Below, one piece after another: positions 1 through 64,000 of a stretch of 64,000 nucleotides of DNA (its first letter is position 1; each line of letters opens with the position of its first letter). The notes beneath the pieces were generated by a model, which made no database searches, was not told the DNA's origin, and saw only the letters and a program-made list of their open reading frames with translations. The position numbers and the translations under genes are program-made. The stretch covers positions 1,116,001-1,180,000 of the forward strand of contig NZ_BAAAXG010000026.1 of assembly GCF_039535475.1 (NCBI RefSeq). Reading direction: 5' to 3'. Origin of the DNA: Streptomyces showdoensis (GTDB lineage: Bacteria; Actinomycetota; Actinomycetes; Streptomycetales; Streptomycetaceae).

Positions 1-1
1 C

Positions 2-472
2 GTCCCCGCGATGCTCGCCGTCCTCGACAGCGCCGTCGGCTGGCTCAACGGCAGGGGCATCACCGCACAGTGGGGCACCGAGCCGTTCAGCGCGCGGCCG
101 AAGACGGTGGAACTGGTCGAGCGGGTCGCCGCCGAGGGGGTCCCGTGGATGGCCGAGGTCGACGGGGTGCCGGCCGGGACGCTGACCCTGACCCCGCACC
201 CCGGCGCCTACGTGGAACCCGCCGGGGAGCCGGAGTCGTACGTCCGCTTCCTCGCCACCGACGCCCGCTTCCACGGCCTCGGCGTCGGCGCGGCGCTGCT
301 CGCGCACGCGGCCGAGGAGACCCGGCGGCAGGGGATCTCGCTGCTGCGGGTGGACTGCTTCGCGGGGAGCGAGGGGCGGCTCGTCGCGTACTACGAGGGC
401 CAGGGGTTCACCCGGACGGAGACGTTCACCGTCGGGGACTGGCCGGGGCAGGTGCTGGAGCGGCGGGTGTGA
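2..472 (+). CDS. GNAT-family N-acetyltransferase, 5' end outside window
   Basis: The reading frame is open to the left edge, and the first ATG inside the window (position 11) falls where a GNAT protein is already under way, so the true start is probably upstream. The visible part (about 153 residues) has the acetyl-CoA binding turn (GLGVGAALL) after a beta-strand (YVRFLATD) and a C-terminal YYEGQGF motif, all typical of GNAT N-acetyltransferases, which move an acetyl group from acetyl-CoA to an amine. The substrate cannot be read. It is followed directly by a strong hairpin terminator. Confidence 0.8.
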   Translation, partial: VPAMLAVLDSAVGWLNGRGITAQWGTEPFSARPKTVELVERVAAEGVPWMAEVDGVPAGTLTLTPHPGAYVEPAGEPESYVRFLATDARFHGLGVGAALLAHAAEETRRQGISLLRVDCFAGSEGRLVAYYEGQGFTRTETFTVGDWPGQVLERRV

Positions 473-480
473 CACCCGAG

Positions 481-510
481 AGGGGGCGGGCCCACACGGG
501 CCCGCCCCCT
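481..510. terminator. Perfect GC-rich hairpin terminator
   Basis: A 13-bp perfect stem (481-493 pairs with 498-510) closes on a 4-nt ACAC loop, 8 nt after the acetyltransferase stop. It lies between convergent genes and could end transcription from either side. No U-tract follows, as is common for Streptomyces terminators. Confidence 0.75.
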
Positions 511-582
511 CTGCTCACGCCGTCCTTCGGATCACGCGATCCTTCGGGTCGCGCAGTCCCTCTCCTCACGCCGCCATTCGCA

Positions 583-1920
583 TCACGCCGCCGTCGCCAG
601 CCGCTCGCGCGGGACGAAGCGGACCTGGGGGTGGCCGTGGTGCCAGCCCAGGGCGAGCTTCAGACGGCCGACCCGGGCCAGGACCAGGCCGATGACGGCC
701 GCCGCGGTCAGCGAGACCAGGCCGCCTGTCGCGAAGCCGACGCGGGCACCGTACGTGTCGGTGACCCAGCCCAGCAGCGGCGCGCCGATCGGGGTGCCGC
801 CGGCGAAGACCATCATGTAGAGGCTCATCACCCGGCCCCGCATCGCCGGGTCCGTCGCCATCTGGACCGCCGAGTTCGCGCTGATGTTGACCGTCAGGCC
901 GATCGCGCCGATCGGCACCAGCAGCAGCGCGAACAGCCAGAACGCCGGCGACAGCGCGGCCGCGATCTCCAGCGCGCCGAAGACGCCCGCCGCGACGACC
1001 AGCATCCGCAGCCGGGTCGAGCCCCGCCGCGCCGCGAGCAGCGCGCCCGCGAGGGACCCGGCCGCCATCAGGGTGTTGAGGAAGCCGTACGTACCGGCGC
1101 CGACGTGGAAGACCTCCTCGGAGAAGGCGGTCAGCCAGATCGGGAAGTTGAACCCGAACGTGCCGATGAAGCCGACGAGGACGATCGGCCAGATCAGGTC
1201 CGGGCGGCCGGCGACGTAGCGCAGGCCCTCCCGCAGCTGGCCCTTGCCGCGCGGGGCGCGCTCCACCTTGTGGAGCTCGCCGGTCCGCATCAACAGCAGG
1301 CCGACGATCGGGGCGAGGAAGGACAGGCCGTTGATCAGGAAGGCCCAGCCGCTGCCGATCGACGCGATCATCAGGCCCGCGACGGCGGGGCCGACGAGCC
1401 GGGCGGACTGGAAGTTCGCCGAGTTCAGCGAGACCGCGTTGCGCAGCTGTCCGGGGCCGACCATCTCGGAGACGAAGGACTGCCGGGCCGGGTTGTCGAC
1501 CACGGTGACCATGCCGAGCAGGAAGGCGACCAGGTAGACGTGCCAGACCTGGATGGAGCCGGAGAGCGTCAGGACCGCCAGGGTCAGTCCGCACAGGCCG
1601 AGCGCGGCCTGGCTGACGAGGAGGAGGCGCCGCTTGGGGTAGCGGTCGGCGATGACGCCGCCGTACAGCCCGAACAGCAGCATCGGCAGGAACTGCAGGG
1701 CCGTCGTGATGCCGACGGCGGCGGCGGAGCCGGTGAGGCTCAGCACCAGCCAGTCCTGGGTGATCCGGGCCATCCACGTACCGGTGTTGGAGACGATCGC
1801 TCCGGTGAAGAACAGCCGGTAGTTCCGGATTCTGAGCGAGGAGAAGGTTTCCCCCCGCCCACGGGTCTTGAGGGTGGGTTTATGGACGGGTGCGGAGTCT
1901 GCTCCGGGTCCCGTACTCAA
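583..1920 (-). CDS. MFS transporter (probable drug or metabolite exporter)
   Basis: A membrane protein of about 445 residues with a dozen hydrophobic segments. The major-facilitator loop between TM2 and TM3 (GGVIADRYPKRRLLL) is clear, as is the MFS_3-type feature VDNPARQSFVSEMV. A longer frame from 2001 would overlap the upstream marR gene; I chose the TTG at 1920 because GAGGAGG sits 8 nt ahead of it. It lies 26 bp downstream of marR in the same direction, the usual arrangement for a MarR-controlled efflux pump. The exported compound is unknown. Confidence 0.88.
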   Translation of the reverse strand: MSTGPGADSAPVHKPTLKTRGRGETFSSLRIRNYRLFFTGAIVSNTGTWMARITQDWLVLSLTGSAAAVGITTALQFLPMLLFGLYGGVIADRYPKRRLLLVSQAALGLCGLTLAVLTLSGSIQVWHVYLVAFLLGMVTVVDNPARQSFVSEMVGPGQLRNAVSLNSANFQSARLVGPAVAGLMIASIGSGWAFLINGLSFLAPIVGLLLMRTGELHKVERAPRGKGQLREGLRYVAGRPDLIWPIVLVGFIGTFGFNFPIWLTAFSEEVFHVGAGTYGFLNTLMAAGSLAGALLAARRGSTRLRMLVVAAGVFGALEIAAALSPAFWLFALLLVPIGAIGLTVNISANSAVQMATDPAMRGRVMSLYMMVFAGGTPIGAPLLGWVTDTYGARVGFATGGLVSLTAAAVIGLVLARVGRLKLALGWHHGHPQVRFVPRERLATAA

Positions 1921-1946
1921 AGTGCGTCGCCTCCTCGGCTGCGGGG

Positions 1947-2390
1947 TCAGAGATGGGCGAGCTTCTCCAGGACCGGGGCGGCCGCGCGCAGCTTGGCCCA
2001 TTCGTCCTCGTCCAGACCCTCGGCGAGGGAGGCCAGCCAGGCGTTCCGCTTGCGGCGGGACTCGTCGAGCATGGCCTCGGCCTGCTCGGTCTGGCGGACC
2101 ACCTTCTGCCGGCGGTCGTCGGGGTGCGGCTCCAGCCGGACCAGTCCCTTGGCTTCGAGCAGCGCGACGATGCGGGTCATCGACGGCGGCTGGACGTGCT
2201 CCTTGCGGGCCAGCTCACCGGGGGTGGCCGAGCCGCAGAGCGACAGGGTGCCGAGCACCGACATCTCGGTGGGGCTCAGCGACTCGTCGACGCGCTGGTG
2301 CTTCAGGCGTCGGCTCAACCGCATCACGGAACTGCGGAGCGCGTTCACGGCCGCGGCGTCGTCGGCGGTGCCGTGGGACAGATCAGGCAT
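1947..2390 (-). CDS. MarR-family transcriptional regulator
   Basis: A 147-residue winged-helix protein. The recognition helix region (SATPGELARKEHVQPPSMTR) and the wing with the invariant DDRRQK motif identify the MarR family, which binds DNA as a dimer and usually releases it on binding a small phenolic ligand. It is first in a two-gene unit with the MFS exporter and probably represses both. The start appears leaderless: a TACGCT -10 element (2398-2403, minus strand) ends 7 nt before the ATG, and no Shine-Dalgarno sequence is present. Confidence 0.9.
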   Translation of the reverse strand: MPDLSHGTADDAAAVNALRSSVMRLSRRLKHQRVDESLSPTEMSVLGTLSLCGSATPGELARKEHVQPPSMTRIVALLEAKGLVRLEPHPDDRRQKVVRQTEQAEAMLDESRRKRNAWLASLAEGLDEDEWAKLRAAAPVLEKLAHL

Positions 2391-2397
2391 AGTCCTT

Positions 2398-2412
2398 AGC
2401 GTAACTCATTAC
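2398..2412 (-). promoter_or_regulatory. Leaderless -10 element with overlapping MarR-type palindrome
   Basis: The minus-strand -10 hexamer TACGCT (2398-2403) overlaps the short inverted repeat GTAA-CTCA-TTAC at 2401-2412. A palindrome over its own promoter is where a MarR autorepressor would bind. The arms are only 4 bp, so the operator call is tentative. Confidence 0.4.
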
Positions 2413-2522
2413 TCTTCCTAAAGACCAATCGAAAACGTGTAGCCGCCAACTGTCACCCGAACGAGTGAGAGCGATCCGGAAAGTGACGCACGGAGGCCTT
2501 CCGTGGCGCGACCCTGACGGGC

Positions 2523-2777
2523 ATGGAATCGACCGTGTTCAGCCTGCGCCTCGACGGAGAGCTGCTCGAACGGCTCCGCGGGCACGCCGCCAGACGCGGA
2601 ATGAGCGTCCAGGACTATGTCGTCCGGACGCTCATTCGCGAGGATTTCGACGAACGGTTCAAGACCGCCGTCGACGAGACCGAGAAGTTCTACGGGAAGC
2701 AGGCGGGGCACGAGGAGGCGGCCGCGCCGGCCGCCCCCCGCGCGCCTCACATCAGGCCGAGTGCCGGCATCGCGTAG
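2523..2777 (+). CDS. Small ribbon-helix-helix-like protein
   Basis: 84 residues with a FSLRLDGELLERLRGHA segment followed by RGMSVQDYVVRTLI, the beta-strand plus two-helix pattern of ribbon-helix-helix (CopG/Arc-like) DNA-binding proteins; the C-terminal tail is Ala/Pro-rich. No toxin partner is next to it. A GACCCT sequence ends 7 nt before the ATG and could be a -10 of a leaderless transcript. The 3' end overlaps the convergent permease gene by 31 bp. The role is unknown. Confidence 0.65.
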   Translation: MESTVFSLRLDGELLERLRGHAARRGMSVQDYVVRTLIREDFDERFKTAVDETEKFYGKQAGHEEAAAPAAPRAPHIRPSAGIA

Positions 2778-4192
2778 TAGAAGACGAAGACAGCCGACAC
2801 GACGTACATGGCCACCGGGACCTCGCGGCCCCGGCCGGCCGCCAGACGCAGCACGCTGAACGTGATGAAGCCGATGCCGATGCCGTTGGTGATCGAGTAC
2901 GTGAACGGCATCATCACCATGGCCAGGAAGGCCGGAACGGCGATCGTGTAGTCGCTCCAGTCGATCTCCTTGATCGACCCGGCCAGGATCAGGAAGCCCA
3001 CCGCCAGCAGGGCGGGGGTGGCCGCCTGCGAGGGGACCATCGTCGCCAGCGGCGTGAGGAACAGCGCGACCGAGAACAGCGCACCGGTCACCACCGAGGC
3101 CAGACCCGTGCGCGCGCCCTCGCCGACGCCCGCCGTGGACTCCACGAAGCAGGTGGTGGCGGAGGAGGAGGTGGCACCGCCGGAGGCGACGGCGAGGCCG
3201 TCGACCAGCAGGACCTTGTTGATGCCGGGGAAGTTGCCGTCCGCGTCCGTCAGCTTGGCCTCGTCGCCGACGCCGAGGATCGTGCCCATGGCGTCGAAGA
3301 AGCAGGACAGCAGGACGGTGAAGACGAAGAGGACGCCGGTCAGGACGCCGACCTTGGAGAAGCCGCCGAAGAGGCTGACCTGGCCGACCAGGCCGAAGTC
3401 CGGCGAGGCGACCGGGTTGCCCGGCCACTCCGGGGTGGTCAGGCCCCAGGACGGGATGTCGGCGACGGCGTTGATCACCATGGCGACCAGCGTCATGACG
3501 ACGATCGAGATCAGGATCGCGCCCGGCACCTTGCGGATGATCAGGGCCAGGGTCAGCAGGGTGCCCAGGATGAAGACCAGCACCGGCCAGCCGGTGAGGT
3601 GACCGCCGGTGCCGAGCTGGAGCGGCACGGTGGTGTGCGCGGCGTCCGGGATCCGGGAGACGAAGCCCGAGTCGACCAGACCGATGAGCATGATGAAGAG
3701 GCCGATGCCGATCGCGATGCCCTTGCGCAGGCCGAGCGGTACGGCGTTCATGACGCGCTCGCGCAGACCCGTGGCGACCAGCAGCATCACGACCAGACCG
3801 GCGAGCACGACCATGCCCATCGCGTCCGGCCAGGACATCTTCGGCGCGAGCTGGAGCGCGACGACCGTGTTGACGCCGAGACCGGCGGCCAGGGCGATCG
3901 GCACGTTGCCGATGACGCCCATCAGCAGGGTCGTGAACGCGGCGGTGAGCACCGTCGCGGTGACCAGCTGGCCGCCGTCGAGCTGGTGGCCGTACATGTC
4001 CTTCGCGCTGCCCAGGATGATCGGGTTCAGCACGATGATGTACGCCATCGCGAAGAAGGTGGCGAAGCCGCCGCGGACCTCGCGGGCGACGGTGGAGCCG
4101 CGCTCGGAGATCTTGAAGTAGCGGTCGAGACCGGAGACGGGCCCTTGGGGGCTCTCCGGGGGCATGGCCTTGGCGGGGGCCGTGGTGCTCAT
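2747..4192 (-). CDS. NCS2-family purine permease (AzgA/PbuG-like)
   Basis: About 481 residues, nearly all hydrophobic. The N-terminal FATFFAMAYIIVLNP motif and the later segment with CFFDAMGTILGVGDEA, followed by SSATTCFVESTAGVGEGARTG, are hallmarks of the AzgA/GhxP branch of nucleobase:cation symporters, which import adenine, guanine or hypoxanthine. I chose the ATG at 4192 (protein begins MSTTAPAKA) because it opens just before the conserved domain and follows AGAGGAA; the longer frame up to 4618 has no family support. It is monocistronic. Confidence 0.88.
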   Translation of the reverse strand: MSTTAPAKAMPPESPQGPVSGLDRYFKISERGSTVAREVRGGFATFFAMAYIIVLNPIILGSAKDMYGHQLDGGQLVTATVLTAAFTTLLMGVIGNVPIALAAGLGVNTVVALQLAPKMSWPDAMGMVVLAGLVVMLLVATGLRERVMNAVPLGLRKGIAIGIGLFIMLIGLVDSGFVSRIPDAAHTTVPLQLGTGGHLTGWPVLVFILGTLLTLALIIRKVPGAILISIVVMTLVAMVINAVADIPSWGLTTPEWPGNPVASPDFGLVGQVSLFGGFSKVGVLTGVLFVFTVLLSCFFDAMGTILGVGDEAKLTDADGNFPGINKVLLVDGLAVASGGATSSSATTCFVESTAGVGEGARTGLASVVTGALFSVALFLTPLATMVPSQAATPALLAVGFLILAGSIKEIDWSDYTIAVPAFLAMVMMPFTYSITNGIGIGFITFSVLRLAAGRGREVPVAMYVVSAVFVFYYAMPALGLM

Positions 4193-4229
4193 GGGGGTTC
4201 CTCTTCGGAGGTTCAGAGAAGTCCTTTTT

Positions 4230-4280
4230 GGCGGTTCATACGAAGGGAACCCGCCAGAGGCAAACCGTTTCAGTATGAAC
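4230..4280. promoter_or_regulatory. Inverted repeats upstream of purine permease
   Basis: GTTCATAC (4234-4241) is repeated inverted as GTATGAAC (4273-4280). The first arm is also part of a near-perfect hairpin, GGCGGTTC (4230-4237) against GAACCCGCC (4247-4255). This is the only structured element between the permease start and the divergent DUF2530 gene, so it may be an operator or leader structure. No known purine riboswitch core was recognised. Confidence 0.35.
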
Positions 4281-4345
4281 ACATGAACGAGCGAGCGTCC
4301 ATCTCCGCGCGTAGATACGAAATCGGGCCGCCTAGACTGAGCCCC

Positions 4346-4630
4346 ATGGCGAAGTGGACACCGAAGCACGAGGCACCCGAACCCCTTGAGGGCCCGGTCG
4401 TCGCCACCATCACGGGCGGCACGATCCTCTGGTTCGTCCTGTTCCTCGTCCAGGTCCCCTTCTACGGCTGGTTCGACGACCGGGACCTCGCCTGGTGGGT
4501 GTGGACCTGCCTGGCCGGCGCGGGCCTCGGCCTGATCGGCATCTGGTACGTGCGCAAGCGCGACGCGGCGATCAAGCGCCACGCGGCCGCGCAGGCGGCG
4601 ACCGGACCGGACGCGCACCCCGCCCCGTAG
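4346..4630 (+). CDS. DUF2530 small membrane protein
   Basis: 94 residues with two hydrophobic segments (about 25-42 and 55-71) and a charged C-terminal tail beginning VRKRDAAIKRH. Length and sequence fit the actinobacterial DUF2530 family, whose function is unknown. There is no ribosome binding site; TAGACT (4333-4338) ends 7 nt before the ATG, so the mRNA is probably leaderless. It is divergent from the purine permease, an arrangement I believe is common in Streptomyces. Confidence 0.8.
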   Translation: MAKWTPKHEAPEPLEGPVVATITGGTILWFVLFLVQVPFYGWFDDRDLAWWVWTCLAGAGLGLIGIWYVRKRDAAIKRHAAAQAATGPDAHPAP

Positions 4631-4725
4631 CCCCGCAGCCCCGCAGCCCCGCAGCCCCAGGGACCCCTAGCCCTGGGGACCCGTGGCCCTGGGTGCCCCA
4701 CGTAATCCCAGGGGACCATTCCCCT
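4630..4725. repeat. 8-bp tandem repeat and serial hairpins (terminator region)
   Basis: Three head-to-tail copies of GCCCCGCA (4630-4653) start at the DUF2530 stop codon. They run into a perfect 8-bp hairpin (4655-4662 with 4671-4678) and a second one built from the same CCCTGGG word (4687-4693 with 4707-4713). The repetition probably ends DUF2530 transcription ahead of the next promoter. Confidence 0.55.
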
Positions 4726-4793
4726 CCTCCCCCGGTCTGATCTTCGGACTTCTCGGCAGGTGTGCGCCCCTTTCCCGCCGTACCGTCGAAAAC

Positions 4794-7205
<2,412 letters not shown>

Positions 7206-7255
7206 TTCCGCCCGCAAGCCCGCCGGAAGGCCGGCGCGCCCGCCAGAATGACGCG

Positions 7256-7954
7256 ATGGATCATCACTTCGTCGGCATACCGGAGTTGACCGGTGTCCCC
7301 CGCGTCGCGGTCGTCATCGACGTCATGCGCGCCTTCACCACGGCCGCCTGGGCCTTCTCGCGCGGCGCCGAACGGATCGTCCTCGCTCCGACCGAGGGCG
7401 AGGCGCTCGCCCTGAAGGAACGTCACCCCGGCTGGCTGGCCCTGAAGGACGGGCCCCCGGCGGCGGGCTTCGACGCGGTGAACTCGCCCGGCCTGCTCCG
7501 GTCCCGCGACTTCACCGGCCGCACGCTGGTGCAGAAGACGACGGCGGGCACGGTGGGGGCGCTGGCCGTCGCCGACGCCCCGCTCGTCCTCTGCGCGAGC
7601 TTCGTGGTGGCCGGCCCCACCGCGAGCCTCCTGCGGAGCGGGGCCCCGGGTCCGGTGACCTTCGTCGTCACCGGCGAGGGCGGCCGGGCCGACGAGGACC
7701 TGGCCTGCGCCGAGTACATCGGGCGGCGCACGGCCGGGGACGAGGTCGAGGCGGCCCCGTACCTCCACCGCGCGCGGACCTCCCGCGCCGCGGCGGAGCT
7801 CGCCGCCGGGCTGCGGAGCGGCTTCCACCCGGACGACGTCGAGCTCTGCCTGGAGGTCGACCGGTTCCCCTTCGCGCTGCTGGCCCGCCGCGAGGACTCC
7901 CTCACGGTGCTCCGCCCCGTCACACCGCCCGGCGCGCCGTCCGACCCGCGCTGA
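7256..7954 (+). CDS. 2-phosphosulfolactate phosphatase (ComB) family protein
   Basis: 232 residues. The opening [25 protein letters not shown] and the later GFDAVNSPG and TTAGT motifs match the ComB fold, a magnesium-dependent phosphatase named for coenzyme M synthesis in archaea. Streptomyces has no coenzyme M pathway that I know of, so the real substrate is probably another phosphate ester. A CAGAAT -10-like hexamer (7244-7249) lies 6 nt before the ATG, again suggesting a leaderless message. Confidence 0.8.
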
Positions 7955-7961
7955 ACCCGCT

Positions 7962-8007
7962 GGTTCCGTACGGAACCCCGCACGGAACCCGTACGGAACC
8001 CGTGCGG
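7962..8007. repeat. Perfect palindrome and 11-bp direct repeats
   Basis: GGTTCCGTACGGAACC (7962-7977) is a perfect 16-bp palindrome. It leads into direct repeats of ACGGAACCCGT (7982-7992, 7993-8003), and CCGCACGG (7978-7985) pairs with CCGTGCGG (8000-8007). This can act as a terminator for the ComB-like gene or as a binding array upstream of the secreted-protein gene. Confidence 0.6.
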
Positions 8008-8085
8008 GGATCCGTACAACCTTTCGCCCCCTCACGTGTCTTGCCTGTGCTACAGCAGTGACGAGTGGGGTGTGGGGGGACGCGG

Positions 8086-10605
8086 GTGCGTCGTACGAGC
8101 CGTACGAAGAGATGGACAGCGGTCGCCGGAGTGATGTGCGGGACCATGGCGGCCACCGCGCTGCTCGCGGCCCCGGCCGGGGCGGAAGAGGGCGGGCCGG
8201 CCGCGTCGGCGCCCGTGGCGGAGGCCGGCCCGGCACCGCGTTCGGCGCAGCTCGCCAACGGCGACCGGGCCACGCTCGACGCCGCCGGCGGGCTGCGGGT
8301 GACCGGGCCGGACGGGGCGGCCCCGGGCTCGTACCGCTTCTCCTCCGTGCACGGCAGGACCGAGGTGACGCCGACCGCGGACGGCCCGGCCCGCGGCACG
8401 GCGACCACGGTCCTGGGCGGCGGCACGGAGGCGCCCGCCCGCACGTCCCGCGCCGCCGTCGCGAACCAGCGGGTGAAGATCGACCTGGTCAACGCGAACC
8501 ACTTCGGCGGGCTCATCCACGTCTGGAACCGCCGGACCTGGCAGTACTACGACGTGAAAGAGGAGCAGTGGGACGACTACGGCACCGTCTCCCTGCCGCC
8601 GGGTGACTACCTGACCATCGGGCTCTACGCCAACTGGCAGCAGGACAGCCACCTCCTGTCGAAGACCTTCACGGTCGGCGCCGCCCCGCTGACCGTGACC
8701 CTGGACGCCCGGCTCGCCAAGCCGACCCGCATCGGCGTCGACGACCCGAGCGCGGTCCGCCAGTCCGCCGACATCTGGTTCACCCTCCCCGGCGGGAGCA
8801 TCGCCGGATCCGTGGGCGGCTGGGGCGAGCAGGTGTACGTGACCCCGCTGTCCCTGCCGGGCGTCACGCTCTCGGTGCACGAGGTGCTGGGCCGCAAGGG
8901 CTCCACCGGCAGCCGGCCCACCCCGTACCGCTACGACCTCGTCCACCGCTTCACGAACGGCGTCCCGGCCAACCCGGTCGCCCAGGTGCGCACCGCCGAC
9001 CTGACCCGTACGCGCACCACCGTCAAGGTGGACGGCGCGGGGCTCACCGCGAACCTCGCGGTGTACCCGTCGCTCGGCGAGAGCAGCGGGACCTTCGCGT
9101 CGGGCACGGTCCCCGCCGGGGCGCCCTTCACGCACTACCTCACCCCCGGCATCACCTTCGAGCGACTGCTGTCGCGGTCGGGCCTGCAGACGAACCTGCC
9201 GCCGCTGAACGGTCCGAAGGGGCAGGCGCTGCCCGCCGAGGCCTTCGGCCAGGCGCCCTTCACCCTCAACGCGGGCGGCCGCTCCGCCTCGACCTGGCGC
9301 CGCGGCACCCTCGTCCTGCAGGAGCGCCAGCTGGCCGGGCCGTCCGGCGAGACCGGCACCGACTTCCACGCGACGCACAGCTACCGGGTCACCGCCGAGG
9401 GGCAGGAGCTGGGCCGCTCGGGCACGCTGGCCTCCCACGAGCAGTACTCCCTGCCCGTGAACCAGCACGCCACCTACGGCATCCACCACACCCTCACCCG
9501 CACCGGGGCGCAGAGCCGGCTGTCCCCGCGCATCGAGACCGACTGGCTGCTCTCCAGCAGCATGCTCGGCCTCTACAACACCTTCGCGCTCCCGGTCATC
9601 GAGGCCCGCGTCGACGTCCCCGGCCTCGACCTCCGCAACCGCGCGGCGGCCGGACCGGCCTCCGTCACGGTCTCCCTGGCCAACCGGCAGGCCTCGTACG
9701 CCGCCACCCTCACCTCGGTCGAGTACTCCACCGACGACGGCGCGACCTGGCGCACCGCCCCACTCACCGCCGAGGGCGCCTCCGGCACGGCCACGGTCGA
9801 CGTGCCCGCGGGCGCGGGCTTCGTCTCCCTGCGGATCAGCGGGCAGGACAACGGCGGCGGCACCGTCCGGCAGACGATCACCCGGGCCTTCGGCGGCCCC
9901 GCGGCGCAGCAGCCGCTGCGGATCGGCTCCGTCCCGGTCAGCGGCGTGACCGTGAACGGCGGACGCCCGGTCGTCGCCCCGCAGCCCGTCGAGGGCACGT
10001 TCCCGGCCCGCTTCACCGTCTCGTCCCCCTCGGGCGTGGAGACGGCGGGCGTCGTCCTGTACCACGGCGCCTTCGACAACCCGGACGGCGCGACGGCCGC
10101 CCCCGCCTCCTGCACCCGGCGGGTGGCGAGCCCCGTCCACGACTGCGTCGCCCAGCTCGGCTTCGGCACCACCGGACCCGGGCTCGACAAGCTGGCCGGC
10201 ACCTGGTCCGTGGCCGTCTGGGCCCACTCGGCCGACCGGACGGCCCAGTTCTACGGCGGCGTCCCCGGCGGCGTCGCCGTCCAGCGCGCCACCTCCCTCA
10301 CCATCACCGCCACCCCGCAGCCCCTCACCCGCGGCAAGACCCTCACCGTCACCGGGAAGCTGTCCGGCGCGGCCTGGGAGTACGGCGCCCCGACCGGCCT
10401 CGCGGGCCAGAAGGTCGAGCTCCAGTTCCGCAAGGCGGGCCCGGGCACGACGTGGTCGACCGTCGGCACCGGCGTCACGAACGCCACCGGCACCGTCACC
10501 GTGAAGCGGGCCGCGTGGAGCGACGGCGGCTGGCGCCTCCGGTTCGCGGGCACGACGGCCGCGGCCGGTTCGTACTCGTGGGTCGACAACGTCGACGTGC
10601 GCTGA
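8086..10605 (+). CDS. Large secreted protein of unknown function
   Basis: About 839 residues with an N-terminal Sec signal: basic start (RRTSRTKRW), hydrophobic core and an AGA cleavage region near residue 30. The body is beta-rich with several immunoglobulin-like stretches. A C-terminal module beginning SLTITATPQPLTRGKTLTVTGKL resembles the Ig-like tails of other Streptomyces secreted proteins. I see no catalytic motif. The GTG at 8086 is preferred over 8065 because GGGGGA precedes it by 5 nt and it gives a normal signal peptide. It is monocistronic, with a very strong terminator after it. Confidence 0.75.
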   Translation: MRRTSRTKRWTAVAGVMCGTMAATALLAAPAGAEEGGPAASAPVAEAGPAPRSAQLANGDRATLDAAGGLRVTGPDGAAPGSYRFSSVHGRTEVTPTADGPARGTATTVLGGGTEAPARTSRAAVANQRVKIDLVNANHFGGLIHVWNRRTWQYYDVKEEQWDDYGTVSLPPGDYLTIGLYANWQQDSHLLSKTFTVGAAPLTVTLDARLAKPTRIGVDDPSAVRQSADIWFTLPGGSIAGSVGGWGEQVYVTPLSLPGVTLSVHEVLGRKGSTGSRPTPYRYDLVHRFTNGVPANPVAQVRTADLTRTRTTVKVDGAGLTANLAVYPSLGESSGTFASGTVPAGAPFTHYLTPGITFERLLSRSGLQTNLPPLNGPKGQALPAEAFGQAPFTLNAGGRSASTWRRGTLVLQERQLAGPSGETGTDFHATHSYRVTAEGQELGRSGTLASHEQYSLPVNQHATYGIHHTLTRTGAQSRLSPRIETDWLLSSSMLGLYNTFALPVIEARVDVPGLDLRNRAAAGPASVTVSLANRQASYAATLTSVEYSTDDGATWRTAPLTAEGASGTATVDVPAGAGFVSLRISGQDNGGGTVRQTITRAFGGPAAQQPLRIGSVPVSGVTVNGGRPVVAPQPVEGTFPARFTVSSPSGVETAGVVLYHGAFDNPDGATAAPASCTRRVASPVHDCVAQLGFGTTGPGLDKLAGTWSVAVWAHSADRTAQFYGGVPGGVAVQRATSLTITATPQPLTRGKTLTVTGKLSGAAWEYGAPTGLAGQKVELQFRKAGPGTTWSTVGTGVTNATGTVTVKRAAWSDGGWRLRFAGTTAAAGSYSWVDNVDVR

Positions 10606-10618
10606 CCCCTGGACGCAC

Positions 10619-10659
10619 GCGAAGGGCCCCGGTCGCACGGCGCGACCGGGGCCCTTCGC
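10619..10659. terminator. 18-bp perfect hairpin terminator
   Basis: An 18-bp uninterrupted stem (10619-10636 with 10642-10659) around a 5-nt loop, 13 nt after the secreted-protein stop. It is one of the strongest hairpins in the window. Confidence 0.85.
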
Positions 10660-10680
10660 GTTCTCCGTCCGTTCCAGGCC

Positions 10681-10777
10681 GGGCCGGGCCGGGTCCGGGG
10701 CGGGTCCGGGCCGGGTCCGGGCGGGTCCGGGCCGGGTCCGGGCGGGTCCGGCCGGGTCCGGGCGGGTCCGGGCCGGC
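10681..10777. repeat. GGTCCGGGC-type G-rich tandem repeat
   Basis: About 97 bp made of GGGTCCGGGC/GGGCCGGGTCC units of 10-12 bp, alternating slightly in length. It lies between two convergent genes, just after the hairpin terminator and just before the stop of the sacsin-like gene. The repeated GGG runs on the plus strand could form G-quadruplexes; slippage would make the length vary between strains. Confidence 0.7.
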
Positions 10778-10790
10778 CCTGCCCGTCCCG

Positions 10791-13700
10791 TCAGTCGAAC
10801 CAACGGTCCCGGGCCAGTTCCGCCGTCCGCGACGGGTCCTCCAGGAGCGCCGCCACCTCGAAGCGGCGCGGCCACTGCCCCGCCGCCCAGGCGAGGCCCG
10901 CGGCGACGCCCTCCAGGGTGGCGGCGTGGAGGACGCCGTCGGGGGTGCGGCGCCAGTCGAGTTCGACGCCGGCCGCACGCAGTTCCTCGTGCTCGACGTA
11001 CGTGCCGGGGGTCGCGGGGCCGAGCAGCGCGTGCACCGCCGACGGCACCTCGTGCTCCTCGCCCACCGTCGTCACCTCGGCCTCGACCGCCTCGCTCAGA
11101 CGGCGCACCTGGAACAGCTCGGCCAGCTCGGCCGCCCGGTCCGGCGCTACCGGCAGCAGCGGCAGGCCCGCCGCCAGCGGCAGCAGGTCGGGGGCGTCGG
11201 CGACCAGCGCCTCGGCCGCGTCGACGACGACCAGGGCGCCGTCCACCACCGCGCGCAGCTCGTCCGGGAGGGTGACCTGCTCGGGGTCGAGGTCGGCCAG
11301 GGCCGTGTACAGGGCGTGCAGCTGGGCGCCCGACACCTCGCGGGACGGGTCGGCGAGCCGGCCCAGGAGCTCGGCGGCACCGCCCGGCTCGTCCAGGAGC
11401 GCCGGGACGGACGTCCGTACGCCCAGGGCGCGCAGGACCTGCTCGTCCTCGAAGCCGGTCGCGTCGACGGAGTCGTACAGGCCGAGCAGGAGCGGGTCCG
11501 TGCCCTCGGCGCGCAGTCCGGCGGGGCGCCGCCCGTCGAGGACGGGGTGGTCGCGCAGCCACCAGGCGGTGTACGAGCGCACGGTCTCCGTGGTGCCGTC
11601 CGGCAGCAGCACCCGCACCGGCTGGGTCAGCGCGTCCCGCAGCGGCGGGCGGGCCAGCAGGGCCAGCGCCTGCGGCCAGGCGTCGTCGTCGACCAGGTCC
11701 AGGTCCCGGACCGCCACGATCTCCGTCGCGACCGGCGGCACCGGGGTCTCCGGCAGCCGGTCGAGGACGTCCTCGCACCACACGTCGACGGCGTCCAGGA
11801 GTCCCGCGTCGTCGGGTTCGGCGAAGTCGCCCTCGCGGGGCTCCAGCTCGTCCGGGTCGAGGACGAGGTCGGCGGCCCGGACCAGGGCGAAGTCCGCGAG
11901 GACGCCGCACGCGGCGAGCGGCTGCTCGCCCCAGCGGTCGGCCAGCTCCTGGTCGACCAGGGCCAGTTCGCCCTCGCGCATCACGGCGGCGAAGGCCGAG
12001 CCCGGCAGCACCAGCTCGCCCGCCGGAGCGGGCTCGCCGTCCTCGTCGGGCAGCGCGAGCGCGCCGAGCCAGGGCTCGTCGCCGGGGGCCAGGTCGGCGT
12101 CCCGGACGAGCGCGAGGACCGTCTCGGCGAGCTCCTCGGCGTCCAGCGTGTCGGCGTCCTCGTCCCAGATCTCGCCCGCGTCGAGCGAGGCCGCGACGGC
12201 CGCCCTGACCTGCGGGGTCGTCAGCACGGCCCGGGGCGTGGCCGGGAGCGCGCCGAGCTTCTCCAGGAGCGGGTGGGCGGCCTCCGGGTGCGCGACCTTG
12301 AGGCCGAGCCGGGTCAGCTCGGCGGGGGTGCGCTCCTGCGGCAGGAGGACCTGGCGCGGCCCGATGGTGGTCCGCACCCGCGAGGGCTGCACCCCGCCGC
12401 CGAGGCCGCCGAGGCCCCCGTCGATGCCTTCCGCGCCGTCGACGTCACCGATGTCACCGATGTCACCGATGTCACCGACGCCGTACGGCTCGGGCGACGC
12501 CGCCCCGGGCCGCTCTCCCTCCGGCACGGCCAGCGGCACCGGAAGGCCCGTCAGCCGGTCCGGGTCGACGCCCGCCAGCGAGTCGTAGAGGCGCCACCAC
12601 CAGGACGGCGCCCGGTCCACGCCCGCGAGCCGGTCCACGGCCTCGGTCAGCGGCACCCGGCCGACGCCCAGCGTGCGCAGCTCCACCCGGCGCTCCAGGC
12701 CCGCGGGGAGCAGCGTCGGGAACACCTCGGCCAGCACCTCGACCGTCTCGGCGCCCGCGCCCTCCACGACCTCGGCCTCGATCGGCCGCAGCGCGGGCAG
12801 CTCCTCGGAGGCGGTGGCGGGGGCCAGGAAGGCGACCCGCGGCAGCCGCTCCAGGACCGCGGCGCGCAGGGCGCCGTCGAGGGGGCCCTTGCCGAGCGGG
12901 CCGGGCACGAGGTCGAGGGTGGCGGGGGTCACCGGCTGCCACTCGGCGAGGAGTTCGGCGTAGGCGTCGCCCGCCCGCTGTACCAGGAAGTCGGTGAGCG
13001 GACCGGGCGCCGGGTGGCGGCGGGCGGTGTCCAGCGGGAAGGACGCGATGAGCAGGGCGGGGATGCCGAGCGGCTCGTCGGTGGGGGTCGGGGCGTGCAC
13101 GACGGCGCTGGTACGGGGGTACTGCGGGGCGCCTTCCGCGTCCACGGGCACGGCCCAGGTGACCGACCAGTGCGGGCGCAGCCGCTCCTCGACGGGACGG
13201 TCCTTGAGCAGGGCCGGGTCGAGCGGGCCGGCCTGGCTGACGGTCCGCCAGCGGTGCGTGCCGGCGGCCCGGTCGGCGGAATCGGCCGTGTCGCTGATGG
13301 TCACGTAGCCGTCCCGCTCGTCCCGCACCAGGGAGCGGATGCCGGCCGCCGTCTCGACGACGACCTCGGTGAGGCCGGGGAGGGTGAGCAGGAGGGCGTC
13401 GTCGATCGAGTCGAGCAGGCGTTCGGCGAGGTCGACGGCGGCGGAGTCGCGCAGGGGCAGCACGACGACCGTGTCGTAGCCGTCGGGCGCGGTGCCCTCG
13501 GCGGGCAGCGGGAGCCGCAGCAGCGGTACGTGGCCGTCGCGGCGGCGGAGTTCGTCGCCGAGGCCGGGGCTGTGCCGGGCCGCGTCCGCCGCGAGTTCGC
13601 GGGCCTCCGCGAGGGACCAGCGGACGCCGCCGTGGCGGCCGAGGACGGCCGGCTCGTCGGAGACGGCGAGGACGGCGGCGAAGCCGACGCCGAACCGGCC

Positions 13701-14072
13701 CACGGAGGTGGTGTCGTGCGCGGTCCGCTTGGCGGAGGCGCGGAGCGTGGACAGGCTCTCCACGCCGGTGGCGTCCAGCGGGGCGCCGGTGTTGGCGGCG
13801 GCGAGGACGGCGGGGCCGTCGGAGTCGGCCGGGTGCAGGGTGAGCCGGAGCCGGCCGGTGACGCCGGCGCGGGCGGCGGCGTCGGCCGCGTTCTGGGCCA
13901 GTTCCACGACGAGCCGGTCGCGGTAGCCGCCGAGGACCAGGTCCTCCTCGGCGTTGGCGTCCTCCCGGAAGCGGGCGGGTCCCGCGCCCCACGCGTCGAG
14001 GACGCCTCTGCGGAGCCGTGCGGTACCGAAGGGGTCGGTTCCGTCGGTCGACGTCCTGACGCTGACGTTCAC
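10791..14072 (-). CDS. Sacsin N-terminal-like ATPase (HSP90-type GHKL domain) protein
   Basis: About 1,093 residues. The first 200 carry a GHKL ATP-binding domain: ELAQNAADA (N-box), AAANTGAPLD (G1 box) and VGRFGVGFAAVLAVSD (G2). This is the module found at the N terminus of human sacsin and in many actinobacterial proteins annotated as sacsin N-terminal ATP-binding domain proteins. The rest is acidic and leucine-rich with no recognised domain. Chaperone-like activity is inferred only from the fold. GTG at 14072 is preferred because GTGGAG lies just upstream; 14084 is an alternative start. Confidence 0.8.
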   Translation of the reverse strand: MNVSVRTSTDGTDPFGTARLRRGVLDAWGAGPARFREDANAEEDLVLGGYRDRLVVELAQNAADAAARAGVTGRLRLTLHPADSDGPAVLAAANTGAPLDATGVESLSTLRASAKRTAHDTTSVGRFGVGFAAVLAVSDEPAVLGRHGGVRWSLAEARELAADAARHSPGLGDELRRRDGHVPLLRLPLPAEGTAPDGYDTVVVLPLRDSAAVDLAERLLDSIDDALLLTLPGLTEVVVETAAGIRSLVRDERDGYVTISDTADSADRAAGTHRWRTVSQAGPLDPALLKDRPVEERLRPHWSVTWAVPVDAEGAPQYPRTSAVVHAPTPTDEPLGIPALLIASFPLDTARRHPAPGPLTDFLVQRAGDAYAELLAEWQPVTPATLDLVPGPLGKGPLDGALRAAVLERLPRVAFLAPATASEELPALRPIEAEVVEGAGAETVEVLAEVFPTLLPAGLERRVELRTLGVGRVPLTEAVDRLAGVDRAPSWWWRLYDSLAGVDPDRLTGLPVPLAVPEGERPGAASPEPYGVGDIGDIGDIGDVDGAEGIDGGLGGLGGGVQPSRVRTTIGPRQVLLPQERTPAELTRLGLKVAHPEAAHPLLEKLGALPATPRAVLTTPQVRAAVAASLDAGEIWDEDADTLDAEELAETVLALVRDADLAPGDEPWLGALALPDEDGEPAPAGELVLPGSAFAAVMREGELALVDQELADRWGEQPLAACGVLADFALVRAADLVLDPDELEPREGDFAEPDDAGLLDAVDVWCEDVLDRLPETPVPPVATEIVAVRDLDLVDDDAWPQALALLARPPLRDALTQPVRVLLPDGTTETVRSYTAWWLRDHPVLDGRRPAGLRAEGTDPLLLGLYDSVDATGFEDEQVLRALGVRTSVPALLDEPGGAAELLGRLADPSREVSGAQLHALYTALADLDPEQVTLPDELRAVVDGALVVVDAAEALVADAPDLLPLAAGLPLLPVAPDRAAELAELFQVRRLSEAVEAEVTTVGEEHEVPSAVHALLGPATPGTYVEHEELRAAGVELDWRRTPDGVLHAATLEGVAAGLAWAAGQWPRRFEVAALLEDPSRTAELARDRWFD
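12441..12476. repeat. 9-bp tandem repeat inside the sacsin-like gene
   Basis: Four consecutive copies of GATGTCACC (first copy with one change). On the coding strand they add Gly-Asp-Ile/Val repeats to the protein. Because the unit is nine bases, copy-number change would keep the frame. Confidence 0.75.
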
Positions 14073-14216
14073 GTCTGACTCCACTCTGCGGGACGGGGAA
14101 GGTGGCCGGTGCCCGAAGGTACCGCGCCGTACCGCAGGACCGGCGTGGGGGCGCGTGCCCCCGTGGGGGCGCGCGGGGGCAATACCGCGCCCGCCCCGAT
14201 GACCCCGCCGGGTCGG

Positions 14217-15140
14217 CTACGAGTGGCCCAGGTCGTCCGAGCTCGTGTCGGGTTCCGTCGTCGAGCCCGAGTCCTTCGCCGGGCGGAGGGGGAACTCGTC
14301 CGCGGCCATCGAGTCCAGCACCGGCGGTGCCGGCCGCGGCGGCTTCGGCATGACCGCGGCCTCGGAGTGGCCCCCGCAGCCGTACGACAGGGAGACGACC
14401 CGGCCGTCCGCGGGCGAGAACTCGTTGGCACACACACCGAACGCCTGCTTCAGCGAGCCGGCCATCGGCACCAGGAAGGCGCAGGAGACACAGGTCGCCG
14501 GTGCCGCCTGCGCCATCGGCGTCTTCGCCCCGAAGGCCTCGTCCCAGCGGTCCGCCGCCACGTGCAGGCCGTAGCGGGACAGCACCCGGGCGCGGCGCAT
14601 GCCGAGCTCCTCGGCGACCGCGCCGATCGCGCCCCGGGACGGCGTACGGGAGACGATCTCCGCGTCCTCGACGTCCAGGTGGTCGGCCAGCTCCTCGGAG
14701 ACCGCCGAGTTCGGCGGCGGCGCGTCCTCGCCCGAGTAGCCGGGCTCCAGACGCAGGTCGTCCGCCTCGGTGGGCAGCAGGTCGCCCGGGCCCATGTCGC
14801 CGGGCCGCAGCCGCTCGCTCCACGGCACCCACTCGGGCGCGAGCAGGGCGTCGGAGCCGGGCAGCAGGACGGTTTCGTCAAGCGTGACGTTCTTCGCTCG
14901 GGAGGCGCGGGTGACCGTCACGGCCCACCGCCAGCCGCGGTAACCGGGCTCCTTGCACTCGAAGAAGTGCGTGACGACCCGGTCGCCCTCGGCGATCGCC
15001 TCGACGTGCTCCCCGACGATGCCGGGGGCGGCCGCCTCCTCGGCGGCCTCGCGGGCGAGCTCTACGGCCTCGACGCAGAGGCGGTCGGGGGTACGCGTGG
15101 CTCGCGGGGTACGCGGGGTTCGCGTCGTCGCAGCACTCAC
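14217..15140 (-). CDS. DUF3027 protein
   Basis: About 307 residues. The central part (ending in CVSCAFLVPMAGSL, then FGVCANEFSPADG and LSYGCGGHSE) is the actinobacterial DUF3027 signature. The conserved cysteines (CxxC, then C, then C with a nearby H) could bind a metal, which is inference. The function of the family is unknown. GTG at 15140 has AGGAGAG 11 nt upstream; the longer frame to 15278 is not supported. It is in the same direction as, and 144 bp upstream of, the sacsin-like gene. Confidence 0.75.
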   Translation of the reverse strand: MSAATTRTPRTPRATRTPDRLCVEAVELAREAAEEAAAPGIVGEHVEAIAEGDRVVTHFFECKEPGYRGWRWAVTVTRASRAKNVTLDETVLLPGSDALLAPEWVPWSERLRPGDMGPGDLLPTEADDLRLEPGYSGEDAPPPNSAVSEELADHLDVEDAEIVSRTPSRGAIGAVAEELGMRRARVLSRYGLHVAADRWDEAFGAKTPMAQAAPATCVSCAFLVPMAGSLKQAFGVCANEFSPADGRVVSLSYGCGGHSEAAVMPKPPRPAPPVLDSMAADEFPLRPAKDSGSTTEPDTSSDDLGHS

Positions 15141-15475
15141 AGGTCTCGCTTCTCTCCTACGCCGTCTCACGGGTGCGCCGGCCGAGGAGCGGGAGCGAAG
15201 TCCCGGGTCGTGGGCGGAGCGGACCAGAGGGCCGCATCGACGTCCACGCCCGACATGACTCGCGCGTCTCGGGCACACCTATCGTCATCCATTCTGCGGG
15301 ATGCCGAAGAGGCGCGCGGCCGAGAACATCCGCCGGTGACGCGCTACGCACGCTACCCTCTCCGCCGCCCGCCGCCCACCTGCCCGTACCAAACGGCCCG
15401 CATCGCGGACGATCGAGGAGTTCCTCCGGGCCGCGCCACGGTTCGTTCGAGGGGCGCGTGGGGCACTATGACGGA
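15141..15475. other. Divergent intergenic region, 335 bp
   Basis: The space between the divergent DUF3027 and MFS genes. It must hold both promoters. CACTAT at 15464-15469, 6 nt before the MFS GTG, is a candidate -10 for a leaderless transcript, and TACCCT at 15354-15359 is another hexamer of the right form. I see no repeat, RNA gene or credible small coding sequence. Confidence 0.5.
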
Positions 15476-16855
15476 GTGGCAGCCGCACGGTCTTCCGCAC
15501 GATCCCACGATCATGCCGGGCCGCTCAGCCGAGCGGGCCGGAAGCTCGGGCGCGCCCTCCACCTGCCCTTCACCGGTACGGCCAGGGGCATCCGGCGGGC
15601 CACCCACGCGCACGGCGCGGGCGAGTCGGGCCTGGGCAAGCTCATCGAGCTGCACGCCGTGAACGGCGCGGGCGACGTCATGATCACCGTCGCGCTCGCC
15701 ACCACGGTCTTCTTCGCCGTGCCGACGGACGAGGCGCGCGGCCGTGTCGCGCTCTACCTCGGCATCACGATGCTGCCCTTCACCCTCCTCGCCCCCGTCA
15801 TCGGCCCGCTCCTGGACCGCATCCCGCACGGCCGGCGCGCCGCCATGGCCGGCGCGATGCTGACCCGGGCGGTGCTGGCCGTCGCCATGTCCGGGGCGGT
15901 CGCCACCGGCGGGCTCCAGCTGTACCCGGCGGCGCTCGGCGTGCTCGTGGCGTCGAAGGCGTACGGGGTGGTGCGCAGCGCCGTCGTGCCGCGGCTGCTG
16001 CCACCGAACTTCTCCCTGGTGAAGGCGAACTCCCGGGTGACCCTCGCCGGGCTGCTCGCCACCGGCATCGCCGCGCCCATCGGGGCCGGCCTCCAGCTGA
16101 TCGGGCCGGCCTGGCCGCTGTACGGGGCGTGCGCACTGTTCCTGCTGGGCACCTTCTGGGCGCTGCGGATGCCCCACAAGGTCGACTCGGCGAAGGGTGA
16201 ACGGCGGGCGCACCTGCTGACGCACGGCGAGAAGAAGCCGAGTCTGCGCACGGTCGGGCCATCCGTCCTGCACGGGCTCCAGGCGAACGCCTCGCAGCGG
16301 ATGCTGTCGGGTTTCCTGATCTTCTTCCTGGCGTTCCTGCTGCGCGTGCACCCGCTGTCGGGGCAGAGCGCGGCGGTCTCGCTGGGCATCGTGGGCGTGG
16401 CGGCGGGCGTCGGCAACGCGTGCGGCACGGCGGTCGGCTCGCTGCTGCGGGACCGGGGGCACGGGCCCGAGGTGATCATCGCCACGATGCTGTCGGCGGT
16501 GCTGGGCACCGCGATCTGCACGGCGATCTTCTTCGGCGGCCTGATGGTCGCCGTCCTCGGCGCGGTGGCCGGCCTGACCCAGGCCCTGTCGAAGCTGTCC
16601 CTGGACGCGCTGATCCAGCGCGACGTGCCGGAGGTCGTCCGCACCTCGGCGTTCGCCCGTTCGGAGACGGCGCTGCAGATGGCGTGGGTGGTGGGCGGCG
16701 GGATCGGCATCGCGCTGCCGCTGAACGGAACGGTGGGCATGTCGGTGGCGGCCGGGATCCTGGCGGTCGGCGCCTCGCTCTCGGTACGGGGCCTGCTGAC
16801 GGCGGCACGGCGGCAGAAGGGCCGGGGCGGGACCGCGAAGGCCCGGGTGGCGTAG
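15476..16855 (+). CDS. MFS transporter
   Basis: About 459 residues with roughly twelve hydrophobic segments; the loop after the second (GPLLDRIPHGRRAAMAGAMLTRAVLA) is MFS-like. The first 55 residues are cytoplasmic and basic. The start is uncertain: GTG 15476 fits a leaderless message, while GTG 15458 has GAGGGG too close to it. The transported substrate is unknown. The following lipoprotein gene has its own promoter, so the two need not be one operon. Confidence 0.78.
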   Translation: MAAARSSARSHDHAGPLSRAGRKLGRALHLPFTGTARGIRRATHAHGAGESGLGKLIELHAVNGAGDVMITVALATTVFFAVPTDEARGRVALYLGITMLPFTLLAPVIGPLLDRIPHGRRAAMAGAMLTRAVLAVAMSGAVATGGLQLYPAALGVLVASKAYGVVRSAVVPRLLPPNFSLVKANSRVTLAGLLATGIAAPIGAGLQLIGPAWPLYGACALFLLGTFWALRMPHKVDSAKGERRAHLLTHGEKKPSLRTVGPSVLHGLQANASQRMLSGFLIFFLAFLLRVHPLSGQSAAVSLGIVGVAAGVGNACGTAVGSLLRDRGHGPEVIIATMLSAVLGTAICTAIFFGGLMVAVLGAVAGLTQALSKLSLDALIQRDVPEVVRTSAFARSETALQMAWVVGGGIGIALPLNGTVGMSVAAGILAVGASLSVRGLLTAARRQKGRGGTAKARVA

Positions 16856-16965
16856 GGGCGGGCTGGTGCGGGGACCCGGGACGAATGCATACAACGGGTC
16901 GCTCCGAGGGCGGCACGCCGTACCCCCGCGTGGCGTGGACGCGGCGGCCCGATAGCCTTCGGCCC

Positions 16966-17445
16966 ATGACCGTTGCGTTCCTCACCCGCAAGCGCCGCCG
17001 GGCCGTCGTGGCCATCGGGGCCGTCTCCGCCGGGCTCCTCGTCCTCTCCGCCTGCGACAAGCCGACGCCGCTCGCGACCGTGACGGTCGGGACCGAGTCG
17101 GTGAACTCCGAGGCGGCCTGCTACAACGACGGCGACCCCATCAAGGAGTCGCAGATCCCGGCCTGCCTCAACAAGAAGGCCGAGAAGTCCATCAGCGTCG
17201 AGTCCGACGACAAGATCCGCTTCGGCGTCGACCCGGAGATCGCCGAGAACGGCTGGACCATCTTCCTGGGCGGCCAGCAGGCCGAGCCGGAGCCGTACAA
17301 GAAGACGTACCGGACCATCCCGGCCAGCGCCTTCTTCTCCAGCCAGTCGGGCGAGTCGACGAACAAGACCCAGGTCACGATCGTCGAGAACACCGGCAAG
17401 ACCGTGACCGGCATCTGGCACTTCGAGCTCAAGAAGAAGTCCTGA
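16966..17445 (+). CDS. DUF2771 lipoprotein
   Basis: 159 residues beginning with a basic segment (TRKRRR), a hydrophobic stretch and the lipobox LVLSAC, so the protein is exported and lipid-anchored at the Cys near residue 30. The mature part fits the actinobacterial DUF2771 family of unknown role. TAGCCT (16953-16958) lies 7 nt before the ATG with no ribosome site between, so it is probably leaderless. The stop is 18 bp from the GTG of the mqnB-mqnD reading frame, so co-transcription is likely. Confidence 0.8.
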   Translation: MTVAFLTRKRRRAVVAIGAVSAGLLVLSACDKPTPLATVTVGTESVNSEAACYNDGDPIKESQIPACLNKKAEKSISVESDDKIRFGVDPEIAENGWTIFLGGQQAEPEPYKKTYRTIPASAFFSSQSGESTNKTQVTIVENTGKTVTGIWHFELKKKS

Positions 17446-17462
17446 TCCACCGGATCCTCATC

Positions 17463-19241
17463 GTGACCGCGGTGGCGGCGGAGGCCGACTCCGTCGCCGG
17501 CGGTCTCGGGTCCGCCGGGCCGGGCGGGGGCGAGTCCCCGCTGCCCGGCGGCTTCGTCCTGCGCCGCCACGCGCGGGCCGACGTGCTCGTCGCGGGCGTA
17601 GGTCCCGCGGCCGCCGCGGCCGCCACGGCGACGGCCTTGGCCTGTGCCCCCGACCCGTACGCGCTCGTCGTGTCGGCCGGGATCGCCGGGGGTTTCGCGC
17701 CGCACGCCCCGATCGGGGCGGTCGTGGTGTCGGACGCCGTCGTCGGGGCCGACCTGGGGGCACAGACGCCCGAGGGCTACCTGCCCGTCGACGCGCTCGG
17801 CTTCGGGCGCTCGGTGCACCCGGTGGACGAGCGGCTCGTCGCACGGATCGCGGGCGCGCTCGCGGACGGCGGGCGGCCGTGCGCCGTCGGGCCCGTACTG
17901 ACCGTATCCACGGTCACCGGCACCGCCGCCCGCGCCGCCGAACTGGCGGAACGTCATCCCGGCGCCGTCGCCGAGGCGATGGAGGGCTTCGGGGTGGCCG
18001 AGGCGGCCGCCGCGCACGGCCTGCCGGTGGTGGAGGTCCGGGCCGTGTCCAACGCCGTCGGCCCGCGCGACCGCGCCGCCTGGCGCATCGGCGAGGCCCT
18101 GGGCGCCCTGCGGGACACCTTCGCGCTGCTCGACCGGGACGTGTTCGGAACCGTCGCGGAACACCCCGGGACGCACCCGCGCGCCACCGCCGGCCCGACC
18201 GCCGGCCCGACCGCCGCGCCCACCGCCGCGCCCACCGGCCTGCCCACCGCAGGGCCGGTCACCGAACCTGCCGCCGAGGCGGCCACCGAGCCCGCAGCCG
18301 GGCCGGCGGTCGGGTCCGCCGCCGGGCCCGCAGCCCGCACCACCCCCGCCGCCCCCCGTCGTCCCCGCCCCCGTGGAGTCGGAGCCCCCGTCGTGACCAA
18401 GCTGAAGATCGCCTACTCGCCCTGCCCGAACGACACCTTCGTCTTCGACGCCTGGGCCCACGGCCGGGTCCCCGGGGCGCCCCGGCTCGACGTGACCTTC
18501 GCCGACATCGATCTCACCAACGGCTGGGCCGAGGGCGGCGAGGCCCCGTACGACGTCCTGAAGGTGTCGTACGCCGTGCTGCCGTGGGTGCTCGACGAAT
18601 ACGCCCTGCTGCCCTGCGGCGGCGCTCTGGGGCGCGGCTGCGGGCCGCTGGTACTGACCCGGGAGCCGGGGGCGGACCTGACCGGGAAGACGGTCGCCGT
18701 GCCGAGCGAGCGTTCGACGGCCTATCTGCTGTTCCGGCTGTGGGCGGCGGACGTCGTCCCGGGCGGGGTCGGCGAGGTCGTGGTGCTGCCGTTCCACGAG
18801 ATCATGCCCGCCGTGCGGGACGGCAAGGTCGACGCGGGGCTCGTCATCCACGAGGCCCGCTTCACGTACCGGAACTACGGCCTGCACGCGCTGGCCGACA
18901 TGGGCGAGCACTGGGAGCACACCACCGGGCTGCCCATCCCGCTCGGCGCGATCATCGCCAAGCGCTCGCTGGGCGAGGACACCCTGCGGCTGCTCGCCGA
19001 GTCGGCGCGGGCATCGGTCCGGATGGCCTGGGACGACCCGTCCGTCTCCCGGCCGTACGTACTGGAGCACGCGCAGGAGATGGACCCGAAGGTGGCCGAT
19101 CAGCACATCGGTCTCTACGTCAACGAGTTCACCGCGGACCTCGGCGAGACCGGTTACGCGGCGGTGCGCGGGCTGCTCACGCGCGCCGCGGCCGAGGGGC
19201 TCGTACCGCCCCTCGGCCCGGACGCGCTGCGCTTCCCCTAG
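17463..19241 (+). CDS. mqnB-mqnD: Futalosine hydrolase fused in frame to 1,4-dihydroxy-6-naphthoate synthase
   Basis: One uninterrupted 592-codon frame encodes two enzymes of the futalosine menaquinone route. Residues 1 to about 235 are futalosine hydrolase (MqnB: VSAGIAGGF, EAMEGFGVAEAAAAHGLPV, VSNAVGPRD), which cleaves futalosine to dehypoxanthine futalosine. Residues 311-592 are MqnD (KIAYSPCPNDTF, LKVSYAVLP, VPSERSTAYLLF, GLVIHEARFTY), which forms 1,4-dihydroxy-6-naphthoate from the cyclic intermediate. About 75 Ala/Pro/Thr/Gly-rich residues join them. No stop codon separates the parts, but mqnD keeps its own ribosome site and GTG at 18393, so both a fusion and free MqnD may be made. The usual start of MqnB (ILIVTAV) begins just before the GTG at 17463, so a CTG at 17442 may be the true start. 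Confidence 0.82.
   Translation: MTAVAAEADSVAGGLGSAGPGGGESPLPGGFVLRRHARADVLVAGVGPAAAAAATATALACAPDPYALVVSAGIAGGFAPHAPIGAVVVSDAVVGADLGAQTPEGYLPVDALGFGRSVHPVDERLVARIAGALADGGRPCAVGPVLTVSTVTGTAARAAELAERHPGAVAEAMEGFGVAEAAAAHGLPVVEVRAVSNAVGPRDRAAWRIGEALGALRDTFALLDRDVFGTVAEHPGTHPRATAGPTAGPTAAPTAAPTGLPTAGPVTEPAAEAATEPAAGPAVGSAAGPAARTTPAAPRRPRPRGVGAPVVTKLKIAYSPCPNDTFVFDAWAHGRVPGAPRLDVTFADIDLTNGWAEGGEAPYDVLKVSYAVLPWVLDEYALLPCGGALGRGCGPLVLTREPGADLTGKTVAVPSERSTAYLLFRLWAADVVPGGVGEVVVLPFHEIMPAVRDGKVDAGLVIHEARFTYRNYGLHALADMGEHWEHTTGLPIPLGAIIAKRSLGEDTLRLLAESARASVRMAWDDPSVSRPYVLEHAQEMDPKVADQHIGLYVNEFTADLGETGYAAVRGLLTRAAAEGLVPPLGPDALRFP
18393..19241 (+). CDS. mqnD: 1,4-dihydroxy-6-naphthoate synthase, internal start
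   Basis: The GTG at 18393 gives a 282-residue protein of normal MqnD length starting VTKLKIAYSPCPNDTF. GGAG at 18381-18384 lies 8 nt upstream, a good ribosome site inside the longer mqnB frame. In other Streptomyces mqnB and mqnD are, to my knowledge, adjacent separate genes. The enzyme acts in the cytoplasm, late in futalosine-route menaquinone synthesis. Confidence 0.8.
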   Translation: MTKLKIAYSPCPNDTFVFDAWAHGRVPGAPRLDVTFADIDLTNGWAEGGEAPYDVLKVSYAVLPWVLDEYALLPCGGALGRGCGPLVLTREPGADLTGKTVAVPSERSTAYLLFRLWAADVVPGGVGEVVVLPFHEIMPAVRDGKVDAGLVIHEARFTYRNYGLHALADMGEHWEHTTGLPIPLGAIIAKRSLGEDTLRLLAESARASVRMAWDDPSVSRPYVLEHAQEMDPKVADQHIGLYVNEFTADLGETGYAAVRGLLTRAAAEGLVPPLGPDALRFP

Positions 19242-19259
19242 CGGAGGGGGGACGGGCGA

Positions 19260-19643
19260 CTAGACGTCGAGCTGGTCGGCGACCGCCCGGAGCATGCCGG
19301 CGATCTTCCCGCCGTGCGCCTTGTCGGGGTAGCGGCCGCGCTCCAGCTGCTGCGTGACGTTCTCCAGGAGCGTCGTGAGGTCCTGGACGATGGACGCCAG
19401 TTCGTCGGGCTTACGGCGCTGCGCCGCGGCGACGGACGGGGTCGGGTCCAGAACCGTCACCGAGAGCGCCTGGTCGCCGCGCTGTCCGGCGACCACGCCG
19501 AACTCGACGCGCTGGCCCGGCTTCAGGGCGTCGACGCCGTCCGGGAGCACCGACGAGTGCACGAAGACGTCGCCGCCGTCGTCGCGGGAGAGAAAGCCGA
19601 AGCCCTTCTCGCTGTTGAACCATTTGACCTTGCCGGTAGGCAC
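19260..19643 (-). CDS. Cold-shock domain protein with C-terminal extension
   Basis: 127 residues. Residues 1-66 form a cold-shock domain with RNP1 (KGFGFL) and RNP2 (VFVHSS) for single-stranded nucleic acid binding; the last 60 residues are a helical extension (ELASIVQDLTTLLENVTQQL) absent from 67-residue CspA proteins. Actinobacteria carry such longer CspB-like forms. Convergent with mqnD, only 18 bp away. A long leader may lie in the 166-bp gap upstream. Confidence 0.88.
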   Translation of the reverse strand: MPTGKVKWFNSEKGFGFLSRDDGGDVFVHSSVLPDGVDALKPGQRVEFGVVAGQRGDQALSVTVLDPTPSVAAAQRRKPDELASIVQDLTTLLENVTQQLERGRYPDKAHGGKIAGMLRAVADQLDV

Positions 19644-19809
19644 GTCCGTCCTCGTCCTCGTACTCGATGGGTGCGCCGGGATTCCGGCTCGGGAAAGAGA
19701 TACAGCGGGTCACTGATCGCGGACCCGCCGGCACCAAGGCTAATGGGATCAGGCCCGGTGACAAGACGTCGCCGGACTGTTGTCCGCGCCTGGGAACTAC
19801 CCTGGCCGA

Positions 19810-20097
19810 ATGCGTAGTGAAACCCCTTCGGCCCCCTCGACGCCCGCGGACGACAGCGCGCCGGGTGACGGCCTGGTCCGCGCCGGCGCGATCGTCTTCA
19901 TCGTCGGCGCGGTGGCGACGCTGGTCACGGTGGCTCCGCTGTTCCTCGGAACGAAGCCGTTCCCGACCGTCGCCTACCTCGTCTCCATGCTGATGGGCGT
20001 CGGATTCCTCGTCGCCGGCGCCGGGGTGTTCCGCTCGATCGCCGTCCAGCGGCGCCGGGCCCGCGCGGTCCAGGCCGCGACGGTTCAGCCCCGGTAG
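19810..20097 (+). CDS. Small two-TM membrane protein
   Basis: 95 residues with two hydrophobic helices (about 26-46 and 56-75) and a basic tail (QRRRARA). Function unknown. TACCCT (19798-19803) ends 6 nt before the ATG, indicating a leaderless message. The stop overlaps the 3' end of the convergent HAD gene by 13 bp. Confidence 0.72.
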   Translation: MRSETPSAPSTPADDSAPGDGLVRAGAIVFIVGAVATLVTVAPLFLGTKPFPTVAYLVSMLMGVGFLVAGAGVFRSIAVQRRRARAVQAATVQPR

Positions 20098-20729
20098 GCC
20101 TCCCACCAGGCACGGAAGTCCGTCAGGTCGTCGAGGACCACGTCCGCGCCGGCCGCGCGCAGCTCCTCGGGGGCGCACGGGCCGGTCGCCACGGCGACCG
20201 AGAACGCGCCGGCGGTCATCGCCCCGCGCACGTCGCCGACGTGATCACCCACGTACACCCCCGCGCCGTGGGCACGGAGCGCCTCCGCCTTGCCCTCGGC
20301 GAACAGACCGCCGATGACGGCGTCCGGCTCGATGCCGAGGTGCGCGAAGTGCAGCTTGGCCTGCGGCTCGTTCTTGGCGGTCACCACGATGGTCCGGCCG
20401 CCGGCCTCGCGAACGGCTTGAATCGCATCCACCGCCCCGGGCATCGGCACGGTCGGCTCGATCGCGTGGACGCCGTAGAACTCCCGGTAGAGCGCCGCCA
20501 TCTCCGGCACGCGCTCCTGCGGGAACCAGTGCGCGAGCTCCTGCTCCAGCGGCGGCCCGAGCCGGGTGACGACGAGCTCGGCGTCGACCGGGACGCCGGT
20601 GGCGGCCGAGAGGGCCTCGAACGCCGCCCTGATCCCGGGACGGGTGTCGAGCAGCGTGAGGTCGAGGTCGAAACCGACGGTGAGGGGGCTCAGGGGCACG
20701 GGCGCGGAGGTCGTCGTCATAGGGGTCAT
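20085..20729 (-). CDS. HAD-superfamily hydrolase (phosphoglycolate phosphatase-like)
   Basis: 214 residues. Motif I is FDLDLTLLD with the nucleophile Asp near residue 21 and the second Asp at 23; motif II is VVTAKN; motif III/IV is YVGDHVGDVRGAMTAG. The helical cap lies at about 30-95. This is a HAD-IA phosphatase on a small phosphorylated metabolite; the substrate is not evident. An in-frame ATG at 20720 is an alternative start. Confidence 0.85.
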   Translation of the reverse strand: MTPMTTTSAPVPLSPLTVGFDLDLTLLDTRPGIRAAFEALSAATGVPVDAELVVTRLGPPLEQELAHWFPQERVPEMAALYREFYGVHAIEPTVPMPGAVDAIQAVREAGGRTIVVTAKNEPQAKLHFAHLGIEPDAVIGGLFAEGKAEALRAHGAGVYVGDHVGDVRGAMTAGAFSVAVATGPCAPEELRAAGADVVLDDLTDFRAWWEAYRG

Positions 20730-20765
20730 TGTGCCCGGGTGTTCGAAAGGGGCCGCTGTCTAGAC

Positions 20766-20784
20766 TTAGCCAAGCCTTACCGAA
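20766..20784. promoter_or_regulatory. Iron box (DmdR/IdeR-type operator)
   Basis: The 19-bp sequence TTAGCCAAGCCTTACCGAA matches the actinobacterial iron box (TTAGGTTAGGCTCACCTAA) at 13 of 19 positions, including both outer arms. It ends 23 bp before the first permease start, where an iron-loaded DtxR-type repressor (DmdR1 in Streptomyces) would block transcription. Confidence 0.7.
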
Positions 20785-20807
20785 CCTCGTCCCTCTGATG
20801 GGTGTAC

Positions 20808-21809
20808 ATGACCGCCCCACGTACCCGGCGCGCCGTCGCGACCGGCGCGGCCCTCGCCGCCCTGGTGCTCGCGATCCTGCTGAGCCTCGCGGTCGGCGCC
20901 CGCGCCGTCCCCCCGTCCACCGTCGTCGACGCCCTGCTGCACGGCGCGACGAGCCCCGACGCCGAGGTCGTACGGGAGCTGCGGGTGCCCCGCACCCTGA
21001 TCGGCCTCATGGTCGGCGCCGCGCTCGCCCTCGCCGGGACCGCCCTGCAGGGCATCACCCGCAACCCGATCGCCGACCCCGGCATCCTCGGCATCAGCCA
21101 GGGAGCCTCGGTCGGCGTCGTGCTCGCCATCGCGTTCGCCGGGGTGCACTCCCTCACCGGGTACGTCTGGTTCGCCTTCGCCGGCGCCGCGCTCGCCTCC
21201 GTCGCCGTGTACGCGATCGCCTCCCGCGGCCGCGGCGGCGCCACCCCGGTGAAGCTGGCGCTCGGCGGGGCGGCGATCAACGCGCTGCTGCTCTCCGTGA
21301 CGACCGGGGTCCTCACCACGAAGGCGTCCGCCCTCGACGAGTTCCGGTTCTGGCAGATCGGCTCGCTGGACGGCCGGGACGCCCAGATCGTCGCCCAGAT
21401 CTGGCCCTTCCTGCTGCTCGGCACCGTCCTCGTGGTCTCCGTCGCCCGCGGCCTGGACGCGCTCGCCCTCGGCGAGGACGTCGCCAAGGGCCTCGGCCAG
21501 CGGGTCGCGACCGTGCGGATCGTCGGCGGCCTCGGCGCGACCGTGCTGACCGGCGCCGCCGTCGCAGCCGCCGGCCCGATCGCCTTCGTCGGCCTCGCCG
21601 TCCCGCACATCGCCCGCGCGGTCGTCGGCAGCGACCACCGCTGGGTGCTGCCCATGGCGGCGCTCATCGGACCCGTGATGCTGCTGGTGTCGGACGTCCT
21701 CGGCCGCATCCTCTTCCCGCCGGGCGAGGTCCCGGCGGGCGTGATGACCGCCCTGATCGGCGTGCCGTTCCTGGTGACGCTGGTGCGCCGGAAGGCGGTG
21801 CCCGCGTGA
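20808..21809 (+). CDS. FecCD-family iron-siderophore ABC permease
   Basis: About 333 residues with some ten membrane helices. The FecCD pattern is clear: LRVPRTLIGLMVGAALALAGTALQG, then NPIADPGILGISQGAS, and GPIAFVGLAVPHIAR. It forms half of the membrane channel with the next permease. GTG at 20802 is an alternative start. First gene of a three-gene unit joined by two 4-bp GTGA overlaps and placed under the iron box, so it is expected to be induced by iron starvation. Confidence 0.88.
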   Translation: MTAPRTRRAVATGAALAALVLAILLSLAVGARAVPPSTVVDALLHGATSPDAEVVRELRVPRTLIGLMVGAALALAGTALQGITRNPIADPGILGISQGASVGVVLAIAFAGVHSLTGYVWFAFAGAALASVAVYAIASRGRGGATPVKLALGGAAINALLLSVTTGVLTTKASALDEFRFWQIGSLDGRDAQIVAQIWPFLLLGTVLVVSVARGLDALALGEDVAKGLGQRVATVRIVGGLGATVLTGAAVAAAGPIAFVGLAVPHIARAVVGSDHRWVLPMAALIGPVMLLVSDVLGRILFPPGEVPAGVMTALIGVPFLVTLVRRKAVPA

Positions 21810-22867
21810 GCGCCACCACCGCCCCCGTGCGCCCCGCCGGGTACGGGCTCGTGCGCGCCGGGCGCGCCTCCTTCCTCGTCCACCGGCGCTCCGCGCTCGT
21901 CGCCGCAGGGCTCGTGCTGCTGCTGGCCGCGGTCTGCGTCGCGTACCTCTGCGTCGGCGAACGGTTCGTCGCCCCCGCCGAGGTCCTGAAGATCCTCGCC
22001 GGGGAGCGCGCGCCCGCCGCCTTCGTCGTCGAGGACCTGCGGCTGCCGCGGCTCGCGACCGGGCTCATGGTCGGCGCCGCCTTCGGGATCGCGGGCGCGC
22101 TCATCCAGACCGTCGCCCGGAACCCGCTGGCCAGCCCCGACATCATCGGCATCAGCCAGGGCGCGGGCGCGGTGACCGTGGCGGCGATGACCTTCGGGCT
22201 CGCCTCGTACACCGTCCTGCCGTACCTCTCGATCGCCGGCGGCGTGCTCGCCGCCGCGCTCGTGTACGTGTTCGCCTGGCGGGGCGGGCTGCACGCCACC
22301 CGCTTCGTGCTCATCGGCATCGGCTTCGCCATCGCGCTGCGCTCGCTGACCACCCTGTTCATGACCAAGGGCGACTACCTGGTCGCCCAGCAGGCCCAGA
22401 TCTGGATGACCGGCTCGCTCAACGGGCGCGGCTGGGACGAGTCCCTGCCGCTGCGGATCACGCTGCTCGTGATGCTGCCGGCCGTGCTGTGGGCGGCGCG
22501 CGCCCAGCGGACGGTGGCGCTCGACGACGACACGGCGACGGCGCTCGGGGTGCGGCTCGGGCGGGTCCGGCTCGGGCTCGTCGCGGTGGGCGTGATCCTG
22601 GCCTCGGTCGCCACGGGCGTCGCCGGACCGGTCGACTTCGTGGCGCTGCTCGCCCCGCAGATCGCCCGCCGGACCACCCGCACCGCCCAGATCCCGCTGC
22701 TGTGCTCGGCCCTCATGGGCGCGCTGGTCGTCGTCGCCGCCGACCTGCTGGGCCGGCGGCTCTTCTCCCCCGTCGAACTGCCGGTGGGCGTCCTCACGGC
22801 GGCGGTCGGCGCCCCGTACCTGATCTGGCTGATCATGCGCAGCCGTGGAGTAGGAGGCAGATCGTGA
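21806..22867 (+). CDS. FecCD-family iron-siderophore ABC permease
   Basis: 353 residues, the second channel subunit. Motifs parallel those of the first permease: LRLPRLATGLMVGAAFGIAGALIQ, NPLASPDIIGISQGAG and GPVDFVALLAPQIAR. Its GTG overlaps the previous stop and its stop overlaps the next GTG, showing translational coupling. Confidence 0.88.
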   Translation: MSATTAPVRPAGYGLVRAGRASFLVHRRSALVAAGLVLLLAAVCVAYLCVGERFVAPAEVLKILAGERAPAAFVVEDLRLPRLATGLMVGAAFGIAGALIQTVARNPLASPDIIGISQGAGAVTVAAMTFGLASYTVLPYLSIAGGVLAAALVYVFAWRGGLHATRFVLIGIGFAIALRSLTTLFMTKGDYLVAQQAQIWMTGSLNGRGWDESLPLRITLLVMLPAVLWAARAQRTVALDDDTATALGVRLGRVRLGLVAVGVILASVATGVAGPVDFVALLAPQIARRTTRTAQIPLLCSALMGALVVVAADLLGRRLFSPVELPVGVLTAAVGAPYLIWLIMRSRGVGGRS

Positions 22868-23682
22868 GCAGGCTTGCGACGCGGGAGCTGACCCTCGCGT
22901 ACGAGGAGCGGACCGTCGTCCACGAGCTGGACCTGGCGATCCCCGACGGCCGGGTCACCGTCATCGTCGGCCCCAACGCGTGCGGCAAGTCGACCACGCT
23001 GCGGGCGCTCGGCCGGCTCCTCAAGCCCAGGGGCGGGGCCGTCCTGCTCGACGGCGAGGAGCTCGCGAAGGTCCCCACCAAGCGGATCGCCCGGTCCATC
23101 GGCCTGCTCCCGCAGACGCCCGTCGCCCCCGAGGCGATCACCGTCGGCGACCTCGTCGCGCGCGGCCGGCAGCCGCACCAGGCGTGGTGGAAGCAGTGGT
23201 CGGAGGAGGACGAGCGGGCGGTCGTCGACGCGATGGAACGCACCGACGTCGCCGCCCTGGCGCACCGCTCGGTGGACGAGCTCTCCGGCGGGCAGCGCCA
23301 GCGCGTGTGGATCGCGATGGCCCTCGCCCAGGAGACCGACCTGCTCCTCCTCGACGAGCCCACCACCTACCTCGACATCGCCCACCAGGTCGAGGTCCTG
23401 GACCTGGTCCGCCGCCTCAACCACGTCCGCGGCCGCACCGTCGTCCTCGTCCTCCACGACCTCAACCAGGCCGCGCGCTACGCGGACCACCTGGTCGCGA
23501 TGAAGGCCGGCCGGGTGGTGGCGGAGGGCGCCCCGGGGGACGTCGTCACGGCGGAGCTCGTCCGCGAGGTGTTCGGCCTGGAGTCGGTGGTCGTGCCCGA
23601 CCCGGTGACGGGGTCGCCCCTGGTGGTGCCGGGCGCGCCGTGGTCGGGGGCGGTGGAGGACGCGGAGCCGGTACGGGGGTGA
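22864..23682 (+). CDS. Iron-siderophore ABC transporter ATPase (FecE/FepC-like)
   Basis: 272 residues with Walker A (GPNACGKST, Lys near residue 42), the ABC signature LSGGQRQRVWIAMALAQ, Walker B LLLLDEPTTYLDIAHQ and the switch His (VLHDLNQA). The D-loop variant TTYLDIAHQ is typical of the FepC class. It powers the two preceding permeases. No substrate-binding lipoprotein is encoded in the operon, so one must come from elsewhere in the genome. Confidence 0.9.
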   Translation: MSRLATRELTLAYEERTVVHELDLAIPDGRVTVIVGPNACGKSTTLRALGRLLKPRGGAVLLDGEELAKVPTKRIARSIGLLPQTPVAPEAITVGDLVARGRQPHQAWWKQWSEEDERAVVDAMERTDVAALAHRSVDELSGGQRQRVWIAMALAQETDLLLLDEPTTYLDIAHQVEVLDLVRRLNHVRGRTVVLVLHDLNQAARYADHLVAMKAGRVVAEGAPGDVVTAELVREVFGLESVVVPDPVTGSPLVVPGAPWSGAVEDAEPVRG

Positions 23683-23771
23683 CCGGCGTGTAGTCCCTCT
23701 CCAGGGCGTTTCCGCACTCCAACGGGGCAACACCTCCTGCGGGGCGCCCGCCGGGGCGGGAGTCTGTGGGC

Positions 23772-25214
23772 ATGGAACGCCGGACCAAGATCACGGTGCA
23801 TCCGCCGAACAACCGCGGCCTGCGCGAGGTGCGCATCGGCGGCGAGACGGTGGGCAGCGTCTGGTCGCTGCGAGAACTGCGGACCCTGCTCCGGCGCCAC
23901 GGCGTCCCTCCCGACCTGGACCCGGACGACAGGTCCCGCGTGTCCTGGCTGGGCGGCGGAAGCGACACCTGGCCCGATCACAGCTGGCGCAGGCACGCGG
24001 TGATCGTCCTGATGGTGGCGGGCCTGGTGACCGGCGGGGTCCTGCTGACCACGGTGGGCGCCCCGGACGCCTTCAACGCGCTGACCTTCGCGGGGCGGAT
24101 CTCCGGGTTCCTGTTCATCCTCGGGGGCGTGACCGAGGTGGCGGCGGCCGTCGCGGCCGTCGACTACTGGGGCAAACGCGGCCTGACGGCCTCCGGGGCG
24201 ATCGTCCTCGTGGGCGTCCTGATCGCCCTGACCGTCACCACCCTGCTGATCTTCCTGTGGTCCGAGGAGATGGAGTACACGCCGTACATGTGGGCGATCT
24301 TCCCTCTGTGCGCCTGGTCCCTGTGGGCACTGTGGGTGGTGATCAGGGGGAAGGTGTGGCGCGGCACTCCGCATCCGACGAAGATCGCGACCGGGGTGGT
24401 GGTCACCGCGCTGCTCGCCGCGGTGAACCTGGCCTACTCGGCCATGTACCAGCCCACCACGGCACCGGCGAAGCTGGACGTCTCTGCACGGTTCGGAGAA
24501 GCGCGCCTGGACCTCGACGAGCCGGTCTACCACGTTCCCGTGACGTTCCGGCTGAAGAACTCGGGCACCGTTCCCCTCTACATCCTCGCCGGCGACTGGT
24601 CCGTCTACGGGCGCGGGGGAAAGTACGTCGAGAAGAGCGAGGAACTGCGGGACCGCAGGACGGCACTCGAGCAGGGGGAGCACGACGCGTGGCGCCACGT
24701 CGAATCCGTCGGGGACACCTCCCTCGGCGTCGGCCCGTTCTCAGGACCCGGCAACTGGTACGAACCGGGTGAGGAGTTCAGCCAGGACAAGATCGTCGAG
24801 ATCCCCAAGGCGTCGGAGTACGACACGGTCAAGGCCCAGCTGAAGCTCCACGTCATGCGGATGGACCGGGGAAGGATCGACCTCGCCGCCTTCAGCACGG
24901 AGCAGTACTCGTGGGACAAGGAGTCGGTCCTGTACTGCCCCGAGGAGAAGTGTCACGGCGAGTTCCTCGCCTACAACGCCCAGGTTCGCAACAACAACAA
25001 CCTGGTCAACGTGACGCGGAAGCCTCGTTACGTGACCGCGTGGTGGGGCCTGGGCGAGGCCGACTCCAACTTCGACTCCAACATCTCCACGTTCAAGGGG
25101 AAGGGCTTCATGAGCGACGCCGAGACGGAGCGTGAGAACAAGAGATACGACCTGTTCACCGTCACCGCCGACGCCGCCATCCCCTTCGCCGACGTCGTGG
25201 ACCCCCGCCCCTGA
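23772..25214 (+). CDS. Membrane protein of unknown function
   Basis: About 480 residues. The first 45 are cytoplasmic and basic; four or five hydrophobic helices span about 75-220 (including VIVLMVAGLVTGGVLLTTVG and IVLVGVLIALTVTTLLIFLW). The last 250 residues are a hydrophilic, beta-rich domain with asparagine-rich stretches (NAQVRNNNNLVNV), probably extracellular. GAGTCT ends 6 nt before the ATG, consistent with a leaderless start. Third-position GC is slightly lower than in neighbours. I do not recognise the family. Confidence 0.7.
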   Translation: MERRTKITVHPPNNRGLREVRIGGETVGSVWSLRELRTLLRRHGVPPDLDPDDRSRVSWLGGGSDTWPDHSWRRHAVIVLMVAGLVTGGVLLTTVGAPDAFNALTFAGRISGFLFILGGVTEVAAAVAAVDYWGKRGLTASGAIVLVGVLIALTVTTLLIFLWSEEMEYTPYMWAIFPLCAWSLWALWVVIRGKVWRGTPHPTKIATGVVVTALLAAVNLAYSAMYQPTTAPAKLDVSARFGEARLDLDEPVYHVPVTFRLKNSGTVPLYILAGDWSVYGRGGKYVEKSEELRDRRTALEQGEHDAWRHVESVGDTSLGVGPFSGPGNWYEPGEEFSQDKIVEIPKASEYDTVKAQLKLHVMRMDRGRIDLAAFSTEQYSWDKESVLYCPEEKCHGEFLAYNAQVRNNNNLVNVTRKPRYVTAWWGLGEADSNFDSNISTFKGKGFMSDAETERENKRYDLFTVTADAAIPFADVVDPRP

Positions 25215-25221
25215 GCCCCGC

Positions 25222-26049
25222 TCACCCCCGCCGCGACCGCCACAGCAGGTACAGCCCCGACGCGATCGCCGCGGCCCGCAGGGTCCAGGGCCAGGTGTCG
25301 GAGAGGGCCGCTCCCAGCGCCTCGCCGCCCGGGGCCACCGGGTCGCCCCAGCGGCCGCCGACGCGGCCCCACAGCCAGACCGCGCCCGCGGTGACGGCGA
25401 GGCCCGGGAGGGTGAGGGCGGCGGCGCGGCGTTCGCGGGAGAAGTAGGTCAGCACCCAGCCCGCGGCGAGCGGGAGCAGCCAGCCGCCGGCCGCGCCCGT
25501 CAGGAGGAGGGCGGCGGAGACGAGCAGGAGGGGGCTGCCGAGGCGGAAGGAGAGACGGCGGCGGAGCGCCGCCCCGCGCTCCTCCGGTACGGCCTCCTCG
25601 TCAGCGTCTTCGGCGGTCGCGGCGTCGTCATCGGCGTCGTCCTCGGCGTCCGGCGGCTCCAGGAGCTCCGGGATCTCCACCCCGCCGTGAAAGCCGAGGG
25701 CGGCCGGGACGTCCATCGCGTCGACGACATCGCCGCCGGCCCCGGTGGCGTCCGCACGCCACCAGTCCGGCTCCCGGGGCGCGGGCACCGCCTCGGCCTC
25801 GGCCTCGGTGTCGGTGTCGGGCCGTGGACCCGGCACCCGGCGTGTCCCGTCGACCACCTCGTCCGGCGTACCCAGGTCGCCGAGGATCCCCCGCACCGGC
25901 TCCCCCTTCACCGTGCGGCGGCGTTCGATCTCGTCGCGCAGGCCCGTGACCAGCTCGCGGCGCTCGGCCGAGGGCATCCGGCGCTGCTGGGCCAGGTCGC
26001 CGACGCGGCTCAGATAGTCGAAGACCAACCGGTCGTTCTCGATCCCCAC
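25222..26049 (-). CDS. Membrane protein with HAAS-like N-terminal domain
   Basis: 275 residues. The N terminus (RLVFDYLSRVGDLAQQRRMP, then LVTGLRDEIERR and GEPVRGILGDLGTPDEVV) looks like the HAAS/DUF1700-type helical domain found on membrane signalling proteins. An acidic linker (about 130-160) precedes four hydrophobic segments. The GTG start follows a mirrored leaderless promoter shared with the divergent gene. The 3' end is 8 bp from the convergent gene. Confidence 0.7.
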   Translation of the reverse strand: MGIENDRLVFDYLSRVGDLAQQRRMPSAERRELVTGLRDEIERRRTVKGEPVRGILGDLGTPDEVVDGTRRVPGPRPDTDTEAEAEAVPAPREPDWWRADATGAGGDVVDAMDVPAALGFHGGVEIPELLEPPDAEDDADDDAATAEDADEEAVPEERGAALRRRLSFRLGSPLLLVSAALLLTGAAGGWLLPLAAGWVLTYFSRERRAAALTLPGLAVTAGAVWLWGRVGGRWGDPVAPGGEALGAALSDTWPWTLRAAAIASGLYLLWRSRRG

Positions 26050-26100
26050 GGCACGACGTTAGCGCCTGCGCAGGGGCTAACGTGGTGCGGATGGGGATCG
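26040..26100. promoter_or_regulatory. Mirror-image divergent leaderless promoters
   Basis: CGATCCCCA (26040-26048) and TGGGGATCG (26092-26100) form the outer arms, and ACGTTAGC (26056-26063) and GCTAACGT (26076-26083) the inner arms, of one palindrome centred near 26070. Each strand thus reads GCTAACGT, then 6-7 nt, then a start codon followed by GGGATCG. TAACGT is the -10 for each gene. Both messages should begin at the start codon. Confidence 0.65.
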
Positions 26101-28640
26101 GTGAGCTGGACCGGGAGGCGCACGTGCCCGAGGCAACAGGTGTCGGCGCGGCGCCGCGCACCCTCGCGGAGGCGCTGCGCGCCGGTGGCGACGGGGGGAT
26201 CGCCGCGCTGCTGCGGGCCCGCCCGGACCTGCTCTCGCCGGTGCCGAACGACCTGACGCAGCTGGCCACCCGGGCCGGCACCCGCGGTTCCGTGGTGCGG
26301 GCCCTGGAGCGGCTGGACCGGTTCGCGCTGCAGGCGGCCGAGGCGCTGGCCGTGGCGCCCGACCCCGCCCCCTACCCCGTACTGCTGGAGCTGCTGACCG
26401 GCGACGGCGGCGAGCCCGAGATCGAGGCGGCGCTGCCGCGCGCGGTCGGGGTGCTGCGCGAGCAGGCGCTGGTGTGGGGCGACGACGAGCGGCTGCGGCT
26501 GGTGCGGACGGCGCGCGAGCTGCTCGCCCCGTCGGCGCAGCACCCCTCGCCGACCGGGCTCGGCCCGACGGTCGCGGAGGCGACGGCGGGCATGTCGCCG
26601 GGCCGGCTCCAGGAGATCATCGCGGCGGCCGGGCTGCCCGCGACCCACGACCCGGTGTCGGCGGTCGCGGCGCTGACGAGCCTGTTCACGGACCGTACGA
26701 GGATGGCGGCGCTGCTCGACACCGCGCCGCCGGAGGCGCTCACGGTGCTCGACCGGCTGGTGTGGGGCCCGCCGTACGGGGAGGTGACGGCCAATCCGAC
26801 GCCGCCGGTGCGCTGGCTGCGCGACCGGGGGCTGCTGCTCCCGGTGTCGACCCGGACGGTGGTGCTGCCCCGGGAGGCGGCGCTGCACCTGCGGGGCGGC
26901 CGGGCGCACCGCACGCCGGAGCCGGTGCCCCCCGTCGTGGGGACGGCCCGCGAGTACCGTCCCCAGGTGGTGGACAGCGCGGCGGCCGGCCAGGCGTACA
27001 CGGCGCTGGCGACCGCCGAGGAGCTGCTGAAGTCCTGGGACCAGGGCGGCCCGCAGGTGCTGCGGGCCGGCGGCCTCGCCGTCCGCGACCTGAAGCGCAC
27101 GGCCGCCGCCCTCGACACCGGCGAGCAGGTCGCCGCGTTCTGGCTGGAGCTGCTGTACGGGGCGGGACTGCTCGCCTCCGACGGGGAGGCCGACGAGCGC
27201 TACGCGCCGACCCCCGCGTACGACGACTGGCTCGACCTGCCGCCCGCCGAGCGCTGGGTGCGGCTCGTCGTCCCGTGGCTGGCCGCCACCCGCACCTCCG
27301 GCCTGGTCGGCACCCTGGACGGCAAGGGCCGCGCCCTCTCCGCCCTCGGCCCCGGACTCGACCGGGCGGCCGCCCCCGAGGTGCGCCACCGGGTCCTCGC
27401 CCTCCAGGCGACCCTCCCGCCGGGCTCCGCCGCCGACCGCGCCTCGGTGCTCGCCCGGCTGCGCTGGGACCGGCCGCTGCGGGGCGGCACCGGCGGCCCC
27501 GGCACCGACGACGGCGGCTCCGGCACCCCCGCCGACCTGCGCGCCCGGATCGCCGCCTGGACCCTCGACGAGGCCGAACTCCTCGGTGTCACCGGCCGCG
27601 GCGCGCTCGCCTCGCCCGCCCGCGCGCTGCTCAACCTGCCGCTCGCGGAGGCCGCCCCCGAATCCGCCCACCCGGGCGACTGCGAGCCGTCCGTCGCCGC
27701 CTCGCGGGCCGCGACCCTGCTGGCGCCGCTGCTGCCCGAGGCGGTCGACCACGTGCTGCTCCAGGCCGACCTGACGGCCGTCGCCCCGGGGCCGCTGCGC
27801 CGCCCGCTGGCGGAGGTGCTCTCGGTGCTCGCCGACGTGGAGTCGAAGGGCGGCGCGACCGTCTACCGCTTCACGCCCGGATCCGTACGCCGGGCCCTGG
27901 ACGCCGGGCGCAGCGCGTCCGACCTGCACGACTTCCTGACCGCGCACGCGCGCACGCCGGTGCCGCAGCCGCTCTCGTACCTGATCGACGACGTGGCGCG
28001 GAAGCACGGGCACCTGCGGGTCGGCGCCGCGTCGGCGTACGTGCGCTGCGACGACGACGCGGTGCTCGGCGAGATCCTCGCCGACCGGCGGTCGGCCCCG
28101 CTGCGGCTGCGGCGGCTCGCCCCGACCGTGCTCGCCGCGCAGGCGGACCCGTCCGCGCTGCTCGACGGGCTGCGGGCGATGGGGTACGCGCCCGCGGCCG
28201 AGTCCGCCGAGGGCGACGTGCTGATCACCCGCGCCGACGCGTACCGCACCCCGCCGCGCACCCCTCCCGCCCCGGTCCCGGACGGCCCTCCCGCCCCGGA
28301 CGCCACGCTGCTCACGGCGGCGGTGCGGGCGATCCGGGCGGGCGACCGGGCCGCCACCGTGGTCCGCAAGGAGCCCGCCACGCCGCTCGCGGCCGGCGAA
28401 CTCCCCCGCACCTCGGCCGCCGAGACCCTGGCCACCGTGCAGGCCGCCGCCATGACCGGTTCGGCCGTGTGGATCGGCTACGTCAACGCGGAGGGCGCGG
28501 CCAGCCAGCGGGTCATCGCGCCGGTCCGGGTCGAGGGCGGCTTCGTGACCGGGTACGACCACACGGCCGACGAGGTGCGGACGTACCCGCTGCACCGGAT
28601 CACGGGCGTGGCCGAGCTGGCGGACGACGAGACCGTCTGA
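26091..28640 (+). CDS. Helicase-associated (XPB/Ssl2-like) and WYL-domain protein
   Basis: About 849 residues. The middle (VDHVLLQADLTAVAPGPL, then KGGATVYRFTPGSVRRALDAG and VPQPLSYLIDDVARKHG) is the helicase-C-like domain of actinobacterial XPB-partner proteins such as Rv0862c, which sits beside the XPB helicase gene in Mycobacterium. The last 80 residues (VWIGYVNAEGAASQRVIAPV, VTGYDHTADEVRTYPLHRI) are a WYL domain, a nucleic-acid-sensing module. No Walker motifs are present, so it is not a helicase itself. ATG 26091 suits the leaderless promoter; GTG 26124 has a strong GGGAGG site and is an alternative. The XPB gene is 7 kb away here. Confidence 0.8.
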   Translation: MGIGELDREAHVPEATGVGAAPRTLAEALRAGGDGGIAALLRARPDLLSPVPNDLTQLATRAGTRGSVVRALERLDRFALQAAEALAVAPDPAPYPVLLELLTGDGGEPEIEAALPRAVGVLREQALVWGDDERLRLVRTARELLAPSAQHPSPTGLGPTVAEATAGMSPGRLQEIIAAAGLPATHDPVSAVAALTSLFTDRTRMAALLDTAPPEALTVLDRLVWGPPYGEVTANPTPPVRWLRDRGLLLPVSTRTVVLPREAALHLRGGRAHRTPEPVPPVVGTAREYRPQVVDSAAAGQAYTALATAEELLKSWDQGGPQVLRAGGLAVRDLKRTAAALDTGEQVAAFWLELLYGAGLLASDGEADERYAPTPAYDDWLDLPPAERWVRLVVPWLAATRTSGLVGTLDGKGRALSALGPGLDRAAAPEVRHRVLALQATLPPGSAADRASVLARLRWDRPLRGGTGGPGTDDGGSGTPADLRARIAAWTLDEAELLGVTGRGALASPARALLNLPLAEAAPESAHPGDCEPSVAASRAATLLAPLLPEAVDHVLLQADLTAVAPGPLRRPLAEVLSVLADVESKGGATVYRFTPGSVRRALDAGRSASDLHDFLTAHARTPVPQPLSYLIDDVARKHGHLRVGAASAYVRCDDDAVLGEILADRRSAPLRLRRLAPTVLAAQADPSALLDGLRAMGYAPAAESAEGDVLITRADAYRTPPRTPPAPVPDGPPAPDATLLTAAVRAIRAGDRAATVVRKEPATPLAAGELPRTSAAETLATVQAAAMTGSAVWIGYVNAEGAASQRVIAPVRVEGGFVTGYDHTADEVRTYPLHRITGVAELADDETV

Positions 28641-28657
28641 GGCGCCCCGGGGCGCCT
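28640..28657. repeat. 18-bp perfect palindrome at a convergent junction
   Basis: AGGCGCCCCGGGGCGCCT begins at the last base of the WYL-protein stop codon and lies between two converging genes. It may act as a terminator, although it leaves no free loop unless the central pairs open. Confidence 0.45.
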
Positions 28658-28711
28658 GGGACGTGCCTGTCGGATCACGCCGCGCGCCCCGCCCGATCCG
28701 GAGGACACGGC

Positions 28712-30292
28712 CTACAGGGCGAAGGCCGTCACCACCGCCGCGTGGTCCGACGGCCAGGCGTTCGCCGCGACGTCCGGCCACGGCGCGGGCGTGCCGGTGA
28801 CCAGCGTGCGGGAGGCGAGGACGCGCAGGCCGCGGGCGTTGTGCAGGACGTAGTCGATGCGGTCCTGCGGCTCGGGGCGGCCCGCGTGCCCGCCCTCCTC
28901 CGGGTGCACGGGGTGGACCGGCGACCAGGTGTGTCCGGGGTCCCGTACGGGGTCGGGGCGGGCCTCCCGGTAGGAGTCGCGGAACCCCGCCTCCTCGGCG
29001 GCCTTCGTGACCGGCCAGGCGACCTCGGGCCAGTCGAGGTGCGAGGCCGCGTTGAAGTCGCCGACCAGGACCACGGGCCGCGCCCGCCCCGCCGCTCCCC
29101 CCGTGTCCCGGCCCGAGTCCTGGCCGGGGTCCTGCCCCGTGTCCTGCCCGGCCCCCTCCGCGATCCGCCGGAGCGTGTCCCGCATCTGCTCCAGGCGGAC
29201 GTCCTCGTGGGCGATCAGCCGCTCGGCCGGGAGCCCGTCGAAGACGGCCTCGTACGGCCCGTACGGGGTGTGGTGGAGGTGCGCGGTCCACACGTCCACC
29301 TCGTGCTCGCCGTCGACGAGGATCCGGACGCCCGCCGCGCCGTAGAAGCCGACGTCCGGGTCGCCGAGCCGGGCGACGACCGGGTGGCGGCTGAGGATGC
29401 CGAGGTTCTCGCCGGCCTCGTGGTGGTGCCAGCCGAGCGCCTCGGCCAGCTCGCGGGTCGCGGTGCCGCCGGTCTCCTGGAGGCCCACGACGTCGGCGCC
29501 CGAGGCGCGGACGGCGGCGAGCTGCTTGGCCCGGTGGTCGTCGACGAGGGCGCCGCCGAGCCACAGGTTCCAGCTCATGACGGTGAGCCGACGGCCCGCC
29601 ATGGCCCGCAGCCGGTCAGGGGTGACCCCGGTCAGCCCGTCCAGCACCGTCCGTCCGGGGGCCGCCCCGATCGGGGTCACCGAGGGGACCGCGAGCACCG
29701 CGCACCCCGCCGCCTCGGCGGAGGCGACCCCGGTGGGGGTGTCCTCGACGGCCACGCAGCGCGCGGGGTCGACGCCGAGGGCGCGGCAGGCCGCGAGGTA
29801 CGGGTCGGGCTCGGGCTTGGTGCGCTCGGTGTCGTCCGCGGTGACCGAGACGGCGAACCCCGGTGCGCCGAGCGCTCCGAGGGCGTCGAGCACGGTGTCG
29901 GCGACGGCCCGGGGCGAGGCCGTGACCAGGGCGGTCGGCACCCCGTCCCGGGCGAGCGCGGCGAGCAGCGCGAGCGCGCCGGGCCGTGGCACGACCCCGG
30001 CCCGGACCCGCTCGGCGAACTCCCGGTGCAGCTCGGCCGCGAGGGCGTCGGCGGTGGCGGCCCGCGCGGCGAGGACACCGTCCCGGTCACCGGGGGCGCC
30101 GTCCGGCCCGGCCTCCGTCGCCAGCCAGGCCGCCGTGTGCTCGACCGGGCGGCCGAGGACGTCGGGGCGGTCGGCCTCGGTGAGGGGGCGGCCCGCGACC
30201 TGTTCCACCGCCTCCCACCACAGGCCCTCGGTGTCGACGAGCGTGCCGTCCATGTCGAACAGAACGGCGTGCAGGGGGAGTTCGTTGGTCAC
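28712..30292 (-). CDS. HAD phosphatase fused to endonuclease/exonuclease/phosphatase (EEP) domain
   Basis: 526 residues in one frame. Residues 1 to about 225 are a HAD-IA hydrolase (FDMDGTLVDTE with Asp 13 and 15, VTASPRAVADTV, TKPEPDPYLAAC, VEDTPTGVASAEAAG). Residues 236-526 are an EEP-family domain (MSWNLWLGG, VVGLQETGG, GILSRHP, VLVGDFNA, SDHAAVVTA). EEP enzymes cleave phosphodiesters or phosphomonoesters with Mg2+. The join is short, and neither internal ATG (29602, 29578) has a ribosome site, so this looks like a true two-domain enzyme. It is last in the ABC-transporter operon, so it may strip phosphate from the imported compound. The start at 30292 has only a weak GAGAAAG site. Confidence 0.78.
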   Translation of the reverse strand: MTNELPLHAVLFDMDGTLVDTEGLWWEAVEQVAGRPLTEADRPDVLGRPVEHTAAWLATEAGPDGAPGDRDGVLAARAATADALAAELHREFAERVRAGVVPRPGALALLAALARDGVPTALVTASPRAVADTVLDALGALGAPGFAVSVTADDTERTKPEPDPYLAACRALGVDPARCVAVEDTPTGVASAEAAGCAVLAVPSVTPIGAAPGRTVLDGLTGVTPDRLRAMAGRRLTVMSWNLWLGGALVDDHRAKQLAAVRASGADVVGLQETGGTATRELAEALGWHHHEAGENLGILSRHPVVARLGDPDVGFYGAAGVRILVDGEHEVDVWTAHLHHTPYGPYEAVFDGLPAERLIAHEDVRLEQMRDTLRRIAEGAGQDTGQDPGQDSGRDTGGAAGRARPVVLVGDFNAASHLDWPEVAWPVTKAAEEAGFRDSYREARPDPVRDPGHTWSPVHPVHPEEGGHAGRPEPQDRIDYVLHNARGLRVLASRTLVTGTPAPWPDVAANAWPSDHAAVVTAFAL

Positions 30293-30324
30293 GCTGGTCG
30301 CTTTCTCTATCGCTTCGTACAAGA

Positions 30325-30362
30325 GCGGCTCGCGCCACCGGTCCAGTTGTCGCGCGAGCCGC
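30325..30362 (-). terminator. Intercistronic hairpin, possible attenuator
   Basis: GCGGCTCGCGC (30325-30335) pairs perfectly with 30352-30362 around a 16-nt loop, in the 74-bp gap between the ATPase and the HAD-EEP gene. It may partly terminate the transcript or protect the upstream mRNA end. Confidence 0.45.
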
Positions 30363-30366
30363 GGTC

Positions 30367-31452
30367 TCAGGGGGTGCGGCGCTCCGCGACGAGGACCGGG
30401 CGCTCGCGCGGGGTCACCGTGACGGCGTCGCCGGCGGCGAGGGCGGCGGCCTCGTGGGTGGGCAGGTCTGCCTTGACCTCGGTGGTGTCGGCCAGCCGGA
30501 CGGTGAGCCGGGTGGTGGCCCCGAGGAAGGCCGTGGCCACGACACGGGCGGAACAGGCGCCGTCCGTACCGACCTTGAGGTCCTCGGGACGGACGAGGAC
30601 GTCGACCTCCGCCGTCGCGGGCGGCTCGCCGTCGACGGGGAGGCGGCGGCCGAGGACCTCGACCGTGCCGCCGTCGAGGCGTCCGGGGATCCGGCTCATG
30701 GTGCCGACGAACTCGGCGACGAAGGCGGTCGCGGGACGCCCGTACAGCTCGGCGGGGGCCGCGCACTGTTCGAGGCGCCCGGCGCGCATGACGGCGACCC
30801 GGTCGGCCATGGACAGGGCCTCCTCCTGGTCGTGCGTCACGAAGAGCGTGGTGATGCCGAGTTCGGACTGGATCCGGCGGATCTCCTCGCGCAGGGTGAG
30901 CCGCACCTTGGCGTCGAGCGCGGACAACGGCTCGTCGAGGAGCAGGACGCGCGGGCGCAGCGCGAGGGCGCGGGCGAGGGCGACGCGCTGCTGCTGACCG
31001 CCGGAGAGCTGGTGCGGGAAGCGCCCGCCCTTGTCGCCGAGGCCGACGAGGTCGAGCAGTTCGGCCGCCTGCCTGCGGCGTTCGGTCTTGCCGGTCTTGC
31101 GCATGCGCAGGCCGAAGGCGACGTTGTCGACGCAGTCGAGGTGGGGGAAGAGGCTGTACGACTGGAAGACCATGCCCGCGTCGCGCCGGTGGGCCGGCAC
31201 GTGGGTGATGTCCCGGCCGTCGACGAGCACCGCCCCGGAGTCGGGGGTCTCGAAGCCGGCGAGCATGCGCAGGGCGGTGGTCTTGCCGCAGCCGGAGGGG
31301 CCGAGCAGGGCGAGCAGCTCGCCGGGCCGGACGGTCAGGTCGAGCCCGTCGAGCGCGGTGGTCGGCCCGAACTGGCGTCGCAGGCCGCGGAATTCGACGG
31401 TGGCGGCCTCGGCGGTGGCGGCGGGCGCGGCGTCGGTGGTGGTGACGGTCAT
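30367..31452 (-). CDS. ABC transporter ATPase (phosphonate/iron/polyamine type, with TOBE)
   Basis: 361 residues. Walker A is GPSGCGKTT (Lys 57), the Q-loop VFQSYSLFPHL, the signature LSGGQQQRVALARALA, Walker B VLLLDEPLSALD and the switch VTHDQEEALSMADR. The C-terminal 110 residues form a TOBE-type regulatory domain (VLVRPEDLKVG). AAGGGA lies ahead of the ATG. Starts 2 bp after the second permease. The class includes importers for 2-aminoethylphosphonate, ferric iron and polyamines. Confidence 0.9.
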   Translation of the reverse strand: MTVTTTDAAPAATAEAATVEFRGLRRQFGPTTALDGLDLTVRPGELLALLGPSGCGKTTALRMLAGFETPDSGAVLVDGRDITHVPAHRRDAGMVFQSYSLFPHLDCVDNVAFGLRMRKTGKTERRRQAAELLDLVGLGDKGGRFPHQLSGGQQQRVALARALALRPRVLLLDEPLSALDAKVRLTLREEIRRIQSELGITTLFVTHDQEEALSMADRVAVMRAGRLEQCAAPAELYGRPATAFVAEFVGTMSRIPGRLDGGTVEVLGRRLPVDGEPPATAEVDVLVRPEDLKVGTDGACSARVVATAFLGATTRLTVRLADTTEVKADLPTHEAAALAAGDAVTVTPRERPVLVAERRTP

Positions 31453-31454
31453 GG

Positions 31455-32303
31455 TTATCCCTTGGCGGTACGGGTGCGGCGGGCGCCGGGCGCGCGGCCG
31501 CCGGCCCCGGCGAGGGCCAGGAGCAGCACCCAGGTGACGAGGAGGCTGAGCACGGAGACGGCCACGGACATCTGGGCCTGGGAGCCGGAGATGTTCACGA
31601 TCCACACGGCGAAGGGCCGGAAGCCGAGCAGCTGGGCGACGGTGTACTCGCCGAGGACCAGGGCCAGGACGAGGAAGGCCGCGTTCATCAGCGCGCCGCG
31701 CAGGTTCGGCAGCACCGCGGTGACCAGGGCCCGGACCGGTCCGGCGCCGCAGCTGCGGGCGGCCTCGACGAGGGTGCGGACGTCGACGGCGCGCAGGCCG
31801 GCGTCGAGGGCCCGGTAGGTGAAGGGCAGCGCCATCACCACGTACGCGAGGACCAGGACGACGGGGAAGTCCGGGTTCTGCAGGGCGACGAAGGTCTGGA
31901 AGAGGGGGGTGCGGGCCAAGTGCTCGGGGCCCCACTTCAGGACGGTGCCGAGGCCGGCGACGAAGGCGATGGGCGGCACGACGAGCGGCAGCGAGCAGAC
32001 CGCCTCGACGACCGGGCGCAGCCGGGGCGCGCCGAGCCGCAGGGCGACCAGGGCGGGCACCATGAGCAGCAGGACGACGGCGATGGTGACGGCGGCGAGG
32101 CCGAGCGAGAGCAGCAGGCTGGAGGTGAAGCCCTCGGTGCCGATGATCTTCGTGTACGCGTCGAGGGTGAGGCCCTGGCCCGGGACGTCGACGGTGAAGA
32201 CGACGGAGGCGGCGAGCGGCACCAGGAAGTAGAGCCCGGCGAGGCCGAGGACCCAGCGGCGCCACTGGGGGCTCCGGGGAGCGGTGGGGGTCAGGCGAGC
32301 CAT
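31455..32303 (-). CDS. ABC transporter permease, second subunit
   Basis: 282 residues with six predicted helices and the inner-membrane EAA loop (VEAARSCGAGPVRALVTAVLPNLRGAL), which contacts the ATPase. The ATG lies inside the end of the preceding permease gene (13-bp overlap), showing tight coupling. Confidence 0.88.
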   Translation of the reverse strand: MARLTPTAPRSPQWRRWVLGLAGLYFLVPLAASVVFTVDVPGQGLTLDAYTKIIGTEGFTSSLLLSLGLAAVTIAVVLLLMVPALVALRLGAPRLRPVVEAVCSLPLVVPPIAFVAGLGTVLKWGPEHLARTPLFQTFVALQNPDFPVVLVLAYVVMALPFTYRALDAGLRAVDVRTLVEAARSCGAGPVRALVTAVLPNLRGALMNAAFLVLALVLGEYTVAQLLGFRPFAVWIVNISGSQAQMSVAVSVLSLLVTWVLLLALAGAGGRAPGARRTRTAKG

Positions 32304-33226
32304 CGGGAGCTCCGGCGTTGCAGGGGCAGGTAGACGGCCATGACGAGCCCGGCGACGACGACCATGTCGAGGCTGAGGGCGAGCGCCACGTTCTCCTGGC
32401 CGACGAGGACGTTGCCGGAGAGGGCGTCGGAGATCTGCAGGGTGACGAGCGGGACGGCGCTGCCGACCATCGCGGCGGCCGTGGCGTACGCGGCGAAGGC
32501 GCTGCCGAAGAGCAGCACGAGCCCGCCGAGCAGGCTGGGCAGCAGCACGGGCAGGGCGACGTGCCGCCAGTACTGGACGGTGGTGGCGCCGTTGCTGCGG
32601 GCGGCCTCGCGCCACTGGGTGCGCAGGCCGTCGAGGGCGGGGGTGATGGTGAGCACCATGAGCGGGACGAGGAAGTACAGGTAGACGACGACCAGGCCCC
32701 AGAAGCTGTAGAGGCTCCAGCCCTTGTCGGCGAGGCCGAGGTGCCGGGTGAGGACGCCGGCGTTGCCGAGGGTGGCGACGAAGGCGAAGGCGAGCGGGAC
32801 GCCGCCGAAGTTGGCGAGCACGCCGGAGGCGGTGAGCACGGCCTCGCGCAGGGCGCGGGAGCCGGTCACGACGGCCTGGGCGAGCGGCAGTCCGAGCAGG
32901 GCGGCGAGGACGGCGGCGGTCGCGGAGAGCTTGACGCTGCCGATCAGGGCGGTGAGGTAGGCGCCCTGGAGGGAGGTGGCCAGGTTCCCCGTGCCGTACG
33001 AGGCGGGGCCGCCGGCCGGGTCGTCGACGGTGAACGCGCCGCCGAGCATGGCGATCGCGGGGACGCCGAAGGCGACCGCGGTGAAGGCCAGCAGCGGGAC
33101 GGCGGCGAGCCAGGCGGGGGCGCGGCGGCGGCGCGGCCGGGCATCGGGCCCGGCGCCGGGGGCGCGGCCCCGCCGCTTCCCGGAACCGGTCCGGGAGGCG
33201 GCGGGGGTGGTCAGGGTGCTCGTCAT
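32291..33226 (-). CDS. ABC transporter permease, first subunit
   Basis: 311 residues with a 35-residue basic cytoplasmic lead, six helices and the EAA loop (REAARSNGATTVQYWRHVALPVLLPSL). Start overlaps the binding-protein stop by 4 bp. Pairs with the second permease to form the channel. Confidence 0.88.
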   Translation of the reverse strand: MTSTLTTPAASRTGSGKRRGRAPGAGPDARPRRRRAPAWLAAVPLLAFTAVAFGVPAIAMLGGAFTVDDPAGGPASYGTGNLATSLQGAYLTALIGSVKLSATAAVLAALLGLPLAQAVVTGSRALREAVLTASGVLANFGGVPLAFAFVATLGNAGVLTRHLGLADKGWSLYSFWGLVVVYLYFLVPLMVLTITPALDGLRTQWREAARSNGATTVQYWRHVALPVLLPSLLGGLVLLFGSAFAAYATAAAMVGSAVPLVTLQISDALSGNVLVGQENVALALSLDMVVVAGLVMAVYLPLQRRSSRWLA

Positions 33227-34395
33227 CCGGAGACGGCCTTGCCCCAGCCCTGCGCGAGGACCGTCTTGGCCTTGGCCTGCTGGGCCTCGGTCGGGAAGGA
33301 CGGGATGCCGGAGACGGCGGGCAGCTTGAGGGCGGCCTGCGCGTCGAGGGTGCCGGCCTTGTCCATGGCGGGCATCAGGACGGGGCGGGCGAAGCCCTTG
33401 AGCCAGAGGTTCTGGCCCTCGGCGCTGTAGAGGTACTCCTGCCACAGGCGGGCGGCGGCGGGGTGCGGGGCGTCCTTGTTGATCGCCTGGGAGTAGTACA
33501 TGGCGTAGCGGCCGTCGGTGGGGACGGCGACCTTCCAGTCGAGGCCCTTGGCCTTGAACTCCTGGGCGTAGCCGGCGTTGAGGTAGTCCCAGTCGATGCT
33601 GATGGGCGTCTCGCCCTTCTCGACGGTGGCCGGGGTGGACTCGACGGGGGTGTAGTTGCCGTTCTTCTTCAGCGCGGCGAAGAAGTCGAGGCCGGGCTGG
33701 ATGTCGTCGAAGGAGCCGCCCTGGGCGAGCGCGGCCGCGTAGACGCCGCCGAAGGCGGAGCCGGACTTGGTGGGGTTGCCGTTGAGGGCGACCTGGCCCT
33801 TGTACTCGGGCTTGAGGAGGTCCTTGAAGGTGGCGGGGCAGTTCTTGACCCGCTTGGCGTCGCAGCCGATGGAGACGTAGCCGCCGTAGTCGTTGTACCA
33901 GCGGGCCTTCGGGTCCTTCTGGCCCTCGGGGATGTCGTTCCAGGCCGCGACCTTGTACGGGGCGAGGAGGCCCTGCTGGGCGGCGCTGAGCGCGAAGGAG
34001 CTGCCGAGGTCCAGGACGTCGGGGGCGCGGTCCTGGCCCTTGCGGGAGGTGACGGCGTTGACCTCGTCCTGGCTGGAGGCGTCCGGGTTCTCGACCTCGA
34101 CCTTGATCCCGTACTTCTGCTGGAAGCCGTCGATGAGGGCGCCGTAGTTGGCCCAGTCGCGGGGCAGCGCGATGGCGTGCAGCGCGCCCTCCTTCTTGGC
34201 CGCCTTCACGAGGGCGTCCATGCCGCCGAAGTCGGCGGCGGAGGCCGCGGTGGCGGCGTTCTTGCCGTCGGGCGTGGTGGCGGCGTTCTCGGGGGCCGCG
34301 CCGCAGGCGGTGAGGGCGAGGGCGGCGACGAGGGCGAGGGAGCCGCCGAGGGCGGCGGTTCTCGGGAGGCTCAGCGGGGGCGTGGGGACGGGCAC
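33223..34395 (-). CDS. ABC transporter substrate-binding lipoprotein
   Basis: 390 residues with signal peptide and lipobox ALTAC, so it is anchored outside the membrane. The mature part (FGGMDALVKAAKKEGALHAIALPRDWANYGALI at its start, then a PDVLDLGSS strand and TPISIDWDYLNAGY) belongs to the family that binds 2-aminoethylphosphonate, ferric iron or polyamines. The ligand is unproven; the linked phosphatase domains make a phosphonate or phosphate ester the more likely choice. GTG 34395 has GGAGAA five nt upstream. First gene of the minus-strand operon. Confidence 0.85.
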   Translation of the reverse strand: MPVPTPPLSLPRTAALGGSLALVAALALTACGAAPENAATTPDGKNAATAASAADFGGMDALVKAAKKEGALHAIALPRDWANYGALIDGFQQKYGIKVEVENPDASSQDEVNAVTSRKGQDRAPDVLDLGSSFALSAAQQGLLAPYKVAAWNDIPEGQKDPKARWYNDYGGYVSIGCDAKRVKNCPATFKDLLKPEYKGQVALNGNPTKSGSAFGGVYAAALAQGGSFDDIQPGLDFFAALKKNGNYTPVESTPATVEKGETPISIDWDYLNAGYAQEFKAKGLDWKVAVPTDGRYAMYYSQAINKDAPHPAAARLWQEYLYSAEGQNLWLKGFARPVLMPAMDKAGTLDAQAALKLPAVSGIPSFPTEAQQAKAKTVLAQGWGKAVSG

Positions 34396-34434
34396 GGCTT
34401 CTCCAGGGGAGCGTCGGTCCAGGGGAGAGGTGAT

Positions 34435-34454
34435 CAACTTGTATGGACAAGTTG
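34435..34454. promoter_or_regulatory. Perfect palindrome, probable GntR operator
   Basis: CAACTTGT and ACAAGTTG are 8-bp perfect arms around ATGG. The site sits 40 bp upstream of the binding-protein start, in the divergent gap shared with the GntR-family gene. Form and location suit a GntR/HutC repressor operator. Confidence 0.65.
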
Positions 34455-34613
34455 GCCCCAGTACGCCGGGCGTCCGTGACGTGAACATGAACGGCAAGGG
34501 AACGGCCGCCCGCCATTCCCTGCACATTGGCAACGCTTTTCGGCCACTGACACGCTCAACTAGGCTGATGCCACTGCGCACTGAGGACGTCCTCGAAGCG
34601 CGAAGGGGGAACC

Positions 34614-35357
34614 ATGCCGACGCCACGCCACGAGCGGATCGCCGAGGAACTGCGGCGGGCCATCGACCGCGAGGAGTACGCGGTCGGCAGCCGGCTGCCG
34701 ACCGAGGCCGAGCTAGCCGCCCGCCACGACGCCTCCCGCGGCACCGTCCGCCAGGCCCTCGCCGCCCTCACCGCCGAGGGCCTGATCGGCTCCCGCCAGG
34801 GCGCCCGCCGGGTGGTCCTGGCCGGCCGCCGCAGCCAGAGCTTCGCCGAGCTGCGCAGCTTCGCCCAGTGGGCCCAGGCCATGGGCCGCACGGCGACCGG
34901 CCGGGTGGTCGAGCAGGAGTACCGCCCCGCCACCGCCGAGGACGCCGCCCGCCTCCACCTCGCCCCGGGCACCCCGCTCCTCAACGTGCTCCGGCTGCGC
35001 GGCCTGGACGGCGAGCCGGTGCTGATCGAGCGGAGCGTCTACGCCGACTGGATCTCCCCGACCGTCGCCTCCCTCGACCCGGAGTGCGCCTCGGTCACCC
35101 AGCGCCTGTACGAGGACACCGGCCTGGTCTTCGCCCACGGCGAGCACGTCATCGATGCCGTCGCCGCCGGCGCCCGCGACGCCGCCCTCCTCACCGTCCG
35201 CCGCACCAGCCCGCTGCTCCGCGTCCGCCGCGTCACCACGACCCACGACGGCCGCCCGGTCGAATGGTCCGACGACCGCTACCGCCCGGACGCGGTGAGC
35301 TTCACCGTCCACAACTCGATCGCCAACAACGCGCTGTCCCGGACGACGGCGGGCTGA
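34614..35357 (+). CDS. GntR-family (HutC/UTRA) regulator
   Basis: 247 residues. Residues 5-70 are a GntR winged helix (RLPTEAELAARHDASRGTVRQALAALTAEGLI); residues 85-240 are a UTRA ligand domain (LLNVLRLRGLDGEPVLIERSVYA and RRVTTTHDGRPVEWSDDRYR). AAGGGGG precedes the ATG. It is divergent from the ABC operon and is likely its local repressor, relieved by the imported compound or a derivative. Confidence 0.88.
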   Translation: MPTPRHERIAEELRRAIDREEYAVGSRLPTEAELAARHDASRGTVRQALAALTAEGLIGSRQGARRVVLAGRRSQSFAELRSFAQWAQAMGRTATGRVVEQEYRPATAEDAARLHLAPGTPLLNVLRLRGLDGEPVLIERSVYADWISPTVASLDPECASVTQRLYEDTGLVFAHGEHVIDAVAAGARDAALLTVRRTSPLLRVRRVTTTHDGRPVEWSDDRYRPDAVSFTVHNSIANNALSRTTAG

Positions 35358-35416
35358 CGCGGCGGGCGCCGGGCTGACGCGGCGGGCGCCGGGCTGACGC
35401 GGCGGGCGCCGGGCTG
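35351..35416. repeat. 20-bp tandem repeat, 3.3 copies
   Basis: GGGCTGACGCGGCGGGCGCC occurs three times in perfect tandem (35351-35370, 35371-35390, 35391-35410) plus a 6-bp partial copy. The first copy contains the GntR stop codon. It fills most of the gap before the XPB gene. Copy number probably varies by slippage. Confidence 0.85.
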
Positions 35417-35487
35417 CCCCTTCCCGCGCCGGTCGGGCAGACTGGATGTTTGGCCACGTTCGGCCGCGCGGAAGGGAAGCACGACAC

Positions 35488-37128
35488 GTGAACGGTCCAC
35501 TGATCGTCCAGAGCGACAAGACGCTCCTGCTGGAGGTCGACCACGAGCAGGCCGAGGCCTGCCGGCGGGTCATCGCGCCCTTCGCGGAGCTGGAGCGGGC
35601 GCCCGAGCACATCCACACCTACCGGGTCACCCCGCTCGGCCTGTGGAACGCGCGGGCCGCCGGGCACGACGCCGAGCAGGTCGTGGACGCGCTGGTGGAG
35701 TTCTCCCGGTACCCGGTGCCGCACGCGCTGCTCGTCGACATCGCAGAGACCATGGCCCGCTACGGGCGCCTCACCCTGTCCAAGCACCCCACGCACGGGC
35801 TGGTGCTCACCACCACCGACCGGCCGGTCCTGGAGGAGGTGCTGCGCTCGAAGAAGGTGCAGCCGCTGGTCGGGGAGCGGATCGACCCGGACACCGTGGC
35901 CGTGCACCCCTCCGAGCGGGGCCAGATCAAGCAGACCCTGCTCAAGCTGGGCTGGCCGGCCGAGGACCTCGCCGGGTACGTGGACGGCGAGGCGCACCGG
36001 ATCGACCTCGCCGAGGACGGCTGGGCCCTGCGCCCGTACCAGCAGCAGGCCGTCGAGGGCTTCTGGCACGGCGGCTCCGGCGTCGTCGTACTGCCCTGCG
36101 GGGCGGGAAAGACGCTGGTCGGAGCGGGTGCCATGGCCAAGGCCAAGGCGACCACCCTGATCCTGGTGACCAACACGGTCTCGGCCCGGCAGTGGAAGCA
36201 CGAGCTGGTGAAGCGGACCTCGCTCACCGAGGACGAGATCGGCGAGTACAGCGGGACCCGCAAGGAGATCCGGCCGGTCACCATCGCCACGTACCAGGTG
36301 CTCACCACCCGCCGGAAGGGGATCTACCCCCACCTGGAGCTCTTCGACTCCCGCGACTGGGGCCTGATCGTCTACGACGAGGTGCACCTGCTGCCGGCCC
36401 CCGTCTTCAAGTTCACCGCCGACCTCCAGGCGCGCCGCCGGCTCGGCCTCACGGCGACGCTGGTACGCGAGGACGGGCGCGAGTCCGACGTCTTCTCGCT
36501 GATCGGGCCCAAGCGCTTCGACGCGCCGTGGAAGGAGATCGAGGCGCAGGGCTACATCGCGCCCGCCGACTGCGTCGAGGTCCGGGTCGACCTGACCGAC
36601 TCGGAGCGGCTCGCCTACGCGACGGCGGAGGCGGAGGAGAAGTACCGCTTCTGCGCGACGACGGCGACCAAGCGGAAGGTGACCGAGGCGCTGGTCAAGA
36701 AGTTCGCCGGGCAGCAGATCCTCGTCATCGGCCAGTACATCGACCAGCTCGACGAGCTCGGCGAGCACCTGAACGCCCCGGTGATCAAGGGCGAGACCTC
36801 GAACGCGCAGCGCGAGAAGCTCTTCGACGCGTTCCGCAACGGCGAGATCAGCGTGCTGGTCGTCTCCAAGGTCGCGAACTTCTCGATCGACCTGCCCGAG
36901 GCGACGGTCGCCATCCAGGTCTCGGGCACCTTCGGCTCCCGGCAGGAGGAGGCCCAGCGGCTGGGCCGGGTGCTCCGCCCGAAGGCCGACGGCCACCAGG
37001 CGCACTTCTACTCGGTCGTCGCCCGCGACACGATCGACCAGGACTTCGCCGCGCACCGGCAGCGCTTCCTGGCCGAGCAGGGGTACGCGTACCGGATCCT
37101 CGACGCGAGCGAGCTGCTGGCGCCCTGA
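35488..37128 (+). CDS. XPB/Ssl2-family DNA repair helicase
   Basis: 546 residues, the usual size of bacterial XPB. An N-terminal XPB-specific region (about 1-180) precedes a superfamily 2 core: Q-like LRPYQQQAVEGFW, Walker A CGAGKT (Lys near 208), DEVH box (297-300), TATLVREDG and the C-terminal motif VI QRLGRVLRPK. Bacterial XPB unwinds DNA 3' to 5' with ATP and is linked to excision repair. GTG 35488 has GGAAGGGAAG 8 nt upstream. Its partner-type protein lies at 26091. Confidence 0.9.
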   Translation: MNGPLIVQSDKTLLLEVDHEQAEACRRVIAPFAELERAPEHIHTYRVTPLGLWNARAAGHDAEQVVDALVEFSRYPVPHALLVDIAETMARYGRLTLSKHPTHGLVLTTTDRPVLEEVLRSKKVQPLVGERIDPDTVAVHPSERGQIKQTLLKLGWPAEDLAGYVDGEAHRIDLAEDGWALRPYQQQAVEGFWHGGSGVVVLPCGAGKTLVGAGAMAKAKATTLILVTNTVSARQWKHELVKRTSLTEDEIGEYSGTRKEIRPVTIATYQVLTTRRKGIYPHLELFDSRDWGLIVYDEVHLLPAPVFKFTADLQARRRLGLTATLVREDGRESDVFSLIGPKRFDAPWKEIEAQGYIAPADCVEVRVDLTDSERLAYATAEAEEKYRFCATTATKRKVTEALVKKFAGQQILVIGQYIDQLDELGEHLNAPVIKGETSNAQREKLFDAFRNGEISVLVVSKVANFSIDLPEATVAIQVSGTFGSRQEEAQRLGRVLRPKADGHQAHFYSVVARDTIDQDFAAHRQRFLAEQGYAYRILDASELLAP

Positions 37129-37134
37129 GGAACG

Positions 37135-37168
37135 GGAAGGGCGGCCCCGGGCACGGGGCCGCCCTTCC
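37135..37168. terminator. 14-bp perfect hairpin terminator
   Basis: Stem 37135-37148 with 37155-37168, 6-nt loop, seven bases after the XPB stop. It lies between convergent genes and may serve both. Confidence 0.82.
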
Positions 37169-37186
37169 GCCTCCGCCGGGTCCGGA

Positions 37187-37711
37187 CTACCAGCGCGGGA
37201 CGCCGCCCCACAGCTGGTTGGCGCCCTTGTGGCAGCTCCACTGGTTCGCCCGCGCGCCCCAGGTCGAGCTCCAGCCGCCGATCTCCAGGCACTTGCCGCT
37301 GTGGACGTTGACGAGGGCCATGGCCCCGGTGCCGTCGCCGGGGTAGTCGATCGCGTACCAGACCTGGTTGGCACCGCCGGTGCAGTCCCACTGTCCGACG
37401 GCGGCGCCGTCGTTCGTGCCCCAGCCGACGACCTCCAGGCACTTGCCCGAGTTCTTGTTGATCAGCCGCCAGCGGTTGTCGGGGTACTGCTGGTCGAAGT
37501 ACCAGGTCTGGTGGAGCTGGTCGCTGCAGGGCCACTGGCTGGCGACCGCGCCGTTGTTCTTCGACTGCTGGTAGATCTCCAGGCACAGGCCGCTGGAGCC
37601 GTTGGTCACTCGCTGGACGTTCATCGCCGCCGCCGGCGTGGCCGCCATGCCGATGAGGAAGGTGAACGCCAGAGCGAGTCCGCCGATGAAAGAGCGTCGT
37701 AGCGATCGCAT
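37187..37711 (-). CDS. Secreted ricin B-type lectin
   Basis: 174 residues: a signal peptide (RSLRRSFIGG, hydrophobic core, ATPAAA) and one ricin B beta-trefoil of three subdomains. Each ends in a QxW-type motif (QTWYFD, QVWYAI, QLWGGV) and holds an SGxCLE motif. There is no attached enzyme, so it is a free carbohydrate-binding protein. ATG 37711 and 37714 are both possible; GGGGGA lies just upstream. Confidence 0.85.
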   Translation of the reverse strand: MRSLRRSFIGGLALAFTFLIGMAATPAAAMNVQRVTNGSSGLCLEIYQQSKNNGAVASQWPCSDQLHQTWYFDQQYPDNRWRLINKNSGKCLEVVGWGTNDGAAVGQWDCTGGANQVWYAIDYPGDGTGAMALVNVHSGKCLEIGGWSSTWGARANQWSCHKGANQLWGGVPRW

Positions 37712-37891
37712 CATGTCCCCCGTTGTCGTACCTAGCGGGGAGCACGCGTGCGTGTCGAAGACGCGGCACTGGAGCGCACCCCCCGTGTCTCCTTGCCCGG
37801 TCATTAGATCATCCCGGCCGGGACATCTCGATGCGGAGAGCGCCGAGTTGGCGCACGGGCGACAGACCCCCGGGGGGAGCGGCCGGGCCGG

Positions 37892-38074
37892 TCAGCCCTC
37901 GTGGACGGGGCGCGGGTCGCGGACCCCCGCCTCCTCGTCGTGCACCCCGAGGACGACGACGGCGACGAGCGCGCCGCCGAAGGCGCGTATCGCGCGCAAG
38001 GGGGCGGAGGCCAGGCGGCGGGCGCGGGGCAGGCTGGGGACGGTGGGCGCGGGGGTGAGGGTCGTGGCGGTCAT
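37892..38074 (-). CDS. Small protein with one hydrophobic segment
   Basis: 60 residues: TATTLTPAPTVPSLPRARRL, then APLRAIRAFGGALVAVVVLG and an acidic tail. It resembles short Streptomyces proteins of unknown role I have seen with the same Arg-rich then hydrophobic pattern. CATCAT lies 6 nt before the ATG, a weak leaderless -10. It occupies the otherwise empty 600-bp gap between the lectin and HelD/HelR genes; the rest of that gap shows nothing but the likely HelD/HelR promoter (TACACT at 38208-38213). Confidence 0.5.
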   Translation of the reverse strand: MTATTLTPAPTVPSLPRARRLASAPLRAIRAFGGALVAVVVLGVHDEEAGVRDPRPVHEG

Positions 38075-38309
38075 GCATCCATGATGGAATCCGGACATTC
38101 GGAACACATCGGCCCTGGGGTGGAACCGGGATCCCCCGCGAGTCGGACCCCGCCCCCTACGGGTAGGAGCCCGGTCAATCCATTCGCACCGAAGCACCAC
38201 GGCGGCGTACACTCGCCAGCTTCCCCGCCTCCCTCCAGGAGCGCCGCCGTCCGGTCGGAAACCGGCGGCCACCTCGACGTGTCCGCGTACCCGACCCGGA
38301 GGCTCCACC

Positions 38310-40355
38310 GTGTCCGTAACGTCCGCCACCGACCCCCTCGACGACCCGCTCGCCCGCGAGCGCGCCCACCTCGCCGCCTCCCGCGCCGCCCTGCGCGCGA
38401 TGCGCGAGGACGTCGAGTCGCTCGACATCAAGGACGTCACCGCGAACTGGGTCAACGCCGTCATCCTGACCCGGCAGATCGAGGACCGGATCAAGGCCCT
38501 CGCCGACCTCGCCGACACCCCGCTCTTCTTCGGCCGCCTCGACTACCTGCACACCACGCAGGAGGGGCAGCGCTTCTACATCGGCCGCCGCCACGTCCAC
38601 GACGCCGCCGGCGACCCGATGGTGATCGACTGGCGCGCGCCGGTCTCCCAGCCGTACTACCAGGCCTCCAAGAAGAACCCGCAGGACGTCGGGCTGCGCC
38701 GGCGCTTCGGGTACACGGGCGGCGAGCTCACCGCGTACGAGGACGAGCACCTGTCCGACCCGGCCGAGCTGGAGCACACCAGCCGCCTGCTCCAGGCGGA
38801 GATCGAGCGCCCGCGCGTCGGCCCGATGCGGGACATCGTCGCGACCATCCAGCCCGAGCAGGACGAGATCGTCCGCTCCGACCTGTCCGGCACGGTCTGC
38901 GTGCAGGGCGGCCCCGGCACCGGAAAGACCGCCGTCGGCCTGCACCGCGTCGCCTACCTGCTGTACGCCCACCGGGAGCGGCTCGCCCGCACCGGCACCC
39001 TGGTCATCGGGCCGAACCGGTCCTTCCTCCACTACATCGAGCAGGTGCTGCCCGCGCTCGGCGAGCTGGAGGTGCAGCAGGCCACCGTCGACGACCTCGT
39101 CGCCCACGTCGAGGTGCGCGGCACGGACGAGGCGGCCACCGCCGTCGTGAAGGGCGACGCCCGGATGGCGGAGGTGCTGCGCCGGGCGGTCCGCTCGCAC
39201 GTCGCCCTCCCCACCGAGCCGCTGATGGTGGTCCGCGGCTCCCGGCGCTGGCGGGTGCCCGCGTACGAACTGGAGGAGATGGTCCGGGAGCTGCTCGACC
39301 GGGACATCCGGTACGGGGCGGCCCGCGAGGCCCTGCCGCAGCGCATCGCGCACGCGGTCCTGGTGCGCATGGAGGAGGCCGGCGAGGCCCCCGACGACCG
39401 GGTGCAGAACGCCGTCGCCCGCAACGCCGCGGTCAAGGCGGTCGTGAAGGAGTGCTGGCCGGCGGTCGACCCGGCGAAGCTGGTGCTGCGCCTGCTGAGC
39501 GACCCGGAGTTCCTGGCGGCGCACGCCGAGGGCGTCCTGAGCGAGGACGAGCAGAAACTGCTCCTGTGGGCGAAGCCCGCCCGGAGCGTGAAGTCGGCGA
39601 AGTGGTCGGCGGCGGACGCGGTCCTCGTCGACGAGACGAAGGACCTGGTGGAGCGGACCCACTCGCTGGGCCACGTGGTCCTCGACGAGGCGCAGGACCT
39701 CTCCCCCATGCAGTACCGGGCGGTCGGCCGCCGCTGCACGACCGGTTCGGCGACGGTCCTCGGCGACCTGGCTCAGGGCACCACCCCGTGGGCCACCGAG
39801 AGCTGGGCGCAGGCCCTGGAGCACCTGGGCAAGCCGGAGGCCCACGTGGAGGAGCTGACGGCCGGCTTCCGCGTGCCGCGCGAGGTCATCGCGTACGCCT
39901 CCCGGCTCCTCCCCCACATGTCGCCGGGGCTCGCCCCGGTCGAGTCCGTACGGGAGAACCCGGGCTCGCTGGAGCTCCGGCGGGTCGCCGGGCCGGAGGA
40001 GCTGGACGCGGCCGTGATCGCGGCGTGCGTCGCGTCGCTCGCCCACGAGGGCTCGATCGGCCTGATCGCGGCGGACGCCCGCATCGCCCCCCTGGCCGGG
40101 GCCCTGGAGGCCGCAGGCCTGGCCCACCTCTCCCCCGGCGAGGAGACCACGGCCGACTCCCGCCTGACCCTGGTCCCGGCCTCGCTCGCGAAGGGCCTGG
40201 AGTACGACTACGTGGTCCTCGACGAGCCGGCCGCCGTGGTGGACGGCGAACCGGACGAGCGCACGGGCCTGCGGCGCCTGTACGTGGCGCTGACGCGTGC
40301 GGTGTCGGGGCTGACGGTGGTCCACGCGGCGGACATGCCGGGGCAGCTGGGGTAG
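38310..40355 (+). CDS. HelD/HelR-family RNA polymerase-associated helicase
   Basis: 681 residues of superfamily 1. The N-terminal arm (LARERAHLAASRAALRAMRED) and the DTPLFFGRLDY and YIGRRHVHDAAGDPMVIDWRAP segments are HelD features. Walker A is GGPGTGKTA (Lys near 206), Walker B VVLDEAQDLSPMQ, and motif VI RRLYVALTRAV. HelD proteins free stalled RNA polymerase; the HelR branch in Streptomyces also protects against rifamycins. Which branch this is cannot be settled by eye. GGAGG lies 7 nt before the GTG. I see no rifamycin-associated element upstream. Confidence 0.88.
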   Translation: MSVTSATDPLDDPLARERAHLAASRAALRAMREDVESLDIKDVTANWVNAVILTRQIEDRIKALADLADTPLFFGRLDYLHTTQEGQRFYIGRRHVHDAAGDPMVIDWRAPVSQPYYQASKKNPQDVGLRRRFGYTGGELTAYEDEHLSDPAELEHTSRLLQAEIERPRVGPMRDIVATIQPEQDEIVRSDLSGTVCVQGGPGTGKTAVGLHRVAYLLYAHRERLARTGTLVIGPNRSFLHYIEQVLPALGELEVQQATVDDLVAHVEVRGTDEAATAVVKGDARMAEVLRRAVRSHVALPTEPLMVVRGSRRWRVPAYELEEMVRELLDRDIRYGAAREALPQRIAHAVLVRMEEAGEAPDDRVQNAVARNAAVKAVVKECWPAVDPAKLVLRLLSDPEFLAAHAEGVLSEDEQKLLLWAKPARSVKSAKWSAADAVLVDETKDLVERTHSLGHVVLDEAQDLSPMQYRAVGRRCTTGSATVLGDLAQGTTPWATESWAQALEHLGKPEAHVEELTAGFRVPREVIAYASRLLPHMSPGLAPVESVRENPGSLELRRVAGPEELDAAVIAACVASLAHEGSIGLIAADARIAPLAGALEAAGLAHLSPGEETTADSRLTLVPASLAKGLEYDYVVLDEPAAVVDGEPDERTGLRRLYVALTRAVSGLTVVHAADMPGQLG

Positions 40356-40375
40356 GCGGCCCGGCACCCGGTGGA

Positions 40376-40399
40376 GGCGGGGCGGCCCTCCGCCCCGCC
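40376..40399. terminator. Bidirectional 10-bp hairpin
   Basis: GGCGGGGCGG (40376-40385) pairs with 40390-40399 around CCCT, between the convergent HelD/HelR and membrane-protein genes. Confidence 0.7.
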
Positions 40400-40401
40400 G
40401 G

Positions 40402-41283
40402 TCAGCCCAGTACCGCGGTGTTGGCGAGCACCGCCCACCCGAAGAGGGCGGTCGAGCCCAGTCCGGCCAGCCCCAGGACGAGGCTGCGGACCGCGAAACC
40501 GAAGGTCGGCGGCAGGCCCATCCGGTGCGGCCGCTCGGGGTCGTAGAGGACCTCGGCCTCGTCGAGGGGCACGGCCCCGAGGCCGGCCGAGACCGCGGAC
40601 GGCACCCGCTCGAACTCCTCGCCCTCGACGGTCGTGTACGAGACGAGGGGGAAGACCCAGACCGAGGATCCCTTGGCCCAGATCCTCACGCGGCCCGTGA
40701 CCCGGCCGACGACGCCCACGCCCCGCGCGCGCAGCACCGCCACGGTGCGGAACCTCCGGCCGACCCGCCACAGCGTCACCCCGCCGAGGATGCCGAGGCC
40801 GCCGCCGACCACGAGGGACGCGGCGGCCGGGCCCGGGCGAAGGGGTCCGGTCGCGCCGACGGCCCACAGGACCGCCGCGTAGACCAGCAGCAGGAAGAAG
40901 ACCAGGACCGCGCGCAGCCCCGACTCCCCCGTACCGGCGCCGCCCGCGCCCGCCGGGTCCGGTGCCCGCCGGACGGTCACCAGGGGATGCCCGTCGGCGG
41001 CGGTCCCGACCCCCGCGCAGGCGGTACGGAGGTGGCCGGCGAAGGCGTCGGCGGCCCGGGCGTTCGGCCCGGACAGCGTCACGGACCGGCCCAGGCCGTG
41101 CCGGGCCCGGGCGGCGGCGGCCGGATCACCGGAGAGGGCGACCGTCACCTCGGAGTCCGCCGTCCGCTCGACCGAGGCGATCGCCCGGACCGGCACCGTC
41201 CAGGTCGTACCGCCCCGCACGATCAGGAGCCGCGCTCCGTCGCACCGCGCCCGCGTCCCCTTCCCCGACAGCACCGTCTCCAC
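40402..41283 (-). CDS. Membrane protein, DUF3592-like C-terminal part
   Basis: 293 residues. The first 85 look like a PH-type or cell-surface domain (WTVPVRAIASVERT). Two hydrophobic helices follow (about 123-165), then a beta-rich segment (ARGVGVVGRVTGRVRIW, FPLVSYTTVEGEEFERVPS, VLYDPERPHRM) typical of DUF3592, and a last helix. Function unknown. GGGGGAGG lies 5 nt before the GTG. Confidence 0.72.
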   Translation of the reverse strand: METVLSGKGTRARCDGARLLIVRGGTTWTVPVRAIASVERTADSEVTVALSGDPAAAARARHGLGRSVTLSGPNARAADAFAGHLRTACAGVGTAADGHPLVTVRRAPDPAGAGGAGTGESGLRAVLVFFLLLVYAAVLWAVGATGPLRPGPAAASLVVGGGLGILGGVTLWRVGRRFRTVAVLRARGVGVVGRVTGRVRIWAKGSSVWVFPLVSYTTVEGEEFERVPSAVSAGLGAVPLDEAEVLYDPERPHRMGLPPTFGFAVRSLVLGLAGLGSTALFGWAVLANTAVLG

Positions 41284-41318
41284 GGCAGCCTCCCCCGCTC
41301 CCCGTCCCGCATCCCGCG

Positions 41319-41356
41319 CGAATCCCGCGCGATCATCCCGAATCCCGCGCGATCAT
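41319..41356. repeat. 18-bp direct repeat with 20-bp period
   Basis: CGAATCCCGCGCGATCAT occurs at 41319-41336 and 41339-41356, with a partial copy before it. It fills the gap between two same-direction genes. Confidence 0.7.
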
Positions 41357-41373
41357 AGGGCGGGCCGCGGGGG

Positions 41374-42273
41374 CTACGCGTACTCCGGCAGCGCCTGCGT
41401 CCACGCCCGTCGCGCGACGGCGGCGAGCACGGGGTTGGTGACGCGGTAGTACTCCTCCGTCACCACGCCCCAGCACAGCGCCCACCCCCGCCCGCGCGCC
41501 CAGGTCGCGTCGTCGACCTCGGCGGCCTCGCGGAACAGCGGCCGGGTCTCCGGGGTGAAGAGCGTCCAGGCGGCCATCATGTCGCAGGCCGGGTCGCCGA
41601 CCCCGAGCCCGCCGAAGTCGATGACGGCGCTGAGGCGGCCGTCGCGGGTGAGGAGGTTGCCGGGCAGCAGGTCGCCGTGGACCCACACGGGCGCGCCGTC
41701 CCACTGCGGGAGCCGCAGCACGGCCTCCCAGGCCGCCGAGACCTCGTCGGCGTCGAGCGTGCCGTCGGCCCCGAGCGTGCGGATGGCGGGCTCCATCGCG
41801 CCCTCCTCCCACCCGGTGACCGGCCCGCCCCGGGAGGAAGCGGGCCCACCGGTGGCGTCGACACCGCGCAGGGCGACCCCGAACCGCCCCAACTCGACCG
41901 CGGCGCCCGCGAGATCACGGACCGGGGCCCGGAAGGCGTCCTCCCCGTCGATCCACGCGTACACGCCCCACCGCTCCCCGAACCCCTCCCCGGGCACCCC
42001 CTCCCCGACGGGCACCGGCACGGGCAGCGGCAGGTGCGCGGCGATCCGCGGCAGCCACCGCTGCTCCTTCTCGGCGTGCCCCACCGCCCACGCGGCCTTG
42101 GGCAGCCGCACGACGAGCGCGTCCCCGAGCCGGAACATCGCGTTGTCGGTCCCGGCGGAATCCACCTGCCGCACGGGCAGACCGGCCCACTGCGGGAACT
42201 GGGCGGCGACGAGCCGCCGGACGAGGTCGGCGTCGGGAGTCACGGGGCTCGGCGAGGCGGGTAGCGTCGACAT
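41374..42273 (-). CDS. Aminoglycoside phosphotransferase-family kinase
   Basis: 299 residues of protein-kinase-like fold: NAMFRLGDALVVRLPK (ATP-binding Lys), the catalytic loop VWVHGDLLPGNLL and the DFG-like VIDFGGLGVGDPACD. Many family members do not inactivate antibiotics, so resistance should not be assumed. TAGCCT (42281-42286, minus strand) lies 7 nt before the ATG with no ribosome site, so it is probably leaderless. Confidence 0.85.
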   Translation of the reverse strand: MSTLPASPSPVTPDADLVRRLVAAQFPQWAGLPVRQVDSAGTDNAMFRLGDALVVRLPKAAWAVGHAEKEQRWLPRIAAHLPLPVPVPVGEGVPGEGFGERWGVYAWIDGEDAFRAPVRDLAGAAVELGRFGVALRGVDATGGPASSRGGPVTGWEEGAMEPAIRTLGADGTLDADEVSAAWEAVLRLPQWDGAPVWVHGDLLPGNLLTRDGRLSAVIDFGGLGVGDPACDMMAAWTLFTPETRPLFREAAEVDDATWARGRGWALCWGVVTEEYYRVTNPVLAAVARRAWTQALPEYA

Positions 42274-42397
42274 AGCCGCGAGGCTAGCTGCCCCCGGCCC
42301 CCACCCGCGCCCCAATTCCCTCTCCCGGAAGCTCAGATATTGATCAAGTAACTGACGCATCCGGCGGGCAAACGGCCAAGAAGGGAACATTAATGGT

Positions 42398-43052
42398 ATG
42401 GCGCGCTTCTTCAAGTCTCCGGTCACAAACCGAGCTCGTATCATGCCCGGCACGTACTACTCACTGGGCCGGGGGCGAAGTGCCAACTCTGTGGACAAGT
42501 CGGGTCGGGCAAGGAAGGTACGTTCTACTCGTACTAGCCTCGTAGTCTTCGCCGTTCTGTCGGCACTCACCTCCTGCGCTGCCCCCGGAGTAGACCAGGT
42601 CAGCCAAGGAGACGCCCTGACCGGGCCGGGAGACAGTGCAATCGTAGGAAGCGAGCACGCGAAGATCGGGCAGTACTGGTGGTTCGCCCTCCCCATGGTC
42701 CAGAACCAATCCGATTCTCCTGTCAAGTTGACCGGTGTTCAGGTGCTCGACCCGCCCAAGGGCCTTCAGGTCATCGGGTACACGGCGTTCAGCAGCGCGG
42801 AGACCCGGGGTGTGGTGCTCATCTCTCCGGATGGGGATCCGGCATTCCCGACGTCCACTTACAAAGGACTACTCGAAGCTGCCAATCGAGATAGCCCCCG
42901 GGGACGACAACTTCATCTACTACGTGGTGAAGACCAAGGTCACCGGAGCGGTATCCGGTGAGGCATCCAGTTGCCGCTTCAGCTACGTCCAGGGAAGTGG
43001 CAGGTTCACGCAGGATCTTCCTTGCCGGTTCACACTCTCTCTGGAGAAGTAG
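42398..43052 (+). pseudogene. Frameshifted lipoprotein gene
   Basis: The first frame (42398-42961) encodes a signal with lipobox ALTSC and a domain running to PAFPTSTYK, then turns into low-complexity sequence. A second frame ending at 43052 carries a natural continuation (DYSKLPIEIAPGDDNF to FTLSLEK). Removing one G at about 42862-42867 (ACAAAGGACT) joins them without loss. The gene is thus broken by +1, or the base is a sequencing error. GC content is visibly lower than around it, suggesting recent acquisition. GTG 42490 is a plausible alternative start that gives a tidier signal peptide. Function unknown. Confidence 0.7.
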
Positions 43053-43071
43053 AGCGCGACACCGAGCAGTT

Positions 43072-43105
43072 CCGAAGCCCCGGAGGACGCCCTCCGGGGC
43101 TTCGG
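43072..43105. terminator. 15-bp perfect hairpin terminator
   Basis: Stem 43072-43086 with 43091-43105 around ACGC, between the frameshifted gene and convergent cutC. Confidence 0.85.
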
Positions 43106-43142
43106 GGCGTCCGGCACCGCAGAGACGCCCGCTCTGGCACGG

Positions 43143-43841
43143 CTACGCGTCCAGCGCCTCGCGCCAGGTGCGTACCGCGTCCGCCGACACCGGGGCCGCC
43201 CAGCCGGACGGGCGGGCCGCGCCGCCGATGTGGAAGGCGGTGAGGCCGGCCGCGCGGAGGGTCGGGAGGTGGTCGAGGCGGAGGCCGCCGCCGACCAGGA
43301 TCTGGGGCTCGTAACCCGGCTCGCCCGCGCGGGCGGCCTCGGCCTTCAGGGTGCCGAGGCCGTCGTCGACGCCGGTGGCCGCGCCCGCGGTCAGGTAGGT
43401 GTCGAGGCCCGGGAGGTCCGCGAGCTGCTTGCGCAGGGCGTCGCGGTCGGCGGCCCGGTCGATCGCCCGGTGGAAGGTCCAGCGGCAGCCGTCCAGGACC
43501 GCGATCAGGCGCTCGACGGCGACCAGGTCGGGGTCGCCCGACGGGGTGAGGAAGCCCAGGACGAACTCGTCGGCTCCGGCCGCGCGCAGCTCGGCGGCGC
43601 GGCCGGCCAGGGCGTCCAGCTGCCCGGGGTCGCCCGCCGAGAAGCCGTCCGTCAGCCGGAGCATCACGCGCAGCGGGATGTCCACGGCGGCGCGGATCGC
43701 CGCGAAGCCGGTCGTGGACGGGGTGAGCCCGTCCGCCGCCATGTCGGTGACCAGCTCGAGGCGGTCCGCCCCACCGGCCTGGGCAGCGACCGCGTCCTCC
43801 TCGTCGAGGGCGATCACCTCCAGCACTGCACGGTTGCTCAT
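43143..43841 (-). CDS. cutC: CutC-family TIM-barrel protein
   Basis: 232 residues with the CutC pattern: LEVIALDEEDAVAAQAGGADRLELV at the start, then DGLTPS, RVMLR, FVLGFLTPSGDPD and FHRAID, ending IGGAAR. CutC was named for copper tolerance in E. coli, but its biochemical role is disputed. The ATG at 43841 has GGAGGA upstream; 43865 is less likely. It adjoins a copper gene set, yet its own upstream region carries a DasR-like site rather than a CsoR box. Confidence 0.85.
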   Translation of the reverse strand: MSNRAVLEVIALDEEDAVAAQAGGADRLELVTDMAADGLTPSTTGFAAIRAAVDIPLRVMLRLTDGFSAGDPGQLDALAGRAAELRAAGADEFVLGFLTPSGDPDLVAVERLIAVLDGCRWTFHRAIDRAADRDALRKQLADLPGLDTYLTAGAATGVDDGLGTLKAEAARAGEPGYEPQILVGGGLRLDHLPTLRAAGLTAFHIGGAARPSGWAAPVSADAVRTWREALDA

Positions 43842-43872
43842 TGAGCCCATTCCTCCAGTGATCACACGGCTT

Positions 43873-43888
43873 ACAGGTCTAGTCCAAT
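43873..43888. promoter_or_regulatory. DasR-responsive-element-like site
   Basis: ACAGGTCTAGTCCAAT matches the dre consensus ACTGGTCTAGACCAGT at 13 of 16 bases including the GGTCTAG core. It lies 32 bp upstream of the cutC start. DasR is the Streptomyces GntR-family repressor that answers to N-acetylglucosamine metabolites. Confidence 0.5.
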
Positions 43889-43895
43889 GACCAGA

Positions 43896-44891
43896 CTAGC
43901 CGTGGGAATGGCCTCCCGCATCGTGCGAGGCGGACTCGGTCGGCGTCTGCGCGGCGGCGACCGGCGTCCCCGTCGCTCCCGCGCGGACCGTGAAGGCCGC
44001 CGTGCGGACCTTGCCCTCGTGCTGGAAGTCCAGGAACAGGCGGTACGTGCCCGAGCTCGGGGCCGTGGCCGTGAAGGACACGTCGGGGCCGGGGCCGCCC
44101 TCGTTCGGGTGGACGTGCAGGTAGGCCAGGTCGCCGTCGCGGAGGGCGACCAGGTGGCCGTACGCCCCCAGGTAGGGCTCCAGGTCGGTGACGGGCCTGC
44201 CGGCCTTGGTGACCGTGAGGCGCAGCTCGCCCGCCTTGCCCGGGTCGAGCGTCCCGGCGAGCCGGACCTGGTAGCCGTCGACGGCCGCCGTCGGCGCGAC
44301 CGGGGGCATCGGCCGCGGGGCGTAGGCGCCGGGCACGGAGAGGTCGGCGCCGAGCGTGATGCCCTTCGCGCCCTTGACCGCGGGCTTGAAGTCGGCGAAG
44401 GCCTTGTAGCCGCCGGCGGCCGGCAGGTCCGCCTGGACCGTCCAGGTGCCGTCGGCGCCCTTCACCGGGTGCAGGTGGCGGAAGACGGTCAGGTCGCGCG
44501 AGGCGACGATGAAGTGCAGCTCCTTGCCGTGCTCCGTGGTGAACGCGGTGACCTTCCGGCCGTTCGCGTCCTTGATCGCGAACTTCAGGGTGCTCCGGCC
44601 CGCGGCCGGCGTCGGGGTCTCCAGGGTCAGGCTGTAGCCGCCCTCCGAGATCTGCAGGCCGCCGGCCGCGGGGGCGCTCGCACCCCCGGTGTCCGCGCCT
44701 GTGGCGTCCGCGCCGTGGCCCGCGTGCCCGTCGCCCCCGGCCTCCGGCTCCGCGGGGGCGGCGGCGTGCCCTCCGTGCCCCTTCTCGACGGTCCCGCCGA
44801 CCGGGCCGACGCCCTTGCCCACCCCGTACGCGGTCCCGAAGGTCGCGGCGAGCGCGGCGGCAAAGGCGGTGATCTTCACTCCGGTGTTCAT
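43896..44891 (-). CDS. Secreted or membrane-anchored His-rich protein of the copper locus
   Basis: 331 residues. An N-terminal hydrophobic segment (KITAFAAALAATFGTAYGVG) is followed by a His/Gly/Ala-rich stretch (KGHGGHAAAP, GHAGHGAD), then beta-sandwich modules with HFIVASRDLTVFRHLHP and YLHVHP, ending GGHSHG. The histidine clusters suit extracellular copper binding. A CsoR box lies 86 bp upstream of its start, and GGGAGAG precedes the ATG. Part of the copper regulon by inference; the family role is not established. Confidence 0.75.
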   Translation of the reverse strand: MNTGVKITAFAAALAATFGTAYGVGKGVGPVGGTVEKGHGGHAAAPAEPEAGGDGHAGHGADATGADTGGASAPAAGGLQISEGGYSLTLETPTPAAGRSTLKFAIKDANGRKVTAFTTEHGKELHFIVASRDLTVFRHLHPVKGADGTWTVQADLPAAGGYKAFADFKPAVKGAKGITLGADLSVPGAYAPRPMPPVAPTAAVDGYQVRLAGTLDPGKAGELRLTVTKAGRPVTDLEPYLGAYGHLVALRDGDLAYLHVHPNEGGPGPDVSFTATAPSSGTYRLFLDFQHEGKVRTAAFTVRAGATGTPVAAAQTPTESASHDAGGHSHG

Positions 44892-44976
44892 GGCTGCTCT
44901 CCCGTACGTGCATGGGCGGCGTGGGCTCCGGCGAACCCGCAGAAACGCGTGAGCCTCACCTTCATTGCACTTCACC

Positions 44977-44993
44977 ATACCCCTGGGGGGTAT
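44977..44993. promoter_or_regulatory. CsoR operator 1
   Basis: ATACCCCTGGGGGGTAT, a 17-bp palindrome of the CsoR type (TACCC...GGGTA), faces the His-rich protein gene. Apo-CsoR binds and represses; copper(I) releases it. Confidence 0.8.
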
Positions 44994-45023
44994 CAAGTCA
45001 AGTCAGGCCGGCGCTTGCGCCAG

Positions 45024-45040
45024 ATACCCAAGGGGGGTAT
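45024..45040. promoter_or_regulatory. CsoR operator 2
   Basis: ATACCCAAGGGGGGTAT, second copy of the 17-bp palindrome, 61 bp upstream of the copZ start. Confidence 0.8.
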
Positions 45041-45056
45041 ACATGGAGGCAGATCG

Positions 45057-45073
45057 ATACCCCCCGAGGGTAT
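45057..45073. promoter_or_regulatory. CsoR operator 3
   Basis: ATACCCCCCGAGGGTAT, third copy, 33 bp centre-to-centre from operator 2 (about three helical turns), so both boxes face the same side of the DNA ahead of copZ-copA. Confidence 0.8.
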
Positions 45074-45101
45074 CTGAGTCCGCAGAACACTGGAGGAAGA
45101 C

Positions 45102-45392
45102 ATGGGTTCCTGCTGCACCCCTGACGGCAGCTGCTCGACCAACACCGTCGAGGTCACGACGGCCACCGCCGTCGCCGACACCACCGCCACCGTCTACGCC
45201 GTCTCCGGCATGACCTGCGGCCACTGCAAGACCGCCATCACCAACTCCGTCTCCGCGCTCGACGGCGTCATCACCGTGGACGTCGACATCGCGGGCGGCC
45301 GGGTGACCGTCACCACCGGCGGCGAGCCCGACGACGCCGCGATCGCCGCCGCGGTCGACGACGCGGGCTACGAGCTGACCGGCCGCGCCTGA
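45102..45392 (+). CDS. copZ: Copper chaperone CopZ with Cys-rich N terminus
   Basis: 96 residues. The C-terminal 65 form a heavy-metal-associated domain with GMTCGHC (Cys 39 and 42) that carries copper(I) to CopA. The N terminus adds three cysteines ([10 protein letters not shown]), an extra metal-binding tail not present in minimal CopZ. GGAGGA precedes the ATG. First gene of copZ-copA-csoR. Confidence 0.92.
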
Positions 45393-45483
45393 CCGGCGCC
45401 GCCCGCGCCGACACCGGCCGCCGGGGCTCGCCCACCACGCCCGGGCCCCGGCCCCCGAACTCGCTACACCGAGGAGCAGTTTC

Positions 45484-47754
45484 ATGACAACGACCACTCC
45501 GGGCACCGCCCAGGTCGAGCTCGCCATCGGCGGCATGACCTGCGCCTCGTGCGCGGCCCGTATCGAGAAGAAGCTCAACCGCATGGACGGGGTCGAGGCC
45601 ACCGTCAACTACGCGACCGAGAAGGCGAAGGTCACCTTCGACGCCGACATCGACGTCGCCGCCCTGATCGCCACCGTCGAGGCCACCGGCTACAGCGCCA
45701 AGGAGCCCGAGCCCGAGCGCCCGGCCGCCTCCGGCGGCGGCCCCGAGGGCCCCACGGACGACGAGATCGCCGACGCCGAGCTCCGCCCGCTCAAGCAGCG
45801 CCTGATCACCGCCGTCGCCCTCGCCGTGCCCACCATCGCGATGGCGATGGTCCCGGCGCTCCAGATCGAGTACTGGCAGTGGCTGAGCCTCACGCTCACC
45901 GCGCCGGTCGTCGTCTACGCCGCCTGGCCCTTCCACAAGGCCGCCTGGACCAACGCCAAGCACGGCGCCGCGACCATGGACACGCTGATCTCGGTCGGCA
46001 CCATCGCCGCGTTCCTGTGGTCCCTGTGGGCGCTGTTCTTCGGCACCGCCGGCACCCCGGGCATGACCCACGCCTTCGAGTTCACCATCGCCCGCACCGA
46101 CGGCGCCGGGAACATCTACCTGGAGGCCGCGGCCGGCGTCACCGCCTTCATCCTGGCCGGGCGCTACTTCGAGGCCCGCTCGAAGCGCAAGGCCGGCGCC
46201 GCGCTCAAGGCGCTGATGCAGCTGGGCGCGAAGGAGGTGACGGTCCTCAAGAACGGGCAGGAGGTCACCGTACCGACCGCCGAACTCCAGGTCGGCGACC
46301 GCTTCCTGGTCCGCCCCGGCGAGAAGATCGCCACCGACGGCACCGTCGTCGAGGGCTCCTCCGCCGTCGACGCCTCCATGCTCACCGGCGAGTCCGTGCC
46401 GGTCGAGGTCTCGGTCGGCGACTCCGTCACCGGCGCCACCCTCAACGCCGGCGGCCGCCTGGTCGTCGAGGCCACCCGGGTCGGCTCCGACACCCAGCTG
46501 GCCCGCATGGCCAAGCTGGTCGAGGACGCCCAGAACGGCAAGGCCGCCGCCCAGCGCCTGGCCGACAAGATCTCCGCCGTCTTCGTGCCGATCGTCATCG
46601 CGCTCGCCCTCGGCACCCTCGGCTTCTGGCTCGGCACCGGACAGGGCCTCACCGCCGCGTTCACCGCCGCCGTCGCCGTGCTGATCATCGCCTGCCCCTG
46701 CGCCCTCGGCCTGGCCACCCCGACCGCCCTCATGGTCGGCACCGGCCGCGGCGCCCAGCTCGGCATCCTGATCAAGGGCCCCGAGGTCCTGGAGACCACC
46801 CGCAAGGTCGACACCATCGTCCTGGACAAGACCGGCACCGTCACCACCGGCCGGATGACCCTCATCAAGGTCCACACCGCCGCCGGCACCGACGAGACCG
46901 ACGTGCTGCGCCTCGCGGGCGCCCTGGAGCACTCCTCCGAGCACCCGATCGCCCAGGCCGTCGCCACCGGCGCCGCCGCCCGCGTCGGCACCCTGCCCAC
47001 CCCCGAGGACTTCGCCAACATCCCCGGACTCGGCGTCCAGGGCGTCGTCGACGGCCACGCGGTCCTGGTCGGCCGCGAGAAGCTGCTCGAAGAGTGGGCG
47101 ATGGAGCTCACCCCGTCCCTCAAGGCCGCCAAGGACGCGGCCGAGAAGGCCGGCAAGACCGCCATCGCGGTCGCCTGGGACGGCGAGGCCCGCGCGGTCC
47201 TGGAGGTCGCCGACGCGGTCAAGGAGACCAGCGCCGAGGCCATCCGCCGGCTCAAGGCCCTGGGCCTGACCCCGATCCTGCTCACCGGCGACAACAAGGC
47301 GGTCGCCGAGGCCGTCGCCGCCGAGGTCGGCATCGGCGAGGTGATCGCCGAGGTCATGCCGCAGGACAAGGTCGACGTCGTCAAGCGCCTCCAGGCCGAG
47401 GGCCGTTCGGTCGCCATGGTCGGCGACGGCGTCAACGACGCCGCCGCGCTCGCCCAGGCCGACCTCGGCCTCGCGATGGGCACCGGCACCGACGCCGCCA
47501 TCGAGGCCGGCGACCTGACCCTGGTACGGGGCGACCTGCGGGCGGCGGCGGACGCGATCCGGCTCTCCCGCAAGACCCTCGGCACCATCCGCTCGAACCT
47601 CTTCTGGGCCTTCGCCTACAACGTGGCCGCCCTGCCGCTCGCCGCGGCCGGACTGCTCAACCCGATGATCGCCGGAGCGGCGATGGCCTTCTCCTCGGTC
47701 TTCGTGGTCGGCAACAGCCTGCGCCTGCGTGGTTTCCAAGCCGCCGACAAGTAG
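45484..47754 (+). CDS. copA: Copper(I)-exporting P1B-type ATPase CopA
   Basis: 756 residues: one N-terminal metal domain (GGMTCASC, Cys 20 and 23), the actuator TGES motif, the membrane CPC motif (Cys 404 and 406) that defines the copper/silver class, the DKTGT phosphorylation site (Asp 448), the HP motif (SEHP) and TGDN plus [10 protein letters not shown]. It pumps cytoplasmic copper(I) out. GAGGAG lies upstream of the ATG. Follows copZ after 91 bp and precedes csoR by 31 bp. Confidence 0.95.
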
Positions 47755-47785
47755 CCGTCGGCCGTGATGTGACGAGGAGGCCGCC

Positions 47786-48067
47786 GTGGCCGGTTACGGA
47801 CAGCACAAGGAAGACATCATCAGACGCCTGAGGCGCATCGAGGGCCAGGTCCGGGGGGTGCAGCGGATGGTGGACGAGGACGTCTACTGCATCGACGTCC
47901 TCACCCAGGTCTCCGCCATCAACGCGGCGCTCCAGTCCTGCGCGGTGGCCCTCCTGGACGAGCACCTCAGCTGCTGCGTCACGGAGGCCATCGAGGCCGG
48001 CGGGGATCAGGCCAAAGTGAAGGTGGGCGAGGCCTCGAAGGCGATCGCCCGCCTGATCCGGACCTGA
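47786..48067 (+). CDS. csoR: Copper-sensing repressor CsoR
   Basis: 93 residues, all-helical. The copper ligands Cys 35, His 60 and Cys 64 are present with the spacing of Mycobacterium CsoR (36, 61, 65), in YCIDVLTQV and DEHLSCCV. It binds copper(I), then leaves the 17-bp boxes listed here. GTG start with GAGGAGG upstream; last gene of the copper operon, so autoregulated through the copZ promoter. Confidence 0.94.
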   Translation: MAGYGQHKEDIIRRLRRIEGQVRGVQRMVDEDVYCIDVLTQVSAINAALQSCAVALLDEHLSCCVTEAIEAGGDQAKVKVGEASKAIARLIRT

Positions 48068-48099
48068 CGCAGTCGGCGTCGCGAGAAGTAAAGAGAGAG

Positions 48100-48255
48100 T
48101 CAACCGCCCTTGTGCGAAGGGCAGCCAGCGGACAGCCGGACGCTCAGCCGAAGACACAGGCCGAGCACCTGACGCAGGAGCACCAGCTCCGCCGAACCGG
48201 GGACTTCGAGGCCGCAGACCTTCGCGCAGGGGCGGTTCCGTATCGGAGTAGTCAT
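48100..48255 (-). CDS. Possible 51-aa Cys-containing small protein
   Basis: A short frame opposite to its neighbours, starting 10 nt from CsoR operator 4 and containing four cysteines (RPCAKVC near residues 10-14, Cys 34 and 45). A GGCGGG sequence touches the ATG. It is too short to trust on codon use alone; it may only be the leader region of the BlaI gene. The remaining 270-bp gap after csoR shows no other feature. Confidence 0.25.
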   Translation of the reverse strand: MTTPIRNRPCAKVCGLEVPGSAELVLLRQVLGLCLRLSVRLSAGCPSHKGG

Positions 48256-48264
48256 CCCGCCACT

Positions 48265-48281
48265 GTACCCCTGGGGGGTAT
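48265..48281. promoter_or_regulatory. CsoR operator 4, ahead of blaI-like gene
   Basis: GTACCCCTGGGGGGTAT differs from operator 1 only at the first base. It ends 57 bp before the BlaI-family start. It implies that the regulator-protease pair is copper-induced. Confidence 0.75.
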
Positions 48282-48338
48282 ACCTGTGCGGGTGAGGCGG
48301 CCCGTACGATGAGCCGCCCGTGACGGGAGGGGATGCAC

Positions 48339-48713
48339 GTGCGCCGGCTGGGAGAGCTGGAGGCCGAGATCATGGACCGGCTGTGGGCCTGGCAGCGGCC
48401 CGCGACGGTCCGCGAGATCGTCGAGGACATCAACCTGGGACGCCGGGTCGCCTACACCACGGTGATGACGGTCGCCGACATACTCCACCGCAAGGGCTGG
48501 CTGCGCCGCGAGAAATCGGGCCGGGCCTGGCTGTACGAGCCCGTCCGCAGCCGCGAGGAGTACACCGCGGGCCTCATGCAGGACGCGCTCGGCGACAGCC
48601 AGGACCGGCCCGCCGCGCTGCTGCGCTTCGTGGAGACCATCTCGGACGAGGACATGGCCGCCCTCGACGCGGCGCTGCGCACCGCCCGGCGGGCCCACGG
48701 CGAGGACCGATGA
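48339..48713 (+). CDS. BlaI/MecI/CopY-family repressor
   Basis: 124 residues of winged-helix fold: RRLGELEAEIMDRLWAW, then RPATVREIVEDIN and AYTTVMTVADILHRKGWLRREK. The family includes penicillinase repressors cut by a membrane protease, and CopY copper repressors; the CopY cysteine hook (CxCxxxxCxC) is absent here. GTG 48339 is preferred because GGGAGGGG lies 6 nt upstream, whereas the ATG at 48333 has none. Overlaps the next gene by 4 bp. Confidence 0.88.
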   Translation: MRRLGELEAEIMDRLWAWQRPATVREIVEDINLGRRVAYTTVMTVADILHRKGWLRREKSGRAWLYEPVRSREEYTAGLMQDALGDSQDRPAALLRFVETISDEDMAALDAALRTARRAHGEDR

Positions 48714-49621
48714 ACCACCACACCCTCCCCCCGCTCGGCCTCGCCCTCTGTACGGGCTTCCTGGTGCCCTGGCTGCTGGTGCGGGCCCGCTGGGCCCAGC
48801 AGGTCCCCCGGCTCGCGCTCGCCGTGTGGGCCGCGAGCGGGGCGTTCTTCGCCGGCAGCGTGGCCCTGCTCGCCGCCCAGCTGCTCCTGCCCAGCCGGAC
48901 CGGACACCGGCTGAGCGACGCCCTCTTCGCCCTCCGGCTCCCGCCCGCCGAACGCCTGCTCCACCTCGACGGACGCGAGTACGTGGCCGCCGCGATCGCC
49001 CTCGGCCTGGTCGCCGGCCCGCTCGCCGGATTCGCCCGCGCCCTGCTGCGGGCCCGCCGGCTGCGGCGGCGGCACGCGGAGACGCTGCGGCTGGTGGGAC
49101 GGTACGACCCCGAGCTGCGGGCGACCGTCCTGGAACACGAACACCCCGCCGTCTACTGCCTGCCCGGCCGCTCGCGCCGGGTGGTGGTCTCCTCGGGCGC
49201 CCTACGCACCCTGACGCCCCCTCAGCTCGACGCCGCCCTCGCGCACGAGCGGGCGCACATCTCCGGGCGGCACCACATCCTGGTCGCGGCCACCGAGTCC
49301 TTCGCCACCGCCTTCCCGCACCTGCCGCTCGCCCGGCACGGCGCCACGGCGGTGCCCCTGCTGCTCGAAATGGCCGCCGACGACCGGGCGTTGCGCCGCT
49401 GCTCGCGCGACGCGCTGGCCACCGCGCTGTACGCGCTGGCCTCCGGAAAGGCACCGCGCGAGGCGTTCGCCGCGGGCGGCCCCTCGGCGGCGCTGCGCAT
49501 GCGTCGCATCCTCACCCCGCACAGCGCCGGACACCCGGTGCTGCGCGGGCTGCTCACGATCGCGACGGCCGGACTCGCCACGGCGCCTCTGATCATCGCC
49601 TGCTGCTCGTTCCCCAATTAA
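48710..49621 (+). CDS. M56-family membrane metalloprotease (BlaR1/HtpX-like)
   Basis: 303 residues. Membrane helices at the N terminus and about 90-115 and 280-298 flank a cytoplasmic protease domain with the zinc motif HERAH (179-183). There is no penicillin-binding sensor domain as in BlaR1. By analogy it would cleave the adjacent BlaI-type repressor on a membrane signal. ATGA overlap with the repressor stop shows coupling. Confidence 0.87.
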   Translation: MNHHTLPPLGLALCTGFLVPWLLVRARWAQQVPRLALAVWAASGAFFAGSVALLAAQLLLPSRTGHRLSDALFALRLPPAERLLHLDGREYVAAAIALGLVAGPLAGFARALLRARRLRRRHAETLRLVGRYDPELRATVLEHEHPAVYCLPGRSRRVVVSSGALRTLTPPQLDAALAHERAHISGRHHILVAATESFATAFPHLPLARHGATAVPLLLEMAADDRALRRCSRDALATALYALASGKAPREAFAAGGPSAALRMRRILTPHSAGHPVLRGLLTIATAGLATAPLIIACCSFPN

Positions 49622-49725
49622 ATACTAAGTGAATTCGTAGATTTCACATCGGTCACGGCCGTCTGAATTCCCCGCTATTGTGGGTATGTTGGCGTTCAGC
49701 TCGGCACGTCGAAGGGTACGAACCA

Positions 49726-50205
49726 ATGCAGCTGGGTGACGTGCGGGCGGCGGGTGCCGCGGACGCGACGACCATATCCAGGCTGCTGGCTGAGTCCATT
49801 CGGGGCAGCTATACGGAAATACTCGGAGAAATGCCGACCGGGCGCCTTGTCGCCACACAATGCGCACTTCCCCGTATCCGTGCGGAAATTGAAATTCCCG
49901 GCGGTGCGCCCGGCTGGCTCGGCTGGCTGGTGGCGACCGGAGCGGACGGCTCGGTGATCGGCGTCGCGGCGGGCGGAGTCCCGCTGCCGGGCGAGGGGGA
50001 GATCTACGCCCTCGCCGTCGTCCCCGGCGCGCGCCGCCGCGGGGTGGGCCGGGCGCTCCTCACGGCGGCCGGCGAACGGATGCTCTGCTTCGGCGCCACC
50101 GAGCAGCGGGTCACGCTGCCGAGCGAGCGGGACCCCTCGCTCCCCTTCTTCGAGCGCCTCGGCTTCAGGCCGCTGGGCCCGACCCGTCTGAACCGCGCGC
50201 TCTGA
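49726..50205 (+). CDS. GNAT-family N-acetyltransferase
   Basis: 159 residues with the GNAT core IYALAVVPGARRRGVGRALLTAAGERM and the terminal FFERLGFRPLGP. Substrate unknown. GAAGGG lies 8 nt before the ATG. The 100 bp upstream are unusually AT-rich for this genome, probably the promoter. Confidence 0.85.
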   Translation: MQLGDVRAAGAADATTISRLLAESIRGSYTEILGEMPTGRLVATQCALPRIRAEIEIPGGAPGWLGWLVATGADGSVIGVAAGGVPLPGEGEIYALAVVPGARRRGVGRALLTAAGERMLCFGATEQRVTLPSERDPSLPFFERLGFRPLGPTRLNRAL

Positions 50206-50416
50206 CGGCGCCCCGGGTCCGCCCGTACACCTGACCCCTCCTCACCTCCCGCTCGCCCACGCATTCGTGGCAGACACACGCCATCGCGTGTTCACGCCCC
50301 CGGATCCGCTGGAATCGGCCCTCCGTCCCCGGCCAGGATGGAGCTCAGCGGCGCGGCCCCGGCGGCACGGGAGCCCCGCCCGGACGGCATGGACCGAGCG
50401 AGCCCCTGGAGGAGCG

Positions 50417-51349
50417 ATGCACACACCGAGCGGCACTTCCCTGCCCGCCGTGCCCGCAGCGCTCGCGCCGGTCCTGCCGTCCCGATACGGCCTCCCCGGC
50501 ACCCGGGCCGGGACGCTCGACGCGCTCGGCCCCCTCGAACCGCCCGCCCCCGGCGCGGGCATCCGGCTCAAGTCCGACACCCTTCCCGGACTCGAATCGG
50601 TCTCCCCCGGCGACGAGGACTCGGTCTGGCTCTACGACGCGCTCCTCGGCCCGCACAGCGCCGACATCGTCCGGTACCTCAGCCTCGCCCGCTCCACCGG
50701 CGGCCCCGTCCTCGATCTCGGCTCCGGCGCCGGACGGCTCGCCGTCCCCTTCGCCCGGCACGGCTTCGCCGTGGAGGCCGTGGACCGGGACGGCCCCGCC
50801 CTGGAACGCCTCGAGTCCTGGGCCCGGCGGATCGGCCCGCAGGTCGCCGAGCTCGTCGTGACCACCCGGGCCGACCTCACCGAGCTGCGGCTCGACGGCG
50901 ACTACCGGCTGGCCCTGCTGGCCGGCGCGATGGTCTCCGCCGTGCCGCCCCGCGCACGGCCCCGGCTGCTGCGCGAGATCGCCTCGCACCTGGGGGCGGG
51001 CGGAGCGCTCGCGCTCGACTACACCGCGCACCAGGTGCCGGGGCTGATCGCGGAGCCGCAGCGGACCTGGGCCTTCCAGGTCCCGCGCTTCGACGGGATC
51101 GACGAGTGGGTGGTGGCCCGCCAGGTCTTCGACCTGCGCTCGATGAGCGAGCGGATCACCTACTACTCGGCGCGGACCGGCAAGCTCTCCACCGAGCGGG
51201 TGGTGCTGACCACCGACAAGTGGATCGTGGACGGCGCGCACCTGGCGGCCGAGCTGCACTCGGCAGGTCTGCACATCGAGGGCCGGCGGCGGCACCGGAT
51301 CGACGAGCGGACCGAGAGCGTCCTGCTGGTCTGCCGGCCCGACGACTGA
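50417..51349 (+). CDS. Class I SAM-dependent methyltransferase
   Basis: 310 residues. Motif I is VLDLGSGAGRLAVPFARHG, followed by the acidic residue strand VEAVDRD. An 85-residue N-terminal part precedes it. It resembles methyltransferases found in natural-product loci, but the acceptor is not evident. GGAGGA lies directly upstream of the ATG. Confidence 0.82.
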   Translation: MHTPSGTSLPAVPAALAPVLPSRYGLPGTRAGTLDALGPLEPPAPGAGIRLKSDTLPGLESVSPGDEDSVWLYDALLGPHSADIVRYLSLARSTGGPVLDLGSGAGRLAVPFARHGFAVEAVDRDGPALERLESWARRIGPQVAELVVTTRADLTELRLDGDYRLALLAGAMVSAVPPRARPRLLREIASHLGAGGALALDYTAHQVPGLIAEPQRTWAFQVPRFDGIDEWVVARQVFDLRSMSERITYYSARTGKLSTERVVLTTDKWIVDGAHLAAELHSAGLHIEGRRRHRIDERTESVLLVCRPDD

Positions 51350-51359
51350 CCGGGGCCCG

Positions 51360-51378
51360 CCCCGGGTACCGCCCGGGG
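51360..51378. terminator. Short hairpin after methyltransferase
   Basis: CCCCGGG (51360-51366) pairs with CCCGGGG (51372-51378) across a 5-nt loop, 11 bp after the stop. Confidence 0.5.
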
Positions 51379-51457
51379 CCGACCCACTGACGACAAGGAT
51401 GGCCAAGAGGTACGATGCCCACAAAGGTTTGGGCCGACCAGGTGGCGGGCGGAGAAG

Positions 51458-51898
51458 ATGGCAGTCGTGGAAGAGCTGACGGGCCGCGAGGCGGTGATCC
51501 AGCGCCTGCGCGACGTCGGCCTGCGGGTCACCGGACCGCGCCTGGAGGTGCTCACCGTGCTCGCCGCCGGCGGCCATCTCGACGTCGAGGCGATCACCGC
51601 GACCGCCCGTGAGCGGCTCGGCACCCTGACCAGCCAGGCCGTGTACGAGATGCTGCGGCACTTCCAGGAGACCGGCCTGGTCAGCAAGTTCGACCGGCCC
51701 GGCCTCCCGGCCGTCTTCGAGGTGTCCGGCCCGCCGCACCAGCACGCCCTGTGCGTCGAGTGCGGCCGGGTGGAGAACGTGACCGCGACCGCCCCCGCCC
51801 CGCCGCGCGGCAGCCTGCCGCAGTGGCGGGTGAGCGATGCCGAGGTGGTCTTCAAGGGCCTTTGCCCCGACTGCCACGAAGAGCACCCTTCGCGCTGA
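51458..51898 (+). CDS. Fur-family metalloregulator
   Basis: 146 residues: winged helix (LRVTGPRLEVLTVLAAGGHLDVEAI, SQAVYEMLRHFQETGLV) and a dimer domain with the HQH motif (PPHQHALCVECG). The structural zinc pairs are CxxC at 99/102 and 136/139. It belongs with CatR/FurA or PerR-like sensors rather than clear Zur; the metal cannot be decided. TACGAT at 51411-51416 is a likely -10. No catalase gene adjoins it. Confidence 0.87.
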   Translation: MAVVEELTGREAVIQRLRDVGLRVTGPRLEVLTVLAAGGHLDVEAITATARERLGTLTSQAVYEMLRHFQETGLVSKFDRPGLPAVFEVSGPPHQHALCVECGRVENVTATAPAPPRGSLPQWRVSDAEVVFKGLCPDCHEEHPSR

Positions 51899-51995
51899 AA
51901 GCGCTTGAACACCGTGCGTCGCGTTCGAATCTGTGGCAGGGTCGAGCGGGGCGTTTCAACGGGATCCGCGCGATCCGAGGGGAGTCTGCTGCGCC

Positions 51996-53030
51996 GTGTC
52001 CAAAAACGCCGCCGGTGCGCGTGCGGGAAGCGAACAGGCCCTCACCCTCTACCAGGCGCTTCGCGCCACCCCGGCCGACTCCTTCGAGGTCGTCGCCGCC
52101 CGCCTGGAACTGTCCGGGACCGAGCGTGAGCGCTGCCGCGACGAGCTGATCGCCCTCGGCCTGCTCGACCACGGGCACATCACCCCCGAGCGCCCCGCCC
52201 CCGTCGTCGTCGCCCCCGACGTCGCCCTGCTCCACCTGCTCCAGCACGAGCGGGACCGGCTGGAGAACCGGCTGGCCGAGACCAGCCGCGCCCACACCAC
52301 CCTGGAGACCCTCGCAGGACCGTTCCTCCGGGCCGGCCTCGAACCCGGCTCCGAGGTCGAGGTGGAGATCGTCGACGACCCCGCCCAGGTCCACCGCGAA
52401 CTGGCCGACCTGACGGAATCCGTCCGGGACTCGGTCTACTCGATGCTGACCGGAGCGGTGCGGCGCGAGGAGATGGCGCTGGAGCTGGAGTGGGACCGCC
52501 GCCGGGTGGCGCGCGGGGTGCGGGTGCACGCCATGTACAGCCAACGGGTCGGTGCCGTACCGGAGATGGTGCAGCACCTCGCGGCGCGCACCGCGCTCGG
52601 CGTCGAGGTCCGGCTCTCCCCCGTCGTCCCCATGAACATGGTCCTCGCCGACGACAACTTCGCGCTGCTGCCCACCGATCCGCACGATCCCGAATCGGCC
52701 GCCATCCTGGCCCGCGGCCCGGGCCTGGTCCGCTCCTACCGGGCGCTGTACGGGTACTGCTGGCACGCCGCCACCCCGTACGGCCACGAGGAGCCGGCCG
52801 AGCACGGCGGCGACGGGCTGAACGAGCAGCAGCGGGCCGCGCTGCGGATGCTCGCCTCCGGGATCAAGGACGAGCAGGTCGCCCGCAACCTCGGCGTCTC
52901 GCTGCGCACGGTGAGCCGGCTGATCTCCGAGGTGATGCAGGAGCTGGACGCCGCCAGCCGCTTCGAGGCGGGCGTGAAGGCCGCCCGGATGGGACTCCTG
53001 GACGGCGAGACGCACGGGCGCGGCGCGTAG
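51996..53030 (+). CDS. LuxR-type transcriptional regulator with TrmB-like N terminus
   Basis: 344 residues. N-terminal winged-helix-like part (TLYQALRATPADSFEVVAARL), a coiled linker (LLQHERDRLENRLAET), a central domain, and a C-terminal LuxR-type HTH (NEQQRAALRMLASGIKDEQV, RNLGVSLRTVSRLI). Paralogous along its whole length to the next gene, indicating tandem duplication. GAGGGGAG lies 11 nt before the GTG. Confidence 0.83.
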   Translation: MSKNAAGARAGSEQALTLYQALRATPADSFEVVAARLELSGTERERCRDELIALGLLDHGHITPERPAPVVVAPDVALLHLLQHERDRLENRLAETSRAHTTLETLAGPFLRAGLEPGSEVEVEIVDDPAQVHRELADLTESVRDSVYSMLTGAVRREEMALELEWDRRRVARGVRVHAMYSQRVGAVPEMVQHLAARTALGVEVRLSPVVPMNMVLADDNFALLPTDPHDPESAAILARGPGLVRSYRALYGYCWHAATPYGHEEPAEHGGDGLNEQQRAALRMLASGIKDEQVARNLGVSLRTVSRLISEVMQELDAASRFEAGVKAARMGLLDGETHGRGA

Positions 53031-53093
53031 CCTGAACGGTCCGGACGATCGATTCGCGACGCTGACGAGAGCACGACAGGGGGGTGGTTCGCC

Positions 53094-54149
53094 ATGGTCA
53101 CGACGGGCGGCGGCACAGGGGGCCGGCCGGCGACCGGTCGTTTGGTGACCCTCTATCAGGAGCTCCGCCGGCGGGGGGCGTCGAGCTTCACCGAGACCGC
53201 GGGCGCGTTAGGCATCGCCCCCGAGGAGTTCGAGCGATGTCGGGCCGAACTGATCGCCCTGGGGCTGATCGTGCCCACCGGCACCACCCACGCCACCGTC
53301 GCCGACGTGCGCAACGCCGAGTGGCGGCCGGACGCCGACACCGTGGCCTCGGTGGCCCCGGAGATCGCGCTGCTGCGCCTGCTGGACCGGGAGCGGGCCC
53401 GGCTGAGGGAGCACCTGGCCGAGGCGGACCGGGCGTTCAGCACCCTGGAGACCCTGGCCGGCACGTTCCTGCGGGCGAGCGCGCTGGCGGGCTCCGAGGT
53501 CGAGGTGGAGGCGCTGACGGACTACCGCAGGATCCAGCAGACGCTGGAGGACATCACCGACGTCATCCAGGAGAGTTCGGCCTCCATGCACCCGGGCGGC
53601 CCGAGCCGCCAGGCGCAGGCCAGGACCCTGGACCGCGACCGCCGCCAGCTGGACAACGGGGTGCGGGTCCGCGCCATCTACTCACGCGCCCACGCCGACC
53701 TGCCGGACGTCGCCGAACTGCTGCGGATGCGCATCGAGATGGGCGTGGAGATCAAGGTGGCCCGGCAGGTGCCGATGAACATGGTGATCGCCGACCAGCA
53801 GTACGCGCTGCTGCCGATCCGCCCCGAGGACGGGCGCGAGGGCGCCATCCTGGCCCGCGGCTCGGCCCTCGTCCGCTCCTACCTGGGCCTCTACGAGCAC
53901 TGCTGGCACACGGCCGCCCCCTACGGCGACGAGACCTCCGTCGAGCGCGGGGGCGACGGCCTCTCGGAGCAGCAGCGGGCCGCCCTGGAGATGCTGGCGA
54001 CCGGCATGAAGGACGAGAAGATCGCCCGGAACCTCGGGGTATCGCTGCGCACGGTGAGCCGCATGCTCTCGGAACTCATGCAGGAATTGGGGGCGTCGAG
54101 CCGCTTCGAGGCGGGCGTCCGCGCGGTTCGCCTGGGCTGGCTGGACTGA
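53094..54149 (+). CDS. LuxR-type transcriptional regulator, paralogue, with TTA codon
   Basis: 351 residues with the same layout: winged helix-like start (LYQELRRRGASSFTETAGAL), central domain (VPMNMVIADQQYALLPI) and LuxR HTH (SEQQRAALEMLATGMKDEKI, RNLGVSLRTVSRML). Codon 39 (53208-53210) is TTA, the rare leucine codon that Streptomyces reads only with the bldA tRNA, so its translation is probably tied to development. 64 bp after the first paralogue. Confidence 0.85.
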   Translation: MVTTGGGTGGRPATGRLVTLYQELRRRGASSFTETAGALGIAPEEFERCRAELIALGLIVPTGTTHATVADVRNAEWRPDADTVASVAPEIALLRLLDRERARLREHLAEADRAFSTLETLAGTFLRASALAGSEVEVEALTDYRRIQQTLEDITDVIQESSASMHPGGPSRQAQARTLDRDRRQLDNGVRVRAIYSRAHADLPDVAELLRMRIEMGVEIKVARQVPMNMVIADQQYALLPIRPEDGREGAILARGSALVRSYLGLYEHCWHTAAPYGDETSVERGGDGLSEQQRAALEMLATGMKDEKIARNLGVSLRTVSRMLSELMQELGASSRFEAGVRAVRLGWLD

Positions 54150-54166
54150 CCCGTTCGACGGAAAGG

Positions 54167-54207
54167 AAAGGCCCCGCAATCGTGGCAGGTCGATTGCGGG
54201 GCCTTTT
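54167..54207. terminator. 16-bp hairpin with T-tract
   Basis: AAAGGCCCCGCAATCG (54167-54182) pairs perfectly with 54191-54206 across 8 nt and is followed by T. It works for the LuxR gene and, read from the other strand (TTT run), for the convergent peptide gene. Confidence 0.88.
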
Positions 54208-54238
54208 CGCTGCCGAATTCAGGGGAGGCAGCCGGGAT

Positions 54239-54436
54239 TCAGTTGGTGGGGGTGGGCGTGGGGGTGGGGTCGACGAAGGGCCACTCGTTGGTGACGCCGG
54301 CGTTCTGCTGCTGGGCAGCTCCGCTGTCGTCGGCGGCGGCCAGGCTCGCACCGCCGGCGACGGCGAGACACGCGACCAGCGCGAGGGCGAACTGGCGGAC
54401 CGTCTTGCGCACACCGGCGTTCTGCTGAGCGGACAT
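54239..54436 (-). CDS. 65-aa secreted peptide
   Basis: The start MSAQQNAGVRKTVRQF is followed by a hydrophobic signal core (ALALVACLAVAGGASLAAA) with a probable cleavage near residue 36. The exported part of about 30 residues contains QQQNAGVTNEWPFVDP and a Pro-Thr tail (TPTPTPTN). The word QNAGV occurs both before and after the signal core, reflecting a short direct DNA repeat. GGAGGA precedes the ATG. It lies beside the paired LuxR regulators and may be a signal or cell-surface peptide. Function unknown. Confidence 0.65.
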   Translation of the reverse strand: MSAQQNAGVRKTVRQFALALVACLAVAGGASLAAADDSGAAQQQNAGVTNEWPFVDPTPTPTPTN

Positions 54437-54631
54437 GATTCCTCCAGGAGTTGGAATGTGAATTCCGCCTTCTGGGGGCCCGTGCCGCCGGGCGCTCCCT
54501 GAAGACATCTCTATTCTGTTCCGCCTCCGGAAGCGAATCCATAGATGGTCGATGCGTGCACCCGCCATGGCGTGAGTGCGTCAATGTGCCGCCCGAGCAA
54601 CGGAATTGGGGGATCCGGAGCTCCTCTAACC

Positions 54632-54646
54632 TTTGGTCGAACCAAA
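54632..54646. promoter_or_regulatory. TTTGGT-CGA-ACCAAA palindrome
   Basis: A 6-bp perfect inverted repeat with 3-nt centre in the AT-rich gap (54437-54653) between the glycosyltransferase stop and the peptide gene. It could be an operator for the peptide promoter. The gap shows no other feature. Confidence 0.4.
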
Positions 54647-54653
54647 AGAGATG

Positions 54654-55970
54654 CTAGACTTGAGCTACGGCCTTCTCGTTCCTCCAGGAGAGAGGGGCCG
54701 TCGGGGCAGGGGCGTGCCGCCGCCCTTGCCCCACCCGGTCCGCCCGGCCCAGCGCGGCCGCCCGGGCGTCCTCGTAGACGTCGATCGTCCGCGCGGCGGA
54801 GGTGCGCCAGCTCATCCCCTGCGCGTGCCGGACCGCCGCCTCCCCCATCGACACCCGCGCCTGCGGGTGCGTCGCGAGCCAGCGCAGCCGCCGGGCGTAC
54901 TCCACCGGGTCGTGCCCCCGGACCAGCATCCCCGACACCCCGTCCCACACCGCCGTCGGCAGCCCGCCCACCGCCGCGGCGAGCACCGGCGTCCCGCAGG
55001 CCTGCGCCTCCAGCGCCACCAGCCCGAAGGACTCGCTGCGCGAGGGCACCACGAGCACGTCCGCCGCCCGGTACCACTCGGCGAGCCGATCCTGCGGTAC
55101 GGGAGGACAGGCCTGGAGCACGTCCGCGACCCCCAGCTCGGCCGCCAGCCGCCCCATCGAGCCCTCCCGGCCCGCCCCCGAGTGCCCGCCCACCACCGGG
55201 ACCAGCAGCCGCGGGCGCAGCTCCGGCGCCATCCGCAGCAGCTCCGCGACCGCCCGCACCAGGACGTCGGGCCCCTTCAGCGGCTGGATGCGCCCCGCGT
55301 ACAGCGGGATGAAGGCGTCGGCCGGCAGCCCGAGCCGGGCCCGGGCCGCCGCCCGCCCGGCCCCCGGCCCGAAGGTGCGCAGGTCCACGCCCGGCCGCAC
55401 CACCTCGGTGCGCGGCGCCGCCGCCCCGTACAGGGAGCGCAGCGCCTCCGCCTCGTCGGCGGTGTTGGCGATCAGCCGGTCGGCGTCCCCCACCACCTGG
55501 CGCTCGCCGCGGATCCGCAGCTCGGGCTCGGGGGTGTCGCCCTCGGCGAGGTGGGCGTTCTTGACCAGGGCCAGGGTGTGCGCGGTGTGCACCAGCGGTA
55601 TGCCCCAGCCGAACGAGGCGATCCGCCCCGCCTGCCCGGACAGCCAGTAGTGCGAGTGGACCAGGTCGTAGCGGCGCTTCTGCTTGAGCAGGGCCAGCGA
55701 GAAGGGGACGACCAGGTCCGGCATGGCCTCCTTGGGCAGCGGCCGGCGCGGTCCCGCGTGCAGGTGGCGGACCCGGACGCCGGGCGCGAGGTCCTCGATG
55801 CCGGGCCGGCCCTCGCCGCGGCAGCGGGTGAACAGGTCCACCTCCACGCCCTGTTCGGCGAGGGCCCGGGAGAGTTCGACCATGTAGACGTTCATGCCGC
55901 CGGCGTCCCCGGTTCCGGGCTGGTGGAGCGGGGAGGTGTGGACGCTGAGCATGGCGACGCGCAGGGACAC
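54654..55970 (-). CDS. GT4-family glycosyltransferase, MshA-like
   Basis: 438 residues, GT-B fold. The N-terminal region (MLSVHTSPLHQPG, then DAGGMNVYMVELSRALAEQG, YDLVHSHYWLSGQAG) and the nucleotide-sugar site (YAGRIQPLKGPD, SRSESFGLVALEAQACGTP with the EX7E motif) closely follow MshA, which adds GlcNAc from UDP-GlcNAc to inositol 3-phosphate in mycothiol synthesis. A second MshA is expected elsewhere for true mycothiol, so this is probably a paralogue with a new acceptor. GTG start with GGAG upstream. A 182-bp AT-rich gap to the next gene upstream may hold its own promoter. Confidence 0.83.
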   Translation of the reverse strand: MSLRVAMLSVHTSPLHQPGTGDAGGMNVYMVELSRALAEQGVEVDLFTRCRGEGRPGIEDLAPGVRVRHLHAGPRRPLPKEAMPDLVVPFSLALLKQKRRYDLVHSHYWLSGQAGRIASFGWGIPLVHTAHTLALVKNAHLAEGDTPEPELRIRGERQVVGDADRLIANTADEAEALRSLYGAAAPRTEVVRPGVDLRTFGPGAGRAAARARLGLPADAFIPLYAGRIQPLKGPDVLVRAVAELLRMAPELRPRLLVPVVGGHSGAGREGSMGRLAAELGVADVLQACPPVPQDRLAEWYRAADVLVVPSRSESFGLVALEAQACGTPVLAAAVGGLPTAVWDGVSGMLVRGHDPVEYARRLRWLATHPQARVSMGEAAVRHAQGMSWRTSAARTIDVYEDARAAALGRADRVGQGRRHAPAPTAPLSWRNEKAVAQV

Positions 55971-56152
55971 GTGGGGCTCCTGTGGGGAGGGCCACGTGGT
56001 CCCTGCGCGTCGCGCGCACGGTCACGCGGCGGGGATGGGGACTGCGTTGCTCGTGTTTCTCTCTTGGCGCTGTGCGGTGGCACCGGCTCGCCGATGCACT
56101 GAATTACTTAGCTGATTAGTAGTAGAGGGCGGGGAAATCCGGCGCGAGTTCG

Positions 56153-57718
56153 TCAGAACCCGTAGACCGGACCGGAGGGCGGCGCGAGCCGCGTCCCCGG
56201 CAGCGGGGCGATCAGCGCCGACCAGTCGACCGGGCGGCCCGGCGCCACCTGGAGCGCCGACGCCAGCCGGTCCGCGCCCTCGGGCATCACCGGCCGGGAC
56301 CACGCCGACAGCGCCGAGGCCACCGCCAACTGGGCGGCGAGCGAGGGCAGGTGGCGGCAGGAGTTGCTGGGCCGGCAGCGCTCGTGCGCGTTGACGTAGC
56401 CGAAGTCGGCGACCGAGCGGACCATCTCGTCGAGCACCGCCACCGCGCGGCGCGGGTCGAAGGCGTCGGGACCGTAGGCCTCGCGCAGGTCGTCCACGCC
56501 CCGGTGCAGCCGCCGCTCCAGGATCTCCCAGCCGGTGCCGCCGGGCATCGCCTGCGGGGCGAGCCCGTCGCACTCCTCGCGGACGGACGCGAACAGCCGG
56601 GCCAGCCAGCTGTTCCAGTTCTCGTCGAGCTCCATGCGGGCGGCGGCGAGCCGGTCCCGCTGGAAGACGGTCCGGCGGCCGGTCGGGCGGGCCTGCAGGA
56701 CATGGCGGCGCAGGGTGTCGGAGCCGTACTCGGTGAGCAGGTCCAGCGCCCACACGTTCCCCTCGCGGACGCCCTCCTCCACCACGTACGACTCGTTGAC
56801 GTTGAACTCCTGCGGCAGCTTCACGTCCTGCGCGAGCAGCAGCACCGGCAGCAGCACCGCGTGGCAGAAGGCGTGCCCGAAGCCGCAGAAGTGGATGGTG
56901 CGGCGGGGCAGCGGGCCCTTGGTGTCGTAGCCGAACAGGTGCATCGCGGCGGCCTCGAAGCAGCCGTCGATGCGGTGGTCCGGGAAGCCCTCCACCGGCA
57001 CCGGCAGGCCCCAGTCGGCGGGGTGGCCGACCGCGATGTCCGGCAGCCCGTCCTCCACCAGCGACTCGCACAGCGCCGCGAGCCGCGGCGGCAGGCCGGC
57101 CGCCGCCCAGTAGTCGGCGAGGGTCTCGCGGAACGGCTCCAGGGGCACGTAGAGCCGCCGGCAGCGCTTGGCGAGCGCCGGGGTGTCGCACAGCGAGCAG
57201 CGCGGCGAGATGAGGTCCCCGCCGTCGTTGGGGCGCGCGCACTCGTGGCACATGCCGCCGTCGCTGGTGGCCCCGCAGTGCGGGCAGCTGCCGGTGACGT
57301 GCGCCCCGTACAGCCAGCGCTCGCAGGGCTCGCAGTACGGCAGCAGGCGGGTGCGCGGGGCGATGACGCCCTGCGCGTACAGGCGGCTGAAGAGCTCCTG
57401 CACCCAGCGCGCGTAGCCGCGGTCCTTGCGGGGCCGGACGATGTGGTCGAACTCGACACCGGAGCGCAGCCAGTCCGCGGTGATCGCCGCGCGGTAGCCC
57501 TCGGCGACCTCCTCGGGCTTGCGGTTGTGCCGCAGCGCTCTGACCTCCACCGAGCTGGCGTGGTCGGCGGTACCGGTGGTGAACCGCACCGGTTCGCCCT
57601 CGGCCCGCAGGTAGCGGGTGAGGACGTCGGCCGCGACGTACGGACCGGCGAGGTGTCCGATGTGCAGTTCGCCATGGGTGGCCGGAGGGGTCGCGGTGAT
57701 CCAGACAGGGGTGCTCAT
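56153..57718 (-). CDS. Methionyl-tRNA-synthetase-like class I ligase
   Basis: 521 residues. The catalytic HIGH motif is intact (HGELHIGHLAG, residues 19-22), and two zinc knuckles are present (CEPC...CPHC and CHEC...CSLC). The expected KMSKS loop is replaced (FNVNESYVVEEGV), and the C-terminal anticodon-binding part is short. This suggests an enzyme that adenylates an amino acid for a small-molecule acceptor, as MshC (a CysRS relative) does in mycothiol synthesis, rather than a housekeeping MetRS. GGAGGTCCC precedes the ATG. Lies 46 bp after the SDR gene. Confidence 0.8.
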   Translation of the reverse strand: MSTPVWITATPPATHGELHIGHLAGPYVAADVLTRYLRAEGEPVRFTTGTADHASSVEVRALRHNRKPEEVAEGYRAAITADWLRSGVEFDHIVRPRKDRGYARWVQELFSRLYAQGVIAPRTRLLPYCEPCERWLYGAHVTGSCPHCGATSDGGMCHECARPNDGGDLISPRCSLCDTPALAKRCRRLYVPLEPFRETLADYWAAAGLPPRLAALCESLVEDGLPDIAVGHPADWGLPVPVEGFPDHRIDGCFEAAAMHLFGYDTKGPLPRRTIHFCGFGHAFCHAVLLPVLLLAQDVKLPQEFNVNESYVVEEGVREGNVWALDLLTEYGSDTLRRHVLQARPTGRRTVFQRDRLAAARMELDENWNSWLARLFASVREECDGLAPQAMPGGTGWEILERRLHRGVDDLREAYGPDAFDPRRAVAVLDEMVRSVADFGYVNAHERCRPSNSCRHLPSLAAQLAVASALSAWSRPVMPEGADRLASALQVAPGRPVDWSALIAPLPGTRLAPPSGPVYGF

Positions 57719-57764
57719 GGGACCTCCTTGACGCTGTGCTGCGGTGAGCTCGGGGGAGCCCGGG

Positions 57765-58511
57765 TCAGCGGGGTTCGAAGTGGAAGGAACGGATGAAGCA
57801 GTCACGGGGCTGCTCGACGGCGTACACGATGCATTCGAAGAGCGCCTGCGTGGTCAGCTTCTCGTCGGGCGCTATTCCGTCCGGATTCAGGCCGTTCCAT
57901 TCGGCGAATCGCGGGTCGGAGGTCGAGAAGTCCGGCGGGTAGAGCGAGAACACCCGGACGCCGGAGGGCCGCAGCCGCCGGGAGAGGATGTCGGCGAATC
58001 CCGCCTGCGCGCTCTTCGCCGTCCAGAACGCCTCGTGCGCGGCGCCCGCGGTCGCGGCCGAGGCGCCCTCGGCGTCCCGCACGGCGACCATGTTGACGAT
58101 GTCGGGGCGCAGCGAGCCGCGCAGCAGCGGCAGGAAGTGCTTCACCATCAGGACGGTGCCGCCGGCCGTCGACTCGATCGTCTCGACGATCTCGTCGTCG
58201 CTGGCCGCCTCCAGGTCCATGCCGTCCAGCCAGCGGGCCCCGTTGTTCACCAGCAGGTCGACCCGGTCGGTGCGCTCGCCGACGCGGGCGGCGAACTCCC
58301 GGATCTCGGCCGGGCGGCTCAGGTCGCAGCCGAAGGCGTGGATGCGGTCGCGGGCCGAGCCCATGACCTCGGCGCGGGTGCGCTCGGCGGCCTCGACGGT
58401 GCGGGCCGACACGTAGACCTCGGCGCCGAGATGGGCGAATCCGACGGCGAGCGCGCGGCCGAAATAGCGGGACGCCCCGGTCACGACGACACGCAGATTC
58501 TCGAATTTCAT
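57765..58511 (-). CDS. Short-chain dehydrogenase/reductase
   Basis: 248 residues with the nucleotide motif VVVTGASRYFGRALA and NNGA. The catalytic YxxxK is altered to FWTAKSAQAG (Phe in place of Tyr), so ordinary SDR chemistry is in doubt. ATG 58511 is chosen with GGGGAGAG upstream. Repeats upstream suggest its own promoter. Confidence 0.8.
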   Translation of the reverse strand: MKFENLRVVVTGASRYFGRALAVGFAHLGAEVYVSARTVEAAERTRAEVMGSARDRIHAFGCDLSRPAEIREFAARVGERTDRVDLLVNNGARWLDGMDLEAASDDEIVETIESTAGGTVLMVKHFLPLLRGSLRPDIVNMVAVRDAEGASAATAGAAHEAFWTAKSAQAGFADILSRRLRPSGVRVFSLYPPDFSTSDPRFAEWNGLNPDGIAPDEKLTTQALFECIVYAVEQPRDCFIRSFHFEPR

Positions 58512-58527
58512 GTGTGTCTGCTCTCCC

Positions 58528-58570
58528 CACGGATACGCCACGGATACGCACGGACCACGGCACGGATACG
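58528..58570. promoter_or_regulatory. Three CACGGATACG direct repeats at 11- and 22-bp spacing
   Basis: Copies at 58528-58537, 58539-58548 and 58561-58570, with 11 and 22 bp between starts. Direct heptamers spaced in multiples of 11 bp upstream of a start are how SARP-family activators bind in antibiotic clusters. No SARP gene is seen in this window. Confidence 0.5.
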
Positions 58571-58657
58571 GCTCCGCCATGGCGTGCCACCGATTGCCGG
58601 TCGTATTTCAGCGTGACAGAGGTTCGCGGGTGACCGCCCGTCCCCAGGGGTGCGCAT

Positions 58658-59557
58658 TCACGCCGTTGCGTGGATACGCCAGGGGAGTTCGAGCCGGTCC
58701 AGGACCCGGGCCCGCTTGTGGTGCACGGTGACCCGGTCGGGCCCGGTGGAGACGGTGACGACCCCGCCGGGCGTCCTGACCGTACGGCCCGGGCCGCCGG
58801 GCACGACGGTCCCGTCGAGCGCGCCGGCGGCGGCGAGGGCGGCGGCGCCGGTGAGCGCCAGGCGCGGATGCCAGCCGCCGACGGTGAGGGCCCGCACGAA
58901 GAGCCCTTCGGGGGTCGGGCGGAAGGCGGCGATCTTGGGCAGCGGCGCGTGCGGGGCGTACCCGAGCAGACGGGCCGCCTCGCCCCGCAGCCGCTCCAGC
59001 CCCTCCTCCGTCCCCCCGTCCGCCAGGTGGCGGGCGTCGACGAAGACGTACGGGTTCCCGTACCGCACGAGGGAGACGGGCACGCCGAGCAGGGTGTCGA
59101 CGGGGCGGCCGGTGGGGAGGGTGCCGGGGGCGGTGGGGGGCCGCAGGAAGTGCAGCGCGTGCCGTTCGCCGTCGCCGTCCTCCCGCTCGACGCGCACGGT
59201 GTCCCCGGTCGTCACGGCCCGCACGGTGACGTCGTCCGGCCGGCCCTCGGCGACCACGCAGGCGAGCAGCGAATGCCCGCACCCGGTGCGGAAGTCGAAC
59301 CGGCCGTCCGGGAGGGCCTGCACGAACCGGTAGTCGAGCCCGCCCCGGCGTCCGGCCGAAGGCCCGTACAGCGCGATCTTGTTGAGCTCCGCGTACGGGG
59401 TGCCCGCGAGCGCCCGGCGCACTCCCGCCAGCTCGTCGCCGAGCGCGAGGGCGCCCGGGGGGAGCTGGTCGAGCCGGACGACGAGGGTGGGCCCGGGGGC
59501 GTCCTCGGCCCGGACGACGGTGACGCGGACGGGCGGCTCCGGGACGTCAGGCCGCAC
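58658..59557 (-). CDS. PrpF/DapF-fold isomerase-like protein
   Basis: 299 residues. The two-fold barrel layout fits PrpF (methylaconitate isomerase) and DapF relatives: NKIALYGPS, FDFRTGCGHSLLACVVAEG with a candidate catalytic Cys, and VRYGNPYVFVDA in the second half, where the second catalytic Cys is not obvious. It overlaps the upstream asparagine-synthetase-like gene by 11 bp, so they are co-translated. The substrate is unknown. Confidence 0.7.
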   Translation of the reverse strand: MRPDVPEPPVRVTVVRAEDAPGPTLVVRLDQLPPGALALGDELAGVRRALAGTPYAELNKIALYGPSAGRRGGLDYRFVQALPDGRFDFRTGCGHSLLACVVAEGRPDDVTVRAVTTGDTVRVEREDGDGERHALHFLRPPTAPGTLPTGRPVDTLLGVPVSLVRYGNPYVFVDARHLADGGTEEGLERLRGEAARLLGYAPHAPLPKIAAFRPTPEGLFVRALTVGGWHPRLALTGAAALAAAGALDGTVVPGGPGRTVRTPGGVVTVSTGPDRVTVHHKRARVLDRLELPWRIHATA

Positions 59558-61352
59558 AGCCGGCCGGGATTCGCATGCCCTGGACGACCTCCGTCCACAG
59601 CTCGTGCACGGCCAGCCCCCAAAGCGCCATCGCCGCGTGCTGGTTGGGCCGTTGCAGATGCCGCGCGAGCAGCTTCTGGACGCGGTCGGCGCGGACCTTG
59701 CCGCCGAGGACCAGGCGGGCCGGGGACAGGAGTTCGCGGACGGTGTCGAGGAGCGGCCCGCCGGGGGCGAGCATGGCGGCGACGGGCAGCGTGAACGGCT
59801 GCTTGGGCCGGTTGAGGACCGCCGCGGGCAGCAGCTCCGCCCCCGCCTCGTACAGCGCGGGCTTCCCGTGCCGCGCGGCGGCCGGCAGGGAGCGGGCGTG
59901 CGTCACGACCCCGGGCTGGCAGAACGGCATGCGCGCCTCCACCGCCCACGCCATCGACAGGTGGTCGACCCGCCGCAGGTGGTACGCGGGCAGCCGCCAC
60001 CGCGTCTCGAAGGCGCTGAGCGCGGTCACCCGGTCGCCCCCGGCCGCGTCGGCCGAGCGCAGCTCCTGCTCGATGCGGTCGGCGGCCGAGCCGTGGTCGG
60101 CGATGAAGGCGGCGTACGAGGAGGTGTACAGGTGCTCCCGCAGCAGCCGCGGCGCGGCCGAGAGCGCGTCGGCGTAGGCGCCGGCCCAGTCGATGCCGGC
60201 CGGCGCGGTGAGCGCGGCCCGCATCCGGTCGTACCCGCCGAAGAGCTCGTCGGCGCCGTCCCCGGTGAGCGCCACGGTGAAGCCGTTCTCGCGCACGGCC
60301 CGGAACAGCGCGTACGTGGAGAGCGCGATCGGGTCGGCGTTGGGCTGCCCGAGGTGGCGGACGGTGCGGGTGAGCAGCGAGGGGATCTCGTCGGGATCGA
60401 CGACGACCTCGTGGTGCACGGTCCGGGCCCGCCGGGCGACGGAACGGGCGTACGCGGCCTCGGAGTCGGGCCACTTGCCCCGGTAGGCGAGGTGGAAGGT
60501 GTGCAGCGGCGGCGCGTCCGTCTCGCGCGCGTGCTCGGCGGCGAGCGCGGTGACCAGCCCCGAGTCGAGCCCGCCGCTGGTGACCGCGCAGACGGGCACG
60601 TCCGCGGTGGCGAGCCGGCGCACCTCGTGCCGCAGCACGTCCTGGGTGTCGCCGAGCGGCCGCGCCGCGTGCGGGGCACGGCGGCGCACGACGGGCGCGC
60701 AGCCGGGCCGGACGAGTGCGGTGGCCCCGGGCGGCAGCACGTCGATGCCGTCGAGGGCGGTGCGCGCGGAGAAGGAGGTGCGGGTGGCGAGGACGGTGTC
60801 GAGGGCGTCCTCGCGCGGGGCGATCCGCACGCCCTCGAAGGCGAGCAGGGCGGGGATCTCGGAGGCGAAGCGGGTGGAGCCGTCGGTCGGGTCGTGGTGC
60901 AGGTGGATCGGCTTCATGCCCATGTCGTCGACGGCGAGCACGAGTTGGGCGCGGGCGGGGCGCAGGTCGAGGATCGCGACGGCGAACATGCCGTCGAGGT
61001 GTTCGGCGAAGGCGGGCCCGTACTCGGCGTACAGCGCGGGCAGCAGGGTGCCGTCGCAGCGGTCGGGGAAGCGGTGGCCGCGCGCGGCCAGCCGGCGGCG
61101 CAGCTCGGTGTGGTTGTAGATCTCGCCGTTGAGCACGGCGAGGATGCCGGGCAGGTGGGGCAGCCGGTAGGGCTGCCGCCCGCCGCAGGGGTCGGTGACG
61201 GCGAGCCGGTCGCAGCCGAGCGACCAGCCGGGGCCGCTGAGCACGTGGTGCTCGTCGGGGCCGCCGTGCCGCTGCCGGGCCGAGACCGCCGCGAGCTCGG
61301 CGGGGTCGGGACGCGCCGCACCCGCGGCGATGGTGCCGAGGATCCTGCACAT
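59547..61352 (-). CDS. Asparagine-synthetase-like amidotransferase
   Basis: 601 residues. Cys 2 (MCRILG), RHGGPDE, RLAVTD and NGEIYNH show an intact class II glutaminase domain. The second domain has the ATP pyrophosphatase loop SGGLDSGL and GDGADELFGGYDRMR. In secondary-metabolite loci such enzymes make amides or lactams on small molecules. GGAGG lies 10 nt before the ATG. First gene of the five-gene minus-strand run. Confidence 0.87.
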   Translation of the reverse strand: MCRILGTIAAGAARPDPAELAAVSARQRHGGPDEHHVLSGPGWSLGCDRLAVTDPCGGRQPYRLPHLPGILAVLNGEIYNHTELRRRLAARGHRFPDRCDGTLLPALYAEYGPAFAEHLDGMFAVAILDLRPARAQLVLAVDDMGMKPIHLHHDPTDGSTRFASEIPALLAFEGVRIAPREDALDTVLATRTSFSARTALDGIDVLPPGATALVRPGCAPVVRRRAPHAARPLGDTQDVLRHEVRRLATADVPVCAVTSGGLDSGLVTALAAEHARETDAPPLHTFHLAYRGKWPDSEAAYARSVARRARTVHHEVVVDPDEIPSLLTRTVRHLGQPNADPIALSTYALFRAVRENGFTVALTGDGADELFGGYDRMRAALTAPAGIDWAGAYADALSAAPRLLREHLYTSSYAAFIADHGSAADRIEQELRSADAAGGDRVTALSAFETRWRLPAYHLRRVDHLSMAWAVEARMPFCQPGVVTHARSLPAAARHGKPALYEAGAELLPAAVLNRPKQPFTLPVAAMLAPGGPLLDTVRELLSPARLVLGGKVRADRVQKLLARHLQRPNQHAAMALWGLAVHELWTEVVQGMRIPAGCAA

Positions 61353-61508
61353 TGCCGGTCGCCTCCGGATCTCTCTACCAGTCTCTATCCACGTGGAACA
61401 CCCAATGATTTGAATCTACCAAGCTTTTGAATGGCGCGTAAGTGCCATGTCCAGTTCACGCCACGGCTTGGCCTTGCGACGTCCCCGCCGCACCAAGAGG
61501 CTGGCCCC
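61353..61508. promoter_or_regulatory. AT-rich divergent promoter region with TTTGAAT repeats
   Basis: The 156-bp gap between the asparagine-synthetase-like and LmbE-like genes is much richer in AT than its surroundings. TTTGAAT occurs at 61409-61415 and again at 61426-61432 on the same strand, 17 bp apart. A regulator of both operons could bind here. Confidence 0.45.
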
Positions 61509-62252
61509 ATGGAGGACTTCGCGACGACCGACCCGACCGTCCGCAGCGCACCGGAATCACTGCTGGTGGTGGCGGCGCACCCGGACGACATCGAGTTCTG
61601 CGTCAGCGGCACCGTCATGCAGTGGATCGAACGCGGCACCCGCGTCACCTACTGCATCGTCACCGACGGCGGCGCGGGCGGTTACGACGAGGCGCTCCCC
61701 CGCCAGGCCATGGCGGACCTGCGCCGCGCGGAGCAGGTCCACTCCGCGAAACTCAGCGGCGTCGCCGACGTCCGCTTCCTCGGCTACCCCGACAGCTTCG
61801 TCGAGGCCTCCGTCGACCTGCGCCGCGACCTGTGCCGGGTCATCCGCGAGGTGCGCCCGCAGCGCGCCATCATCCCGTCCCCCGAGATCAACTGGGCCCG
61901 CGTGGCCGACCTCCACCCCGACCACCGCGCCGTCGGCGACGCCTGTCTGCGCGCGATATACCCCGAGGCCCGCAACCCCTTCGCCCACCCGCAGCTCCTC
62001 AAGCAGGAGGGCCTGGAGCCGTGGACGGTCCACGAGCTGTGGCTGATGACGGGGCCGACCCCGAACCAGTACGTCGACGTCACCCCCGTCTTCGACCGCA
62101 AGGTCGAGGCCCTGCGCATCCACACCTCCCAGACCGCCCACTTCGACGACCTGGCCGGGCTGCTGCGCGACTGGCTCAGCGAGCACGCGACGGCGGGCGG
62201 GCTGCCGGCGGGGCGGATGGCGGAGGCGTTCCAGATCGTGCACATCGACTGA
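61509..62252 (+). CDS. LmbE/PIG-L-family deacetylase, MshB-like
   Basis: 247 residues. The zinc motif AHPDD (His 24, Asp 26-27) and the later HPDH pair identify the LmbE/PIG-L family, which removes N-acetyl groups from GlcNAc conjugates (MshB in mycothiol, PIG-L in GPI anchors). Divergent from the ligase and glycosyltransferase operon, so it could deacetylate the glycosyltransferase product before amino-acid attachment. Confidence 0.85.
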   Translation: MEDFATTDPTVRSAPESLLVVAAHPDDIEFCVSGTVMQWIERGTRVTYCIVTDGGAGGYDEALPRQAMADLRRAEQVHSAKLSGVADVRFLGYPDSFVEASVDLRRDLCRVIREVRPQRAIIPSPEINWARVADLHPDHRAVGDACLRAIYPEARNPFAHPQLLKQEGLEPWTVHELWLMTGPTPNQYVDVTPVFDRKVEALRIHTSQTAHFDDLAGLLRDWLSEHATAGGLPAGRMAEAFQIVHID

Positions 62253-62292
62253 CCGGCGGGCACGCGAGCGGGGAAGCGGGCGGGCGACTCGC

Positions 62293-62325
62293 TTGACCTT
62301 GACACGGTGACAAGCCCTTCACTGT
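62293..62325 (+). promoter_or_regulatory. MerR-type promoter and operator
   Basis: The -35 TTGACC (62293-62298) and a -10 candidate TTCACT (62318-62323) are 19 bp apart, the over-long spacing that MerR activators correct. Within the spacer the dyad CTTGACACGGTGACAAG (62298-62314) is symmetric at 14 of 17 bases. It drives the HEAT/MerR gene pair. Confidence 0.65.
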
Positions 62326-62346
62326 GGCCGAGGAGGTGGTCCCCCG

Positions 62347-63054
62347 ATGACCCAGCCCACGCCCACGCCCGCATCCACACCCGCATCCGCGCCCACACCC
62401 GTATCCGCGCCCGCGTCCGCCCTCCGCGCCCTCGCGCACGCCGACCCGTCGGTCCGGCTCCGCGCGGCCCTCGCGGTCGGCTCGGACCCGGCGCCGGCCT
62501 CCGTCGGCACCCTGGTCGAGCGGTGCGCGGTCGAGCCCGACTTCTCCGTGCGCGAGATGCTGACCTGGGCGCTCACCCGCCACGCCCCCGCCGCGACGGT
62601 CCCGCCGCTGGTCGACGAGGTCCGCTCGGAGCACGCGCAGGCCCGCAGCCAGGCCCTGCACACCCTCTCCAAGATCGGCGACCGCACGGCCTGGCCGGCG
62701 ATCACCCCGGCCCTGCTCGCCGACCCCGACGACGAGGTGGCCCGCAGCGCGTGGCGCGCGGCCGTCGTGCTCGTACCGGAAGGTGAGGAGGGCGCGCTCG
62801 CCGTAGGGTTGACGACGCAGCTCGGGCGCGGACCGCACGAGACGCGACTGAGCCTCAGCCGGGCGCTGATCGCGCTCGGGGAGGTCATGCTGCCGGCCCT
62901 GGGCGCGGCGACGGCCCACCCCGACCCGGGGGTACGGGCCCACGCGCTCGCCACGGAGCAGCTGTGGCGGGACCCGGAGGCCGGGTTCGCGTCCGCGGTC
63001 GAGCAGGCGAAGCGGATCGTGGCCCTCGGCGGGGACGGCCGGGAAGGACGGTAG
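62347..63054 (+). CDS. HEAT-repeat protein
   Basis: 235 residues. After a Pro/Thr/Ala-rich start come HEAT-like helical repeats (ALRALAHADPSVRLRAALAVG, LADPDDEVARSAWRAAVVL, AAAHPDP and similar). No catalytic motif. GAGGAGG precedes the ATG. Followed after 2 bp by the MerR-HEAT gene, with which it shares repeats and promoter, so the two probably work together. Confidence 0.8.
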   Translation: MTQPTPTPASTPASAPTPVSAPASALRALAHADPSVRLRAALAVGSDPAPASVGTLVERCAVEPDFSVREMLTWALTRHAPAATVPPLVDEVRSEHAQARSQALHTLSKIGDRTAWPAITPALLADPDDEVARSAWRAAVVLVPEGEEGALAVGLTTQLGRGPHETRLSLSRALIALGEVMLPALGAATAHPDPGVRAHALATEQLWRDPEAGFASAVEQAKRIVALGGDGREGR

Positions 63055-63056
63055 CG

Positions 63057-64000
63057 GTGCTGATCGGCGAGGTCGCTCGACGGTCCGGGGTCAGCGCCCG
63101 GATGCTCCGGCACTACGAGTCGCTCGGCCTGGTCCGCCCGACCGGACGCAGCGGCTCGGGCTACCGCGAGTACTCCGACGCGAACATCCGGCGCGTCTTC
63201 CACATCGAGAGCCTGCGCTCGCTCGGGCTCTCGCTGCGCGACGTCGGGCGCGCGCTCGACGACCCCGGCTTCGCGCCCGCGGAGCTCGTCGACGACCTCG
63301 TACGCCGGACCCGGGAGCGCATCGCGGCGGAGACCGAACTGCTCACCCGGCTGCGGCGGATCGGCGCCGCGGAACCCGCCGGGTGGGAGGAGGTCCTGCG
63401 GATCACCGCGCTCCTCCAGGGCCTGGGGTCGCCGAGCCCGGAGACCCGGCAGCGCGCGGCCCTGGAGTCGGCGCCGCCGGGCCCCGCGACCCCGTCCGCC
63501 GAGCACCCTTCCGCGCCCCCGCCCGTACCCGTGGAGGCCCTCGTCGAGGCCGTCCTGGGCGAGCCCGACCCGATCGTCGCGGGGGCCCTCCGCTGGGCCC
63601 TCGCGCAGACGGGCGCGACGGCGGCCCCCCTGCTCGCGCGGGGCCTGGACTCCGCCGACCCCGAGGTACGGGTCCGGGCGGTCCGTTCCCTCGCCGAGCT
63701 CCCGGACGCCGGGGCGACCGCCCTCCTGCGGGAGGCCCACGCCCACCCCGACCCGGCGGTGCGCGGGTACGCGGCCCTCGCGCTCGGGGTACGGGGAGTG
63801 GCGGAGGCGGTCCCGACGCTCGTCGGGATGGTCGTCGAGGAGCGCAACGACGCGGACGCCGCGGACGCGCTGGGCGCGCTGGCGGCCGACCCGGCCCGCG
63901 CCGAGGCGATCACCACGGCCCTCGTCGACCGCCTCACCCGCACCACGACCACCCCGCCCACCCGCCGGCGCCTCACCCAGGCCCTGGCCGACATCCCGGG
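63057..64000 (+). CDS. MerR-family regulator fused to HEAT repeats, 3' end outside window
   Basis: The GTG at 63057 opens an N-terminal MerR winged helix (LIGEVARRSGVSARMLRHYE, SGYREYSDANIRRV) and a coiled dimer helix (ELVDDLVRRTRERIAAETELL). Instead of a short ligand domain, residues about 165-315 are HEAT repeats (ADPEVRVRAVRSLAELPDAG, HPDPAVRGYAALALG). At least 314 residues; the frame is open at the right edge. It probably activates its own operon through the 19-bp-spaced promoter. Confidence 0.82.
   Translation, partial: MLIGEVARRSGVSARMLRHYESLGLVRPTGRSGSGYREYSDANIRRVFHIESLRSLGLSLRDVGRALDDPGFAPAELVDDLVRRTRERIAAETELLTRLRRIGAAEPAGWEEVLRITALLQGLGSPSPETRQRAALESAPPGPATPSAEHPSAPPPVPVEALVEAVLGEPDPIVAGALRWALAQTGATAAPLLARGLDSADPEVRVRAVRSLAELPDAGATALLREAHAHPDPAVRGYAALALGVRGVAEAVPTLVGMVVEERNDADAADALGALAADPARAEAITTALVDRLTRTTTTPPTRRRLTQALADIP

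Follow-up and report, generated by a model that had tools for sequence, protein, structure and literature searches.

Gene content of the locus

The window, meaning the whole stretch of 64,000 nucleotides analysed here (Streptomyces showdoensis contig NZ_BAAAXG010000026.1, positions 1,116,001 to 1,180,000 of the forward strand), carries six genes that form one arm (arm A) of a larger conserved cluster. All six open reading frames were found inside 54654-62252 with the folds that an earlier sequence-only reading had named, through profile matches and, for the PrpF fold, a structural model (Table 1). Two corrections apply: the SDR lacks the Tyr of the classical triad and, in most members, its Ser, and the MetRS-like protein lacks a KMSKS-type motif. 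Among 48 public loci with a MetRS-like protein of the window type, MshA is present in 44, PIG-L in 41, and AsnB, PrpF and SDR in 40 each, with part of the missing genes explained by contig ends. Low dN/dS across the six genes (0.00-0.48 in the pairs tested), taken with this recurrence, indicates that the grouping is above chance. Flanking genes recur in the same loci, with a LuxR match in 46/48, the methyltransferase in 43/48 and the Fur-family regulator in 39/48; it is uncertain whether the methyltransferase is part of the pathway. A CopA-type ATPase family flanks 38/48 loci; a link to copper was considered, and the observation is kept as context.

Table 1. Genes of arm A and their immediate neighbours in the window
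Feature	Position	Strand	Supporting match
Methyltransferase, syntenic	50450..51349	+	PF13649; daptide_MTase 111 bits, below cut-off 175
Fur-family regulator, syntenic with the locus	51458..51898	+	PF01475 6.9e-15
LuxR-type regulator 1	51933..53030	+	PF00196 1.8e-7
LuxR-type regulator 2	53094..54149	+	PF00196 5.5e-10
Second MshA (GlcNAc-inositol-phosphate synthase type)	54654..55970	-	TIGR03449 536 bits, cut-off 462.5
MetRS-like protein	56153..57718	-	PF09334 5.9e-51; HIGH kept, KMSKS-type loop lost
SDR-fold protein	57765..58511	-	PF00106
PrpF-family isomerase-like protein	58658..59557	-	PF04303 2.2e-7 (weak by sequence)
AsnB-like glutamine-dependent amidotransferase	59547..61352	-	PF00733, GATase_7; TIGR01536 295 bits, cut-off 267
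PIG-L family metal hydrolase (deacetylase or amidase)	61509..62252, alternative start 61431	+	PF02585 1.4e-26

The AsnB-like protein, which reaches the equivalog level of asparagine synthetase B, has both Cys2 and the SGGLDS motif (window sequence; 45 members audited), and its closest solved structure is the hydroxyamidotransferase 7ylz. The AlphaFold model of the PrpF-like protein (pLDDT 86) finds its best PDB folds in YbhH, LigU, PrpF and methylitaconate isomerase, ahead of DapF. Its Lys60 and Cys93 are invariant in 11 aligned members, so that the protein has both the fold and the Lys/Cys pair of a PrpF-type isomerase; by analogy with the LigU K66M and C100S entries, these two residues are probably catalytic. 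For the Ser-Tyr-Lys triad of classical SDRs, an audit of 49 members shows that the Lys is kept, that the place of the Tyr is occupied by Phe in the variants listed, and that few of these variants have the Ser. The window copy lacks the triad Ser as well as the Tyr. SDR dN/dS is 0.00-0.10.

Distribution and a second arm of the cluster

In a sample of 392 Streptomyces genomes, the window-type MetRS (at least 65% identity) occurs in 31, plus one split copy; matches at 1e-60 extend to 60 genomes, and those below 65% identity were not counted as window-type. The PIG-L orthologue (at least 80%) is found in 30 genomes, and the MshA paralogue (at least 66%) in 29, all within the PIG-L set and all 29 accompanied by both PIG-L and MetRS. 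MshA, PIG-L and the aaRS-like protein are thus the constant core. An AurF orthologue (at least 80%, next best match 66%) is present in exactly the same 30 genomes as PIG-L, and no MshA paralogue or PIG-L orthologue was found without it in the 392. MDMPI (at least 69%) occurs in 26 genomes, all inside this set of 30; a match is not listed for G238.

The AurF gene belongs to a second arm (arm B), found in the window genome past the edge of the window, 24-41 kb on the far side of PIG-L; its genes were called in this analysis. By Pfam and NCBIfam matches it encodes an MDMPI/DinB-type protein, from a family whose name refers to mycothiol dependence, as well as SAHH, MTHFR, MetH, a PfkB-type kinase and MetK; it also holds a carrier-protein-like protein, a PPTase, a class II aminoacyl:carrier ligase-like protein, the AurF-type diiron oxygenase, two methyltransferases, a MaoC protein, a Cys/Met-type PLP enzyme and an MFS exporter. 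Provided that the kinase removes adenosine, SAHH, MTHFR, MetH, the kinase and MetK would together regenerate SAM; metK and sahH are each present in two copies in the window genome. Together the arms form a conserved cluster of about 20 genes for enzymes, carrier and transport, to which the six genes contribute arm A. The two arms are contiguous in G009, and in G364 and G074 they join where PIG-L and MDMPI meet. Their spacing is ~24 kb in the window genome and ~16 kb in G270, and joint function in the window's clade therefore rests on co-occurrence. Between arm A and arm B the window genome also encodes an adenylation-carrier-thioesterase protein (L140 692-4453). It is not counted as a cluster member, since G009, G364 and G074 do not have it in that position.

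Several arm B assignments stand close to or below their profile thresholds. The window-genome MDMPI scores 25.1 bits with PF11716 (cut-off 24.2), and its relative in L134 scores 84.2 bits with TIGR03083 (cut-off 50). The carrier-like protein falls under its cut-off, as does the aminoacyl:carrier ligase-like protein (134.8 bits of 357; 20 of 29.3). The AurF-type protein reaches 119.9 bits with PF11583 (cut-off 29.6) and matches no solved-structure sequence at 1e-5, so that its type rests on the profile and on E/H residues invariant in 10 members.

The MetRS-like protein: lineage and loss of the ATP loop

The MetRS-like protein descends from the hydrazine-synthetase MetRS of the PyrN type. In a 64-row tree, from which 25 loci were excluded as near-duplicates or short, it forms a clade of 37 rows (SH-aLRT 100) nested among rows bearing KFSTS. 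Its AlphaFold model (pLDDT 90.5, dropping under 50 at residues 319-324 of a 525-residue query) has the PyrN structure 9l8v as nearest fold (TMq 0.84, about 31% identity); identity to standalone sister proteins is about 48-54%.

HIGH is conserved at 0.95 and is lost in three in-clade rows (L122, P0112, P0119). The KMSKS-type lysine, the equivalent of PyrN K458, is absent in the alignments. Over 46 rows (L095, L097 and L105 omitted) no lysine is invariant. In a 10-residue scan of the same rows, which leaves 15 residues at the start and 20 at the end uncovered, conservation is lowest at the KMSKS-type loop (0.61 against a mean of 0.85). Among relatives the loop runs through KFSTS, KLSTT, RRFST and complete absence, KLSTT being the form of a Kitasatospora-type homologue. 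At the GxD aspartate of this fold most members have Gly, and Cys takes the place of the Trp of YVWFE. Lys300 is conserved at 0.98 and might partly replace the KMSKS role. K458 is described in PMC8664883 as an essential lysine of PyrN, the closest characterised relative. Its loss makes an ATP-dependent MetRS-type ligase doubtful, and the capacity to adenylate with ATP unaided has most likely gone. The sequence-only reading of the protein as a ligase is thus weakened where ATP dependence is concerned, by the missing K458 equivalent and the variable loop.

The gene is nevertheless kept under purifying selection (dN/dS 0.09-0.27), without the neighbours of its sister families. A cupin is found in 0/48 loci with the window-type MetRS, against 21/31 sister loci with a separate cupin of one protein cluster; the lysine/ornithine N-hydroxylase of the sister families is found in 0/48, against 25/31. 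Neither the cupin nor the lysine N-hydroxylase is among the identified arm B families. In these counts three loci in which no MetRS was called by a gene caller trained on high-GC genes (L127, L130, L132) are not positives, and the neighbourhood comparison omits genomes with 47-53% MetRS matches (e.g. G103, G280) and some in-clade protein rows. Membership of the hydrazine synthetases, the first candidate given the sister proteins, was rejected on the lack of cupin, N-hydroxylase and K458 equivalent. The protein thus shares lineage, fold (PyrN MetRS domain, PDB 9l8v) and HIGH with the cupin-MetRS synthetases PyrN, Tri28 and Spb40, and differs in neighbours, lost lysine and changed pocket motifs. 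Aravind et al. 2010 likewise predicted non-translation MetRS paralogues in biosynthetic neighbourhoods; these MtRS systems, as described in PMC2922099, have a cupin and a lysine N6-monooxygenase without exception and intact adenylation residues, and the window-type MetRS breaks both rules. The albofungin cluster also combines a MetRS-like protein with an AsnB-like one (Afn8/Afn14), but there Afn8 is accompanied by cupin Afn9 and hydroxylase Afn18, according to the review PMC11705231. Compared with the AsnB-like proteins from the hydrazine-type clusters fetched, a set without Afn14, the AsnB of the window shows 31-33% identity.

Some loci keep the MetRS-like gene in the absence of the arms: L122 has only MetRS-like and LuxR genes, and L081, L085 and L092 have these two together with the cluster's MFS gene. 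Such proteins fit a MetRS function independent of MshA/PIG-L. The latter three loci were considered as a minimal functional type; this was dropped, as the MFS adjoining MetRS is 90-96% identical to the cluster MFS of G009, and they are read as deletion remnants. The L085/L092 dN/dS of 0.187 does not distinguish constraint before the deletion from constraint that lasted beyond it.

Relation to mycothiol biosynthesis

The locus is not the mycothiol locus of the genome, in agreement with the sequence-only reading. Canonical mshA, mshB, mshC, mshD, mca and metRS all lie elsewhere, canonical mshA scoring 659.7 bits with TIGR03449 against 536 for the locus copy, and the sole MshC match over cut-off is at C26:4079775, outside the locus. 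As the six genes are also co-conserved (48-locus survey; 392 Streptomyces genomes), they are neither the genome's only mshA/mshB genes nor a chance neighbourhood of one strain. The further proposal of a self-contained six-gene pathway to an aminosugar-amino-acid conjugate is not supported, since AurF of arm B has the same 30-genome distribution as PIG-L. Overall, the earlier interpretation is partly supported.

The inositol-phosphate contact residues of C. glutamicum MshA (K78, Y110, T134 and R154) are kept in the MshA paralogue (3c48/3c4q alignment), for which GlcNAc-inositol-phosphate would be the putative product. PIG-L has the HPDD and HPDH motifs in 42/42 members and is of neither MshB type (27.8 bits, cut-off 224.35) nor Mca type (33.7 bits, cut-off 277); it scores 87 bits with BshB2, below cut-off, and its nearest solved structures are diacetylchitobiose deacetylase and LnmX. 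At 56-57% identity, PIG-L proteins occur in related AurF/carrier clusters (L134, L135), with MshA and MetRS absent within the 20 kb fetched, and in L133 beside an MshC-like ligase with KMSKS. Resemblance to MshA-MshB-MshC-MshD thus consists of an MshA over the equivalog cut-off beside a PIG-L and an aaRS-derived protein, whereas PIG-L is far below the MshB cut-off, the aaRS is of MetRS type without KMSKS and not CysRS, MshD is not adjacent, and the canonical set lies elsewhere. With the mycothiol chemistry of lincosamides (LmbV, LmbE, LmbF), as presented in PMC4351081 and PMC5518657, the cluster shares a DinB/MDMPI protein, a PIG-L member, a PLP enzyme and a carrier. It differs in a PIG-L that is not Mca-like by cut-off, a PLP enzyme of Cys/Met type, and additional methyl-cycle genes and AurF-type oxygenase.

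Proposed pathway and alternatives

We predict chemistry linked to mycothiol and acting on an amino acid that is N-oxygenated and methylated. With evenly balanced confidence we hold that the product of the two-arm cluster is a small molecule derived from an amino acid, N-oxygenated and methylated, that mycothiol-type chemistry takes part in making it, and that the MetRS-like protein acts without ATP adenylation of its own. A carrier protein would be loaded with an amino acid that is then N-oxygenated, with methylation paid for by a private SAM cycle. The extra MshA would boost or divert GlcNAc-inositol, the MDMPI-like protein would join or process a mycothiol (or GlcN-inositol) adduct, and PIG-L would cut an amide or acetyl group of that adduct. 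The PLP enzyme may break a C-S bond, as the lincosamide pathway would suggest by analogy. The MetRS-like protein would either serve as a partner subunit or bind aminoacyl groups that reach it already activated, on a carrier, on a tRNA or as adenylate.

It is rather unlikely that MshA, PIG-L and MetRS act like MshA/MshB/MshC, with ATP-dependent ligation giving a new aminoacyl-GlcN-inositol that AsnB, PrpF and SDR trim. Of the six genes, L075 and L077 do retain only MshA, PIG-L and MetRS, PrpF and SDR are missing from L089, the inositol-phosphate contacts and HIGH are kept, and G285 has a PIG-L of this kind next to an MshC-like ligase with KMSKS, so that the ligase slot can take an aaRS of another type. 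However, the KMSKS-type lysine is gone and its loop is the most variable stretch, the GxD and YVWFE positions are altered, and the MshA paralogue and PIG-L never occur without AurF in the 392 genomes. Retention of HIGH and fold with loss of KMSKS, together with the carrier-like protein, the PPTase and the aminoacyl:carrier ligase-like protein within the cluster, would also suit a tRNA- or carrier-dependent acyltransferase. Such an enzyme would bind the aminoacyl-adenosine end of aa-tRNA, or accept the aminoacyl group of the carrier protein, and pass it to GlcN-Ins or an N-hydroxy group, making pyrophosphate chemistry and KMSKS dispensable. CDPSs, which PMC2922099 presents as derivatives of class I domains with aa-tRNA as substrate, offer an analogy, but are described there as highly derived, against the full MetRS here, and L122, P0112 and P0119 lack HIGH too; such an acyltransferase seems to us unlikely. 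Quite doubtful is the fuller version, in which an ATP-independent acyl transfer from carrier or tRNA to GlcN-inositol would let the cluster build its own mycothiol-like carrier for a new class of N-oxygenated, methylated natural product with a private SAM cycle.

An N-N product of azoxy or diazo type, formed through an AurF N-hydroxy/hydrazine-oxidising step with MetRS helping an N-N or O-acyl intermediate, would accord with the hydrazine-synthetase lineage of MetRS, with the SDR common to cupin/N-hydroxylase clusters (52-57% identity), and with Dob3, an AurF-fold enzyme that oxidises a hydrazone and is compared with AurF and VlmB in PMC13061610. Against this stand the missing cupin and lysine N-hydroxylase (48 loci and identified arm B families) and the lost K458 equivalent, and we judge it very improbable. 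We give almost no credence to the MetRS-like and SDR-like proteins being dead remnants: both lack classical catalytic residues and L081, L085 and L092 resemble deletion remnants, but dN/dS is low for both genes, and their order is kept across species in an operon-like arm.

Significance

No description of the cluster was found in the open-licence PMC literature, where some searches were directed at the MetRS family and absence is weak evidence; the conserved gene cluster is apparently undescribed so far. It is present in about 8% (30/392) of sampled Streptomyces genomes, and combines mycothiol-type enzymes, a second methyl-cycle set, carrier-based amino acid activation, an AurF-type oxygenase and an atypical MetRS. 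The series from KFSTS to the vanished loop provides a natural test of the class I synthetase fold without KMSKS, and the cluster is a genome-mining target that rules based on core enzymes would probably overlook.

A conserved set of mycothiol-gene paralogues

All six genes that the sequence-only reading placed at window positions 54654-62252 are present, and each matched its named family in profile searches. The AsnB and PrpF reading frames share 11 bases and are followed by SDR, MetRS and MshA, while 156 bases separate the PIG-L gene from the AsnB start. The standard mycothiol genes were expected elsewhere and are indeed found there: the genome encodes a canonical mshA (659.7 bits, C26:1307727 on the window's contig), mshB (408.8 bits), mshC (684.5), mshD (383.8), mca (485.5) and an ordinary metRS. 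The window genes are therefore paralogues, its mshA- and mshB-like genes not being the only ones in the genome.

Features of the two gene sets (arm A, the six genes; arm B, a second set outside the window, on contig C26), with family evidence
Feature	Location	Evidence
MshA-like	arm A, minus strand	TIGR03449, 536 bits (cut-off 462.5)
MetRS-like	arm A, minus strand	PF09334
SDR	arm A, minus strand	PF00106
PrpF-like	arm A, minus strand	PF04303, weak by sequence
AsnB-like	arm A, minus strand	TIGR01536, 295 bits (cut-off 267)
PIG-L	arm A, divergent from the others	PF02585
MDMPI-like	C26:1202416-1203090, first of arm B	just over its cut-off
SAHH, MTHFR, MetH, MetK	arm B	clear
PfkB-type kinase	between MetH and MetK	PfkB via L094 relative only
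Carrier-like protein	after MetK	below cut-off
PPTase	after carrier-like protein	clear
Aminoacyl:carrier ligase-like	before AurF	below cut-off
AurF-type protein	C26:1212717-1213610	clear
Two methyltransferases	after AurF-type gene	
MaoC	after methyltransferases	clear
Cys/Met PLP enzyme	ends C26:1217581	clear
MFS	after PLP enzyme	clear, scanned in G009 copy

The predicted co-conservation of the six genes holds in related loci, and that of MetRS, MshA and PIG-L also across Streptomyces genomes. From the best 80 of 118 relatives, 79 loci were kept, 48 of which were classed as window-type (MetRS of the window's clade); these carry MshA (44/48), PIG-L (41/48), AsnB, PrpF and SDR (40/48 each) and a LuxR gene (46/48). 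Missing genes reflect contig ends in L054, L061 and L078; L089 lacks PrpF and SDR, L075 and L077 keep only PIG-L, MetRS and MshA of the six, and L081, L085 and L092 retain only MetRS and LuxR among the genes counted. These last three are read as probable deletion remnants, because next to their MetRS stands an MFS gene with 90-96% identity to the one in the cluster of genome G009. Among 392 Streptomyces genomes sampled evenly, 31 have MetRS (at least 65% identity), and G224 has it in two pieces; the MshA paralogue occurs (at least 66%, 50 bits above the next match) in 29, all inside the MetRS set; and PIG-L (at least 80%) in 30, namely those 29 and G224. G260 and G180 have MetRS without the MshA paralogue or PIG-L.

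In G224 (S. diastatochromogenes ATCC 21481, locus L105), several frames are broken in MetRS, MshA and their neighbours, through decay or assembly error. L066 (Streptomyces sp. adm13(2018), 33 kb contig) has MetRS, MshA and LuxR, with other genes replacing SDR, PrpF, AsnB and PIG-L. The window locus is flanked at 45102-49621 by a CopA-type ATPase (Pfam), a family present in 38/48 window-type loci, and by genes that by eye resemble CopZ, CsoR, BlaI and M56 peptidase; a link to copper is possible.

A MetRS lineage without its KMSKS-type motif

The AlphaFold model of the MetRS-like protein (pLDDT 90.5) is a complete MetRS. Among solved structures its closest fold (TMq 0.84) is 9l8v, the MetRS domain of the hydrazine synthetase PyrN with glutamyl-sulfamoyl-adenosine. 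A quick IQ-TREE run on 64 rows, with SH-aLRT support values and a long canonical outgroup, places the window clade (37 rows, support 100) among KFSTS rows, the majority of whose loci carry cupin and lysine N-hydroxylase genes. The KFSTG lysine aligns at position 336 of a 546-residue chain ending at PyrN residue 668; since this offset yields 336+122=458, it is taken to be K458, reported as essential in PyrN (PMC8664883).

The alignment has no KMSKS-type motif in the Streptomyces loci of the clade, and basal rows read KLSTT (L095, L097) or RRFST (P0041). Among 10-residue windows scored over 46 clade rows, conservation is lowest at this loop (0.61 versus a protein mean of 0.85); HIGH reaches 0.95, and none of the lysines is invariant. 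The model's pLDDT falls under 50 at residues 319-324 of the 525-residue query, and dN/dS is 0.09-0.27. Three in-clade rows (L122, P0112, P0119) have lost both HIGH and KMSKS; L122 has the same type of LuxR alongside, neither arm adjacent, and no MshA or PIG-L. According to Aravind et al. 2010 (PMC2922099), these MetRS paralogues are invariably accompanied by a cupin and a lysine N6-monooxygenase and keep their adenylation residues. Window-type loci differ from the systems described there: the KMSKS-type motif is lost in the Streptomyces ones, and the cupin and hydroxylase of the sister-locus protein clusters occur in 0/48. For the proposed MetRS-derived ligase, tree and fold bear out the lineage. 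ATP-dependent ligation is doubtful; the protein more likely works on an aminoacyl group whose activation takes place elsewhere, or serves as a partner.

At the classical SDR triad, Phe occupies the Tyr place in the variants printed, Ser is mostly missing and Lys is retained, despite a dN/dS of 0.00-0.10; sister SDRs of hydrazine-type clusters (52-57% identity) share the Phe. Four such clusters (L102, L104, L112, L113) hold a cupin, an N-hydroxylase, a standalone MetRS, an amino acid oxidase-like protein and an AsnB-like protein; their SDRs share 52-53% identity with the one in the window. In the PrpF-like protein, Lys60 and Cys93 do not vary across 11 members, and its AlphaFold model (pLDDT 86) best matches YbhH, LigU, PrpF and methylitaconate isomerase, then DapF. 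AsnB keeps its glutaminase Cys and SGGLDS, and MshA keeps putative inositol-phosphate contact residues. PIG-L scores 87 bits for BshB2, 34 for Mca and 28 for MshB, all below cut-off; among proteins of solved structure, diacetylchitobiose deacetylases and LnmX come closest to it in sequence.

A second gene set

An AurF/aminoacyl:carrier ligase/carrier protein/MDMPI set came to light through PIG-L relatives at 56-57% identity (G285, G265, G310) and through the DNA past PIG-L in L091 and L094; the window's own genome has it too. In G009, a methyltransferase, LuxR, Fur, arm A, arm B and MFS run unbroken over ~27 kb; the arms also adjoin at PIG-L in G364 and G074, and are ~16 kb apart in G270. AurF orthologues (at least 80% identity; next best 66%) occur in exactly the 30/392 genomes with PIG-L, and MDMPI (at least 69%) in 26/392, all among those 30. 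Weaker MDMPI relatives are frequent (157/392 at E<=1e-40) and none of the matches listed is from G238, so MDMPI alone is weak evidence. The window's genome has two copies each of metK and sahH. AurF E/H residues are invariant in 10 members, compatible with a predicted diiron set.

Between the arms, the window's genome encodes a 1253-aa adenylation-carrier-thioesterase protein (L140 692-4453; 82% to one in L055), which is not between the arms where these are contiguous. In G285 (L133 8255-10420), an MshC-like ligase with KMSKS (TIGR03447, 384 bits, cut-off 485) directly adjoins the PIG-L relative, with AurF, aminoacyl:carrier ligase-like and Cys/Met PLP genes nearby. Smaller kindred clusters in G265 (L134) and G310 (L135) have AurF-, aminoacyl:carrier ligase-, MDMPI-, MaoC- and methyltransferase-like genes, a carrier and PIG-L, with transporter- and redox-like genes further out (several names by eye); MshA and MetRS are absent from the 20 kb fetched.

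Proposed pathway

Alongside the observed gene set, its conservation, the MetRS lineage and the motif loss, a pathway may be outlined in which an amino acid would be loaded on the carrier and then N-oxygenated, with a private SAM cycle feeding its methylation. MDMPI, PIG-L and the PLP enzyme might handle a mycothiol-type adduct, on the model of LmbV/LmbE/LmbF in lincosamide biosynthesis (PMC4351081, PMC5518657). Given the MshC-like ligase that adjoins PIG-L in G285, arm A may serve to supply mycothiol by means of a different type of ligase. Searches of the open-licence literature, partly aimed at other questions, found no description of the cluster. We see it as a variation on two known kinds of system, pathways built on aaRS paralogues and natural product clusters linked to mycothiol.
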